64,000 bases of DNA from contig JAUJYZ010001502.1 in the NCBI GenBank assembly GCA_033675265.1, positions 124,001 through 188,000 on the forward strand, in the 5' to 3' direction. Positions 1 through 64,000 of the stretch are shown here, piece by piece (position 1 is the stretch's first letter; each line of letters starts with the position of its first letter). The stretch comes from Actinostola sp. cb2023 (Eukaryota > Cnidaria > Anthozoa > Actiniaria > Actinostolidae). The notes under the pieces are model-generated. The model worked only from the letters and a program-made list of their open reading frames with translations. It made no database searches and was not told the origin of the DNA. The position numbers and the translations under genes were made by a program.

Positions 1-218
1 AAAGTTTCTACCTAAACTGGCAGACAGCATGGAGCCTATTCGAAGACTGACACACAAAGACGTCGACTGGGTGAAGATCAAGAGAAAACGTTCGCTGAGG
101 TGAAGCGGTTAGTGACCAGTGCACCCGTCCTCAGTTATTATGATCCTGACAGTGACCTCATGATCCAATGTGATTGGGACTGGGAGCAGCTATACTCCAA
201 CATGGCAAGCCGATCGCC
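1..218 (+). pseudogene. Ty3/gypsy RT-RNase H fragment, left half
   Basis: Three frames in succession give a recognisable gypsy connection-RNase H region. It begins KFLPKLADSMEPIRRLTHKD (from base 2), continues after a frameshift near base 72 with FAEVKRLVTSAPVLSYYD, and shifts again near 177 to GLGAAILQHGKPIAY. The catalytic Asp of MIQCD is present. In intact elements this part of Pol removes the RNA strand of the hybrid during reverse transcription. The reading stops at base 218 because another element is inserted there. The next residues (ISRTLTET) resume at 3195. It is an old, inactive copy with both ends missing in this window. Confidence 0.85.
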
Positions 219-239
219 TACAGTACCGACCAGAACTAA

Positions 240-435
240 CTACCCCCCTCGAGTTCATTTGCGTTCAATACCAAAATGAACTTTGCGTTTGTTTTGCGTT
301 CAGTCAAAATGAACGCAAAATGAACGCAAAATGAACGCTGCGTTTGTTGCGTTTGCTCAAAATGAACGCAAAATGAACGTTGCGTTTGTTTTGCGTTTGC
401 TAAAATACACGCAGGACCAAATACCAAATGAACAT
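240..435. repeat. Left subterminal array of aatgaacgcaaa units
   Basis: Short units reading aatgaacgcaaa or its complement tttgcgttcatt are packed in both orientations just inside the left terminal repeat. They resemble the subterminal transposase-binding repeats of some DNA transposons. That role is inference. Confidence 0.7.
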
Positions 436-1171
436 GACTATAAACGTGGCGTTCTCTAATTATTGATCCATTGAGATAAATAATGACAACATTTAGCAAT
501 TATCAAATTACTGGTTAGAGCAAGAAAGAGGGAAAAACCAGCCATTTTTCGTGAATCGCGACTTCGAAAGGAAACGCTAATTTATCACGTACCGTATATA
601 CTATCTTTGAAGTGGTAAATAAAGGTCCTCGACTCCTTCCGCAAAATACAATCGATCGAAGCTTATTCTCAAACCTAAGTTATTAAACTATACTCAAACG
701 TGAAATTACATGTAATATCAAAGTTTTTTAAATCTAAAGCACATCGTGGTTCGTCCCTCGACAACATATGACGATGTTTTCATGTAAATTGCAAAGAAAC
801 ACAACTAGACTAGACAATGACTAGACGCTTGGCGCCGAGATGTGTCACCTCACACAAAGAAGCCGCTAATTAAGATGATATGACAAGTTAGTAAATTGTA
901 GAATTCGTGGCGGATGCATGGCTTCGGCAAGTTTACTCTTCAAAGTGCAAAAAGTTAAATTTCCAATTGAAGATCAAGAACACTTTTTACAGGGTCATTC
1001 CACAGTATTGTGATACCTGAAGATCAGTTTTTGAAATGTCTTTAATTGACTCAAATTGTGTTTTAAAATGTAGTTAAGAGGCTTAACTTTACTTTACAAG
1101 TGATGTTTTACTTTGACAAGTTGGCATTGCTGCATAAATTATAATGAATTATAAAAAATCATGAAATCAGT

Positions 1172-2635
1172 GTTGCGGAGACTACAAATGTATTTTTTGA
1201 TTGATAAACAATTAAAAGCTGAAACTTTTAGCAAAACCACTGGATATATTCTAATACTGGTCTACTTTCTAAAACACATGGTTGAAGTTGACTGTGCTGT
1301 TACAGCTATGCTGTATTTGGCTTCCAATAGTGAATTGTAGTCTCCGCAACATTTTTACACCTTAAAGTTTTGTTTATGAGTGACCAAATGAAAGAACTTT
1401 GACCCAAGTGTGATAAGTTCTAATTTACACTTAGAGATACAAGTTGTACTACATCAACATGCCCTGAATTTTTTCTCATAAGGGCAAAAAATCAAATTGT
1501 TTTTCTGTTGCGGAGACTACAATTTTGTTGCGGAGACTACAACTTTTGAGAGGTAAATCTAAAATGTCAGGTATAATTTGAGCCAAACTGATAAAAGTAT
1601 AATAGCAAATTTCTAGATTCATGTCTTCTCTGTATGTGAGAACAAAATACAGCAGAATCCACTGTTTTGTGGCTTAGTACAACCACTTTGCACTACATGT
1701 TTACCATTCTCAACCAATATTAGGAGACTGGGCACTAGTAAACTTCTGAGCATCTGCAGTTCACATTTTTAGAGTATTGTGGGTAATTTTATTTGGCTTT
1801 ACAACTTTGTAAGGCATGTCAGGCCTATATTTCTCAGTGAATTTCACTTTCTCTAACAGTACTGAAATATTGTGATTTTTATTACATGATGTAGTCTCCG
1901 CACCATCATTTAAAATTGTTAATTGTGATGGGAATACATGCATACAAGTTAAATGGTTTGGCATCACATTAAACCAGATAGCATGCCATAAAGTTTAAGA
2001 CAGACAGACACTGTAAATTATCCCAGATTCAGATTACTTGATGTGTAGTGTGTTATAATCGACTGGATCGAGCAAATTGACAGAATCTGTACATGTACTT
2101 GATTGCATTGTGTCTTTTACTCATTATATAGTAATTGAATTTTGCTTATGATATTGTCACATTGTGCTCAAACTTCAAAATTTGTTCTTTAACTGCTTAG
2201 TCCTTGTTGTTATTGCTGCATTTGAATCAAAGTACCTGATGTAGTCTCCGCAACGTAGTCTCCGCAACAGCACCATCATTTAAAATTATGGGTTATGATG
2301 GGAATATGAGGACTAGATGTTAAATGTTTTGGCATTTATATAAGCTAGATAGAAAGCCCTTTAGTGTAAAGCAGACAGACATTTCAGTTTTATCATAGAT
2401 TCAGAGAACTTTTCACATTAGTGTGACGTATCGAAAATAAACATTTTTCTGTGTAGTCTCCGCAACAGCCATATAACTTAGTGTGACATTCCAATCATTT
2501 GATTAGGGGTGAATCACACTACTCTTGTTCATAGCTCTAATAGACATCCACCATACAAAAGTGGAATGGATCTCCTATGCAGTCTAGATTTCAAGATATG
2601 TAATGGGAAAGGTCTCTGAATGTAGTCTCCGCAAC
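1172..2635. repeat. Nine dispersed copies of the motif gttgcggagactaca
   Basis: Forward copies (gttgcggagactaca) start at 1172, 1507 and 1527. Reverse copies (tgtagtctccgcaac) lie at 1336-1350, 1890-1903 (variant ending gcacc), 2240-2254, 2255-2268, 2452-2466 and 2621-2635. Two pairs are nearly adjacent (1507/1527 and 2240/2255). The surrounding sequence is not conserved for most copies, so these are not simple tandem repeats. The function is unknown; a binding site for the element's transposase or a host factor is one possibility. Confidence 0.85.
1888..2385. repeat. Diverged direct repeat, about 125 bp, two copies
   Basis: 1888-2010 and 2238-2385 align from gatgtagtctccgca through accatcatttaaaatt, gatgggaata and tttggcat to cagacagac. 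This is an internal duplication inside the nested unit, and each copy begins with the motif. Confidence 0.7.
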
Positions 2636-2954
2636 AGACGACTTACTGTGGAATGACCCTACACCATTCCAAAGATATACAAATATGACAATTTCTACAT
2701 GAACGTGTTCAGACGTTGGGGTTTGTTTTGTACTTTTAAATTGATTTACTAGTACGTTGTTTACATTTGTGTTCGTTCCCGCTCTGAAACAAACGTAGAT
2801 TTTTGAAAACAAACGCTTGTTTGAACGAATTAAAATTTGTTTATAAACGATGATAACCAAGGTGATGTTTCTTTTCAATGTTTATTATACAAATTCGGGC
2901 GTAAGTGGAAAATGTTCTCATGGTCTTGATCTCGATGCGTATTATATTTCCGCT

Positions 2955-3165
2955 GAGAGGTTGTTTTGCGTTTGTTTTGCATTTACTCCAAATGAACGCA
3001 AAATGAACTCTGCGTTTGTTTTGCGTTCACTCCAAACGAACGCAATGTGAAGTTTGCGTTTGTTTTGCGTTCACTCCAAATGAACGCAAAATTGAACACA
3101 AACGAACGCAGAGTTCGTTTTGCGTTCATTTCAAATGAACGCAAATTGAACGCAAATGAACGCAG
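2955..3165. repeat. Right subterminal array of aatgaacgcaaa units
   Basis: This is a dense array of the same unit as at the left end, in both orientations, running into the right terminal inverted repeat. Confidence 0.7.
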
Positions 3166-3194
3166 GGGGGTAGTTAGTTCTGGTCGGTACTGTA

Positions 3195-3230
3195 CATAAG
3201 CCGTACACTTACCGAGACTGTATATGGTAG
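3195..3230 (+). pseudogene. Gypsy RNase H fragment, right half
   Basis: Directly after the duplicated TA the sequence reads ISRTLTET, continuing the KPIAY that stops at the other side of the inserted element. Similarity fades after about 12 codons. Confidence 0.65.
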
Positions 3231-3335
3231 AGTAGAAGCGTTCACACATGCGATAAGTTACCGAGCTGAGCTGTCACATTGCTGTCGTCACTCCTATCAT
3301 TGTCGGGAATTCAATCGCGCGCCAAGTTGAAAAAA

Positions 3336-3500
3336 ATGGCTGAAGACGTAGCGAAAGCCAAATACTTGAAGCTAAACGATATTATTATTCGCCATGAATT
3401 ATTACTCGCTAGAATCTTCAACAAGAGACAAGAAGAACTCGGTACCATTAGCGCCAAATTCACACGCTTAATTAATTCAAGAACTCAAGAACTCCTTTGA
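3336..3500 (+). CDS. Short open frame, 54 codons, unknown
   Basis: An ATG after aaaaa opens a frame starting MAEDVAKAKYLKLNDIII, Lys/Glu/Ile-rich and probably helical, ending in TGA at 3500. I do not recognise it. No splice partner, poly(A) signal or neighbour supports it. It could be a first exon, a transposon remnant or chance. Confidence 0.2.
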   Translation: MAEDVAKAKYLKLNDIIIRHELLLARIFNKRQEELGTISAKFTRLINSRTQELL

Positions 3501-4785
3501 TTGGTTGCTTTTGTTGTGGTACGGCTACAACCCTAGTTCGGAACTGGGGTCGAAACGTCTAAGTAAACATTGGCTTTTTCTTTGAAGTTTAGCCCTTTGC
3601 CAGCAATAGTTCGTGGTATTCAACTTTGTGTGTGAACGCAAACATGACCGGCTTTAATCGAGAAGAAAGTCCCAGTGTGAACGCAGCCACTTGAATGCAG
3701 CCCGGCATGTGTAATCGAAGTCTGTAACTACTTGTTTCCTTTGTCGTCCTGAAACGCTACTTAGTATGTGTGAATGTTACAGACTTTTATCTGCAAGTTA
3801 CGATTTCTGAATCGTGATTTTGGCTGATTTTGGTGTCTCATATAATGATCTACTGCGGAAACTCTTTTACTTCGGCAATCACGTACAGCAAACGCGACAA
3901 AATAAACTTGAGAACCAATTGAAATTGCAAAAACTATATTTTTAAGTCCATCAGAACTGGAGCAATTCGAAGATACGAAAAAGACACGAGGCCGATACGA
4001 ATGCGCCGAGGCAATACCGATGAAATCGGAAGAAGAGACGACCAGTCGTACTGATCACACTGATAACAGTGATCGGAAATATTTTTATCGGAATCGGAAC
4101 AAATGCTAAGAGTCCCTGACAGCCTTGAAAATATTCTTATCGGAATCGGAATCGTTCCCGATTCCGATAATCGGAAACCCGACCGATATTTGGACGTGCT
4201 CCCTAAGATATCTAAGTTATATTTAGTTCAAATAGGCTACATTTCATTTAGAAGCCCGACTTCACGCTAGAAGAGCGTCTAGTTGAATATTATATGGAGA
4301 AACGCAGATGTCTTTGTATTGAAGTACTTCCATAAACCACATATCTTGTTGTACGTGTCTGTTGTTGAGTGTTGTGCGTGAACTTATGTACGACTTTGAA
4401 CTCTTTCAGTTATTTTGCAATGCAAACTCAACATTCTGCTCCAAATTTTCAACTAAATACTTACATTTTTGTGATACAAAGCAGCAGGAGCTTGTGTCCT
4501 AACAGTACTCGAAGCTTCGAGTATAGTTTTTGAAGCATTTAGCGTCATTCTTGCAAAGGAAGACATCATTTTCATTTTGAGTCTCATTTTGAGATGTACG
4601 TGTTTTTATCACGTGATAGCCAAATATTCTAATGGCGTCACACACAGGAACCACAGGTAGCCCAAGCTATTAATGAGAGGCTTGTATCGAGCTATATATA
4701 AGAGTTTGTATGGGACCTTAGGCTCTGGTCGATAATTACTCGGGCCCAGGCCGCAGGCCGCCCGAGTTAGAAAATGCGGATTTCG
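3501..4785. other. Non-coding repeat-rich stretch
   Basis: No gene seen. It holds several atcggaatcgg hairpin-like repeats (3990-4200), a repeat end gcccgacttcacgcta near 4254 that recurs at 12773 and, inverted, near 51930, and a segment at 4640-4705 repeated in inverse at 22325-22375. Confidence 0.6.
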
Positions 4786-4814
4786 GTAGTAGTAGTAGTA
4801 GTAGTAGTAGTAGT
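4786..4814. repeat. (TAG)n microsatellite
   Basis: About nine TAG units run to the edge of the 16.7-kb transposon. The last bases overlap the gttttg target site. Confidence 0.9.
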
Positions 4815-4818
4815 TTTG

Positions 4819-5274
4819 TATGGTGTTCCATCCCCACCAAAAATCGAAGTTCACATCACAACATCCAACTTGACAATTCAACGTTCAACTTGACACATAA
4901 ACATTGGACACATAACATAAACATCGGACTTACCGAAGATCAACATTGCATTTAAGAAGTTATGTTTCTACTTTACTCGTCAACATTGGTTTTTAGCTAT
5001 CAACTTTCAAAGTAAAACTTTTTAACATCGAACACTGATCAAACGTTAGACCGAGTTTTATGGCCAACATTGCTCTTGCTCGTGTTCCTAGATATCGAAA
5101 TGTCCTTTTTCACCAAAACAATAAACAGTTCCGTGCAACAATGAAGATTAAACTTTGCATGTCGAAGTTGGTTGTTGAGTTGTCAGAACCGCGTACAAAT
5201 CCCGCCAATAATACCAAACCACCTCTTGGGGGAGGGTGTGGGGAGTTTTGTTTTATAGCTTAGTAACCACTCCT
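4819..5274 (+). repeat. Left terminal inverted repeat, 456 bp
   Basis: It matches the complement of 21103-21558 with only scattered differences (for example ccacc/ccgcc near 4835 and cataac/catgac near 4914). The HECT gene start codon lies at 5305, 30 bp beyond its inner edge, so it probably holds that gene's promoter and 5' leader. A 67-codon open frame (5060-5263) is identical in both arms, but I do not treat it as a proven gene. Confidence 0.9.
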
Positions 5275-5304
5275 TGCTTCAGGCCACATGGCATTTTTTT
5301 AAAT

Positions 5305-7358
5305 ATGGCGGACTTATCGGGTATGAATTCGAAAGTTATAAACGCTGAATTAAACGCAGTGAGAAATCAACTACAGCATGCAGGTTGTGTCAAGGTTAGA
5401 CTCCCTTGGAGGTGAGAAATTACATTTTAAATGGCTATTTTTGAATTTAGTTTACAGTGTGGACACTCGAACCGTGAACACTTCAAGTTTTTTTCGAACT
5501 TGTTTTTCGAACTTTTTTTTCCGAACTTTCTGTTGCATCATAGCCTCTCAAATGCAGCATTGAGTTTAAATACACTTAGTGATCAAAACACGGTTCGAGT
5601 GTCCATACTGTAATTAAATCAAGGGTTTTCTTTTCGTAGGATCCCCAACACAATCAACAACTAATCCTACCACACCTTCGACCTCTGTGTCACAATCCGG
5701 TGAGAAATTGCATTTTAATAAAAGTGCTCTTTTTGAATTTAGTTTAATTCTTTGTTTTTGTTTTGCTTTTGTTCTTAGCCTTAGGATCCCAAACACAATC
5801 AAGCACTACTGGACCTTCAGCTAGTGCTGTGAAGCCAGGACCCTTGGGGTTACAGTCTGGGGTAGTGGGAGTAGTAAGATCTAGTCCGCCAGTTTCAGTT
5901 ACAGAACACAGACAGTTATTCTCAAGGTACAATACATCCAACAGGACAAGAAACACCTTTGTGTACAGTGGAAAAGGCAAGGGACCGGCTAAAGGACGAG
6001 TGCCCACATGCACACTGAAGTTTGTGTGTCTTGCAAGAGTTGACACAATCAAACCTCCTGGAACAATTAAAGAACGGACAACCCTTGGAAACGCTGGTCT
6101 CGGCGAAAAAAGCGTTCAGCTTGATGCCAATGCAAACCAAGTCCAATGTCACCAAGAATTAACGAAGCATTTCATTACCAGCAATCCAAGACATTTTACT
6201 CCCGCGTTTTTATGACCAGCGGTCTCCCGGCAGTCCGAAATTCCCCTCGAAATTTCCACCAAAATAAATCAATTTATCAAAATCAAACTACTCTAAATTT
6301 GTTAAGAAATACCAAGCGCTTCTGTTGAGGAGGATAGATTTAAAAATGAAGTGTTCGCTTACGCTCGGCACAGAGTACGAACGAGTCACGTAAGGGACTT
6401 TGAAAATTTCTATATACCACAGGAAACCCAATCTATTAAGTTATTTTGTTTGTACTCCCCCCTCCCCCATTAGGTTCGTGTTCTTGAGCCAGCAATGACT
6501 TTAACAGCAGTGTTTTAAAATGGCGGACGAAGATTTTTTGGAAGGACGAAAATCATGTTGCAAATTGATGTTTATTTGGCGAAATTTGGCCTTTCATGGC
6601 ACCATTCAAACGACCAAAAATAGGACATTTTCACTCAAGTTTTGCCCGCTCCAAACAGCGAAAGAAGTCTCTATAAACTGGCGATTTATAGTCCTGCATA
6701 CACGAAGAAGGGAATAAGAAGACCTGGTTTTTGAATCATACAACGGTTGAGCAGTGGTTTGGGTGTTTTTTGGTTACATACGTCGGTATTTGGCCGGTAT
6801 TTATAGGGAATGTATGGCGGAGTTTGAGGATATTCATCATGGTATTTTGCCCGCTTGAAACCTCGATGGAATCAACAAATATTGACTCGTATGAGTGCAT
6901 CGAAGTTCCCTCAATTGTTTGAGAAGACCTGGAAAGTTCCATGTACATCGTAAGTGAAATTATTTTATTTTTTCTAAAGTCTCCCATACAAAACACTGTA
7001 AACGTCCGTCATTGTTTAAATGCCCTGAAAAGTTATGCATAATGAGATGGCCGCCATCTTGTCCCAGATTCTTGGTAATGTCCCCCAGCTTGCTGAAACT
7101 GGCTACGACGTTCTATTGTATCAAAGAGGTGAGGATGGGGGGTTCTTCAGAATAGAACTACCTTACACGCCAAAACGGCTAAAAGATACAGCATGTAATG
7201 CAAAAATATACCTGCGTCCACTACAGAGAGATTTGATTCTTCAGAAAGTTGATTCTTCTGCCAAAGAAAGTGAGGTGAGCATATTATAAACAAAATGCAG
7301 CACCTGTTGCCATGGTATGAATTTTGTGCATGGATCAATTCCAGCTGTTACCATCCCC

Positions 7359-7402
<44 letters not shown>

Positions 7403-10400
7403 GCTGACCCTCGGGGTTTTTTTTTTTTTTTTTTTCGTGGGACTACAAATTCCCTGCCCCTGGGCCGCCAGAAATAACAAATTCCCCGCCCCCGGGCAAC
7501 GGAAAAGCAACAAACAATTTAATATATTAAAGGCATGTTTAATAATAAAGCTAGACGCATTTTGGAAAGAGTTATGGACCATAACAGTAGAGATAAGAAG
7601 TCATCTGTGCTTATAAAATCATGAAGTGTTTCTTTATACCTTCAAACAAAGCCTTTAACTTTGCAAGACCTCGTTTTTCAAGCCAATCGGCGACAAAAGT
7701 AGTCTCTTTACCGGCGAATTCCATTATTATGAATTTCACCATTGATTATATGCTCGGTCAAGTTATCCCCGCCCCCCACTCCCGGGACAACATGTTGTTG
7801 TACAAAATCCCCGCCCCTGAGACACACGTCCTTACAAATCCCCGGGGTATGCCCGGGGGGGGGGGGGGGGATGGTAACAGCTGGAATTGATCCATGCATT
7901 AATTTAACACTGTTACATTGTACTTTTATGTGGTATATGATATAGTGCTAGCATGTAGAGATAAATAGAAAAAAAATAGAAAAACTAATAATAGTACTTA
8001 AAGGATAAAACTGTTATACAACCAATTTTGTAGTGCACTGCATTATTAAAAAGAAAAATGAAAAAGAAAAGAAAGAAACATGCATTGCGAATAGAAAAAT
8101 TCTTCAAGTGTGAAAGTAGTTGAAAAGCAGTTGATTAATAAGGAATTAATCTTGTATCATTTTACCAGAATGCGTAGTCCAATGTCTTTTGTACATATAT
8201 GCAAAATAATTAGTGCCAATAATATTGTTCTATAGTATTATTCTCAAGAGGGTATAATAATCTGAATAAGAAAGCAAAATCGTAAAGCAATATGGTAGTC
8301 GTAGTAAAATGAAACCATCGTGCAAATGTCCTATTGACAAAGTCACATGGGCTATCATACATGTAGCTGGCACTTTACGCATTTCTTGAATGTGCTTGTT
8401 CTCCAATTTTGTTCCTTTCCTTTAAGGTGGCTTCAGAAGATTCTCCAATAATAAGGTGTTTGACGTGTGGGAAGTATTGTGTAATGACTGACATGGCTGA
8501 GCACATAAATAAGGAGCACACGGAGACCCAAACAGAACCCATCCCCAAAAAGGTATATGGGTTTGCATTTAATAATGCATACTAGTCCAAATGGTCTGAA
8601 TGGTTACTATATATTACATTTGGCTACATGTCTCAATATTCAAACAAGACGCTCATTGAGCGTTCACTCGTGCCCTGCATGCTCGAGAATCCATCGGTGC
8701 TCTTCGGCATGGGCTCGGAAATCGCCCCGCTGGCGGGGCGATGTTTCATCCGAGCCCACGCCGAAGAGCACCGATGGATTCTCGAGCATGTCGTGCCCTG
8801 GTGCAATTGCGTTCTGAAATGAAGTTCATAATGATAGTCCAGTCATCCTATGAAATTTTGGGGGTCAAGTTGGAACAAATTGCAACAGAAAGTTTGTCAT
8901 CGCTATTCAACCAAGATGGGTTACCTAAACAACATACTAAAAGTCCTCAAAAATCCCTTCGGTGGAACATGCCGAAAATTAGGATTAAAGATTTCGTGGT
9001 TTCACCACAGGGATCCCGCGTCGAGCAAAATGAATTATATTAAAAAAATACATTTATCCGACTTTTTTCTCAGATTTTTAATTTCCAAGATCTTCAATAT
9101 TATTTCTGTTGTGGTTGAAGTTACTTTATTAACACAAAAGTACTTGAAATGCAGGGGAAATGTCCCTAGGCCATGACCCTTACCACAGGGATCCCAATAC
9201 GTAGAAAATTGAATTTTCGATCAAAAAGTCGATTTCCTGCTTTATGTTTGATTGTTTCTTGGTTATTTCTTTGCATTGTAAAGCCAAATTGGTCTATTCT
9301 AAGACTGTTTAACACTAATGATTAATAATAATCAACTATTGAAATACAATAATGATAATAATTAAGATATAATGACCATAAGATAAAATATTATACTAAT
9401 CAGAATTAAGATAAGCTTAATACAACCAAAACATATTGTTAGTCAGACTCATCCAAACCAAGGTCTGACGTGCTGGAGTTAGAATAACTTTGGCCTTTGC
9501 ATGTACCACATGCAGCCGAGCAATCCATGTCGAACTTTTTGCACGTACAAGTGCAAGTGCTACCTGATCTGACTTGCAGCCATCTGATCATCTCAATTAG
9601 TATAGTGCGCTATGGGCTTGTGGTAATTCAGTTAGGATAGGAAGTAGCTTCCCATCCGTTAAGTGTCATCCCCAGTCAACAGGCTGTAGATTTTCGCAAG
9701 CTTTCCGATCCTGGATCTGGTAGTACACACGTAGACTGTGGTCAGATTGCATCAACAGCTGAGAGTGGGTGGAAGGCTTTCAGGTTGAACAAATTACGAT
9801 CACTTGGCTACCTTTTGGCAAAGACGGGTGTATCGTAGAGTCTACAATTAGCCTCTCCTATGAACCATCACTGTACAAAGAGAGAAGTACTTTCTCTCCT
9901 GCCACAATGATGTCTTCCTTTGTAGTTACAGTACCCGCTGGTCAAAGATTTCTGCTTTTTGAAGGAATCTGCATGGAATCTGTTTCAATATTTTTAAAGC
10001 TAATGCTTTGCCAATCCCATGGAGCTGTGATGTTGTGTCGCACCCTAGAATTGCATGCAGAAACAATAGGTTTTTGCACACATTGGCACCTAGGGCAGAC
10101 TTTGTCCTCTTTATGTTCCATACTCTCCTGTTCTGTGGCCTTGGCTTGGGCTCTGGCTAGAAGAACAGGCCGTGCGAATCCACTTCAACATGATAACACA
10201 GTACTGAAGACTAACAGGTCGGTATCGTCTCCAACTAGTACACTAGCTTTAGTTTTCATCCTGACATTTTTCCGATTTCTGATATAATTTTTATGAGTTC
10301 ACTGATCTTAATGTGATTTATTATTATTAAAAATATCGTTTTTTATATTTTTTGTTTTTATTGTTAAGCGCTTTAGAATATTACATATTTTGCGCTATAT

Positions 10401-13400
10401 AAATAAAGTTTATTTATTTATTCATTTATTATGTTGAAGTGGATTCGCACGGCCTGTTCTCAACAAAATCGTGCAACTTGTCGCGCAACATTGTTGCGTT
10501 GCAAGTTGCAGAGCAATGTTTCTCGTATTACCATCGTTCGTGCAACTTGTCGCGCAACACACTTCGTGTTGTAGGTTGCAAAATGTTGTTGCGCAAAGTA
10601 GAAGCTCTTTCTACTTCATGCAACAAAGTTTTGCAACCTGCAACTCAGAAAATTTAATTTGTTGCGCGACAAGTTGCGCGAATGATGGTAATACGAGAAA
10701 CATTGCTCTGCAACTTGCAACGCAACAATGTTGCGCGACAAGTTGCATACCGTTTTGTTGCTCGTATTACCGCACCTGTTTTTGCACACACTTTATGCTT
10801 TGCATCAGCTTTAAAAATGATTGAAACAGATTCCATGCAGATTCCTTCAACAAGCAGAAATCTTTGATCGACCAGCGGCTATGACTAGAAAGGAATACAT
10901 TTTTGTGGCAGGAGAGAAAGCACTTCTCTCTTTGTACAGTGATGGTTCATAGGAGAGGCTAATTGCAGACTATCTACGATACACCCGTTTTTGCCAAAAG
11001 GTAGCCAAGTGATCGTAATTTGTTCAACCTGAAAGCCTTCCACTCACATCAGCTACTGCTACATACCACAGTCTACGTGTGTACTACCAGGTCCAGGAAT
11101 GGAAAGAGGTTGCGAACAGCTACAGCCTTTTGACTGGGGATGACACTTAACGGATGGGAAGCTACTTCCTATCCTAACTGAATTACCACAAGCCCATAGC
11201 GCACTATACTAATTGAGATGATCAGATGGCTGCAAGTCAGATCAGGTAGCACTTGCGCAGGTGTACGTGACAGAAGTACGACCTGGATTGCTCGGCTGCA
11301 TGTGGTACATGCAAAGGCCAAAGTTATTCTAACTCCAGCACGCCAGACCTAGCTTGGTTTGGATGAGTCTGACTAACAATATGTTTTAGTTGTATTAAGC
11401 TTTAAATCTTAATTCTGCTTGGTATAATATTTTATCTTATGGTCATTATCATAATTATTATGTGACTTTATTATTACTTAAGTTATAAATATAACCTTAA
11501 TGCAACCAATTAGAGTCGTTTTCGTATGAGTGGGAAGTAGTTACGGTACGGTTGGTGCAGTGATAATATCGCGCCATCAACGTGCAGTGTGATTGGTTGA
11601 ATACAATGTGTTCGATTCTGTACCGTGAGCGTAACTCCGTACCGTAGGTTTCCCACTCATACGAAAACGACTCTATTATCATTATTGTATTTCAATAGTT
11701 GATTAATATTAGTCATTAGTGTTAAACAGTCTTAGAATAAACTAATTTGGCTATACAACGCAACAAATAACCAAGAAACAATCAAACATAAAGCAGGAAA
11801 TCGATTTTTTGATTGAAAATTATATTTTCTACATATTGGGATCCCTGTGTTAAGGGCCATGGCCTAGGGACATTTCCCCTGCATTTCAAGTACTTTTGTG
11901 TTAATAAAGTAACTTCAACCACAACAGAAATAATATTGAAGATCTTGGAAATTAAAAATCTAAGAAAAAAGTCGGATAAATGTATTTTTTTAATATAATT
12001 TATTTTGCTCGACGCGGGATCCCTGTGGTGAAACCACGAAATCTTTAATCCTAATTTTCGGCATGTTCCACCGAAGGGATTTTTGAGGACTTTTAGTATG
12101 TTGTTTAGGTAATCCATCTTGGTTGAATAGCGATGAGAAACTTTCTGTTGCAATTTGTTCCAACCTAAACCGTAGAATGACTGGACTATGAGAGACTCAT
12201 GGGCACCAACATAAACCACAGGTAGCCCAAGCTCACTGTTTGTGGCTATTTACTAGAGATATATGTGACTAAACGAAACATGGAATAAAATCGTTGAATC
12301 TTAATAAAATCCAATAAGACTTACATGGTGTCTTCTTTATATACTTGGTTATCCTCCTGCTGAGTTACAGCGAATTTCGTTAAGGTTTAGTTGCTTTTCC
12401 CTTGCCACTCATAAACAAGAGCGAACTATTTGACCCGTTTGAGCATAGAATTACTTCAGTACGTGTATAGTGCTATTGAAGCCTTTGTAAGCTTTTAAAA
12501 ATATCATAAACGAAAACAAACGATGGAAGTTATCAGTCAGAACCATCTGACCCGATGCAACCTCAAGACGTACCGAATACGTCTGATTGGAGATGTTTAT
12601 CTATGACACCGACAAACTAGTCTCCCTCGTCACGCAAATGTCATTGTCATTGTCATAACGTTTGGTATGGCCGGCCTGTGGACCAATATTCAGTATTCCG
12701 AGCTATAGACTAGCCTGCGGAGGAGGCTAACTTTCGGAACTTTACAGTATATCAGTAAAAACGTTAATAGCCCGACTTCACGCTACTAGAGCGTCTTGTT
12801 TCAATCTAAATATAGACGAGAATATATTTAGATGTTTGCCCCTTGACCTCAGGTGCTTCCCCTGATTGGTTTGTGCTTTGTAATCTTTCTTGTGGGTTAG
12901 CGAAGAAAGAGGTCGTCGTGTTGAGATGCGTGTGGTCTCGTTCCCAGTCCCACTCGATTGCAGATTCATGACTCCGATGAAGAAGAAAAAAATACCAACT
13001 GTAATTATAGACTCGGCCCGGCCTTAGGCCTGGGCCCGAGTAATAACTACAACATTATTTAAGAACCCTTTATCTCCAGTGCAGACATTCCTAGATTTGT
13101 CACATGCTTATTACTAGGGAACTAAGCAATATGATGTGACAAGCTAAGGAACATCTGCAAAGGAGGCTTAAAAAGTGCCTTTGAAAAAAAGATAACTAAT
13201 AGTGTCAGTGTTTAAACATTTCAGAGCAAAACATTACTTAATTCTATCTACTTTTAATTTGTTTTAGCGACAAGCTGACAAACAGCTCATCTTAGATGAT
13301 TTAGTAGACAGGTAAGTGGAAATATGTTTACACCTAATTCAAAAAAGGTTGTCGTATGAGAGATCTTAAGACCACGCAACTGGACCGCAAAGGAGTATGG

Positions 13401-15346
13401 GTAGTACCAAAACACCACTCTCTTTACATAGACAACAGCTTTGGTAGTGATTTCAGCATCAATACATTATGTTCTTTAGTGTATACGGTCATGATCAGGG
13501 CAAGCTAAATTTGAATTATCGTGTGTATATTTGTGTGATTTTATAACATAAGTCATTTCTTCCCATGACTCCTTTCGAGTGAGTTGCATAGGCTTGAGGC
13601 AAGGTTGATTAGTTATATCTTCACCCCAACAGCAAAAAAAATCTGAAAAATGTTAATTGTGGGATTGATATAATTTCTGTTCTCAAAAGTGATGTTGGAG
13701 GAAAGCAAAGGAAGACATCCTGTGATGGACCAACTAAAGATGAGCAGATTAATTACCTCAAAGAAATGTTTCCTGAGTGGGAGGAGGAATCATTGGAAAA
13801 GTTATTGTACATTAATGGATCTCCAGATGCAGTGGCCCTTTTAATATCAACCCAAGACAGACCACAAGAAACTGCAACACAAGAAACTTGTGATGAAGAA
13901 CTCCCCGAAACTGATGATGAAGATGACATGATGCATTCACCCTTTGCTGTTCCTGTAACATTGCAATCATTACTTCGTGAGGTACGACACAACCTTACCA
14001 CGGAAAAGGTCAAACTTAAAGTGGATCAAGAAGATTTGTTAAACGATGCCATGGCTTTTTATAAAGATCCAGATTTTAATCCAAAGAATAAGCTCAGGGT
14101 CATTTTTAATAAACAGCCAGCTGCAGATACAGGAGGAGTTACGCGACAGTTCTTTACACAGTTACTAAGCATGATGTCGACTGAGTTTTTCCAGGGAGAT
14201 AAATACAAACAACCAATTTATAATGCTAACATGATAGCATGTAGCATTATGAAACTATGTGGCACAATTGTTGTTCACAGCATTCTCCTTGGTGGTCCTG
14301 GTTTGCCAATCTTTAGTGCAGGAGTCTATCATTACCTTGCTACAGGAGACATAGATACAGCAGTTGAGAAAATGACCATCGATGACTGCTCTCTTCATGT
14401 AAAGTCCTTCATTAGTATGGTAAACAATTGACATTTCTTTTTTTATTGATTAGTAGTAACCTTTTTCAAATACACATATATTTGCATTTTTGAATCCAAG
14501 GCATCTAGACTCCCCTTCATACCTCCGGTTTTGAGTTTTGCAGCAGGCTTGAAATAAATTTTATATGAAAGATATGTTTGCCCCCTCCTAGTACCCCTTT
14601 TTAAACATGCTCTTTCCTTTTCTATTTAAATGTAAGATCGCAGAAGCACCTGATGTGACTACAGTGGATAAAGAATTGGTAATACAGATGTTATCAGATT
14701 GTGGACTTACCGTTAGTTTGACAGTAAGTAAGATTTGTTGATAGAAAAGACAGTGATACATCTATCTATGACTTATTCCAGGTTATGTTGTTTCTTCTTT
14801 CGTACACTCTATTTTACTTATACAGCTATCTTTGTCCTTCATCAGAATGGCACCAAAATGGAGATCATCCATAGTATAATTGTTCACGATGCCTTCAGCA
14901 GACCAAAAATATTATTGGATCAATTTCGAGAAGGCCTGAGTACATTAGGCTTTGCAAAGCAAGTTCAGAAACACCCAGACATCTTCAAGCCATTATTTGT
15001 ACAAGATAATGCAAGTGTTAGTTATGTTGATGTAGCGAGGTCTCTCCGCTTTCCTTCTACCATGGAAGAAAATGAAGCTTCCACACGTAATCTCTTAAAG
15101 GAGTTTCTTAAGCAGGCTAGTAATGAAACCCTGAGTAACTTCCTAATTTTCACAACTGGAGCTCCATGCCTACCAAACTTTGGGCTTGGACAAATAGAAG
15201 TTAAGTTTGATAATATTGATTCAATCTTTGCTTCTACATGTTTGCAAAGGGTGACCTTGCCCAATCAATTTCCAGATCAAGGCACATTTTTCACAGTTAT
15301 GGATTCAGTACTTAACACTTTTGCCAAATCTTTTACCAATGTTTGA
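5305..15346 (+). CDS. HECT-type E3 ubiquitin ligase, G2E3-like, transposon cargo
   Basis: HECT ligases accept ubiquitin on a cysteine and pass it to a substrate lysine. Exons read from splice signals: about 5305-5383 (phase-compatible donor; alternative donor 5411), 5640-5699, 5785 to about 6170, about 7040-7274, 8427-8552, 13268-13311, 13690-14419, 14637-14723 and 14846-15346 (stop TGA). The exon at 8427 encodes a zinc finger (CLTCGKYC...HINKEH). The exon at 13690 begins with a possible CUE-like helix pair (DEQINYLKEMFPEWEEE), an acidic linker, then the HECT N-lobe (PAADTGGVTRQFF). The last exon holds the catalytic site STCLQRVTLP, with the cysteine codon at 15239-15241. Phases agree from 7035 to the stop. 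The donor after the exon at 5785 could not be found, so this join may be broken. Family members are multi-copy G2E3-like genes in fish and cnidarians. Confidence 0.8.
6215..7034. other. Intron sequence of the HECT gene
   Basis: No exon is recognisable between the TGA that ends the open frame at 6213 and the exon near 7040. Short open frames here look like chance. Confidence 0.5.
7327..7898. mobile_element. MITE with long poly-C and poly-T tracts
   Basis: Terminal inverted repeats of about 32 bp begin tgcatggatcaattccagct at 7327 and end at 7898. The left repeat runs into about 40 C (7359-7400), soon followed by 19 T (7417-7435), and the right one is preceded by a G run. It sits in an intron of the HECT gene. 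The homopolymers are prone to sequencing error. Confidence 0.8.
7899..8426. other. Intron sequence, nothing recognised
   Basis: AT-rich intron of the HECT gene. No gene or repeat structure seen before the acceptor at 8425-8426. Confidence 0.5.
8678..8790. mobile_element. 113-bp GC-rich hairpin insertion with 10-bp target duplication
   Basis: The arms starting catgctcgagaatccatcgg pair almost perfectly with the segment ending at 8790, leaving a 2-base loop and one 5-base bulge. tcgtgccctg flanks it on both sides (8668-8677 and 8791-8800). A 9-10-bp duplication suggests mobilisation by a Mutator-like transposase. The copy of the host repeat near 22270 lacks the hairpin. Confidence 0.75.
8834..12189. 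mobile_element. 3.36-kb palindromic (fold-back) element
   Basis: The left arm (from atagtccagtcat at 8834 to about 10010) matches the complement of the right arm (about 10795 to 12189) with moderate divergence and small indels. Matching blocks include 8868-9300/11730-12170, 9430-9660/11140-11370 and 9760-10000/10800-11040. The arms exceed 1.1 kb. Open frames within the arms are mirror translations, not genes. It lies in the HECT gene intron between exons 8427-8552 and 13268-13311. Confidence 0.85.
10436..10757. repeat. Nested palindrome rich in gttgcgcgacaagttgc units
   Basis: In the centre of the large palindrome, 10467-10548 folds on 10667-10757. The unit gcaacttgtcgcgcaaca and its complement occur several times, and agaacaggccgtgcgaatcc near 10165 is inverted near 10460. 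This is hairpins within hairpins, without coding sense. Confidence 0.7.
12190..13267. other. Intron with dispersed repeat fragments
   Basis: No gene. 12530-12660 is a diverged direct copy of 21815-21920 (shared tagtctccctcgtcac). 12712-12731 carries a solo end of the agcctcctccgcaggc family, and 12773-13040 shares ends with the repeat at 4254-4766. Confidence 0.55.
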
Positions 15347-15376
15347 TAATATCCAGCTTTAAATACCTTTATTTAA

Positions 15377-15762
15377 AGTGCCCATGAAACGAAAATGTCG
15401 ATCCTTGTTTTATTTTACATTATTGTTGTTTGGTCTTTCTCTGAACATTTGCTGTATTTAACATCGACTTTGAGCGTGCGCAAAATGTGCGACAAGAGAT
15501 TGGGCCCTTGACAATGGCTCGATGACGTCAAGAGGTTGTTCATGCCTTTGTTTGCACAACTCCTGACGTCACATTTCTATAGTTTGACCGAGCGGGAATT
15601 GTCGCACTTTGAAACCCAAAATGCCCAACTTCGTGCGCGAAATAAAAAATGTTCCCGTAGCTCAATTCACTTTTTATTAACGCCATGTAAACAAGCAAAT
15701 AGTAAACTTTCGTAGTAACAAATAAAAACGGGGTCTGTTTTTTCTCTCGTTTCATAGGCACT
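15377..15762. mobile_element. 386-bp MITE with TTAA target sites
   Basis: AGTGCCCATGAAACG at the left and its near complement at the right are bounded by TTAA (15373-15376 and 15763-15766). It lies in the 3' untranslated region of the HECT gene. TTAA suggests mobilisation by a piggyBac- or Kolobok-type transposase. Confidence 0.75.
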
Positions 15763-16244
15763 TTAATCCTGGAAAAAGGATGAGAGGATATAGTAAAAAA
15801 TTGCAAACATTTTTACACTTAGCATTCTATAAGTTGTTCATGTTGGTGCTGAAGTTTGTTCAGAAGTACTAAAAATTTAGTTGATGTGTCCATTTGAATG
15901 CAAGTGGTTTATAGTTAGTTTTTGTTGGGGATTTATTTCTTCAAAGTATGTCTACATAAGCAGCCATTTATAAGTGGTTTTGTTAAATAAGGATTAACCT
16001 GAATAGTTTCAGTGGCATATTCAAAAGGCATGTGAATCCATTTTATTGTTCCTGTTCAATTTTGTGAAGATATGTAATCTTTGAGAAAATTGTCAGTACC
16101 ATACTTTATTTCTGGTATCATATCATTGTAGCAGTATTATTGTTCCTTCCTGTTTACAATGTAGTTTTAGGGAAACCTGTAGTTAAATTTGATTAAAATA
16201 ACTAATATTTTTCATGATTATGTAGTTAATTATGATCAGACATA

Positions 16245-16250
16245 AATAAA
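16245..16250 (+). terminator. Candidate poly(A) signal of the HECT gene
   Basis: AATAAA lies about 900 bp after the stop codon, of which about 390 bp is the inserted MITE. Confidence 0.5.
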
Positions 16251-16268
16251 GCATACAGTATCTATACT

Positions 16269-16892
16269 TTAGAGATTGTTTGTGTGTAGAATTATTCATT
16301 ATTTGAAGATAAACATAGTTTCTTCTACACGATCTTGAAGTTTAATGGACTCCGAGCTTTAGGGTCAATTGACCCATCATCAGGGAAATAGTGGAATGCT
16401 TCATTATCACGAGTACAAAACAACAAATTACAATGGTAAGAATGCGCGAGCTACAACGGACTATATCCACACACAATGCATACATGTATGCGCAATCGAA
16501 ATAACATAGAGTACCAATTACAATAATAAAAACTAATCAAAGATAACAAAAAACTCCAGTATAAAGATGGATATGAATTATGAATGATTGGGTAGATGAA
16601 CGAATGAATAAATGAATGAATGAAAATAAATAAAGAAGGAAAATGGAAACCAAAATAATGAGATCATTCATAATTCCAGAGTTTTTTGTTATCTTTGATT
16701 AGTTTTTATTATTGTAATTGGTACTCTATGTTATTTCGATTGCGCATGTATGCATTGTGTGTGGATATAGTCCGTTGTAGCTCGCGCATTCTTACCGTTG
16801 TAATTTGTTGTTTGTACTCGTGATAATGAAGCATTCCACTATTTCCCTGATGATGGGTCAATTGACACGAAAGCTCGGAGTCCATTAAACTT
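16269..16892. mobile_element. 624-bp fold-back insertion with 13-bp target duplication
   Basis: cagtatctatact occurs at 16256-16268 and again at 16893-16905. Between them, arms 16338-16561 and 16677-16891 are near-perfect complements around an AT-rich spacer with gaat repeats. It sits exactly between the 3' ends of the two convergent transposon genes. Confidence 0.8.
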
Positions 16893-16921
16893 CAGTATCT
16901 ATACTGTTTTGTTTTTCTTTG

Positions 16922-19900
16922 CTAATTTTGAATATCAAGAAGATGGAACACATTTTGAATGACATGATGAAATTGCTCAAAAGCATCAGCAATGGAGGCA
17001 CTTGACAAATTCATTCCAGCTAATGTCTGGATTTGTTGGCTATCTAGCGGACATCTGGTTTCTGGTACCTCAACATCCGTAGCAGGTGATGATGGAACAG
17101 GCCCTTCCCAGTCAATGCCATAGGTTGAGTCATCCTAGTGGACATGGGATGAAAGAATTAAAAGAAAGTTCAAAGATTACAAAATCATACAAACTCCTCT
17201 GCTTTCCATTTTTTTAAATAATACTGCTATTTTGCACCATTTACTAATACTTTTTCATGGGTTAAGTGCAATCAGTCACAAATAGAAATTAAAGGTGAAT
17301 GAATAATACTACACTCATATTCTGGAGTACTGTCATTTTAACTGTGAAAAGCTCAAACCAACATAGAACAGACCCAAGCAGAAATATGTCTATAAAAAGT
17401 ACTCACTAGCTGATCACTGGACTACATTTACTTACAGCTGTAATTAATGTATGGTCCATTATATAGAGAGGTTTAACTGCATCACATTTTCAAAAATCAT
17501 GATTACCTGAAATACTTCTCTGCTAATCACAGAATTGCTTCCCCACACTCTGTTTAGTCCCCTTATCCATAATTGCATGGGTGTAGAGTTTCTTTCAGAT
17601 CTTAGGGGGTGGTGGACCCAAGCATTCCGCCAATTTGTCAAATGCCTATTAATAACAGGCAAAAACACATAATGCAAACACCAGAGGTGGATGTCATTAT
17701 TTGGATCCAGCACACCACATTGCTCCATTTGATAAAATGCATTATAAAACAAACTGATGCATCCATTAAATACATCTCTCCAGAGTCTTTCAATTCTCTG
17801 ATTGTGAGTGCTCTTGCCTAAAAGAAAGCAGAATAGTTTGATCCAAATTGACATGATACAGGTACAGTATAGAATCAGTAATCTCAGACATCGACACAGT
17901 CACAGTGTATATTAATTAAATTTGACAGTTCTTCCACTTCACTAAAGGAGTTGCAAGAGATCCACTCAGTTTTATTACATGTATGCACAATACTGGCTGG
18001 TTTTGATTCTGGCAGACTAATTAACAATAATATTAGACTACGAGTTCGAGTTTTCTAGGAATAAAGTTGACTATTTGACTCATAGAAAACGAGGACGAGT
18101 AGTCTAATATTATTGTTTTAGTAGAAACACACTAGTTGGTCAAATTAAGAAAGAAAATTGAATTTTTCGACTTTCCGACATTGTTTTGATGTTCAAAACC
18201 GGCAGTTTTCGCTACTAGTGGTCTATCACTAATAGACCAAGAGTAGCTCAGCCAATCAAATTGCAGGATCAGGGGCGGATCCAGGTTTTTTTTAAACAGG
18301 GGGTTGTGTTATCTGAGTGAGCGGCAGCAAAGCCGCGAACTACTAGGGGGGTTTGGGGGCATGCCCCCCCAGAAAATTTTGAAATCTACAAGCTCTGAAA
18401 TGCAATTTTTAGAGATCTGGAGTTGTTTTATTACAGTAACACAACAAAACTCAATTTTCAGTAAAATTGTGAGTTTATTGGACATCCAACAAAGATGCTT
18501 GGAAGTGTCTTCTTGGGTGAGCTAGTATAGTGTGTAAAACTAAGTTTCGAAAAGCGAAGAAATATAAAAAGCACCTTCAAGTTAGTAAACAATCTCAGTT
18601 CGTACATTCTCAGCGCTGTGCACGTGTTCCACTTGTGACGTCACATCACGTGACTTTACGAAAACAACCCGAACAGTCGAATCACTTTTTGGCTGATTTT
18701 TTCGAGTTAGAGATAACTATTGGCAACATTTTCTCGATTTCAACAACAAGTGTAGTCCATAGGGGGGGTTGCAACCCCCAGAACCCTCCCCCTGGATCCG
18801 CCCCTGAGGATTTGTGATAGACCACTAGTGTGTTTCTACTAATATAAATATAGTAGATAATTGGACAGTTATAATGTCATACAAAAGTGGTATTATCTAC
18901 CTGTGATCATGCTCCCTCTAATGGGACCTCTCTGTGGATGTGAAAGCATGTGCCAGGCTACATCAACATTCTCTCCTCCCTTGTCAGACCTTACACGAGA
19001 GGGCAATCCAAAATCATTTACTGCACCAAGAAACAAGTTTAAAACAGTTGATGCCTTGTTATTGTCTGAAGCATGCAGATACACCGGAATTCTTGAAAAC
19101 CCATCTATACCTCCATGGACAACTATTCTCCATCTGCAAAAGAAATACATGTATTATAGCAAGGACAACAACACAAAGCTCAAAATTGTGACAACTGTTA
19201 GTGTATAATCTGCATACTTTTTGTCTCACAATTCTACAATTAGCACTTAGATAACAAATAGGATAAGAGAATTCTCCTGTATTGATTGGATGATCACTCA
19301 TTCAAATGTGTGCATGCATATACAAATGTATCTGGTCATACTTTTGGGCTTTGCACTGTAAAGTAATGGCACAAACGTTTTCAGTAATACAGTGTACAGC
19401 AATGTATACAACCAGTATGAAAGGCTTTATAATTCAATTTGTTCCTTTACTACCGGTAGCTAACAAGGTAGGAATAAATTAATAATGTTGAATATTATGT
19501 ATAATGTACCACAGTATGTTCCAGAAGATTGCAAGGACTTGTGTTACCTTATCAGTTTATGGTGTCCATCAATATGCCAAAGGGAAAGAGGAGAATGAAC
19601 ATTATACTTCCTGCGTTGAACTGCCTCTTTGAACCTTTGCATCATGCCAAGAGGATCTGTTCGCAATAGTGACTGCCTTATCCGCTCTCTTTGAACACGA
19701 TGTCCTTTGCTTTTTAAAAAACCTTTCATGATCCGGATACCAATATTTGGGTGACTTTGCTGTGCAGACGTCACTAATCCATCCAAATCACCATCATTAA
19801 TTTTACTGTAAGTTCCTAGAAGTATTGTAAATATAACATTACATTATATAACTAGAATAATTATTATAAGCTTCTGCATGTCTTTACTACATGGGAGAAA

Positions 19901-21080
19901 ATATGTTGTGTTTTTCATTCATTTATATTATTATACATGTATGTTGTTCGACTTGTCACAATTAATTGACAGCAACTTGATGAGTTACAGAGAGGGACTG
20001 GGATTTTGTGGTCATTACTAACTGGTTCAGTCCAAATGCCCTTCTCTCCCGGGGAGGGGACTCCCTTATAAAAGGGGGTAGGGATGCTCATCGGAAATTT
20101 TGAAAATGACCCGTAAAAGGGACTGGAGTCTTGTCTTGGTGGGCGTGGCAGCGAATATTTTTACCCCTAAAAGGGACCAATTTAAAAAGTCATTTTAATA
20201 GTATAAAAGATACTAGCATCAAACGCCTTCCACTCTTACAAGTTTAAGACAACGTTGTGACACAATACAGAGCGATGTTATTAAAAGGAAGTTTTAAAAT
20301 ATTGCTGTTGATTGAATACCCTAAAAGGGACCAGAAAACTCTATTGGTGGCCATTTTTATTTCTGACACCCTAAGTGGGACCAAAACACGAAAAAATAAA
20401 AATAAAAGGGACGACGAGCATCCCCACCACTTTGGAATCGGAGTCCCCCCCCCCCCCTCCCCGGGCCTTCTCTATTATAAACCTGAAGAGAAAAGACGTA
20501 CCATTATATATATTAATTATATATTTTATATTATTTATTATAGTGTCCCCAATTAGTTGTATAAACTAAATACATTGACACTGAAATAAAGTCATTATTA
20601 TTTATTATTATTATTAACTTATAAAAGCTTTCAGTAACTGTTGTCTATACAGCCATACATACCTGCAACTTTAAGATTATACTCCGACATTCTTCTCTCT
20701 ACAGTACGCTGTCCCACACCTAACATTGTACTGATGTCCGGAACAGTAAATCCTTGCTCCAATAAATACGATAATTGTTCGTGAGGAATTATGAATGCTG
20801 GTCTTCCGCGGCGACCAGTAATATCGAGACTCGCTTTATATCCGTTCCCAAATGCTGTAGAATTAGAATGATTCGCTTCAATCATCTTTGTAGTTTCGTA
20901 CAACGAAAGCATTGTATTAACTATGTCGTCCGGAACATTCAAATTTACAAGCATTCTATTAATCAGATCTAATCTCAATATAATCGACCCAACCTCGGAG
21001 GGCTCTTCCAGGCCATCTATCTTCGCGACGACATCATTAATAGCAGATATTACACTCTGTAACTCAGTGTCGTCCGCCAT
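16922..21080 (-). CDS. IS3EU-like DDE transposase (integrase fold), 480 aa
   Basis: Five exons on the minus strand with GT-AG borders and consistent phases: 21080-20663, 19815-19548, 19133-18901, 17817-17507 and 17134-16922 (stop TAG). Residues 89-93 (RRGRP) resemble an AT-hook. Residues 98-135 form a helix-turn-helix ([20 protein letters not shown], then RTVERR). The integrase core has Asp222 (WHIDGHH), Asp279 (RSDKGGE) and Glu316 (QRIERLW), with 36 residues between the last two, as in IS3/retroviral-type DDE enzymes. The acidic 70-residue tail is unlike known domains to me. The start codon lies 22 bp inside the right terminal repeat. No frameshift or stop breaks the frame, so the enzyme may be active. 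It would bind the 456-bp ends and move the whole unit. Similar integrase-core proteins occur in many aquatic animals. Confidence 0.88.
18024..18116. repeat. Short hairpin
   Basis: aacaataatattagactacg pairs with its complement ending near 18116. It lies in a transposase-gene intron, next to another MITE. Confidence 0.6.
18118..18842. mobile_element. MITE with ttagtagaaacacactagt ends
   Basis: Inverted ends at 18118-18140 and 18818-18842 bound a unit inside the third intron of the transposase gene. It contains a second element. Confidence 0.65.
18270..18806. mobile_element. 537-bp nested MITE with caggggcggatccagg ends
   Basis: CAGGGGCGGATCCAGG and its complement bound the unit, with aggat on both sides (18265-18269 and 18807-18811). 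Ends of this type are very common in invertebrates and are usually assigned to hAT. The 5-bp flank is shorter than the 8 bp normal for hAT. Confidence 0.75.
20040..20473. mobile_element. MITE with G-rich inverted ends
   Basis: ccttctctcccggggagggg at the left and the complementary G/C-rich end near 20473 bound about 430 bp with repeated aaagggacca units. It lies in the first intron of the transposase gene (20662-19816). The rest of that intron shows nothing recognisable. Confidence 0.6.
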
Positions 21081-21102
21081 TTTGATATTTTTGATATATT
21101 GC

Positions 21103-21558
21103 AGGAGTGGTTACTAAGCTATAAAACAAAACTCCCCACACCCTCCCCCAAGAGGTGGTTTGGTATTATTGGCGGGATTTGTACGCGGTTCTGACAACTC
21201 AACAACCAACTTCGACATGCAAAGTTTAATCTTCATTGTTGCACGGAACTGTTTATTGTTTTGGTGAAAAAGGACATTTCGATATCTAGGAACACGAGCA
21301 AGAGCAATGTTGGCCATAAAACTCGGTCTAACGTTTGATCAGTGTTCGATGTTAAAAAGTTTTACTTTGAAAGTTGATAGCTAAAAACCAATGTTGACGA
21401 GTAAAGTAGAAACATAACTTCTTAAATGCAATGTTGATCTTCGGTAAGTCCGATGTTTATGTCATGTGTCCAATGTTTATGTGTCAAGTTGAACGTTGAA
21501 TTGTCAAGTTGGATGTTGTGATGTGAACTTCGATTTTTGGCGGGGATGGAACACCATA
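21103..21558 (-). repeat. Right terminal inverted repeat, 456 bp
   Basis: Inverted match of 4819-5274, ending ...CCATA next to gttttg. It lies directly upstream of the transposase start codon (21080) and is probably its promoter. Confidence 0.9.
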
Positions 21559-21564
21559 GTTTTG

Positions 21565-22555
21565 TTCGGCTTCAAAATGACGAGTATGCGACGTATTTAA
21601 TCGTATCCGGAGTTTCAAGATTACTCCGCAGAGTTTGAAAAGATAAAGGAGACACAGGACTCAAGTAGATTATGAATCTTAGTTTTGAAAGCAGCTGTAG
21701 ATCTTCAAGCTATTAAAAGGTCAGGATTCTAGTTCATCGTTCAATGACTAGAAGTGGTAAAAGGACTAGAAGCTCGCTTAAAATATATTTTTTTTTAAAC
21801 AAACGCGAGGCCGTTATCGGAACCATCTGACCTATGCAACCTCAAGACGTATCATGTTCGTACTCACCGGACTAATAGTCTCCCTCGTCACTCAACTGTC
21901 ACTGATTGTCATGACGTCAGAGAAATTATATTGTATTGAAGAAGAGTCCTTGTTTTATTCGACGTTCGAACCGTAACTCGAACCCGAACTCGATTCCAAA
22001 CTCGACGTTTCGGGATCTGAAGCTAGAGAGGGGACCTTTACACAAACTCATCAAAATCAAATCAATTGAACTCAAAGTCAAAAGGTAATCAAATGAACTC
22101 AAAGGCAAATCAAATGAACTCGACACATACATGTATATACATAGTCTCCCTCGTCACGCAACTGTCAGTCATTGTCAGGTCTCTCCTCGCGCAGCTGACA
22201 TTGTCCTTGTTCTTCAACCAACTGGCATTCATTTTCAAGTACTTCCTCGAACAACTGACATTTTCCTTTTCACAATGCCCGAGTGAACGCTCATTGAGCG
22301 TCTTGTTCCGTAAATAATAGGGCAAATAATTATATATAGCTCGATACAAGCCTCTCATTAATAGCTTGGGCTACCTGTGCAGGAACCCCAATTTTATGGC
22401 TGGGTACGACCCGGGCGGTTGTGCTATAAAAATTCCTATCAAACCTATCGTGGTCAGAGTTTCTAGGGCTATAAACACAGTCATATAAATGATCTTTATG
22501 GGTATCTTATACTGTACAAAAAATAAATTCCCTCGCTGGATCAGAAGATATATGG
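21565..22555. other. Non-coding stretch with dispersed repeats
   Basis: No gene. 21740-21920 is a diverged copy of 12460-12660. 22139-22380 shares segments with 8640-8670 (inverted) and 4640-4705 (inverted). Confidence 0.55.
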
Positions 22556-22560
22556 TTGGA

Positions 22561-23021
22561 CCACAGGTAGCCCAAACGTAGAATCAGTGGACCGTGACGT
22601 CATTGAATATTCGTTTGACCGTCGGATTTTCGAATGGATTCAGGAATGAGCTCTTAGAAAGACTTCAAAGGATATGAGATTCTGAAACATGTCTTCATAG
22701 CAGTAGTCTGATAATTAAAGAACACTTTGGTGTAGAAATCTGAGCAAGAAATTGTGGTTTTGAGTGGTTTTGAGCGATTCGAAAATTTACCCGTTTCTAG
22801 CAAATCGCTCAAAACCACTCAAAAACACAATTTCTTGCTCAGATTTCTACACCAAAGTGTTCTTTAATTATCAGACTACTGCTATGAAGACATGTTTCAG
22901 AATCTCATATCCTTTGAAGTCTTTCTAAGAGCTCATTCCTGAATCCATTCGAAAATCCAACGGTCAAACGAATATTCAATGACGTCACGGTCCACTGATT
23001 CTACGTTTGGGCTACCTGTGG
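22561..23021. mobile_element. 461-bp near-perfect fold-back element, TTGGA duplication
   Basis: ccacaggtagcccaaacg starts the left arm and its complement ends the right arm. The arms are over 210 bp and almost identical around a short loop near 22785. ttgga flanks both sides (22556-22560 and 23022-23026). A solo arm of the same family lies at 52725-52950. Confidence 0.85.
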
Positions 23022-23568
23022 TTGGACTGCCTGTGGTCTTGTATAACACAGGAAGCCCAAGTTATAGTTTCCAGTCCCTCTCGTGTGATAGCAGGGTTGG
23101 CCTCCCCGAAGATTGCTAGGTTCTGTCTCTTTCAGTAAGCATGGGTTTCGAGAAGGTAGGATTTCAGAGTTGTGTGAATTAAACTGTATCTTTCTCCTTG
23201 AAAAGCACTCCAACTTCCCTTCAAAAGACCTCATATACATAAAATAAAGTTTATTATTATTATAACACATACATACATTGTTCTACTTTCGTAATTTGAG
23301 AGATTCTATCTAAATAATGATGGTCTAAAAGTAGCCGTTCTGTACCACTCACATGGTCAACGTGGTCATGCGAGAATATACTTTATAGGCTTACTTTATG
23401 AAGAATCAAAGGTTGTTATATAATAAGGATTCAAACCAATACTCATCCATTCTTTGTGTGAAATGCACCCAGTTGACGAAGCGGCTAATCTATCTATCTA
23501 CTACATGTGCCTTACATTATCTATCTATCTAGACGGTTTCATCTAGACTATCTACAGTATCTACATGT

Positions 23569-23581
23569 ATCTATCTATCTA

Positions 23582-23621
<40 letters not shown>

Positions 23622-23622
23622 C
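23569..23622. repeat. (CTAT)n(CTGT)n(CTAT)n microsatellite
   Basis: Compound tetranucleotide array directly before a palindromic element. The same compound structure recurs at 25221-25299. Confidence 0.9.
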
Positions 23623-23626
23623 ATCT

Positions 23627-25223
23627 ACAGCAATATGCAGAAATTCTGATCCATTTGACAAAAATGCATATATATCAAAAACCTACTTAAAATTATGGGA
23701 TGGCTATGCTGATATTTTTTTCTAGTTGTCTGCCAGCGAGGCTTTATGAAAAAAATATCATGGAAGCTATCCCATGATTTTAAGTGGGTCTTTGATATTA
23801 GCCTCCTCCGCAGGCTACTTTATCGGAATGGCATTTGTATCGGAATTGGGATTCCTGTGGTATGTAAAGGAGGTCGAGAAGGACTGGAACGAGAGGAGAG
23901 GAAGAAAAGAGGGGAGGAGTAGCCTGCCAAAACTCGAATGGTGTGGACGAGTTAATTCACCCTTGAGGACATGTTAATTCACCCCGGGAGCTCCTGGGAG
24001 TTTTAGTCAACCAACAAAATACCTCACTAGTGGATACTTAGTAGTTAAACCATCAAACACTGTGCGTTTACGGTTCAAGTCGACGTGATCTCTACTAGGT
24101 ACTAGAATGTTTATTTTAAAGTTCCTGCCTCTGAAGACTTTCAAAATAGAGAGAGTGAAATCTCTTTTGCGACCGAGTGAAATATATTTTTAACCGCCAT
24201 AGTCAAATCAAACAAGAAGTTGATTCACACTGCGGACTGATGCATTTTAAAATTAGTCGCTCAGTTTAAAATGTTCCTTTGAAATACTGACTTCGTTAAT
24301 GCTTTCAATTGAAGTACAGCAAATCTCAAAGATGATCAGAAAACGCAATGTGAGTGACCTGACGGCGGTTTAAAATTGTCACACAACGCGCCTGGTCAAC
24401 TCGCTCGACGCTTATATGCCTTGTGAATTCCACTTGCAAAAATCGTCTCTCAGTTTTTAATCTCTCGTTATAATTATTATTTGTTTTCACTGTTGCGAAA
24501 CAGAGAGAGAAGATGTCACGTCTCCAACGGCGTACGCTAACCCGACCCATTGTTTATAAGTCGGGTTATATACGTGGGCATTATTTGTAAGGCGCCCGCC
24601 GTCGCTGATGACTGTTTTGCACAAGAACACATGTTTGTGCTAAAAAATTGAAGCGAACCGAATTCATGTTATGGTTTCCTATCACTATAAACACTTGAGT
24701 GTTGGCGATTTTAGGCGCCAGAATCAAGCCACGCTCTGATCGGTCGGTTAGTTGTGACCTTGGTCCTGACGCTGTCATTTGCAGTGTGAAACGCACTCTC
24801 TTTGCTTCCGATTAAAATCTGTCAGTTTCACTGCTTTTCCGTTGGCTTTTATTTCTAAAACAATGGCCTGGACTGAAAATAATTTCCAGGATTTCACTAA
24901 AACATCGGGCTTCTAGAGATTGAAGAAACAGTAGTCTCAAATTCTGTCGAATTTTTCTTATCCCTCCCGTACTAAGTATATTTGGCATGCGCAATAAAAC
25001 ATGCGCGAAGTGATAAACTGTTGTTCAATTATGGCAGGCAACTCCTCTTTCTTTTCCTTCTCCTTCCTCTCCCCCTCCCTCCTTCGTCTTTTTTCTCTCT
25101 CCCCATTTCCCTCTCTTCATCACACAGGAACCCCAAACCCCAAGGAGTTGCCTGCGGAGGAGGCTACTTTGATATATGTGTATTTTAGTCAAAAGGATCA
25201 GAATTTCAGCATATTGCTGTATC
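23627..25223. mobile_element. Palindromic MITE bounded by CTAT microsatellites, interrupted by another element
   Basis: The left end reads tacagcaatatgcagaaatt and the right end is its complement (25195-25223). Without the nested 23799-25166 element the remaining sequence is a near-perfect palindrome of about 230 bp. Both outer edges touch CTAT/CTGT arrays. Helitron-related HINE/DINE elements have a similar microsatellite link, so that is an alternative to a cut-and-paste MITE. Confidence 0.7.
23799..25166. mobile_element. 1.37-kb element, 17-bp TIR, 9-bp target duplication (Mutator-like)
   Basis: TAGCCTCCTCCGCAGGC and its exact complement bound the unit. ctttgatat is duplicated at 23790-23798 and 25167-25175. 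A 9-bp duplication is typical of Mutator-like elements. No transposase is inside, so it is non-autonomous. Solo ends of this family occur near 12712-12731. Confidence 0.8.
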
Positions 25224-25243
25224 TATATCTATCTATCTATCTA

Positions 25244-25274
<31 letters not shown>

Positions 25275-25299
25275 ATCTATCTATCTACATCTATCTACA
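25221..25299. repeat. (CTAT)n(CTGT)n(CTAT)n microsatellite
   Basis: Compound array between two palindromic elements of related end sequence. Confidence 0.9.
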
Positions 25300-25586
25300 G
25301 TCATTTGCAAAAATTCTGGCCGCTACGATTTCAATATATCAATATATCGGGTGCAATATGGGTAATTAAATAATACTATTTTGAGTTCCCTAACTTATTA
25401 AATGAAGCAAAATTTACAAACAACAAACGTAAGACTAAAATAAACATTATACTAAATATTTCTACCAACTTTGCTGGCGTTAACCCGCTTTAAGGGGAAT
25501 TTTCGATTATGTAATTACCCATAATGCACCCAATATATTGATATATTGATATTTCGTAGCGGCCAGAATTTTTGCAAATGACTGTA
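25298..25586. mobile_element. Second palindromic MITE of the microsatellite-bounded type
   Basis: tacagtcatttgcaaaaatt at the left is inverted at 25567-25586. The arms are about 65 bp. It is bounded by the CTAT/CTGT array on the left and a (TACC)n array on the right. Confidence 0.75.
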
Positions 25587-25889
25587 TACCTACCTACCTA
25601 CCTACCTACCTACCTACCTACCTACCTACCTACCTACCTACCTACCTACCTACCTACCTACCTACCTACCTACCTACCTACCTACCTACCTACCTACCTA
25701 CCTACCTACCTACCTACCTACCTACCTACCTACCTACCTACCTACCTACCTACCTACCTACCTACCTACCTACCTACCTACCTACCTACCTACCTACCTA
25801 CCTACCTACCTACCTACCTACCTACCTACCTACCTACCTACCTACCTACCTACCTACCTACCTACCTACCTACCTACCTACCTACCTAC
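25587..25889. repeat. (TACC)n microsatellite, about 75 units
   Basis: 303 bp of essentially perfect TACC repeats. The repeated Tyr-Leu-Pro-Thr reading is an artefact of the array. Confidence 0.95.
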
Positions 25890-26579
25890 AGTACCGCTTA
25901 AATGTAACTTCCCCTAACGCGCGCGTCGCGGGTGATTAACAAGCGCGTATTCAGCGTGTAACGAGCGCGTATTCAGCAAGCGTGTCCAACTCATTACCTG
26001 GATGGCTGAGCAACGTGTGTGTAGCCACGCGGAACGACAAGCTAGTAAAGTGTACTTCTAACTTAAGTGGACAAGTTTTGACTGATTATTAATCAGTTTG
26101 TTATTGCCGATCTGAAAAATTCAAACAACTTCCAGAGAGATTTGAAAGCGTAAAGCAAGAGACGCTAACTATAACGACATATTTTGACTTGGTAATGACT
26201 ACATTCCTTGCATTCCCACGAGCTTCACTTTTAGGAGACACCATGTGAATGAAAAGTTCATGAGCAATATGTATATTGCTTATCAGTCAAATTCATAAAG
26301 TCTCTGGACTAGAGAACATTTGTTGAGCGAAAAGATCACTATGAATTCGGTTCTAGACTACTAGAAAAATTGTGTTTCAAGCATAATGAACAGAAGGTGA
26401 TAAAAGTTCGCACCTCAGACATTTGAAGGGTTGCCCATCAAAATGGCCCAGGTGACTTTTCTGATGATTTTTAAAATATTATGCAATTGCTTCAAAAATA
26501 CACCTACTGGCTTATTGATACCTATATAAACATGATTTGGTTATTTTTAGATCGATTACACTAGAAAAAGAGCTTGTTT
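25890..26579. other. Non-coding stretch
   Basis: No gene seen. One GC-rich patch (gcgcgcgtcgcg near 25920) is followed by unique-looking AT-rich sequence. Confidence 0.4.
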
Positions 26580-26985
26580 TGCAGTTTGTTTTTCCTAGAA
26601 GTAAAAATGCGCGTTTTTGACGTCATGACAATGTGCGATTTTCTTCCAAAATACATCATTGTGAAACAAAATGCCACTTGCGCAGCAAACTTCCATCTCT
26701 CTTCTTGATATATTCGGGGATTTTCAATTCGACTATTTCAGGATCCCTGTTGTTTTCGAATGCACAACCGAACTGCATTCTGGGATATCATGAAACTTTT
26801 TGTCAGCGACATTCAGTACCTCCATGCTTTAGAGATATTTTATAAAGTCTTTTATCACCCGGACCTACAGGCAAAATAATGCACTGGTTGCATTCTTTCT
26901 TTAGTAGTCGAAAGTCGCCAAAACTGCCTTAGTAGGTCCTCGAATCCACCACAGAACGACCAGAGACAACAACCCTCACTCAGTT
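26580..26985. mobile_element. Truncated copy of the TTAACCCTTTGAC repeat family
   Basis: Aligns with 46560-46930 (cttccaaaatacatcattg, ggatccctgtt, cacccggacctacaggcaaa), with both termini missing. Confidence 0.65.
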
Positions 26986-27210
26986 TGGCTTGAAGACCTA
27001 ACGCTTTGCCAAAGCGTGATAACGGTTTGGCTTGAAGACCTAATGCTTTGCTAAAGCGTTGCTAACGGTTTGGCTGTTACTAACGATATGGCTTGAAGAG
27101 CTAACGCTTTGCAAACCGTTATAACGCTTTCTTAGCCATTAAAAAGCTTTCTTAGACGTTAAAACGGTTATTAATGCTTAACGGTTTTAATGGCTAACCG
27201 TTAAGTACGC
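26985..27210. repeat. Cluster of cgctttgc and aacggtt units
   Basis: ggcttgaagacctaacgctt is repeated with variation three times. gctttgccaaagc forms small hairpins. AACGGTT or AACCGTT occurs at least six times in both orientations. It lies about 480 bp upstream of the first recognised rpl13a exon. Confidence 0.6.
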
Positions 27211-27684
27211 TTTCTCGTGAGAGGTGGTCACATTTGGCTAAAAGCACAAATTTTGAATTTCAATCCAACATTGTTAATGTTCCCTGGGACAGTTAAAAGT
27301 ATGTTTCCAGTGATACTACTCAAAAGGTTAGATGGATCATCACATGTAAATATGTGCCATTTAGCTGAAAATCCCCATCACAATCATTGATGGATTCATT
27401 ACTTTGTCAATTGTCACATACTTTGAAGTTTATAAATTATGATCGCTGGTGTAAACTGAGTTGCGGATCATACAATCTTAATGTTGAACTACATCACACC
27501 TTCTAAACCTCTAGGGGAGTTAATGAGCAGTTCTGCATGGGGTTGACTGATCAGCACACGTGTATGGACGGAGCCTGTATGGAATCTGTCGGTTTTGACG
27601 GACCCACACACAACACACATTTTATGTATGTTAACATACTTCTAGGATGTACTGTACATTATGTATTCTCTATCTCCATTATAG

Positions 27685-30600
27685 CAAATATTGATAGATG
27701 CTTCAGGCCATTTGCTTGGCCGTTTGGCTTCAACTGTGGCCAAAAGCCTTCTACTTGGTCAGCGTGTTGTCGTAGTGCGATGTGAACAAATCTGCATCAG
27801 TGGTAACTTCTACAGAAATAAGTGTAAGTACACCAATGTCAATATTAACAATAAATGTTATTACTTTGGAAATCACTGAAGTGGTCCAACACGTCTGTTC
27901 TGAATTTTGTCTCACTGGAGTGTCTTTTTTGGTCTACTGTGCATGAGCTAGTAGACACTATAGCCATTGTGCTGGTTTTGCAATAAAGATGTAAGTAACA
28001 TTTTGAACAAATCACAGCTTAGTAAATCAGAACAATGGAATGTCTTCACCTTCGGAACCAATCAGAGAAAGAAGCAATTGTACAGGGTTCACACTGACCT
28101 TGAAAAGTCAGGGAATTGTCAGGGAATTTTGATTTTGGTCAGGGAATTTTGTAATTTACCCAAAAGTCTGTGAAAAGTCAGGGAATTTCTGTCAGCCTTC
28201 ACAAAATCGATATGTACAGTGTAGCATAATGGGGAGTTTGCAGGTGTGACATTTTGTTGCGTGACATTTTAAATTTTAATCCAGCAAAAACAACAGCTTG
28301 CCCACCACCGTATGTTTCTTAAGAAAAAAGCCAACTTCGGTCGCTCATAACTTTCGCTCTATTCATCGAAATTACTTCAAAATTTCAATTTTTGCTAATT
28401 TTGGTATGCTCTTTTCAAATATTATATTTTTGTTTTTGCTGGATTAAAATTTAAAATGTCACGCAACACCTGCAAACTCCCCATTATGGGTACCTTTTAG
28501 ACAGATTGTGATCAATCATGAAAACTCACAAAAAACTTTAAAAGTTGTCATTGATCTATATATGGTCCATTGCCGGGTTTCATATCGTGAGAGACTGGGT
28601 ACGAATCCCTAAATATTGTGATAATCAGCACAAGACCCACATAGCCAGAAAGAGCACATCAAGTTAAGCAAAAACCCAAAGTTTGGTGTTAATCGGGTCA
28701 ATATTGAACGACTTATGGCCATTCAAAAATGATAGAATTTACAAAGAAATGTATGGAGCAGTGGACAGTTGTCCGGCAATCCATACATTTCTTTCTAAAT
28801 TCATTTTTGAATGGCCGTAAGTCGTTCAATATTGACCAGATTAACACCAAACTTTGGGTTTTTGCTTAAAGGGGCACTGTCATGACACGCGCATGCGCGA
28901 ATCTTGGCTTCATGCTTGAAATCATTGACCAACGCTTTCAAGAGACCCGAGGAAAATTCAAATTCAGTGTGTTAATATATCGAACGATATCATTGTAATC
29001 CTTGCACTCTAGAAGATGATACTTATTCAGTACTTAGATTGATTGTTGTCTCGTAGTTGTAGGTAGTTATTTTTGGTTTGAAGTCCAATTTTATACGCTT
29101 TTTATTTGATCGGCGAGAGCGATGGCGATGGCTTCTCATGGCGGCCGCCGGGATGTAGTGGTTGACAACGAATGTGTTCAGGCGACAGGTTTATAAGTTT
29201 TGGTTTACTGGAAAGATAGAATACGGTTATACTACAGATTCTGAGTTCGCTATGCTTCTCTTTAACAGCTCTGGAGTACCAAAGGAGGTAGGAAAGTATT
29301 TCGAATGACAACAACAATGTTTGACAACGCGTTCATTGACTTATTCACTCGAATTATTATGTTCTTTTTAAAAAGAACTCAGTTGTATACATCATAATGT
29401 ATTCCTTCGAGTTCATATGAACTGAAGCTATTGCAAACAACTGTCACATTGTATGAGTTTTTATTTCTGCGTGAGGTTTAGAACTAGTGACACAACGACA
29501 AAGAGAACTCTGCAGTTAAGATTGACCTTCATACTTTTCACACGGGAATTATATTGTGCAGATCTTTTTGCACTCTTTTGTACTCTTACAATTTAAGAAA
29601 ACACGAGTACCTTATACAGTAGTGACATGTACATCTTCGTTAGTCTTTTTTGAAGCAAGGAAGTAATACGGACTTGGTTTTTAGCGATGTGAATAACTTT
29701 ATCTGAGACCTGAGTTGTCACCTCGGATTGTCTGCTATTTATCGCCGTTCCTTCACCAGAAGTCGCTATAATAAGTACTTATTGCTGCGAGCGAAGCGAG
29801 CAGCGAAACTAATCTGGACATGGGCTTCCTGTGTTGTGTGTGGACGCGTTTCACTGGGCTCTTTATTATCCAGCTTGATTCGAGACTTTGAGGAATCGAT
29901 CAAGATGATTTCTGAGTATGACGTCACTGGTCATGACCTCGTGGTTATTGCGAAATCCACATGGTACTTATGATCAGCGGTGGTAATAACATGGCCGCTG
30001 TGATACAATACGTTCTCCTTGTAGCTATTGGTTGCATTGTACTTACACTCGGAAAAGAAAGCGAAAGCTTGACATGTTCATAGCGACTATACAGTCAGGA
30101 ATATTTGGCGAGATTGTCTACTATAGCCGTGTACGGGGGGTGATAAAAGTTCGCCGTGATAATCGTGCTAGAACTGATAAACAAACGAATAGCTGGTCAT
30201 CTACACATCTATATTAAATCTAGATGTTCTTAAGTTTTATTCATCTACTGGTATATGTTCAAGGTAATTTAATCATGGAGCAGAAGCCGTCAAAGTTCGT
30301 TCTACGATGACGGTAAATAAGAATACATGCGTACTTTATTTTACCTCACATCGACCGTTTCAAGTTCGACTAAAAATACTACTGCAGCCTGGCAGCCTGG
30401 CTACGCAGGCTATTATATTTCTGAAATTTATTCGTTCATATTGAAAGGACTAATTCTCCAGAGAACACCATGTTTACATCACATGGTTTGAAATGGGCAA
30501 TTTACATACGAAGCTAAAGAGGTCTATTGTGTCGAGGTCTATTGTGTCGCCAATTGCTGGCTTTCAATCAGCTGTTAAAACTCCTTGAATCTCATTATTT

Positions 30601-33600
30601 GCTTCAAATGACGGGCAAACACTGCCCGTCAATTTGAAGCACAGGAAGCCCAAACATAGAAGTGAACTTTAAAATATATCATATCATTTGCTGAAATGTA
30701 GATTGAATGTTCACAGTTACATTTTGCAACTAATTCAACTCGCAGCACTTCACTTTCTATTAGAAACGGCTAGTTTTATGAAATATTTAGGTCACACGCT
30801 GTAAAGGTTGTATATCCTGAATAACTTGGAAGCACTCTGCGAAAACTTGATCGTAAAACACTTTCAAAACACAACATTGAAATTTACTAGCGCGATTCTC
30901 TTCGTAAACAGACGAGTTCGTTGACCTCTGCATATCATTAAAATCTCTGAATATCATTAAAATTGACGCATGCGCGCGCGTCGTGACAGTGCCCCTTTAA
31001 AGTGCTACTATGATGAAATTTTGCAAAGTTGATGTTTTTGCATCGTGGTAGTATGTTTATTAACATTATCCAAACCGTTTTTCGTTACGATAAAAATAAC
31101 TCCCACAAATGTACAAATTTTGTACAAATTTCAAGCCCGCCATTATTCAAACTGGTTCCTGGCCGGTGACTAATTGTACAATAGAAGTGACGTCAGTTTC
31201 TCAACATCGTTCTTCGCAACTTCGTCGTATTGCTGATTTACACGCATGAACACTGTGATTTTTTGGCGATTCAAGACACTGTTTCTTGTTCAAATGTTTT
31301 AATCATAATTAAACTAAAAATACAGTGCAGGAAGCCGTGAAGCGACGCGTTCACATTGAGAAACTGACGTCACGGTCTATTGTTCGTAGGAACACGATTT
31401 TGTAATGGCGGACGTATTTTTGCCTGTTTTGAGAGTCCAATATTTCACTCCTTTATTCTTATATCGACTTAAACTCGATGTGCTCTTTCTGGCTACGTGG
31501 GTCTTGTGTTGATAATCACAATATTTAGGGATTCGTACCCAGTCTCTCACGATATGAAACCCGGCAATGTAAATGTATTTCTTCATAGATACATACAGTA
31601 TATTGCATTAAAAAGACTATAGTAAGTCGCACTGCAGGATATCATAGTAAAACAAGATTAGTGTACAGTATGGTCAGTGAAAAATGGTTTTTGGTCAGGG
31701 AAAAGTCAGAGAATTTTATTTTTCCCGATGAGTGGGAACCCTGTTGTATTTTCCTTCGGTTCCTTCGGAACCAATTTGAGAAAGAAGCGATAACATACGA
31801 CTTATCGACGATGGCCTACTCATGTCAACACAAATTCGTGCCTCGCTTCGTGCACAAGGATGGTTTTAAAGTGCTACTTGGACGAAAATCGATCGAAGTT
31901 TAATTTAGCTGAAACTTCACTGAAATAATCTCAAAGAGCCATACAATTACTGGTTAATGTGTTTTCTCAAAATTCCTATGGGAAGTATTACATTTTTATG
32001 AATCTTTAGAAGTGTCAGTGAGGTCATCTACTCAACCCTAACAATCAACACAGCTTCGCTCCATACATTTCTTTGTGTTTAGTTTCTTGAATTATTTTAT
32101 TTCTATGAAGCTAAAAGTTTGGGTGAAGGAGTTGTCTTACATTATTTGTGCTTAGGATTGATTGTCTGACCAGTTGTCTTCAATGCAGAGCTGTTATCTG
32201 AACAAAACATTGAGATATTTTGACTCCCAAAATACAAAGAAATGTATGGAGCTGAATGTTGGGTTGAGTAGATGACGTCACTGACTCCTCTAAAGATTCA
32301 TGAAAATATAGTACTTTCCTCTGGAATATCGAAAAAAGATTTGAACTAGTTATTATTAGACCCTTGAAGAATTATTCAATGAAGTTTCAGCTAAATTAAA
32401 CTTCAATCGATTTTCATCTAAGTTGCACCAAAACGAGACTGGTGAGGACTCGCTTGAAAAATACATACAAAACTCTCTATTTATGATCTGTCATAACTCC
32501 GATGATATTTTGTCTACAGCAAAGAAGCTTTCCAAGAATGATTATTTCTACAGAGCTCCGTTAACGGACCCCACGCGTATGGACCAGCCCGTCTTTGCTG
32601 TAAAACGGAGCCCATCCGTATGTGTGGGCATTTCTTTTGTTATACAGTTATTGTTATCGAGCAGTAGGCCCTTTGCAGGATTACGATCATGTGGCTGTAC
32701 TGCCTGGCAAAAAATCTGACTTTATTTATTTGAAGAATCTTACATGATATCAGTAGTGACAGTAAATAAATCTGTTTGAAATGCTATTTTTTAACCTCCA
32801 ATTGATTGTCGATCTTTCTCAATCAACATCTCAAAGTTTGTTTGCCAGCCAGCAGAGCCGTTCCCATGGGATCTTCGGCTCAGTTCATTCGTTATTCATT
32901 CTAGCGATATATTACCATGTGACTGTAAACTGTAAAGGGCCTATTGACCATGAATTTGATTCACGAAGAACAGCAAGATCCGTCCGTAAGCGAGAACCCC
33001 ATCCGTACGAGTGGGGAAATTGTAAACAACTCGACCAGCATTTCAAGAATGTTTTGGCTTTTTTTTTTCGAAATCTGTTTTCTGACTTCACATTTAATGA
33101 TGCTATTTTAACTGTTTGAGGAAAGAAACTTTTTTTATGTACGGACGAATCTTGCTGTTCTTTGTAAATCAGATTCTCTGTCAATTGCTTGAAAACAATC
33201 ACTGTACATGTATAACAAAAGAAATGTCCACACTTATGGATGGGCTCCATTTTACAGAAAAACCCATGTGCAGGCATTGTTAACAAAGTTCTCGGCTGTA
33301 CTGTAGCACTTGGGACTCCAAAGTAATGAGTTGTAACAAGTACTGGTACTCACTAAGCATTAAGATATCATTGTAGATATCATTTGTAGATATCATTGGA
33401 TGCAATCGTAAATCATGTTGTGACTTCTGACTTTACTCTTCGTTTGCAGTGAAGTATCTTGACTTTTTGCGCAAGCGAACAAACACTAAACCATCTCATG
33501 GCCCATTCCACTTCCGTGCTCCCAGTAGAATATTCTGGAGAACAGTTCGTGGTAAGTATGGGTGACCATAAGTGGTGTATGCAGGTATCTAGCTAAGTAT

Positions 33601-36600
33601 GGGTGACCATAAGTGGTGTATGCAGGTATCTAGCTAAGTATGGGTGACCATAAGTGGTGTATGCAGGTATCTAGCTAAGTATGGGTTACCATAAGTGGTG
33701 TATGCAGGTATCTACCTAAGTATGGGTGACCATAAGTGGTGTATGCAGGTATCTAGCTAAGTATGGGTGACCATAAGTGGTGTATGCAGGTATCTAGCTA
33801 AGTATGGGTGACCATAAGTGGTGTATGCAGGTATCTAGCTAAGTATGGGTGACCATAAGTGGTGTATGCAGGTATCTAGCTAAGTATGGGTGACCATAAG
33901 CGGTGTATGCAGGTATCTAGCTAAGTATGGGTGACCATAAGTGGTGTATGCAGGTATCTAGCTAAGTATGGGTGACCATAAGTGATGTATGCAGGTATCT
34001 AGCTAAGTATGGGTGACCATAAGTGTGGTGTATGCAGGTATCTAGCTAAGTATGGGTGACCATAAGTGGTGTATGCAGGTATCTAGCTAAGTATGGGTGA
34101 CCATAAGTGGTGTATGCAGGTATCTAGCTAAGTATGGGTGACCATAAGTGATGTATGCAGGTATCTAGCTAAGTATGGGTTAAACAATGACCATAAGTGG
34201 TGTATGCAGGTATCTAGCTAAGTGTGTGACCATAAACAATGACCATAAGTGGGGTATGCAGGTATCTAGCTAAGTGTGGAATAAACAATGACCATAAGTG
34301 GTGTATGCAGGTATCTAGCTAAGTATGGGTTAAACTCATCACCAATAGATGAGCTTGGAGGTAGGGGCCAATAGGGTGGGGATGCCAAGACCTACAACTG
34401 GCTACTCAGTTACCATGGCAACCCCTGACCTACAAGCTAGCAATGCAAGGTTACCATGGCAACCCTGTCACAGCCCACCACCAACCCATCCTCCAAGGTG
34501 CTTGGAGAAGGAGGGTCTGTGAGAGGAGAGCACAGGTAACCTCCACCCCAAACACCCCAAGCACCATCATCCCCACACACAAGTTAAGCAACTGACATAC
34601 ATACCCAGGTCGCCGCACCCACTTAGGCCAGCTGAAGTGACAAGTTGGCCAAAGCTTCTGTAGGTGTTCTTATGTACAATTGATAAGCATTGCTTTTCCA
34701 TCGACCCAAGGTTTGAATGAGGTGATCTGGGATACCATTGCGTGCGGCCACTGTTGCAGCGCCAATGCGAAAACTGTGACTCGAGTAATTGCCAGGGATT
34801 CCTGCAGCATCTAAAATTTGACGAAGCTGGCTAGTAAGAAGGGTTCGTGTCAAAGGCTGCCCATCGTTTAGTAAGAAGAGGGGACCAGGTCCATTCCCTC
34901 TAGATGATAAGTAAGTCATCATAGCCTGCACAGCACACATGGGGTATTTACCCAAACCAATGTGAATGCAGCACCCTTTGCGAAATGGGTCAGTTTTTGA
35001 AGCCTTGATTGTGATCCTCATGCTGGATGGTGAGGTGAGGGAATCCACTGCCACATCTTTTGGCTCCAAATGAATAGCTTGGGAAAAACTTGCCAAGTTT
35101 GGTACAGTGAATTCGGCAGATCGGAGGAAGCCGAAGTAGGCAAGGGTACAAGCGGCCCAGAACATGCAATGATCTGGAAGACCCAAGTCCAATGATCTGC
35201 AGATGACCATCATGATTTCGTCGGTGATGGGAAGGCGTTGATACGAAGAACAGCCTTGTGTGCGTTTGATCCCTCGCACGACTCTCTGAAGTTGTAGGCA
35301 ATTGAGTAGAGGGTCCGGCAAACCCTGCTCAATGTGGAGGGACCTCACAGCTGACAGATAGACTTTGATGGTTGAATGCCGAACAGATTCAGCCAAGGAC
35401 GTGGCAAAGAGACAAAGGGTCCATTCCTCAGCTGGACATGGTGAGCCATTAGGGTGAACTTTTCCAAGTTGAAGACAAAAGTTAATAAATTTGTTTTTTG
35501 CAGAGGCATAGGTCTTGCGGGTTGACAATGCAAGGCCTTCAGAGAGGAAGTTCTGGCAACGTAGTTCTAATCGGGTACGATTAGCTCCTCCAGCAGCTGC
35601 ATGGGAATCGAGGCTGGGGTGCACCTGGCTTTGGGAACCAACTGCCAGAATACCTGCCAATGGAAGCGAGAAAGAGCATCAGCCACCTTATTTTGTATGC
35701 CTGGAATGTGTTGGGCAGAGAATGTAAAATTGAACTGGGCTGCTGCCATGAGAAGGCTGCGAACCAGACGCATGATGCCGGGTACCCGTGACGTCCTGGA
35801 CAACAAAATAAAAACGACCGCCTCATTATCCGAGCGAAACAAGACATGTTGTCGGGCCCACGTATGGCCCCATACATGAGCAGCTATTACTACCGGGAAG
35901 AGTTCCTTGTAGGCAATAGAGTACTGAAGCTGACAGGGGGACCATCGGCCATTGAACCAATCTCCATTGTAGTAAGCACCATAGCCCACTGCACCAGCAG
36001 CATCAGACGTTACTTCCAGGTCTGTTGTAGCGGCCATACCTGGGAACAACCAAAAGCGAACACCATGCCAATCCAAGAGGTACTGCTTCCACCATTGGAG
36101 ATCCAGATGAAACTCCTTGTTCAAACGAATAGGATGGTCCTTCTTTCGGAAGCAACAAAGTAAGTCGATCATGCGCCGTACAAACGAGCGACCAGGCCAG
36201 ACCACTTTTGACGCGTGATGTAAGTGGCCAATTAAGGATTCTAATTGTCGCCTATCGCACCAACAACGCGACACCCAGGAATCGATAAGATGACGTAAGG
36301 CACACAGTTTGTCTGAAGGGAGCCGAGCTATAAAATTTACCGAGTCTAGCTCGATACCTAAAACTGTCAAGGTAGAGCAAGGGCCCTCACACTTTTTCGG
36401 ATGGAGTGGAAGACCTAACCTTTTACACACTTGTAGCGCAATATTTAGATTTTGGAGGCATTGTTCAGAATCGGGAGGCCCAGCCAAAATAAAATCATCT
36501 AAATAGTGGACCAAATCAGAGACATTGTAATTGTGCTGTAAGATCCATTCTACCATGGTCGCTACTGAATTAAAAATGAATGGAGCTGAACGTAGACCAA

Positions 36601-39600
36601 AAGGGAGAGTCAGATCCACATAATATTGGTTACGCCATCTCATGCCTAGTAAATAACGGTCGGAGGGATGTACAGCAATGTTCCGGTAAGCCGCCTCCAC
36701 GTCAAACTTGGCCATTAGAGCCCCTTGGCCATACTGACTAACCATGCTTATGATCTGATCGATCCTAATGTACTGCAGCGAAAAATCCGCTGGATCGATG
36801 CCGTCGTTCACGCTTCCACCCCCCGGGGAGGATAAGTCTAGAATTAGCCGCCATTTCCCAGGTTGACCTTTTTTTGGAATTACACCAAAACTGCTAATAT
36901 GTAGGTTAGGCATCGGAGGAAAGGAGAAGGGGCCCGCAACTCTACGCAAAGACACCTCATTAGATAGGTACTCATCAATCACATGGGGATACTGGTAGGC
37001 TGACGGTTTGTTTTTCTTGGCTGACTGAAGTTGGTGAAAATTCTGAAAGCCCAGTTTAAAGCCATGCCGCAGGCCATCCACCACAAAAGACACTTGCAGC
37101 TGATCAGGGTGGTTGGACAGTTCATGCACAAAGCAATCCGCAATTAAAGGAGAGATCTGGCCAACGGGAGGGAGGGCGCAATATGCTGAAAATAGATAGA
37201 AATTAACAAGAACATCTACCACTGCAGGAATATGTAATAGTTCAAATAAAAACTTTATTGACGGCTGTCCTAAACACAATCCATTGTGCAGCTCGCCTGA
37301 ACAGTAACAAATGGTACTACTGGTAGCAACACTCCATCGGAGATCATCTATATGATGGAGAAAGGCACAAGAAATATAAAACATGCGCCTACTTAGCGAC
37401 CGTAAAAAAAAAACAAAAAAAAAACAATCCTGACAACATAAGCAAGCTAAAACAGGCCTGTGCAATTAAAGTCAAAATAATGTCAAAACTTCAAATGTCA
37501 TTCAATGAAGTGTCACTTCCTGCGCTTATGACTCCTGCTCTCTGGCGCCGGGGACCGCGACTTGTGCCTTGCAGAGGAGTTGGAACAGTCCAAAGCCCTG
37601 TGCGAAGCCGCACAATTGCTGCATTTGTGAGCAAAACGACACTTCTCGTATGGCGATGAGCAATGGCCTCTATTCCAGGATCGGCACACGACTTGCGAAT
37701 TGCTGGAAACCGACGCTTCTGCATTTGAATCCGACGATAGACTGCTCGGCAGTGTTCGCACCGATGACCCAGCTGTGTGAAAATTGTACAGCTGCACGTT
37801 CATTACCGACCAATCGGTAAGCTTCGTAGCGGCTGCATGTTCGCGATAGGCTTAATCGTACGCCAGCCAGGCTCGGCCGCTAAACTGTCGATAAGTGCGC
37901 AAGATCAGCAGCTTGTATTGCAATAAATCAAGAGCACGATTGGGGAAATACTTGGTCAGGACTAGCGAGAAAACTGAAAACGCTTCCATCCACGTAACGA
38001 TGTCATCTATACGGTGAAGGCGTCTCTTCGGCGTTGTTGTTAACATAAGCCGCCCATCAAGTAGAAGCTGTGGCTCAGGCTCGTTTAATGCTAGATTTGC
38101 GGCCAGTAGATCGCTTAACTCGAGATATTTGCCCGCTACAACCACCGCTACAAGCTTCGCCGGGATGGGAGAAAAACCAGGGCCGACAACGAAGGAATTT
38201 TGAGATGAGGGCGTTGGGACCACAGGAATGGCTGGAATGTAGCCCGTTGACGCGGGATTTGTAGATAGAGACTCTATACTTGCTGTAGTGGTGGCTATCG
38301 AAGGCAATGGAGCCGCAAATGTACTCACAAATGACGGTACAACAAATGTGGACATACCTGATGCGTTGGGTGAGACTTCCACACCAGTGCCCGAGGACAA
38401 TAACCCTGACGCCACAGATGAAAGTTCGCCAGCCGCTTGATTAGATCCTTGTAGTGCTTGTGGTCCTTGTGTGTTTGGCGATGCGGTTGAAATTGCTTGG
38501 GAAGCACTTGGGGCCGTAGATGAGGGCTGCTCGGCCGCCAATGCCGATCTAACGGCCTGAACGACCATGGCCAGGAATTCTGGTGACGGTTGCGGGTCGG
38601 GCAACGCAGGACGCGCCGTTGATTCCACTGTCGTTGGCAACAGAGCGCTGTCGCGACTATTTCTCGTTTGTCTCGACATGACAAAGAGAATAACGATATA
38701 TAACAAGAGGCCAAGGAGCAATAATCCACAATAGCGATGAGAAGTGGTAACAAGCTGATCCGCGACGATCAGCACAATACACAGCAATAAAGCAAGGCAA
38801 TGATCCGCGACGATCAGCAAGAATGCAATGCGCAACTAATGAACACATGTGAACCCAGTGACAACCCCTGGGCCACCCCACACTTCCAGTGAGACTGAAC
38901 CGCTGGCCAGCATTGATTCAAGTTTAACTATGCCTAAATTGCATTTAGCCACAATTTAAACAATGACCATAAGTGGTGTATGCAGGGGTGTAATTAAAGT
39001 AAACAATGACCATGAGTGGTGTATGCAGGTATCTAGCTAAGTATGGGTTAACAATGACCATAAGTGGTGTATGCAGGGGTGTAATTAAAGTAAACAATGA
39101 CCATAAGTGGTGTATGCAGGTATCTAGCTAAGTATGGGTTAAACAATGACCATAAGTGGTGTATGCAGGTATCTAGCTAAGTATGGGTTAAACAATGACC
39201 ATAAGTGGTGTATGCAGGGGTGTAATTAAAGTAAACAATGACCATGAGTGGTGTATACAGGGGTCTAGCTAAGTATGAGTTAACAATCACCATAAGTGGT
39301 GTATGCAGGGGTGTAATTAAAGTAAACAATGACCATGAGTGGTGTATGCAGGGGTCTAGCTAAGTATGGGTACTAAACAATGACCATACAGTAAGTGGTG
39401 TATACAGGGGTCTAGCTAAGTATGGGTTAACTAACAATCACCATATTAAGTGGTGTATACAGGGGTCTAGCTAAGTATGGGTTAACAATCACCATAAGTG
39501 GTTTATACAGGGATCTAGCTAAGTATGGGTTAACAATCACCATAAGTGGTGTATGCAGGGGTGTAATTAAAGTAAACAATGACCATGAGTGGTGTATACA

Positions 39601-42600
39601 GGGGTCTAGCTAAGTATGGGTTAACAATCACCATAAGTGGTGTATGCAGGGGTCTAGCTAAGTATGGGTACTAAACAATGACCATACAGTGTAAGTGGTG
39701 TATACAGGGGTCTAGCTAAGTATGGGTTAACAATCACCATAAGTGGTGTATACAGGGGTCTAGCTAAGTATGGGTTAAACAATGAGCATAAGTAGTGTAT
39801 ACAGGGATCTAGCTAAGTATGGGTTAAGGTATCAGGGTATCCCAAACGACCATCATGCACGCAACATGCTCTAGCGCGTACTCGTTACGTTAAAACCTCT
39901 ATAAAGTATACATTTTCTGAAAGCTGAATAAATGCAGAATTCAATAAAACATTTATTTTTTATAACAAAAACAGTATATTTGAAATAGGTAAAAAAAGTT
40001 CAGATTTTGACATCACTATCATCGCACTATCATACAGCTGCAATTTATCGGAAATCCTCGACTAATTCCTTGATAAGCTCATGAGATATACATGTAGCTT
40101 ACAAAAAAGGTGTCTCCGTTTATCGATAAATTAACCCGTTGCGTTTTTATACGGTCCTAAACTTCGAGCTCAGCAAAACTGGAAAACACTTTACAAAACA
40201 AGTTATAACTTTCGAAGGAAATTGAATATTAAAATTCGGAGACACCTTTTTGAAGAATGTTTATTTGACAAAGTGTCTACCAAATTTCAGCTGAATCGGA
40301 TAAAATCCCTTTGACCCGGAACTCAAAATGTGCGGTTGATTCATGGCTATTTTTGTTTCCGAAATAAAGGCAAAAGAGTTTTCAAGTCAAATGGCGCCTT
40401 TGTTTACACAAGCGTCCATAATCCACCACAAATATGTGATCCAATACCTGATGGCATATGAATGGCATTCAAAAGAAGATCGCCTTACAGTACGTAATAC
40501 AATGTGGCAGGAAAACAAAGTTACTGCTGGCGGAAAATACGAGCATTTTGACCGTGAGTGGTTTGGCATCGTTATTCAAGGATGTTTTGAGTGAGCAGTT
40601 ACGATTTTTGGATACTTTCTTCGCATCTGAATCTTTGTGGAAAGTCTGTTGCGTAAGTACTGTTGACAGCTTGCTTGTCAACATCTTTTTGCATCTAGGT
40701 GTGTCTTGATACCTTTCTTTCTTTACCACGAGCTGTGACACGTCAAAAACACTCAGGCGGTTTTTCTTGTTTTGTTTGTTCGACTTCTTCCTCTTGCTTT
40801 GTTTTGCGGCCTTGTGGTTACTTAAGTCTGGATGCCCTATTGACTGGACATGGGCTTGATCTTCCTTTGTAACGTATAACCACGCACTGTAATAGTTGGC
40901 ATGTACGTTCGAGAAGTTCACATCCCATGTTTGTCTACAAGCCTTTTTCGTACCAGTAACCACCTCTGTGCTTAAGTTTAATTGCCATGTGATAATGGAA
41001 CCCACTGGTCTTCTTGTGAGGTTCTTTACTGCAAACCCAATGTTCAATGAGGTCAGATTTACCACTTATATGTACAAAGGATTGTACAATAAATTGGGCA
41101 AACTCCTCTCGGCTGCTAACAAGATTTTGGTTCGCTTGACTGTACGTTATTAGGTAAACAGTTCGAACCTGCCTTGCGTGCAAGTGGTCTTCACTGTGGC
41201 TTTTCGGATAAGCTACCTCGTCATCAGCTTGTTCTAAAGGACAGCAAACATTTGAATCAGTAGCACTGTCAAACAGTTCGGGAATTTCGGTTGACATGAT
41301 AGATTTTGAGTTCTGAATGCGATAAATTATTGTAGCAATCATTGAAGTCTGTTACGAAGATTAATTGAAATCAATACCAGACACGATAAACAATTTAAAC
41401 CTGTCATGTCATTTTTATATGTCAATTCAAATTTGTATTTTGTTTATAAATAGACGTGTAAAAGGTTATAATAAATAACAATACCTTTGAAATATATTTT
41501 TCTCGGGCTACTAATTCATTATTTTATTACTAGTCATAGTTGACACTACAGCTGCCCCCGTTCTTTAAAAACTGACTGGGAACTATAAATTAATCTGAAA
41601 AGTAAACTAGATTATATTTGGTTGTAAATACGTGTTACATTTCTGTTCATATCACTGAAGCGCTACACAGCGTCTGCATAGGAGGCTACTGAAGGTCAGG
41701 TTTTTCATCAATATTCTAATTCAATCTCTTATATGAAAATCATTGATTGATTACAAATGAGTACAACAAATTAAATTCCTTATATTTTAGCTAAAGAATT
41801 ACATTAGGGAACTATTTCAGAAAATGGTGCAAAACCCTTGGCATCGCAGCGTGACTAAAACATTGTTTGGTCACTCGTTGCGTGACTCAGCAGAGCATCC
41901 ATGCGTAATTAGATTGACTTTCAATTATTCATGTATCAAGTAGATTTTCTCTTCTATATTTACGATACTCGAGTATGCAAGTGTAAATATAACCAAAAAC
42001 TAAAGTACAATTGTTGATGTACATCTGCGATGCATTTAATTTTCACTACGAAAACAATTTCGTGTATTCTTGGGCTTTTTGAAAACAAGAACACATGTGA
42101 TGACTTTAGACAGTAGACCCACACTCGAACAAGCATGCCGTTAAAATATGCTACATATTCTGCTAATAGGATAAAGACAAAGGACGAAAAGAACCATAAA
42201 ATGCACCTTAAGATATACAAATATTCGTATAGTCCGTGTACTGTGGCCCATTTTGAAAATCAGGTGGCCTTCTTTCACCTCGAGTGGTTCCAACATCCCC
42301 GGAACATGGCGTCACATTCTTCTTCGTGACAGAATGTTTCCTTCAGCTTCTGAGTTCCGCACATCAGTATTTTGGTATTCAGCTTCTGAGTAGTAGTTTT
42401 TAGTGTGTTTATATTGTGGATCTGAAGACGTATCATGTTTTTTTCGGTGATGATCGGTACTGTTATAAAACACAGTGAGCCTGCGTTTATTTCAGCCAGT
42501 CACAATCCCAGCGGTCCTTTGCGGTCGTAAAGTTGAAAAATCGAGATTTGCCCTATATACTAATATATATTTACATATTATGCTGGGACTACAATATATG

Positions 42601-45600
42601 CCTCCTCGGGTTTCGGCCTCTGGGCCTGCAGGGGCAATAAACACTTATATGTATCAAGTGCAGCTACATTCGCCAACGGTATTTAGTACATTGACACCAT
42701 CGTTAACACTCATCGAACCAACTCTAAATTGTCTTCTTGAAGACTCTGCACATGCTCACAACTTTCCCAGGGACTCAGACAGCGTTTAATGTAGCTAAGT
42801 ATGGGTTAAACAATCACCATAAGTGGTTTATACAGCGGTCTAGCTAAGTATGGGTACTGAACGACGACCATAAATGGTGTATACAGGGGTCTAGCTAAGT
42901 ATGGGTTAAACAATCACCATAAGTGGTTTATACAGGGGTGTAGCTAAGTATGGGTTAAACAATGTTTAGCAAAGTATACATGTACCGTACTGGGAGTACC
43001 AACCCAAAACGTTTTTAATGAAATGTTGCAGTCTAAACATGCAGAAAGGAACTATGATATGTGTCAATAATAATATATACTGTAGACATTGGTGGGCACT
43101 GTTAGTTTATCCATCCTGCTGTCACATGACAATACTAAATCAACATCCACAGGCATGATTCCTCACAAGACCAAGAGAGGATCAGAGGCAATGAACCGTC
43201 TCAAAGTGTTTGATGGTGTCCCACACCCATATGACAAGGTAATGCATGTACATGTATCCTGCTCACTATTGTAAAGAAAACATTCTGAAATAAAAATTAT
43301 TATTTTAGGAAAAGCGCATGGTCATCCCTTCAGCACTCCGAGTTGTACGACTTAAGCCAGGCAGAAAAGTGAGTTTAATACTATAAACACTGTCAGATAA
43401 GCCACAACCTGAGTTTTTGAAAACAAAGACAATTATTGGAAGAAATCAAAAAGAATATTCCATGTTGCTTCCAATGTTATTATTTATTATTAACCCATTC
43501 GCTCCTGAGCTATTTTGAGTTTTTTATCGATTTTCTGGACCTAATCACGCCGTAGGAAATTCCGATTCCATATAAGGGGTTTCCATGGAAATCTTGAGAG
43601 TTCTGAATGCCCGTGGGATCGAGTTCTTGTGTGGCCTGCCTCTTGTCATGGGATCTTGTTTGGGCCAGTAGTTTTAACTGCTTGAAGAGGCCAATTTTGC
43701 ATTTTAGAGTGTTTTATAGCCATTATTCACCACAGAAGCTCCCAGAACTGCATCATTAAGCTTGACTGGTGTGGTAGAGACCATTCTGCTGAAAGAAATC
43801 AGCAGCGAGGAGCGATTTTCACGAAGATATCTCGGCACTGCCATTATGGAATTCAAAATGGCGGACTCAACTGTGAAATCGTCTCTCTGGTTGTTCTGTG
43901 GTGGATTCCAGGACCTACAAAGGCATTTTTGGCGACTTTGGACTTGTAAAGAATGCAACTAGTGCAATATTTTGCCTGTAGGACTGAGTGGCTCGACACT
44001 CTATAAAAGTCTAAAAACGGAAAGGGCGGGATGCTTGCTGTCGAAAATTCCTGTATGTTCCTGACATCCTTTTTGGGCGTGCAGAAGGAAAACGTGTTTG
44101 CGAAAGTGGTCCAAAGGAAATGGCTATTGTTCGGCGAGTTAAGGAAGAGGGAGGGAAAAATTCACGACTATATCAAGAAGAGAGATGGAAGTTTGCTGTG
44201 AAAGTGGCGTTTTGTTTTGCAATGATGTATTTTGGAAAAAAAATCCAAGTCAAATGTCGTTCATTTTCAAGGTGTGAAATTGCGTCAAAAACACACATTT
44301 TTGATTTCTATGGAAAACAAATTGAACTAATGCCCAGAAATCGGACCTGGAAGTCAATTTAGTTGAGGTTAAAATTGGAAGAGTTATCTAGTTGTCACTA
44401 ATAACTGGTCATGAGATCGATGTTACGAAAATTCAGAAAGTAATAAATTTTCAAAGCAGTATCGATGTTTATGGCCGGTTTCGGCCGGTGTAGGAGTCGA
44501 TGGGTTAAATTTTTATATTTAAAGATTTACATGGAGCAATGGCGCTAGACTGATTCCATAAGTTAGTCCCAGTTCGCTCTCTGTCGATCCTGATGTCGCT
44601 CACCAACCGACTTATCACATATCATATCAGATTTTGTTCACGTCTTGAAATACGGAGACCTCCAATCAAATTACTCATTATATGGTCTGATAAGATTTGA
44701 ACCAATCACAGAACAGCTCTTATTGCTGCTCTAAACTACTTCCGTTGTGATAACTCTTCCAAGATCATTCCGAAGCCATTTTGTGAGCCATGTTTAGTGA
44801 AACTATGGAAGTAAAAGAAAGGGTAAAATTTAAAGGGGGACTAGTACGTAAATCGTTCAAAATTTGATTTAGCTGAAACTTCACTGAAATAATCTCAAAG
44901 ACCCATATAATCACTGGTTAATTTTTTTTCTCAAAAATTCCAATGGGAAGTAATACATTTTTATGAATCTTTAGAGGTGCCAGTGACGTCACTGACTCAA
45001 CCCAAACTCAGCTCCATACATTTCTTTGTATTTTGTGATCAAAATATCTGAACGGTTTGTTCAGATAACAGCTCTGCACTGAAGAAAACTAGTCAAACTA
45101 TCAATCCTAAGCACATACAAGGTAAGAAAACTCCTTCACACAAACGTTTAGCTTCATAGAAATAAAATAGTTCAAGACATTAAGCATGAAGAAATGTATG
45201 GAGCGAAGCCGTGATGATTGTTTGGGTTGAGTCAGTGACGTCACTGGCACCTCTAAAGATTCATAAAAATGTATTACTTTCCATTGGAATATTTGAGAAA
45301 AAAATTAACCAGTGATTGTATGGGTCTTTGAGAATATTTCAGTGAAGTTTCAGCTAAATCAACTTTGAACGATTTATGTACTAGTCCCCCTTTAAAGAAT
45401 TTGTAAGAGAGGCAAATTAGAGGGCTCTATCCAATCGGAATACACCTTCGTTAGTATTCCTATAGCCTGCGAATACAGCCGCTTTTTGGCGGTCGCGCCA
45501 CAGGGTCTCCCGCAAAGAAGCAATTTCGTTGTGAGGGCAACATTCCTGTACTGTGACCTCTGAGGTCATGACAGCTCGTGTTGTAAATCTGATACAACAC

Positions 45601-48600
45601 AGCCGCTCATGTTGTGAACACTACTTCCAAACGGCCTGACTTTGTTGATTCGGCAATCAAAATTATTGTAGAACATGATTTTATTCATCTGTGCATATGA
45701 TAAGTCTGATACAATCGCCCGCAGCTCGACATTGTAATATTTTGTTCTGGTTTCGGTGAGCTTAATTTATGCAAATAATGCGATTACCAGCAAGCTGACC
45801 AATCAGCTGAAGTCTTTGACCAGAATCGGGTCAAAAATGATGTCACAGTACAGGAATGTGCCCTCACAACGCAGACGCTTCTTTTGGGAGATCCCTGTGG
45901 CGAGCGTAAAAAAGCGGCTGTATCCGCAGGCTAGTGTTCCTAGGGCCGCCGTACAAAGCATTTCTTGTGGGAACTCACTCGAAATATTGAACGGCTGACG
46001 CTGGGTCCGCCGACTGACACACATCGAATAAAAATACCAATGGTTTGGACTTGGTTCGACAGCTGTGAATCGATTGGGAATCTGTGTCCTGTGATTCTGT
46101 GATTCCCCAGGCCGTTGAATTAAGTAGCATTTATTCTTGTCAGTTTTGACATTTTTCTCAAACATCTTTATAAACTTTAAATTGTTTTTCAAATGTCCAG
46201 TCATTCTCTGTATATACTTAAAATAATGCAGATTCAAATAAGATTTTAAATATTTATTCAGAATTTTGGGAACAACGGTTTCGCTGAAATCTACAACCTA
46301 ATTAACCCTTTGACTCCCACGGCGGCCGGACCCGCCCGTAAAAATCGATACTGCTTTGAAAAATTATAACTTTCTGAATTTTCGTAACATCGATCTCATG
46401 ACCAGTTATTAGTGACAACTAGATAACTCTTCCAATTTTAACCTCAACTAAATTGACTTCCAGGTCCGATTTCTGGGCATTAGTTCAATTTGTTTTCCAT
46501 AGAAATCAAAAATGCGTGTTTTTGACGCAATTTCACACCTCGAAAATGAACGACATTTGACTTGGATTTTCTTCCAAAATACATCATTGCAAAACAAAAC
46601 GCCACTTTCTCAGCAAACTGCCATCTCTCTTCTTGATATATTCGTGAATTTTTCCTGTCTCTTCCTTAACTCGCCGAGCAACGGCCATTTCAATTCGACT
46701 ATTTCAGGATCCCTGTTTTTTTCCAACGTACGACCGCAATGAATCATAGGTAATCCTAGAACTACATGCACGGGAAACACAGCACTTCCAGCTTTATGGA
46801 ATTTTTTATAAGTCTTTTATCACCCGGACCTACAGGCAAAATAATGCACTGGTTGCATTCTTTAGTAGTCGAAAGTCGCCAAAACAGCCTTGTAGGTCAT
46901 GCAATCCACCACAGAACAACCAGAGAGACGATTTCACTTTGAGTCCACCATTTTGGAAATTCTCAACGGGCTCCCGATGTCTTTGTGAAATTGCTTCTCG
47001 CTCCTGATTTCTTCCAGGAGAACAGTCTCTACCATGCCAGTCAAGCTTAATGATGCTGTTCTGGAGGCTTCTGTGGCAAATAATGGCTATAAAACACTCT
47101 GAAATGCAAAATTGGCCTCTTCAAGCAGTTAAAACTACTGGCCCCGACGAGTTCCTAAGACGAAAGGCATACCATGTGAGAACTTGAGCCCGTGGGCTTT
47201 CAGAACTGTCAAGATTTCCATGGAAACCCCTTATATGGAATTGAAATTTCCTGTGGCATGATTAGGTCCAGAAAATCGCTAAGAAACTCAAAATAGTTCA
47301 GGAGCGAATGGGTTAAGGTTAAAATTTGAAGTGTTAATTACTACCCTTCCCAGTAGAGCGAGTCACCTACGATTTTTTCATCGCCTTCGTAGTGGATGTT
47401 TCGTTAACCACAAGTCGGTTTGAAAGCCATCACGTGGTATGTTTGTGTGTACCACGAGATCAATGTTTTCGCATCACGTGATGCAGTTCGATAATCTTAT
47501 TCTAATTTAGTTCACGCTAGAAAATTAATTCTACAGTATACTAGACAACTGTCCAACCCACCACAGTCCTGAATTGAATCCTATTTTCTAGCTTTTAACA
47601 AGCTAAAAACGATTGCTCTTAGGAAATTCGTGAAGCGTTCACGAGGGAGTTTACAGATGTTTACAAGAACTCACAGTTGACGATTGTGTTGGATTTTTCA
47701 AACACGATCGTTAGATCTAGCCGACTTAACTGTAAAAATAATATGTTGTTCATTTCAGGCGTGAGAATGGCAAATTTTGATTGGTTGATGCAGGGAATGA
47801 TGTATTGATGTACACGTGCGAACTGCATCACGTGATGCGAAAACATTGATCTCCTGGTACACACAAACATACCACGTGATGGCTTTCAAACCGACTTGCG
47901 GTTAACGAAACAGTCACTACGAAGGTGATGAAAAAGTCGTAGGTGACTCGCTCTACTGGGAAGGGTAGTAGTTGTGACTTATACAGTAACTGACCATGAG
48001 TGTTTTGAGAATTCAGAAAGTTAGAATTTTTCAAGTCAATATCGATTTTTAGTTGTGATTTCGGACGTTGGGAGTCAAAGGGTTAATAATGATGATGATG
48101 ATGTTGATTTTCAGTAAATCTTCTCCATCATGTTTATTGTAAACTTTGCAGTTGAATGCAGGGTGTACATATAAATAACTCATTATATTTCACTACAGTT
48201 CTGTGTTCTTGGTAGACTGTCACATGAAGTTGGATGGAAATATCAGGTAGGCACAATAGAAAATATGGGACAGAGAGTGAATCTGCCAGTCATGGCCTTG
48301 GGATATGTGAATCGTTACTGAGTTATTTTTACATTGTGGACGTAAAGGAAAACATACTTCCGTTTCGGTTTGAGTGTCAAATGACGTCTAATGGCGCAAT
48401 GTTTGTCGATGAAAACCAATTCCAAAATGAAGGGAAAGGTTTTTTTATTCAGCACTCTTCGATAAGGAAAGATATCTAACTATTTACTCTGGGTCAAGTG
48501 ACTTACTTAAACGGCTGATACTTCACTGTCTGAGCTCAGTCGGGTAAACTGCGTCACACATTTACTAGAGTTTGAATGAACTTTCCAAAAAAGTAGGTTT

Positions 48601-50929
48601 GATTGACATCGGTGTTAACATAGCAATGATACGATGACGTCTTAGTTTTTGAATATCAGCCATTTTCTCGACATCTAGACCTAAACTTTTAAATCGACCT
48701 AATGTCTCTTATAGTCTAGATGTCTAGTCTAGATCTTCAAGACTGCAAAATTTGACAACATTCTATGAGAGCGTTTTCCAACAAAAATGAAAATATTTAC
48801 CTTAGTTTCTGTTATTTCATCGATGGCAGTGTTTTCCTGACAGATTGAAACAATGTTTTCACCATATACCATAACTATGGCATAAAAACTACTTGTCTTG
48901 AAAGTTTCATCAAGTTTGCTTGACTAGATTTAAGTAGATGAATCAAAAGTGATGTCTTAAATATGCTCATTTTACTCACAGAAGTAATGTCTTTGTTATG
49001 GAAGCTTTTATTTCAAAACTAGTGGATGAATATTTTTTTAAAGTCTTTTGATCTGAATGCTAACATGTCATGCACTGTCTCTGTAAATTGCAAGCACATT
49101 GAACCATTTTAACGGTGCGAAATAAAACTAAAAGTATAGGGGGCGTTTACATTCATCTTGAAAAGTTTCATTGCCGTATTATTTGTTGACAGTTGGTTTA
49201 TTTCCTGAGTTTCTCTTTTGTCTATATTCTACATATTTGGGTGCTTTGAATACCATTACATGTACCTCTTTCTTCTGGGCGGTTAGCTGGACAGGAGCTA
49301 AAAAAATATTATTTATAGGACATTTAATTCGAGATCGAAAATACATGTATCGGCAGAAATTCAGGGTCAGCACAGAACTAATATTACTGCAGCAAAATTT
49401 CAGCAAATTCACTATCCGTCAGTTTGGAACTAACCTTGACTAGGTATTTGTTCTACTTCTCCACTGTTCTCGGAGAGATTCCCTTAGGTATATCACTGGT
49501 CTTTTGAGCCTACCTCGTCTTGTAGGTTTGGCCGCCATCTTGACTAGATTCTAAGATAATCGGCTCTTATTAACAGGCTGGATCTCCCACTCAAAACCAT
49601 TATTTCAAACAAATAGAATACAGTAATCAAAACTTAGACGATACTTTAGAGAATGTTCTTGGAGAACGAAAGTGATAAGAACTTCACAGATGAAGAGGAT
49701 TCGAACAGATTATAACTTGATACCTTCCATACCGAGAAAAGGATGAATTTCGTATCATAGGAAATTACGATGAGCGCCCGCAAAGCATGTCGGTCGACGG
49801 AGAGTCTTTAATATAGTCAAATGTTAATTTAATTCTGGCTTTTCACTGCCCAATGGCTATTCACAAAATTCGCATTTTGTTTGATATTGAATGGCACAGG
49901 AAGCCCAAGCTGGGATTTTATGGATTATATCTTCTTCTTTTTTTTTCTATAAATACTGTAATGACAGTCTTGAAACTGTCCTGGTGTCTTTTGGTATTTA
50001 TTTACTATACCTGTACAAAGTTTCGTCGAATTTGAAAACTATTTAGATGTCTTCCCCGACCTTTCCATGAAAATATTTTTGTTGTTATCATAAAAAAATG
50101 TAATTTTATCTTTTCTGGCGAATTTTTCCAACAATCTCAAAACCTTACGAACTACATTACTAATTACGAACTACATTACTAATCTCAATAATATATACCT
50201 TAAGCATATGGTACATAGTTCTATGAAATGGTAAAAAAAAAATTTGTGGAGATTTGGGCTGGATTTCAAGCAATATGCAAAAAAAATGTATATTTTTGAG
50301 TACTGAAATTTATGCAAACTTTACACTTCAATAAAATGTTTACACTTTGACCGATCTCAGCATAATATCTAAAAATATGACCTCGAATGGGAACATTACA
50401 AGAACATTGAAACACTGATTAATTCACGTTCTAGAAATTATGACGAAGAAATTGTCGAAAATCTTCGACCGAGCGAATTTTCACAAAGAAGTTACTGGAA
50501 TTTTCCAAAACAGGAAACATGACTTTAATGAATCATGTTGTGGAAATTGTGGAGATTTCGGCTCAATTTCGAGATAATTAGCTTTGGGTCACTGATGATG
50601 ACCCAATGGTCAAAAACGTTTTGAACACATTTTTAAACCTTCAAGCCTTTTATTTATTATAATAATATACATTCCATATGTATAAGAATTGACTAAATGT
50701 ATTTACTTTCCCTTAAATCTTCTTCGCGACTGAGCTTGCAACGTAGACAAACTGTTTACTCCATGTCAGCTGGCTGCCATGTTGTCCAAAATAGAGTATT
50801 TAATAGCACAGCAAAAGAACAGGAAATTATTATTTTTCATTGTTTTACACACGACCCCACAAGCTTTTCAGCTTTAATTTTAATCGTGTATAAATAAAGT
50901 TATTGTATTTAACAAATAGAAAACGTTTC

Positions 50930-50960
<31 letters not shown>

Positions 50961-53900
50961 GGAAGTTTGGGAGAAGTCGAGAGCTATTGAAGGCTCGGTT
51001 TTACACAGAGCTCGAGACTTCTCCCAAACTTTCCCGAGTGTTTATATCAGGCTATGTAAACACGGGGAAACGTTTTCTATTTGTTTTATAAAATAACTGC
51101 AAGGATTTCTTTCGTAAAACTCCTTTATTTACGCGAGATTTTAGTGATCAAATTGTCAATTCTCCTGAAAAGCGTAAGAAATCGCCCATCATCCAATCAA
51201 ATCTCACGAAAGAAATCAAAATGGCAAAGCGACTCGACAACTTTTATCCGTGTGCCGTTTACTGTTTTGACACGAAAAACGATTTGAAGAATGCTATTTT
51301 CTGTCAGAAAATTACAGAAGAATGCTTGTTACACTTTGTTTTTGTATCCTGTGAACACGAAAACACGAAGAAAAGTGAGAAAAGCTGAGCCGAATCACGA
51401 TCAATGACGAAGAGTCGTCAAACTTTCTGAAATATTTGACAACTTGATGAATGGAGCACGAAGTCAGGTAGCCAAATATCCACAGTTTTTGTCGTATTTT
51501 TGAATCTTTTCGTCGCTTTTCTCGACAAGAATGTATAAACGATGGACGTTTCTGAGACGTTTCAAGATCTTTTTTCTCTTTGACATATTTTACTAGAGAT
51601 ATGAATGTTCAGGTGTAGCTACAAGAATCGCTCTGTTTTCACTGTTTTGTGAGAATAAATACGGCTATATTTTCTTGATATTTTCAGTCGTACACTTGAG
51701 AAAATATATGTGTAGCTATATAACTTACAAAATGGTTAGTATGTGATTGAGAAAACTGAGCCGTTATATTTAGCTTTCTTCGTTATTGTGGACAAAAATA
51801 ATTGGACGATTCGTCGAGTTTCTTGCCGTGTTTGAACTTGAAGCTCAATTCTTGCAAAATTACTTAATTTTCGGCTTAAAATCATCAAAATCACATCTAC
51901 ATAGAACTTGAACTTAATTAAACTAGACGCTCTAGTAGCGTTAAGTCGGGCTTCTTAGAGCAAGCAGTGGTTGCTGCGATCGGTAATCTCGACTGAACCT
52001 GATTGGCTCTCGACCATTATATCCATTATCAATGAAATATTGTCAGTGGCAATAAAGCTCGAGCAAGAGCCCGCGCGCCCTAGACTAATGCATCAAACAA
52101 GTAGCAAGGTAATTCATTAACGCACTATGGTTTAGAATGATCATAAAGTATTGTATATGTACAATAATCAAATCTCCCAGCACAAGAATAGCTTTTTCTA
52201 GCTAGAATATCACAATCATCAAGAGTATTTACCATGTCAGTTCTACTGAATACATGAAATTCCATACACAGGACGTGACGAGATAAACGATCGCTTCTAC
52301 AAAAATACTACTGATTGTTGTATAAACATAATCTAACTGTATTTTACTAGCATTTAATAACCCATAATATAATGCAATTATCAGGTCACAGAAATGCTCA
52401 GTGTCAATAATTACAGCACCTTTTCAAAGGAGCAACAGAAAAATATGTAGTTGATACTAAGCTCAAAATCAACATGTACGGCGGACGCTGCCAAGACTTC
52501 ACAAACGACAACAGTGTCAGTGGCGAATGAATCTGAAAATGAAAAGTTTGATTTTTCCTGCAACAGGTTCTTTCAGTGGAGCAGTTTTTCATGGAGGACA
52601 ATTTAATATAACGATAAATAATGTAAATAAGTCGCCAAACATACATTTTAACTTTGAGGGTGGGGCGATTGGACTTCCAATTAATTGGACTCCCAATTAT
52701 ATGTATGTTCGGAACGAGTGAAATTTTCGAATCGCTTAAAAAACCACTCAAAAAAAAAACAATTTCTTGCTCAGATTTCTACACCAATGTGTTCTTTATC
52801 AGACCACTGTTGTGAAGACGTTTTTGAGACTTTCATATCCTTTGAAGTTTTTCTGAGAGCTCATTCCTGAGACCATTCTAAAATCCAACGGTCAAACGAA
52901 AATAAAATGACATCACGGTCCACTGATTCTACATTTAGGCTACCTACCTTGTATGCTAAATAATAGTAAATAATTATATATATTTATATTAATTGTGTTT
53001 CTTAGTACTTTTAAAATTCTTAACTTTAACCCTTTGACTCCCACGGCGCCCGAAACCGCCCGTAAAAATCTTTTAAAAATTCTAACTTTCTGAATTTTCG
53101 TAACATCGATCTCATGGCCAGTTACAGGTCCGATTTCTGGGCATTAGTTCAATTTGTTTGCCATAAAAATCAAAAATGCGTGTTTTTGACGCAATTTTAC
53201 ACCTCGAAAATGACCGACATTTGACTTGGATTTTCTTCCAAAATACATCCTTGCGAAACAAAACGCCACTTTCTCAGCAAACTTCCATCTCTCTTCTTGA
53301 TATAGTCGTGAATTTTGCCCTCTCTTTTCCTTAACTCGCCGAACAATAGCCATTTCCTTAGGACCACTTTCGCTAACACGTGTTTTCCTTCTGCACGCCC
53401 GAAAAGGATGCCGGGAAACATCCGGGAATTTCGGCATAGATCTCCCCGAATCTCTGTTTTTTAAGAATATATAGAGTGTCGAGCCACTCGGTCCTACAGG
53501 CAAAATATTGCACCGGTTGCATTCTTTACAAGTCCAAAGTCGCCAAAAATGCCTTTGTAGGTCCTGGAATCCAACACAGAAAGACCAGAGAGACGATTTC
53601 ACTTTGAGACCGCCATTTTGGAAAATTTGATCGAGCTGCCGAAATGTGTTCGTGAATTCGTATCTTCCTCCTGAGTTCTTCCAGGAGAACGGTCTCTACC
53701 ACACCAGTCAAGCTTAATGATGCTGTCCTGGGGGCTTCTGTGGTGAATAATGGCTATAAACACTCTAAAAATGCAAAATTGGCCTTTTCGAGTAGTGATT
53801 ACTACTAGCCCCTACGAGCTCCCAAGAAGAAAGGCAGAACACGTGAAGACGCGAGCCCACAGGCATTCAGAACTGTCAAGATTTCCATGGAAACCCCTTA

Positions 53901-56162
53901 TATGGAATCGAAATTTCCTATGACGTGATTAGGTCCAGAAAATCGCTAAAAAACTCAAAAATCTCTGGGTGTCAAAGGGTTAAACCAAAAAAATTTGAGG
54001 TCACGTGACCAGGACTTTTGCCACCGGGAAGAAGTTAGGGTTGGGGTTAACTCAAAACTAGGGTTAGGGTAACGATTCAGGCTTAGGGTTATTTTTTGGG
54101 GGGCCATTGGGTTAGTTCTGGAAGCTAGGGTTAGATTTGACTGAAGGCTGGCTTAGGGGCTAGGGTTAGTCACGTGACAAGCATCACTCCCCCCCTGGAT
54201 CACCATAGGGTGAATGTGACCATTGGTCTGACTAATATCCACGACAACTATTCTTCTCTGCTGTCTAAATTTCACAATGACCACTCCCTCAACTTTGACT
54301 TTTTGACCTATATGTAAAATTGGGCTTTTGAGGTCTATAACAAATACCCTCCCCCCCTAAGTCCTTCAATCAAGCTCAGTTTCAAATAAAATTTGGCATG
54401 TATAACCGTCTTAGGTAGACTTAATGTTTTAAATAGTTTTTGGTAGGAAAAATGGCAAGTCAGTGAAAAAAAAAAAAAATTTAATTGAATTTAACCCTTT
54501 GACTCCCACGGCGCCCGAAACCGCCCGTAAAAATCGATACTGCTTTTAAAAATTCTAACTTTCTGAATTTTCGTAACATCGATCTCATGGCCAGTTATTA
54601 GTGACAACTAGATAACTCTTCATATTTTAACCTCAAGTAAACTGAATTACAGGTCCGATTTCTGGGCATTAGTTCAATTTGTTTGCCATAAAAATCAAAA
54701 ATGCGTGTTTTTGACGCAATTTTACACCTCGAAAATGACCGACATTTGACTTGGATTTTCTTCCAAAATACATCCTTGCGAAACAAAACGCCACTTTCTC
54801 AGCAAACTTCCATCTCTCTTCTTGATATAGTCGTGAATTTTGCCCTCTCTTTTCCTTAACTCGCCGAACAATAGCCATTTCCTTAGGACCACTTTCGCTA
54901 ACACGTGTTTTCCTTCTGCACGCCCGAAAAGGATGCCGGGAAACATCCGGGAATTTCGGCATAGATCTCCCCGAATCTCTGTTTTTTAAGAATATATAGA
55001 GTGTCGAGCCACTCGGTCCTACAGGCAAAATATTGCACCGGTTGCATTCTTTACAAGTCCAAAGTCGCCAAAAATGCCTTTGTAGGTCCTGGAATCCAAC
55101 ACAGAAAGACCAGAGAGACGATTTCACTTTGAGTCCGCCATTTTGGAAAATTTGATCGAGCTGCCGAAATGTGTTCGTGAATTCGTATCTTCCTCCTGAG
55201 TTCTTCCAGGAGAACGGTCTCTACCACACCAGTCAAGCTTAATGATGCTGACCTTGGGGGCTTCTGTGGTGAATAATAGCTATACACACTCTAAAAATGC
55301 AAAATTGGCCTTTTCGAGTAGTGATTACTACTAGCCCCTACGAGCTCCCAAGAAGAAAGGCAGAACACGTGAAGACGCGAGCCCACAGGCATTCAGAACT
55401 GTCAAGATTTCCATGGAAACCCCTTATATGGAATCGAAATTTCCTATGACGTGATTAGGTCCAGAAAATCGCTAAAAAACTCAAAAATCTCTGGGTGTCA
55501 AAGGGTTAACTTTATTATTTAATTAGATTATTTATATTGAACGTTCGTATTTTGAACGAGCTTCGCGCTCTTGGACGACACGTCTAAATAAACTATTGTA
55601 TTGTATTGTCTAGACTACGAGTTTTGCAAGAAATCTCATCGTCGTCGAAACGAGGTTTTACGCATGCGCACTAATCGTACCACATAAAACTTGTACTCGT
55701 AGTCGTACTCCTAGTCAAATCTAAAGCTCTCTACTGTCTTGACAGCCTTTTTGCATTGGGTCTATACTGTCTTGACAGCCTTTTTGCATTGGGTCTATTA
55801 TTACTGTCTTGACAGCCTTTTTGCATTGGGTCTATTATTACTGTCTTGACAGCCTTTTTGCATTGGGTCTATTATTACTGTCTTGACAGCCTTTTTGCAT
55901 TGGGTCTATTATTACTGTCTTGACAGCCTTTTTGCATTGGGTCTATTATTACTGTCTTGACAGCCTTTTTGCATTGGGTCTATTATTACTGTCTTGACAG
56001 CCTTTTTGCATTGGTCAGACGAATCTTTTACAGACATGCGGTTTGCCGTTGAACATAACAGTGTACACCCTTTCTTTTCAGAAACTAAAACTGAAGGCTG
56101 AAGAAGCTAAAGCCAACGAACTTAAGACTGTCAACGAAGTACTTGAAGGCTATGGATACTAG
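27685..56162 (+). CDS. rpl13a: 60S ribosomal protein L13a (uL13), split gene
   Basis: uL13 is a conserved protein of the large ribosomal subunit. Six exons with GT-AG borders match the family in order: 27685-27823 ([16 protein letters not shown]...), 33450-33551 ([20 protein letters not shown]), 43153-43238 ([20 protein letters not shown]), 43309-43368 ([18 protein letters not shown]), 48199-48246 ([16 protein letters not shown]) and 56082-56162 ([19 protein letters not shown], stop TAG). They join in frame to 171 residues; animal L13a is about 200. The short first exon with the start codon was not identified. About 20 residues normally after WKYQ (a charged TLEEKRK-type stretch) have no visible exon, although 48246 and 56082 still join in phase. 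The introns are 5-10 kb and full of transposons. Either an exon was missed, or the copy or assembly is damaged. Confidence 0.9.
28225..28488. mobile_element. 264-bp MITE in an rpl13a intron
   Basis: cataatggggagtttgcagg at the left and its complement at the right. The inner sequence taaattttaatccagcaaaa is also inverted. Confidence 0.75.
28668..28865. mobile_element. 198-bp palindromic MITE, TTAA sites
   Basis: gcaaaaacccaaagtttggt and its complement form arms of about 90 bp. TTAA lies on both sides (28664-28667 and 28866-28869). Confidence 0.75.
28870..30996. mobile_element. 2.13-kb TTAA element with AGGGGCACTGTCA ends
   Basis: AGGGGCACTGTCATGAC at the left and its near complement at the right are flanked by TTAA (28866-28869 and 30997-31000). 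It shares the left TTAA with the neighbouring MITE. No transposase is seen, so it is non-autonomous. The piggyBac or Kolobok superfamily is inferred from TTAA only. Confidence 0.75.
31868..32430. mobile_element. Fold-back MITE in an rpl13a intron
   Basis: aaagtgctacttggacgaaa at the left and its complement near 32430, with arms containing tttagctgaaacttcactga. Related to the element at 44834-45391. Confidence 0.7.
32560..33290. mobile_element. Fold-back element in an rpl13a intron
   Basis: The arm aacggagcccatccgtatgt near 32604 is inverted near 33225-33262, followed by ttcttttgttatac and its complement. The outer limits are uncertain. Confidence 0.55.
33552..34335 (+). repeat. 41-bp minisatellite starting at an rpl13a 5' splice site, block 1
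   Basis: About 19 units of aagtatgggtgaccataagt plus ggtgtatgcaggtatctagct. The first unit is the donor of the exon ending at 33551 (gtaagtatggg). Later units carry ctaagtat in place of ggtaagtat, so lack that donor, but keep gcaggtatct, which looks like both an acceptor and a weak donor. Confidence 0.9.
34623..35660 (-). CDS. Tyrosine recombinase of the DIRS/Ngaro element
   Basis: 345 codons, uninterrupted. The N-terminal core-binding part ([20 protein letters not shown]) is followed by the catalytic part, with [15 protein letters not shown] (His-x-x-Arg), LGRW and the nucleophile tyrosine in YIRTP. The enzyme would integrate a circular DNA copy without making a target duplication. The frame overlaps the end of the RT-RNase H frame by 94 bp in a different phase, so translation probably uses reinitiation or a separate transcript. 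It looks intact. Confidence 0.9.
   Translation of the reverse strand: MAGILAVGSQSQVHPSLDSHAAAGGANRTRLELRCQNFLSEGLALSTRKTYASAKNKFINFCLQLGKVHPNGSPCPAEEWTLCLFATSLAESVRHSTIKVYLSAVRSLHIEQGLPDPLLNCLQLQRVVRGIKRTQGCSSYQRLPITDEIMMVICRSLDLGLPDHCMFWAACTLAYFGFLRSAEFTVPNLASFSQAIHLEPKDVAVDSLTSPSSMRITIKASKTDPFRKGCCIHIGLGKYPMCAVQAMMTYLSSRGNGPGPLFLLNDGQPLTRTLLTSQLRQILDAAGIPGNYSSHSFRIGAATVAARNGIPDHLIQTLGRWKSNAYQLYIRTPTEALANLSLQLA
35567..37465 (-). CDS. Reverse transcriptase-RNase H of the DIRS/Ngaro element
   Basis: 632 codons, uninterrupted. It shows the DIRS-type RT palm [36 protein letters not shown] and the catalytic YLDDFIL (Tyr-x-Asp-Asp). An RNase H part follows, with [27 protein letters not shown] and SDNEAVV, ending near [12 protein letters not shown]. 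The first 60-80 residues look unlike a domain and the true start may be further in. No Dam-type methyltransferase follows. Confidence 0.9.
   Translation of the reverse strand: MHRPVLACLCCQDCFFFVFFLRSLSRRMFYISCAFLHHIDDLRWSVATSSTICYCSGELHNGLCLGQPSIKFLFELLHIPAVVDVLVNFYLFSAYCALPPVGQISPLIADCFVHELSNHPDQLQVSFVVDGLRHGFKLGFQNFHQLQSAKKNKPSAYQYPHVIDEYLSNEVSLRRVAGPFSFPPMPNLHISSFGVIPKKGQPGKWRLILDLSSPGGGSVNDGIDPADFSLQYIRIDQIISMVSQYGQGALMAKFDVEAAYRNIAVHPSDRYLLGMRWRNQYYVDLTLPFGLRSAPFIFNSVATMVEWILQHNYNVSDLVHYLDDFILAGPPDSEQCLQNLNIALQVCKRLGLPLHPKKCEGPCSTLTVLGIELDSVNFIARLPSDKLCALRHLIDSWVSRCWCDRRQLESLIGHLHHASKVVWPGRSFVRRMIDLLCCFRKKDHPIRLNKEFHLDLQWWKQYLLDWHGVRFWLFPGMAATTDLEVTSDAAGAVGYGAYYNGDWFNGRWSPCQLQYSIAYKELFPVVIAAHVWGHTWARQHVLFRSDNEAVVFILLSRTSRVPGIMRLVRSLLMAAAQFNFTFSAQHIPGIQNKVADALSRFHWQVFWQLVPKARCTPASIPMQLLEELIVPD
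37513..38679 (-). pseudogene. Gag-like protein of the DIRS/Ngaro element, broken by one in-frame stop
   Basis: The frame starts [11 protein letters not shown] at 38679. It has a Pro/Ser/Thr-rich low-complexity segment, then a capsid-like part ([20 protein letters not shown]). A TAA at 37852-37854 interrupts it. The same frame continues for about 113 codons to a cysteine-rich nucleic-acid-binding motif (CRSWNRGHC...[10 protein letters not shown]) and a basic tail ending RSHKRRK. The single stop is the only break seen in the element. Confidence 0.8.
38958..39835 (+). repeat. Minisatellite block 2, variant units
   Basis: Continues block 1 beyond the retrotransposon. The units vary: aacaatgaccataagtggtg, tatgcaggggtgtaattaaa and ggggtctagctaagtatggg. 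They are longer and more irregular than in block 1. Confidence 0.85.
39836..42784. mobile_element. 2.95-kb insertion in the minisatellite, with HUH Rep-like remnant
   Basis: Unique sequence separates minisatellite blocks 2 and 3. It holds a broken Rep-like gene (minus strand) and an inverted pair aaaaaaggtgtctccg near 40104 and 40238. No terminal repeats or target duplication could be defined, so the true limits and the mechanism of arrival are open. Confidence 0.5.
40469..41297 (-). pseudogene. Rep-like HUH endonuclease, frameshifted
   Basis: It starts [15 protein letters not shown] at 41297. Three motifs of rolling-circle Rep proteins appear in order: YLITYSQAN (motif I), FHYHMAIKL (His-hydrophobic-His metal site, motif II) and, in another frame, [12 protein letters not shown] with the candidate nucleophile tyrosine (motif III). 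A frameshift near 40955 separates motifs II and III. A Lys/Arg/Asn/Ser-rich linker follows, and the frame ends at 40469 without a helicase domain. Such proteins occur in CRESS-type DNA viruses, in Replitron-like transposons and as dispersed copies in invertebrate genomes. The sequence does not decide which. This copy is inactive. Confidence 0.7.
42785..42965 (+). repeat. Minisatellite block 3
   Basis: Four to five units (tagctaagtatgggttaaac, caatcaccataagtggttta) resume after the insertion. Confidence 0.85.
43494..44504. mobile_element. TTAA element, CCCTTTGAC-type family, copy 1
   Basis: Flanked by TTAA (43490-43493 and 44505-44508), with diverged ends cccattcgctcctga and taggagtcgatggg. 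The body matches the copies at 46306, 53030 and 54495. It lies in an rpl13a intron. Confidence 0.75.
44834..45391. mobile_element. 558-bp fold-back MITE, TTAA sites
   Basis: AGGGGGACTAGTACGTAAAT and its near complement are flanked by TTAA (44830-44833 and 45392-45395). The arms contain agctgaaacttcactgaaat and are over 150 bp. Related to the element at 31868-32430. Confidence 0.8.
45465..45934. mobile_element. Fold-back element in an rpl13a intron
   Basis: tagcctgcgaatacagccgc at the left and the near complement at the right, followed by inverted ccacaggg and ggcaacattcctgtactgtg. The arms are about 115 bp. Confidence 0.75.
46306..47312. mobile_element. TTAA element, CCCTTTGAC-type family, copy 2
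   Basis: Starts CCCTTTGACTCCCACGGC after TTAA (46302-46305) and ends gagcgaatggg before TTAA (47313-47316). Confidence 0.75.
47317..48085. mobile_element. Fragment of another TTAA-family copy, interrupted by a fold-back element
   Basis: The right end gggagtcaaagggttaa is the same family end in opposite orientation. The sequence is split near 47339 by the fold-back element and resumes at 47971 (gttgtgac). Confidence 0.65.
47339..47970. mobile_element. 632-bp fold-back element
   Basis: tactacccttcccagtagag and its complement end the unit. The arms run on through cgagtcacctacga and the inverted cacgtggtatgtttgtgtgt for about 140 bp. It lies inside a TTAA-family copy. Confidence 0.8.
48247..50912. 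other. rpl13a intron, no exon recognised
   Basis: I looked here for the missing charged L13a segment and did not find it. The sequence is AT-rich with short chance frames. Confidence 0.5.
50913..51084. repeat. 172-bp hairpin
   Basis: caaatagaaaacgtttcccg pairs with the complement ending at 51084. The arms are about 70 bp with few mismatches, including cataaacactcg-type sequence. Confidence 0.75.
51085..52724. other. rpl13a intron, unique-looking
   Basis: No gene. A repeat end gacgctctagtagcgttaag near 51927-51957 is the inverse of 4254 and 12773. Confidence 0.45.
52725..52950. mobile_element. Solo arm of the TTGGA fold-back family
   Basis: Aligns with 22795-23015 (caatttcttgctcagatttc, agctcattcctga, ggtccactgattctac), about 90% similar by eye, with no second arm. 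Confidence 0.75.
53030..53979. mobile_element. TTAA element, CCCTTTGAC-type family, copy 3 (internally deleted)
   Basis: TTAA at 53026-53029 and 53980-53983, with ends CCCTTTGACTCCC and tgtcaaaggg. Nearly identical to copy 4 but about 60 bp shorter. A 152-codon minus-strand open frame (53602-53144) is identical to one in copy 4. Confidence 0.85.
53984..54490. repeat. Spacer with degenerate TTAGGG-like units
   Basis: Between 54028 and 54172 the units ttagggttagggt, gggttattt and gctagggttag recur with interruptions, resembling animal telomere repeat but not a clean array. Poly-A lies near 54467-54480. Confidence 0.6.
54495..55505. mobile_element. TTAA element, CCCTTTGAC-type family, copy 4
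   Basis: TTAA at 54491-54494 and 55506-55509. It contains the segment 54597-54655 that copy 3 lacks. Otherwise nearly identical to copy 3, indicating recent duplication or transposition. Confidence 0.85.
55733..56014 (+). repeat. 37-bp tandem array with a hairpin in each unit, 8 copies
   Basis: The unit is actgtcttgacagccttttt followed by gcattgggtctattatt. Each contains the perfect small palindrome ctgtcttgacag. It ends 67 bp upstream of the last rpl13a exon. Confidence 0.9.
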
Positions 56163-56183
56163 ATATCTTAAATGCTTTAATGC

Positions 56184-56189
56184 AATAAA
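56184..56189 (+). terminator. rpl13a poly(A) signal
   Basis: AATAAA lies 22 bp after the TAG stop codon. Confidence 0.75.
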
Positions 56190-56428
56190 CTAATTCTACT
56201 TTATTACAATAGTATTCATTGACTATGCAGTAATGTTGTTATTCATGATAGCAATTTATACACGATTATAATTGTCACTCGCCCTTCGCTCCCTACATAC
56301 CAACAAATTACCAAGACTGTAACAACAGTGTGTGTAACTTTACATACTTTTTTCACGAGCAGTGAAAGTGCAGTTCCTTTTACCACCCTACATTGCTGAA
56401 TGCTCTAGACTTCCTCTATGTTATCCTG

Positions 56429-57295
56429 TATCATACCATGATTCTTTACAGTACTGTAGTAATGGACATGTATCGTGCTGTATCATACCATGATTCTTTA
56501 CAGTACTGTAGTAATGGACATGTATCGTGCTGTATCATACCATGATTCTTTACAGTACTGTAGTAATGGACATGTATCGTGCTGTATCGTACCATGATTC
56601 TTTACAGTACTGTAGTAATGGACATGTATCGTGCTGTATCATACCATGATTCTTTACAGTACTGTAGTAATGGACATGTATCGTGCTGTTTCATACCATG
56701 ATTCTTTACAGTACTGTAGTAATGGACATGTATCGTGCTGTTTCATACCATGATTCTTTACAGTACTGTAGTAATGGACATGTATCGTGCTGTATCGTAC
56801 CATGATTCTTTACAGTACTGTAGTAATGGACATGTATCGTGCTGTATCGTACCATGATTCTTTACAGTACTGTAGTAATGGACATGTATCGTGCTGTTTC
56901 ATACCATGATTCTTTACAGTACTGTAGTAATGGACATGTATCGTGCTGTATCGTACCATGATTCTTTACAGTACTGTAGTAATGGACATGTATCGTGCTG
57001 TATCGTACCATGATTCTTTACAGTACTGTAGTAATGGACATGTGTCGTGCTGTTTCATACCATGATTCTTTACAGTACTGTAGTAATGGACAGGTATCGT
57101 GCTGTTTCATACCATGATTCTTTACAGTACTGCAGTAATGGACATGTGTCGTGCTGTTTCATACCATGATTCTTTACAGTACTGTAGTAATGGCCGGACA
57201 TGTGTCGTGCTGTTTCATACCACGATTCTTTACAGTACTGTAGTAATGGACATGTGTCGTGCTGTTTCATACCATGATTCTTTACAGTACTGTAG
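56429..57295 (+). repeat. 52-bp tandem array, about 16 copies
   Basis: The unit is accatgattctttacagtac, tgtagtaatggacatgtatc, gtgctgtatcat. Variants differ mainly at tatcgt/tttcat. tacagtactgta in each unit is a perfect palindrome. The array is cut off at its right end by the LTR of gypsy element A. Confidence 0.9.
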
Positions 57296-57442
57296 TGTAG
57301 AGTTCCAAGTCACAAACAACAGGTTTTCAACGCATTTAAGCTTTATTCCTCGCTCCGCTCTCAAACACTCGTACACTTCTCTACTCCATGCGGTCTGTCC
57401 TCGCATTCCATAATGTTCCTACACGGGGATCCCGACACTACA
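57296..57442 (-). repeat. 3' LTR of gypsy element A, 147 bp
   Basis: It begins TGTAGAG and ends ACTACA on the plus strand (TG...CA). The purine tract AAGGAAAGGAGAGGT (minus strand) lies at its inner edge (57443-57457), as expected for a polypurine primer. Confidence 0.7.
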
Positions 57443-57560
57443 ACCTCTCCTTTCCTTAGAATAAAGTATACAATAAAACCAAATGGTCTGAAAACTAAGT
57501 CAACATGATAATTTAGCCAAAGTCAGGCAACAACTATAACAACGTCAATCAAATTAATGT

Positions 57561-60201
57561 TCACTTGCATAAATGTAGGACATAGTCTTTAAGGTGCTTC
57601 GGCGGCCTCCTTTCTCTCGCCGGTCTGGCAGAGACACTCGGAAACTCCCCATTGGTGTTGGACTTCTCGCTGCTTGTGAGAAGTCCTAGCGCAGTCTTGG
57701 ATGTTAGATCTTGGCCCTCTCTGTCCTTGAAATATTTCTTTACCTCTGTAACATTCCTCCTATAGTCCACCCCTTCTGGGGATGTTACTACCACTTCACT
57801 TCCACATGTACTTGCTACTTCATATTGCTCATCTCCAAAAGTTGTGGAAAGTTTATTTTCTTTTCTCTGTTTCAGCAGGACTCCTTCGCCCCTCGCTTAG
57901 CATCTGAATAATCTGCCCTCTTTTGCTTAGTCTCGTAATCTTTATCCCTTGCTTCAGTGTACATGTGGGTCGATGGGCTATCTAGCTGTGGTAGTTTGGA
58001 CTTCATTTCTCTGTTAAATAGTAGTTTAGCTGGAGTGCTACCTGTACTGCTATGCTGGGTGGTTCTGTAAGCCATGAGGAATTTCCTTAGTTCAGCTTGC
58101 ATGTCTTTCTTTTCTGAGTGAGCAATCTTCAGGATTTTGAGTATACTCCGATTTTGCCGCTCCACTTCGCCATTCGCCTGAGGCCACGGGTGTGGAGGTC
58201 TTGTGACTTATTCCATTTTCTGTCAAGTATGATTCAATTGCAAACTGCTCCGACACAAACTGCGGCCCATTGTCAGTCCTCAGGGTTACAGGAAGGCCAT
58301 GGGTGCAGAAGATCTTGACCAAAAACGGGTGCGAGGGAGACTAGGGCTGTGGTAGACCTCGGGACATCTACTTCAAAATACCTGCTAAAATAATCAACAA
58401 CAACAAACACATATTCTCCCGAAGGGAGGGGCCCCATCAAGTCAGCTGCCAAGTACTGCCAGGGTTGGCTTGGAAATGCTGTAGGCTTTAGTGGTTCCGG
58501 TGGAGTTGGCTGGGCAACTAGTTGACAACCATGACAGACTTTGCACTTGTCTTCTACCTCTGTCTATGCCAGGCCACCATACCTTAGAGCGTAATCTTTG
58601 CTTTGTCTTCACAACCCCCTGGTGTCCCTCATGTGCAAGTTTAAGGACTCTGTTACGCAACTTTGCTGGCATCACAAGTCTTGTTCCCCTTAGCACAAGT
58701 TGGCCTAAGGTAGAAAGTTCATTTCTAACTGCCTTGTATTGAGAGGGAATGTCATCCCACTCGCCAGTAGCGATACATTGTCGAAGTTGGGATAACTCAG
58801 GATCACCTGCAGACTCTTCTTCAATCTCTTGGGTGGTCATTGCAACTGGTGTAGCCATTTCTGCAACATGACGAATAAACACTTCTGCGTCTACATTGAC
58901 ACACAATCCTTTGATGTTGGTTAGTCGCGACAAAGAATCTGCTATGTTTCCCTCTCCAGGTATGTATTTCACAGTAAACTTGTATGATTGGAGTCGTAAA
59001 ACCCATCGCTCAATCCTTGCTGGGGCCTTTGACTTGGTAGAATAGATAGTCTCAAGTGGCTTGTGGTCTGTTAGAAGAGTGAACTCTACTCCATATAGGT
59101 ACATGTGGAATCTTTCACAACCCCACACAATACCCAGAGCTTCCTTCTCTGTCTGCAAGTACCTCTGTTCTACTCCTGTCAAGCTCCGGCTGGCATAAGC
59201 TACAACCCTTTCCGTTCCATTCTGCACCTGGGTAAGGACAGCACCAAGTCCTACTGGACTTGCATCAGTGGTAAGCTTTGTTTCTTCAGCATTCCTATCA
59301 AAGTATGCCAGGGTTTCAGAATTAGCTAGGTCGTTCTTGAGAGTATCAAATGCTCTTTGGTGTTCACTGTTCCACTGAAAGGTTGCACCCTTCTTAGTCA
59401 GCCTTCGAAGTGGCTCTGCGGTTGTTGCTAAGTTGGGTACAAACTCTAGCACTGAAATTGACAAGTCCCAGGAAGCTACGTACTTCTCCTGCATTCTGGG
59501 GTTCTCGTGCATTGACTACTGCCTCTACTCTTGACTCAGTTGGACCGATACCCTTTTGGGATAGCAGATATCCCATAAAGGTCAGTTCTGGCATTCTTAG
59601 CATACATTTATATTTGTTAAGGGTTAGTCCTTTCTCCTGGATGTGCTGAAGAGTCTTCCTTAATCTTTCATCATGTTCTTCTGCTGTTCGTCCAAATACT
59701 ATGATGTCATCATGAATATTGTAAGCACCTTCACACCCAACCAGGACTTGTTGAATAATTAATATGTTGGTATAATTCTGGTGCAGAGCATATACCAAAC
59801 ATAAGTCTCTTATATCTGTATAGTCCTTTATGTGTTATGAAGGTGGTGATATTCCTGGACTCCTCTTCCAACTCAATTTGGTGGAACCCCCACTTTAGGT
59901 CAAATTTACTGAACACCTTGCTACCATTGATGTTATACAAGACGTCGTCCACAGTCGGTATGGGGTGTCGCTCGCGTATGATCGCCTCGTTGGCCTTCCT
60001 CATGTCTACACAGAGTCTTATGTCACCTCCGGTCTTTGGTACTACCACGACGGAGCTTACCCATGGCGTTGGGTCTTCAACTGGCTCGATAATATCAGCA
60101 TTAACTAGCTCGTCAAGTTTCATCTCCACTTTTTCTCTCAAGCTAAATGGGACTGGTCTCTGTATCTGAGCTACAGGCTTGACTGTTTCGTCGATCAACA
60201 T
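57561..60201 (-). pseudogene. Gypsy element A Pol, frameshifted
   Basis: In minus-strand order: RT (from about 60201, DIIEPVEDPTPWVSSVVVVP, KWGFHQIELEE), an RT catalytic region with HDDIIVFG (59798-59394), RNase H and tether (59512-58442; TTDASPVGLGAVLTQVQ, LLTDHKPLE, HEGHQGVVKTKQRL), an integrase core fragment (58322-58092; LRTDNGPQFVSEQF), an integrase end (58165-57872; FLMAYRTTQHSSTGSTPAKL) and a tail (57794-57561). At least five frame changes separate these blocks. A protease-like stretch continues at 60205-60540, where element B interrupts it. An inactive relic of a K02A2.6-like gypsy family. Confidence 0.85.
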
Positions 60202-60548
60202 GGAGTTTTGCTTTGAAGTCTTTCAGCTTTCCTACTCCGTCTAGACATTCTTTGAAGTCGTCAAATATGGACTGTTCATTGACACTGTTGATCATGATTT
60301 TTAAGACTCCTAAATCCTCACAGGTTTGACGACCAAGTATTGGACGTGCCTTCTCCTACACGACAACGAAACATGTTGTGCGACTTTTGTCTTGATAGCA
60401 AAGTTCAACATCAAATTCACCGACAACACTCAATGGCTTCTCTGATCCATATGCAAACAATCTTCTGTCTGTTTTCCTCGATTTACATACAATTCTTCCT
60501 TGTTTGAGCTCTTCCCAGGTGTCCCTGCAAACTATATTACATGTCGAT

Positions 60549-60678
60549 TGTAGTAAAGTGAACCGAGATACGATGGATTAAACAAACTTTAATCTGAAAC
60601 CAAGTACGGCAACAAAACATGGCCGCTCCGGGAAGCACGAGGGAAAGCTGGCCCGTGACTAGGGCCCAGGTTACTACA
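60549..60678 (-). repeat. 3' LTR of gypsy element B, 130 bp
   Basis: TGTAGTAAAG...TTACTACA on the plus strand. The adjoining minus-strand purine tract gggtggaggga lies at 60679-60690. It marks the point where B entered element A. Confidence 0.7.
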
Positions 60679-60720
60679 TCCCTCCACCCTAGTTTAACAA
60701 AACGTAACAATAAACAAATG

Positions 60721-63372
60721 TCATTGGAAACGCTCTGGAGCTCTATGCTCCCTAATGGGGTAACGGCGTTCCAAAGAAGGACTCTTGGGAGTACTTCCAG
60801 ACGGTGAGACGGGGGGAGCTGTGTCCTTAACTTCAAGCGGTAACTCCTCTGTCTCTGGGGAATCTTGGCGTGGTAGTAGCTGGTCGTGGTGGCGTCTCAT
60901 GACAGTACCATCTTCAAGTTCTATATTTTCTGACACTGGACCACTTTCTTCGATAATGATACCGGGTAGCCACTTTGGTTGTCCAGAATAATTACGAGCT
61001 AGGACCTTGTCGTTCACTGCTAAGGGTCTGGCTCGAGCGTTCTTGTCGTGTTGCTTGATTTGGTCGTCTTGGCTTTGTTGGACTTTTCTTTCTGTGTCTG
61101 GTTGAAGAAGATCTAAGTGTGATCTCAGACTTCGTCCCCATCGTAGTTGCGTTGGTGTCTCGCCGGTAGTAGTTTGAGGAGTATTACGGTAACTAAATAA
61201 GAACCGAGACAGTTTTGTCTGGATGGTGCCATCCTGTTGCTTCTTCATACCTTGTTTGAAGGTCTGTACCGCCCGTTCTACCAATCCGTTAGTCGCAGGG
61301 TGGTAGGGGGACGATGTGACATGTTTAATTCCATTCCTCTTGGTGAAGATCTTGAACTCTTCGCTGGTGAATACAGAACCGTTGTCAGATACAATCATCT
61401 CCGGTAGACCATGGGTGGAGAATGTCATTCTTAGTTTCTCAACGGTTGATTCTGTAGTAGCTGAATTGACGATGTGGATGTCTAACCACTTGGAATGTGC
61501 GTCGATGATGAGGAGGAACATCTTCCCCATAAATGGTCCTGCGTAGTCAATGTGGACTCTTGACCAAGGTCTAGGAGGCCATTGCCACGGATGTAGAGGT
61601 GCTCTGACTGGGTTTTTCTGATGAGCTTGGCATACTTCACATCCTTTGGCTGTCTTTTCCAAAGCTTCGTCCAGTTTCGGCCACCACACATAGCTTCGCG
61701 CTAAGCTCTTCATTCTTGAGATCCCAAGATGATTTTCGTGTAGTACCTTCAGCATTTCTTCTCTCCCTTGCGGAGGGACTATGACTCGTGATCCCCATAG
61801 GAGGCATCCTGCATGGAGACTCAACTCATTTCTTCTCGTGAAATATGGTTTCAAACCGTCGTTCTCAATATGTTCAGGCCATCCATGTTGAACATACTTC
61901 AGCACTTGTGATAGGAGTGGATCGCGAGCTGTCCAATGCTTGATCTTTGTTGCGTCCACCGGGCTAGTGTTAATGGTTTCCATCAGGTTGATAATCTCCC
62001 CCGGAACTGGTGTTGACTTGGGTTCTACCGGAAGGGGTAGTCTACTCAGCGCGTCGGCGTTACCATTTTCTCGTCCAGGTCTGTAGACCAAATCGTACTC
62101 ATAAGCTGAGAGTGTTAGGGCCCACCTTTGCACTCTGCCTGATGCCATTGGTGGAATAGCTTTATCCGAGCTCAACAAACCTAATAGCGGTTTATGATCC
62201 GTGTAAATCTCGAAATGACGGCCATATAAGAACTGATGAAACTTCTTGACTGCGAAAACAACTGCTAGTGCCTCTTTGTCTAGTTGGGAGTAGTTCTTCT
62301 CCGCTTTGGATAGGGTTCTGGAAGCATAAGACACTGGTTTCTCAGAACCCTCCTCCATGACTTGTGCCAGAACCGCACCAACTCCATAGGGAGAAGCGTC
62401 ACAAGAGAGTACAAGCTCTTGGGTTTGGTCATAATGAACCAGCAGACGTGATGACTGCAGAAGGTCTTTGGCGGCTTGGAAAGCCTTTTCCTGTCCCTTT
62501 CCCCATTTCCAGGTGTGGTTTTGACGCAGCAGAACGTGTAAAGGTTCTAGCGTTGATGCTAGGTTTGGCAAGAACTTACCATAAAAATTTATCATTCCCA
62601 GGAATGACTTCAATTCTGAGACATTCTTAGGCGTTGGCGCGTCCTTGACGGCTTTTACTTTGGCTTCAACAGGGTGAAATCCTTCGGCGTCTACTCGATA
62701 ACCAAGGCATTCCAGCGATGCTTTCATGAAGTTACATTTCTTGGTTTTAAGTCGTAGACCAGCTTCTGATAAGCGTTTGAGAGTTTCATTGATGTTTCTC
62801 AGGTGCTCTTCTTCTGTGCGTCCAGTAATGAGAATGTTATCTAGAAACACTCCTACGCATGGAATACCCTGCAGAAGGGTCTCCATAGTCCTCTGGAAAA
62901 TTCCCGGTGCCGATGAAACACCATATGGTAGACGATTATATCTGTATAGGCCTTGGTGTGTATTGATCGTCACATACTGCTTGGAGTCGTCGTCCAGTAA
63001 CATCTGCTCATAGGCATGACTTAGATCAAGCTCTGTAAAGGTTTTACCCCCCGCTAGCTTTGTGTAGAGGTCATCGATCTTGGGAATAGGATAGGCATCT
63101 AATGTTGAGACCTTGTTGACCGTGAGCTTATAATCGCCACAGAGTCTAATTGTACCGTCAGACTTGACAACAGGGACGATGGGCGTGGCCCAATCGGAGT
63201 ACTGTACAGGTTCAATGGTACCTTCTTTTTGCAGCCTCTCCAGCTCTTGTTCAATCTTCTCTCGCAGTGTATATGGTACTGGTCTCGCTCTGTAGAATTC
63301 TGGTTTAGTGCCTGGGTCTACGTGAATTCTCGCCTTCTTTCCCTTCAAGGTACCAAGTCCCTCTTCAAACAA
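60721..63372 (-). CDS. Gypsy element B Pol: RT, RNase H, integrase
   Basis: 883 codons without stop. RT: IVPVVKSDGTIRLCGDYKLT, LSHAYEQMLLDDDS, and FLDNILITG at the catalytic site. RNase H: LSCDASPYGVGAVLAQVM, ALAVVFAVKKFHQFLYG, YTDHKPLLG. Integrase: zinc domain HENHLGISRM...CEVCQAHQ, then a DDE core with VHIDYAGPF, IVSDNGSVFTSEEF and NGLVERAVQTF. The C-terminal part (KVLARNYSGQPKWLPGIIIE) is SH3-like. The usual second Asp of the RT catalytic pair is Asn here, so RT is probably dead although the frame is open. The frame continues upstream of 63372 towards the protease, so the chosen start is only the first Met after the frameshift. Confidence 0.9.
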   Translation of the reverse strand: MFEEGLGTLKGKKARIHVDPGTKPEFYRARPVPYTLREKIEQELERLQKEGTIEPVQYSDWATPIVPVVKSDGTIRLCGDYKLTVNKVSTLDAYPIPKIDDLYTKLAGGKTFTELDLSHAYEQMLLDDDSKQYVTINTHQGLYRYNRLPYGVSSAPGIFQRTMETLLQGIPCVGVFLDNILITGRTEEEHLRNINETLKRLSEAGLRLKTKKCNFMKASLECLGYRVDAEGFHPVEAKVKAVKDAPTPKNVSELKSFLGMINFYGKFLPNLASTLEPLHVLLRQNHTWKWGKGQEKAFQAAKDLLQSSRLLVHYDQTQELVLSCDASPYGVGAVLAQVMEEGSEKPVSYASRTLSKAEKNYSQLDKEALAVVFAVKKFHQFLYGRHFEIYTDHKPLLGLLSSDKAIPPMASGRVQRWALTLSAYEYDLVYRPGRENGNADALSRLPLPVEPKSTPVPGEIINLMETINTSPVDATKIKHWTARDPLLSQVLKYVQHGWPEHIENDGLKPYFTRRNELSLHAGCLLWGSRVIVPPQGREEMLKVLHENHLGISRMKSLARSYVWWPKLDEALEKTAKGCEVCQAHQKNPVRAPLHPWQWPPRPWSRVHIDYAGPFMGKMFLLIIDAHSKWLDIHIVNSATTESTVEKLRMTFSTHGLPEMIVSDNGSVFTSEEFKIFTKRNGIKHVTSSPYHPATNGLVERAVQTFKQGMKKQQDGTIQTKLSRFLFSYRNTPQTTTGETPTQLRWGRSLRSHLDLLQPDTERKVQQSQDDQIKQHDKNARARPLAVNDKVLARNYSGQPKWLPGIIIEESGPVSENIELEDGTVMRRHHDQLLPRQDSPETEELPLEVKDTAPPVSPSGSTPKSPSLERRYPIREHRAPERFQ

Positions 63373-63455
63373 CTGGGGGTAGCTGTTGACGACGTCTTCC
63401 AGTTTCGTGTCTTGTGATATTATTTTAATCGTGGGCCAATCGAGCTGTATTTTCT

Positions 63456-64000
63456 CTAACCAGTCTCGACCAAGGAGGGCGGGCCTTTTCCTTCTACTAC
63501 ATGTAAGGGTAACTTGACGTTTTGCTTTCCATAAGCGACCGACACTTCAATAATTCCCTTTGGGTTAATCTTCTCTCCTGTGTAGGTTTGTAGTACAATG
63601 TTAGTGTTCTGCAAGGGGGTCGGTCTTCCCCTCCCCACAAGGTTTCATATGTTTTGGCACTGATAATCGATAGCGAGGCTCCTGTGTCTAGCTCCATTTG
63701 CAAATCTTTACCATTTAATTCAATGTTCACCTGATATGGTGGAGAGCGACTACTTCTGACTGTGTAAAAAGTGTACGGTCCTGCATCTTCTTCGTCGGAG
63801 TTCCCTTCCTCTCCCTGCATGCGATGGGTACCCTGTGGTTTATGCGGCTGTGGTTTGCTGGCATCTCCCTTACTTCGACATGCACGGGAGACGTGGCCCT
63901 GCTTACCACAAGCATAACACTTAGCATTCTTATGATAACATACGTTAGAGTCGTGCGGCCCATTACAATGATAGCATGGCTTATTATTATTGGATGCGGG
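63456..64000 (-). pseudogene. Gypsy element B Gag zinc knuckles and protease, frameshifted
   Basis: From the window edge: two CCHC knuckles (CYHCNGPHDSNVC and CYACGKQGHVSRAC) that bind the RNA genome, an acidic linker, then an aspartic protease with the LDTGASLSII catalytic triad. The frame shifts near 63625 (after YETLWGGEDRPP) and again near 63475 (VVEGKGP), so protease and Pol are not continuous. Confidence 0.8.

Follow-up and report, generated by a model that had tools for sequence, protein, structure and literature searches.

A 16.7-kb IS3EU-type transposon from Actinostola with a predicted HECT ubiquitin ligase gene convergent to its transposase

In a 64-kb stretch of DNA from Actinostola sp. 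cb2023, referred to here as the window, a pair of long inverted repeats encloses a transposase gene and, convergent to it, a gene resembling those of HECT ubiquitin ligases. The arrangement raises the question of whether the ligase gene belongs to a transposon or is a host gene that was captured by one. The element occupies positions 4819-21558, a length of 16,740 bp without its target site duplications. Its inverted ends (4819-5274 and 21103-21558) are identical at 454 of 456 bases, and it is flanked by a duplicated 6-bp sequence, GTTTTG, at 4813-4818 and 21559-21564. The preliminary description of this locus had reported 456-bp inverted ends, a perfect duplication on both sides and two genes lying strictly inside the ends, and the coordinates confirmed all of these. 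The features of the element, in window positions, are as follows:

4813..4818, no strand: target site duplication GTTTTG, left copy
4819..5274, plus: left terminal inverted repeat, 456 bp, 5' TATGG, with AACATTG four times
5305..5383, plus: HECT exon 1, start codon 30 bases from the inner edge of the terminal repeat; 3' boundary inferred
5779..6147, plus: HECT exon 2, with the limits of the public prediction P0001; relatives align as far as about 6173
6173..7080, no strand: stretch of about 0.9 kb within the HECT coding sequence, which it splits; perfect inverted repeats of 8 bp (CATTACCA/TGGTAATG) at its ends
7033..7274, plus: HECT exon 3, with the limits given by P0001; relatives align from about 7081
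8427..8552, plus: HECT exon 4, C-x2-C-x11-H-x4-H zinc finger, omitted by P0001
about 8855..12178, no strand: foldback-type stretch of 3.3 kb in an intron of the HECT gene, with 84-96% similarity between its main segments
13268..13311, plus: HECT exon 5
13690..14419, plus: HECT exon 6, CUE domain and HECT N-lobe
14637..14723, plus: HECT exon 7
14846..15346, plus: HECT exon 8, C-lobe with STCLQRVTLP, Phe at -4, stop
about 16331..16899, no strand: foldback-type stretch between the convergent genes
16922..17134, minus: transposase exon 5
17507..17817, minus: transposase exon 4, catalytic E316
18901..19133, minus: transposase exon 3, catalytic D279
19548..19815, minus: transposase exon 2, catalytic D222
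20663..21080, minus: transposase exon 1, start codon 22 bases from the inner edge of the terminal repeat; weak helix-turn-helix match
21103..21558, minus: right terminal inverted repeat, 456 bp, 3' CCATA
21559..21564, no strand: target site duplication GTTTTG, right copy

Passages of PMC10045372 and PMC12730594 characterize IS3EU elements by TA..TA ends, terminal inverted repeats and a 6-bp duplication, and passages of the former describe IS3EU transposases as having a DDE core without an upstream HHCC and a first D situated 100-300 residues from the N-terminus. The Actinostola termini, TATGG..CCATA, have the TA..TA form and agree with the TAYGG..CCRTA of the fungal families, GTTTTG has the usual length for the target site duplication, and the DDE core has no upstream HHCC and begins at D222. 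Because the ends, the duplication and the type of transposase fit the features published in these passages, the earlier designation of the element as IS3EU-like was upheld, and its sequence supports classification as an IS3EU-type cut-and-paste DNA transposon. The 7-mer AACATTG that occurs four times in the left terminal repeat is a weak signal, as it was equally frequent in 40 of 1000 shuffles; a looser motif, picked after inspection, has 5 matches in the terminal repeat and was equalled in none of 1000 shuffles.

The remainder of the window contains other repeats and frames resembling those of mobile elements. About 1 kb beyond the right end of the element there is a foldback at 22560-23022, with 220-nt arms that are 99% complementary and 23 nt apart, and positions 25587-25889 are a perfect TACC array of 75.8 copies. 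On the minus strand at 34626-37465 a tyrosine-recombinase frame (Phage_integrase, 7.8e-8) adjoins a reverse transcriptase frame (RVT_1, 3e-17), which together we take to be DIRS/Ngaro-type retrotransposon-like; an additional open frame lies at 37852-38835. Polyprotein frames at 58445-63546, also on the minus strand, are presumably Ty3/gypsy-like and include an open one of 941 codons with RT, RNase H, H2C2 and integrase core. Two 183-codon frames with identical translation lie 1,525 bp apart on the minus strand (53144-53695 and 54669-55220) and are likely a recent duplication; the one of the pair that was tested gave no Pfam match.

The transposase, described beforehand as an intact five-exon DDE protein, proved to be just that: five exons on the minus strand, joined across GT/AG introns, encode 480 amino acids with no stop, and the product matches the Pfam integrase core rva_4 at 2e-82. 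The catalytic triad is D222-D279-E316, with spacings of 56 and 36 residues. A helix-turn-helix match in exon 1 is weak and under the Pfam cut-off, and no H2C2-type domain was found in the Pfam scan. Relatives of the transposase were considered for the best 120 of 3425 matches, and alignment of the exons with relatives spans most of exon length. The top match among those listed is P0017, with 57% identity across 98% of the query, and by E-value the best matches bearing names are from Dendronephthya (P0018, 67% over 77%), Porites, Paramuricea and Acropora. Viral contigs yielded no relative of the transposase. The search of prokaryotic genome contigs yielded a single one, a transposase with an rva_4 core (1.8e-67) at 1135-2158 of a 4.2-kb contig, L001, assigned to the genome bin of a sponge's bacterial symbiont. 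This contig is probably sponge DNA; its transposase adjoins frames that, by reading of their translation, resemble retrotransposon polymerase, and no HECT gene was seen within its short length.

The gene on the plus strand is predicted to encode a divergent CUE-HECT ubiquitin ligase that has a zinc finger besides these two domains. HECT E3 ligases are marked by a catalytic Cys motif and by Phe at position -4. The C-lobe read from exon 8 contains STCLQRVTLP and terminates in SFTNV, which places Phe at -4 by sequence reading rather than by structural alignment, and the HECT domain clears its Pfam cut-off (34.2 bits against 23.9). A predicted structure for the exon encoding the CUE domain and N-lobe, built from 27 sequences (mean pLDDT 73), revealed a HECT N-lobe fold, a result of moderate confidence that concerns this one exon; the prediction for P0001 drew on 16 sequences and was set aside for its poor quality (mean pLDDT 51). 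The exon at 8427-8552 encodes the zinc finger C-x2-C-x11-H-x4-H and matches P0002 weakly (E 0.025) with all four zinc ligands present. Assignment of this finger to the UBZ type was dropped, since a Pfam match above cut-off was absent. P0001, from the same Actinostola sp. cb2023, aligned to the window in six segments of 91-100% identity that jointly cover residues 20-695, with mismatches at segment edges, where the splice choices of P0001 fall; it is most likely the protein prediction for this very locus. No HECT relatives were found in viral contigs or prokaryotic genome contigs. The convergent multi-exon ligase gene with zinc finger and catalytic Cys of the preliminary description was in this way recovered exon by exon.

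That description had also taken the ligase gene to be intact, a reading we reject. The coding sequence is split by the stretch of about 0.9 kb at 6173-7080, which has stops in all three frames, and the pieces to the left of about 6173 and to the right of about 7081 align to adjacent residues in relatives. Eleven relatives were compared, of which P0002 and P0003 are uninformative on the left side of the interruption; in all nine informative ones (P0150-P0158) the coding segment is continuous. The ends of the stretch match at 17 of 25 bases, a level that 2 of 20,000 random pairs drawn from its interior attained. The stretch looks like a later insertion in the HECT gene. Weak splice-site pairs that would keep the frame exist around it, and P0001 uses one of them, so an altered ligase product is possible. 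This copy of the element may consequently be a source of transposase alone; were the insertion spliced out, it might yield an altered ligase.

The strongest sign that the ligase belongs to the element is the symmetry of the two start codons. The ATG of the HECT gene lies 30 bases from the inner edge of the left terminal repeat and that of the transposase lies 22 bases from the inner edge of the right one. With both start codons this near to a repeat, the ligase appears to be a second gene native to the element rather than a host gene captured by chance. The two near-identical terminal repeats would then probably serve as matched promoters for both genes. The two genes have a start, ATGGCGGAC, in common; the window contains it six times where 0.16 would be expected, a count that is little informative as four of the six lie elsewhere. 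We consider it probable that the locus represents a single IS3EU-type transposon copy whose two genes converge, both of them starting beside a matched terminal-repeat promoter. In such an element the transposase would bind the terminal repeats and insert the element at staggered cuts of 6 bp. Going by precedent, the most likely part of the ligase would be to ubiquitinate the transposase, or a host protein of silencing or DNA repair, and help the element to spread; the preliminary description had likewise proposed that it may act on host defence or on the transposase. The ligase had been called cargo of the transposon; its position and its start beside the terminal repeat agree with this, on the basis of a single copy.

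The principal alternative is that an ordinary IS3EU element captured a host HECT gene once, as a one-off passenger with no role. It would account for the presence of introns in the HECT gene, for a ligase frame that is already interrupted, and for a pairing with the transposase that was seen in one copy of the element. It is also consistent with the matches from the same organism: among those listed, Actinostola is represented by one HECT relative, P0001, against three further transposase relatives in the best 120 of 3425 (P0029, 68% over 63%; P0037; P0102), so related transposons there may lack the ligase. The short L001 contig, in which a transposase relative has no HECT gene beside it, likewise weighs against the two-gene reading. 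However, a single capture would have to place the start of the HECT gene at a distance from the terminal repeat that mirrors that of the transposase and its end within 1,575 bases of the transposase stop, and such placement would be rare for captured host genes. We regard this explanation as unlikely. A good deal less credible is that the ligase gene is part of a different mobile element nested in the IS3EU element. There are many nested repeats within the transposon, but, terminal repeats aside, none of the 14 inverted pairs of at least 60 nt brackets the HECT gene, and all of those within the element are confined to one HECT intron or to the intergenic gap. That a pair of solo terminal repeats, or of small elements, flanks a host gene and a transposase by chance would fit the commonness of terminal-repeat-only derivatives among DNA transposons, but it is close to refuted by the 6-bp duplication at the outer ends, by repeats whose ends coincide to the base and whose sequences match at 454 of 456 positions, and by the uninterrupted transposase between them.

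If the probable reading, a two-gene transposon with matched promoters, is extended beyond this copy, the CUE-HECT ligase would be the regular second gene of an animal branch of IS3EU, acting against host silencing or tuning transposition, and some of the orphan "G2E3-like" families of corals and fish would be its relics or domesticated descendants. We hold this wider proposal tentatively, and with more doubt than belief. The name G2E3-like, applied in the preliminary description to large HECT gene families of fish and cnidarians, goes back to an annotator's label on one entry, P0003 from Acropora muricata ("G2/M phase-specific E3 ubiquitin-protein ligase-like"), which is 52% identical across 38% of the query. 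PHD-type zinc fingers are a defining feature of G2E3, and Pfam scans detected no PHD match in the joined query of 569 aa, in P0001 or in the windows for exons 2, 3 and 4, scans that a diverged finger could escape. Fish-named HECT proteins were likewise absent among the minority bearing names in the lists of at least 16 and at least 26 HECT matches. A passage of PMC5638112 mentions an unclassified repeat of Cottus fish that matches G2E3, which fits the idea of transposon-derived G2E3-like families and does not demonstrate it. The suggestion that such families were spread by, or descend from, these transposons is a conjecture that has as its sole links the label of P0003 and this remark.

Should the pairing recur, the enlarged HECT gene families of corals and fish might have their source in it. 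If other copies carry the ligase, IS3EU-type transposons may exploit the host ubiquitin system, and its presence in further copies of an animal IS3EU element would suggest that the superfamily repeatedly recruits host-modifying enzymes. Recurrence would also supply a concrete case for the role of the ubiquitin pathway in transposition that was proposed in a passage of PMC2836005 by the authors of Ginger1. Like the Actinostola element, Ginger1 as described there links an integrase-like DDE transposase to ubiquitin-pathway domains (OTU, Ulp1), but these ubiquitin/SUMO protease domains are within the transposase, whereas the Actinostola element has a separate ligase gene. Ginger1 elements further have an integrase zinc finger and duplications of 4 bp (CCGG/CCGT), neither of which is seen in the Actinostola element, with its 6-bp GTTTTG and no H2C2 match in the Pfam scan.

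Compared with solved HECT E3 ligases, the predicted protein shares the N-lobe fold, the Cys motif and Phe at -4. The nearest solved structure by sequence is AREL1 (E 0.13) and the nearest by fold are WWP2, Smurf2 and HUWE1, with 14-21% identity in the top ten Foldseek rows. The Actinostola ligase differs from them in having a CUE domain and a zinc finger ahead of HECT, and in its location in a transposon. Among the papers listed from the open full-text literature, none was seen to describe a DNA transposon that contains a HECT ligase, and passages of the two papers there that name both HECT domains and DNA transposons report no such element; a record may exist in Repbase or in subscription papers.

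The closest resemblance is to the fungal IS3EU families described in passages of PMC10045372 and PMC12730594, which share with the Actinostola element the ends, the inverted repeats, the 6-bp duplication and a DDE core without HHCC. Neither "HECT" nor "ubiquitin" occurs in the texts of these two papers. Accessory enzymes are known for fungal IS3EU elements from passages of PMC12730594, and in both fungal and Actinostola elements a further enzyme gene is opposite to the transposase in orientation; in the TET/JBP-carrying fungal elements this is the alpha-kinase gene. The enzymes themselves differ: the fungal families carry an alpha-kinase and TET/JBP, the latter thought in that source to undo silencing marks, whereas the Actinostola element carries the CUE-HECT ligase. 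A ligase gene beside the transposase is thus a new twist on a known plan.
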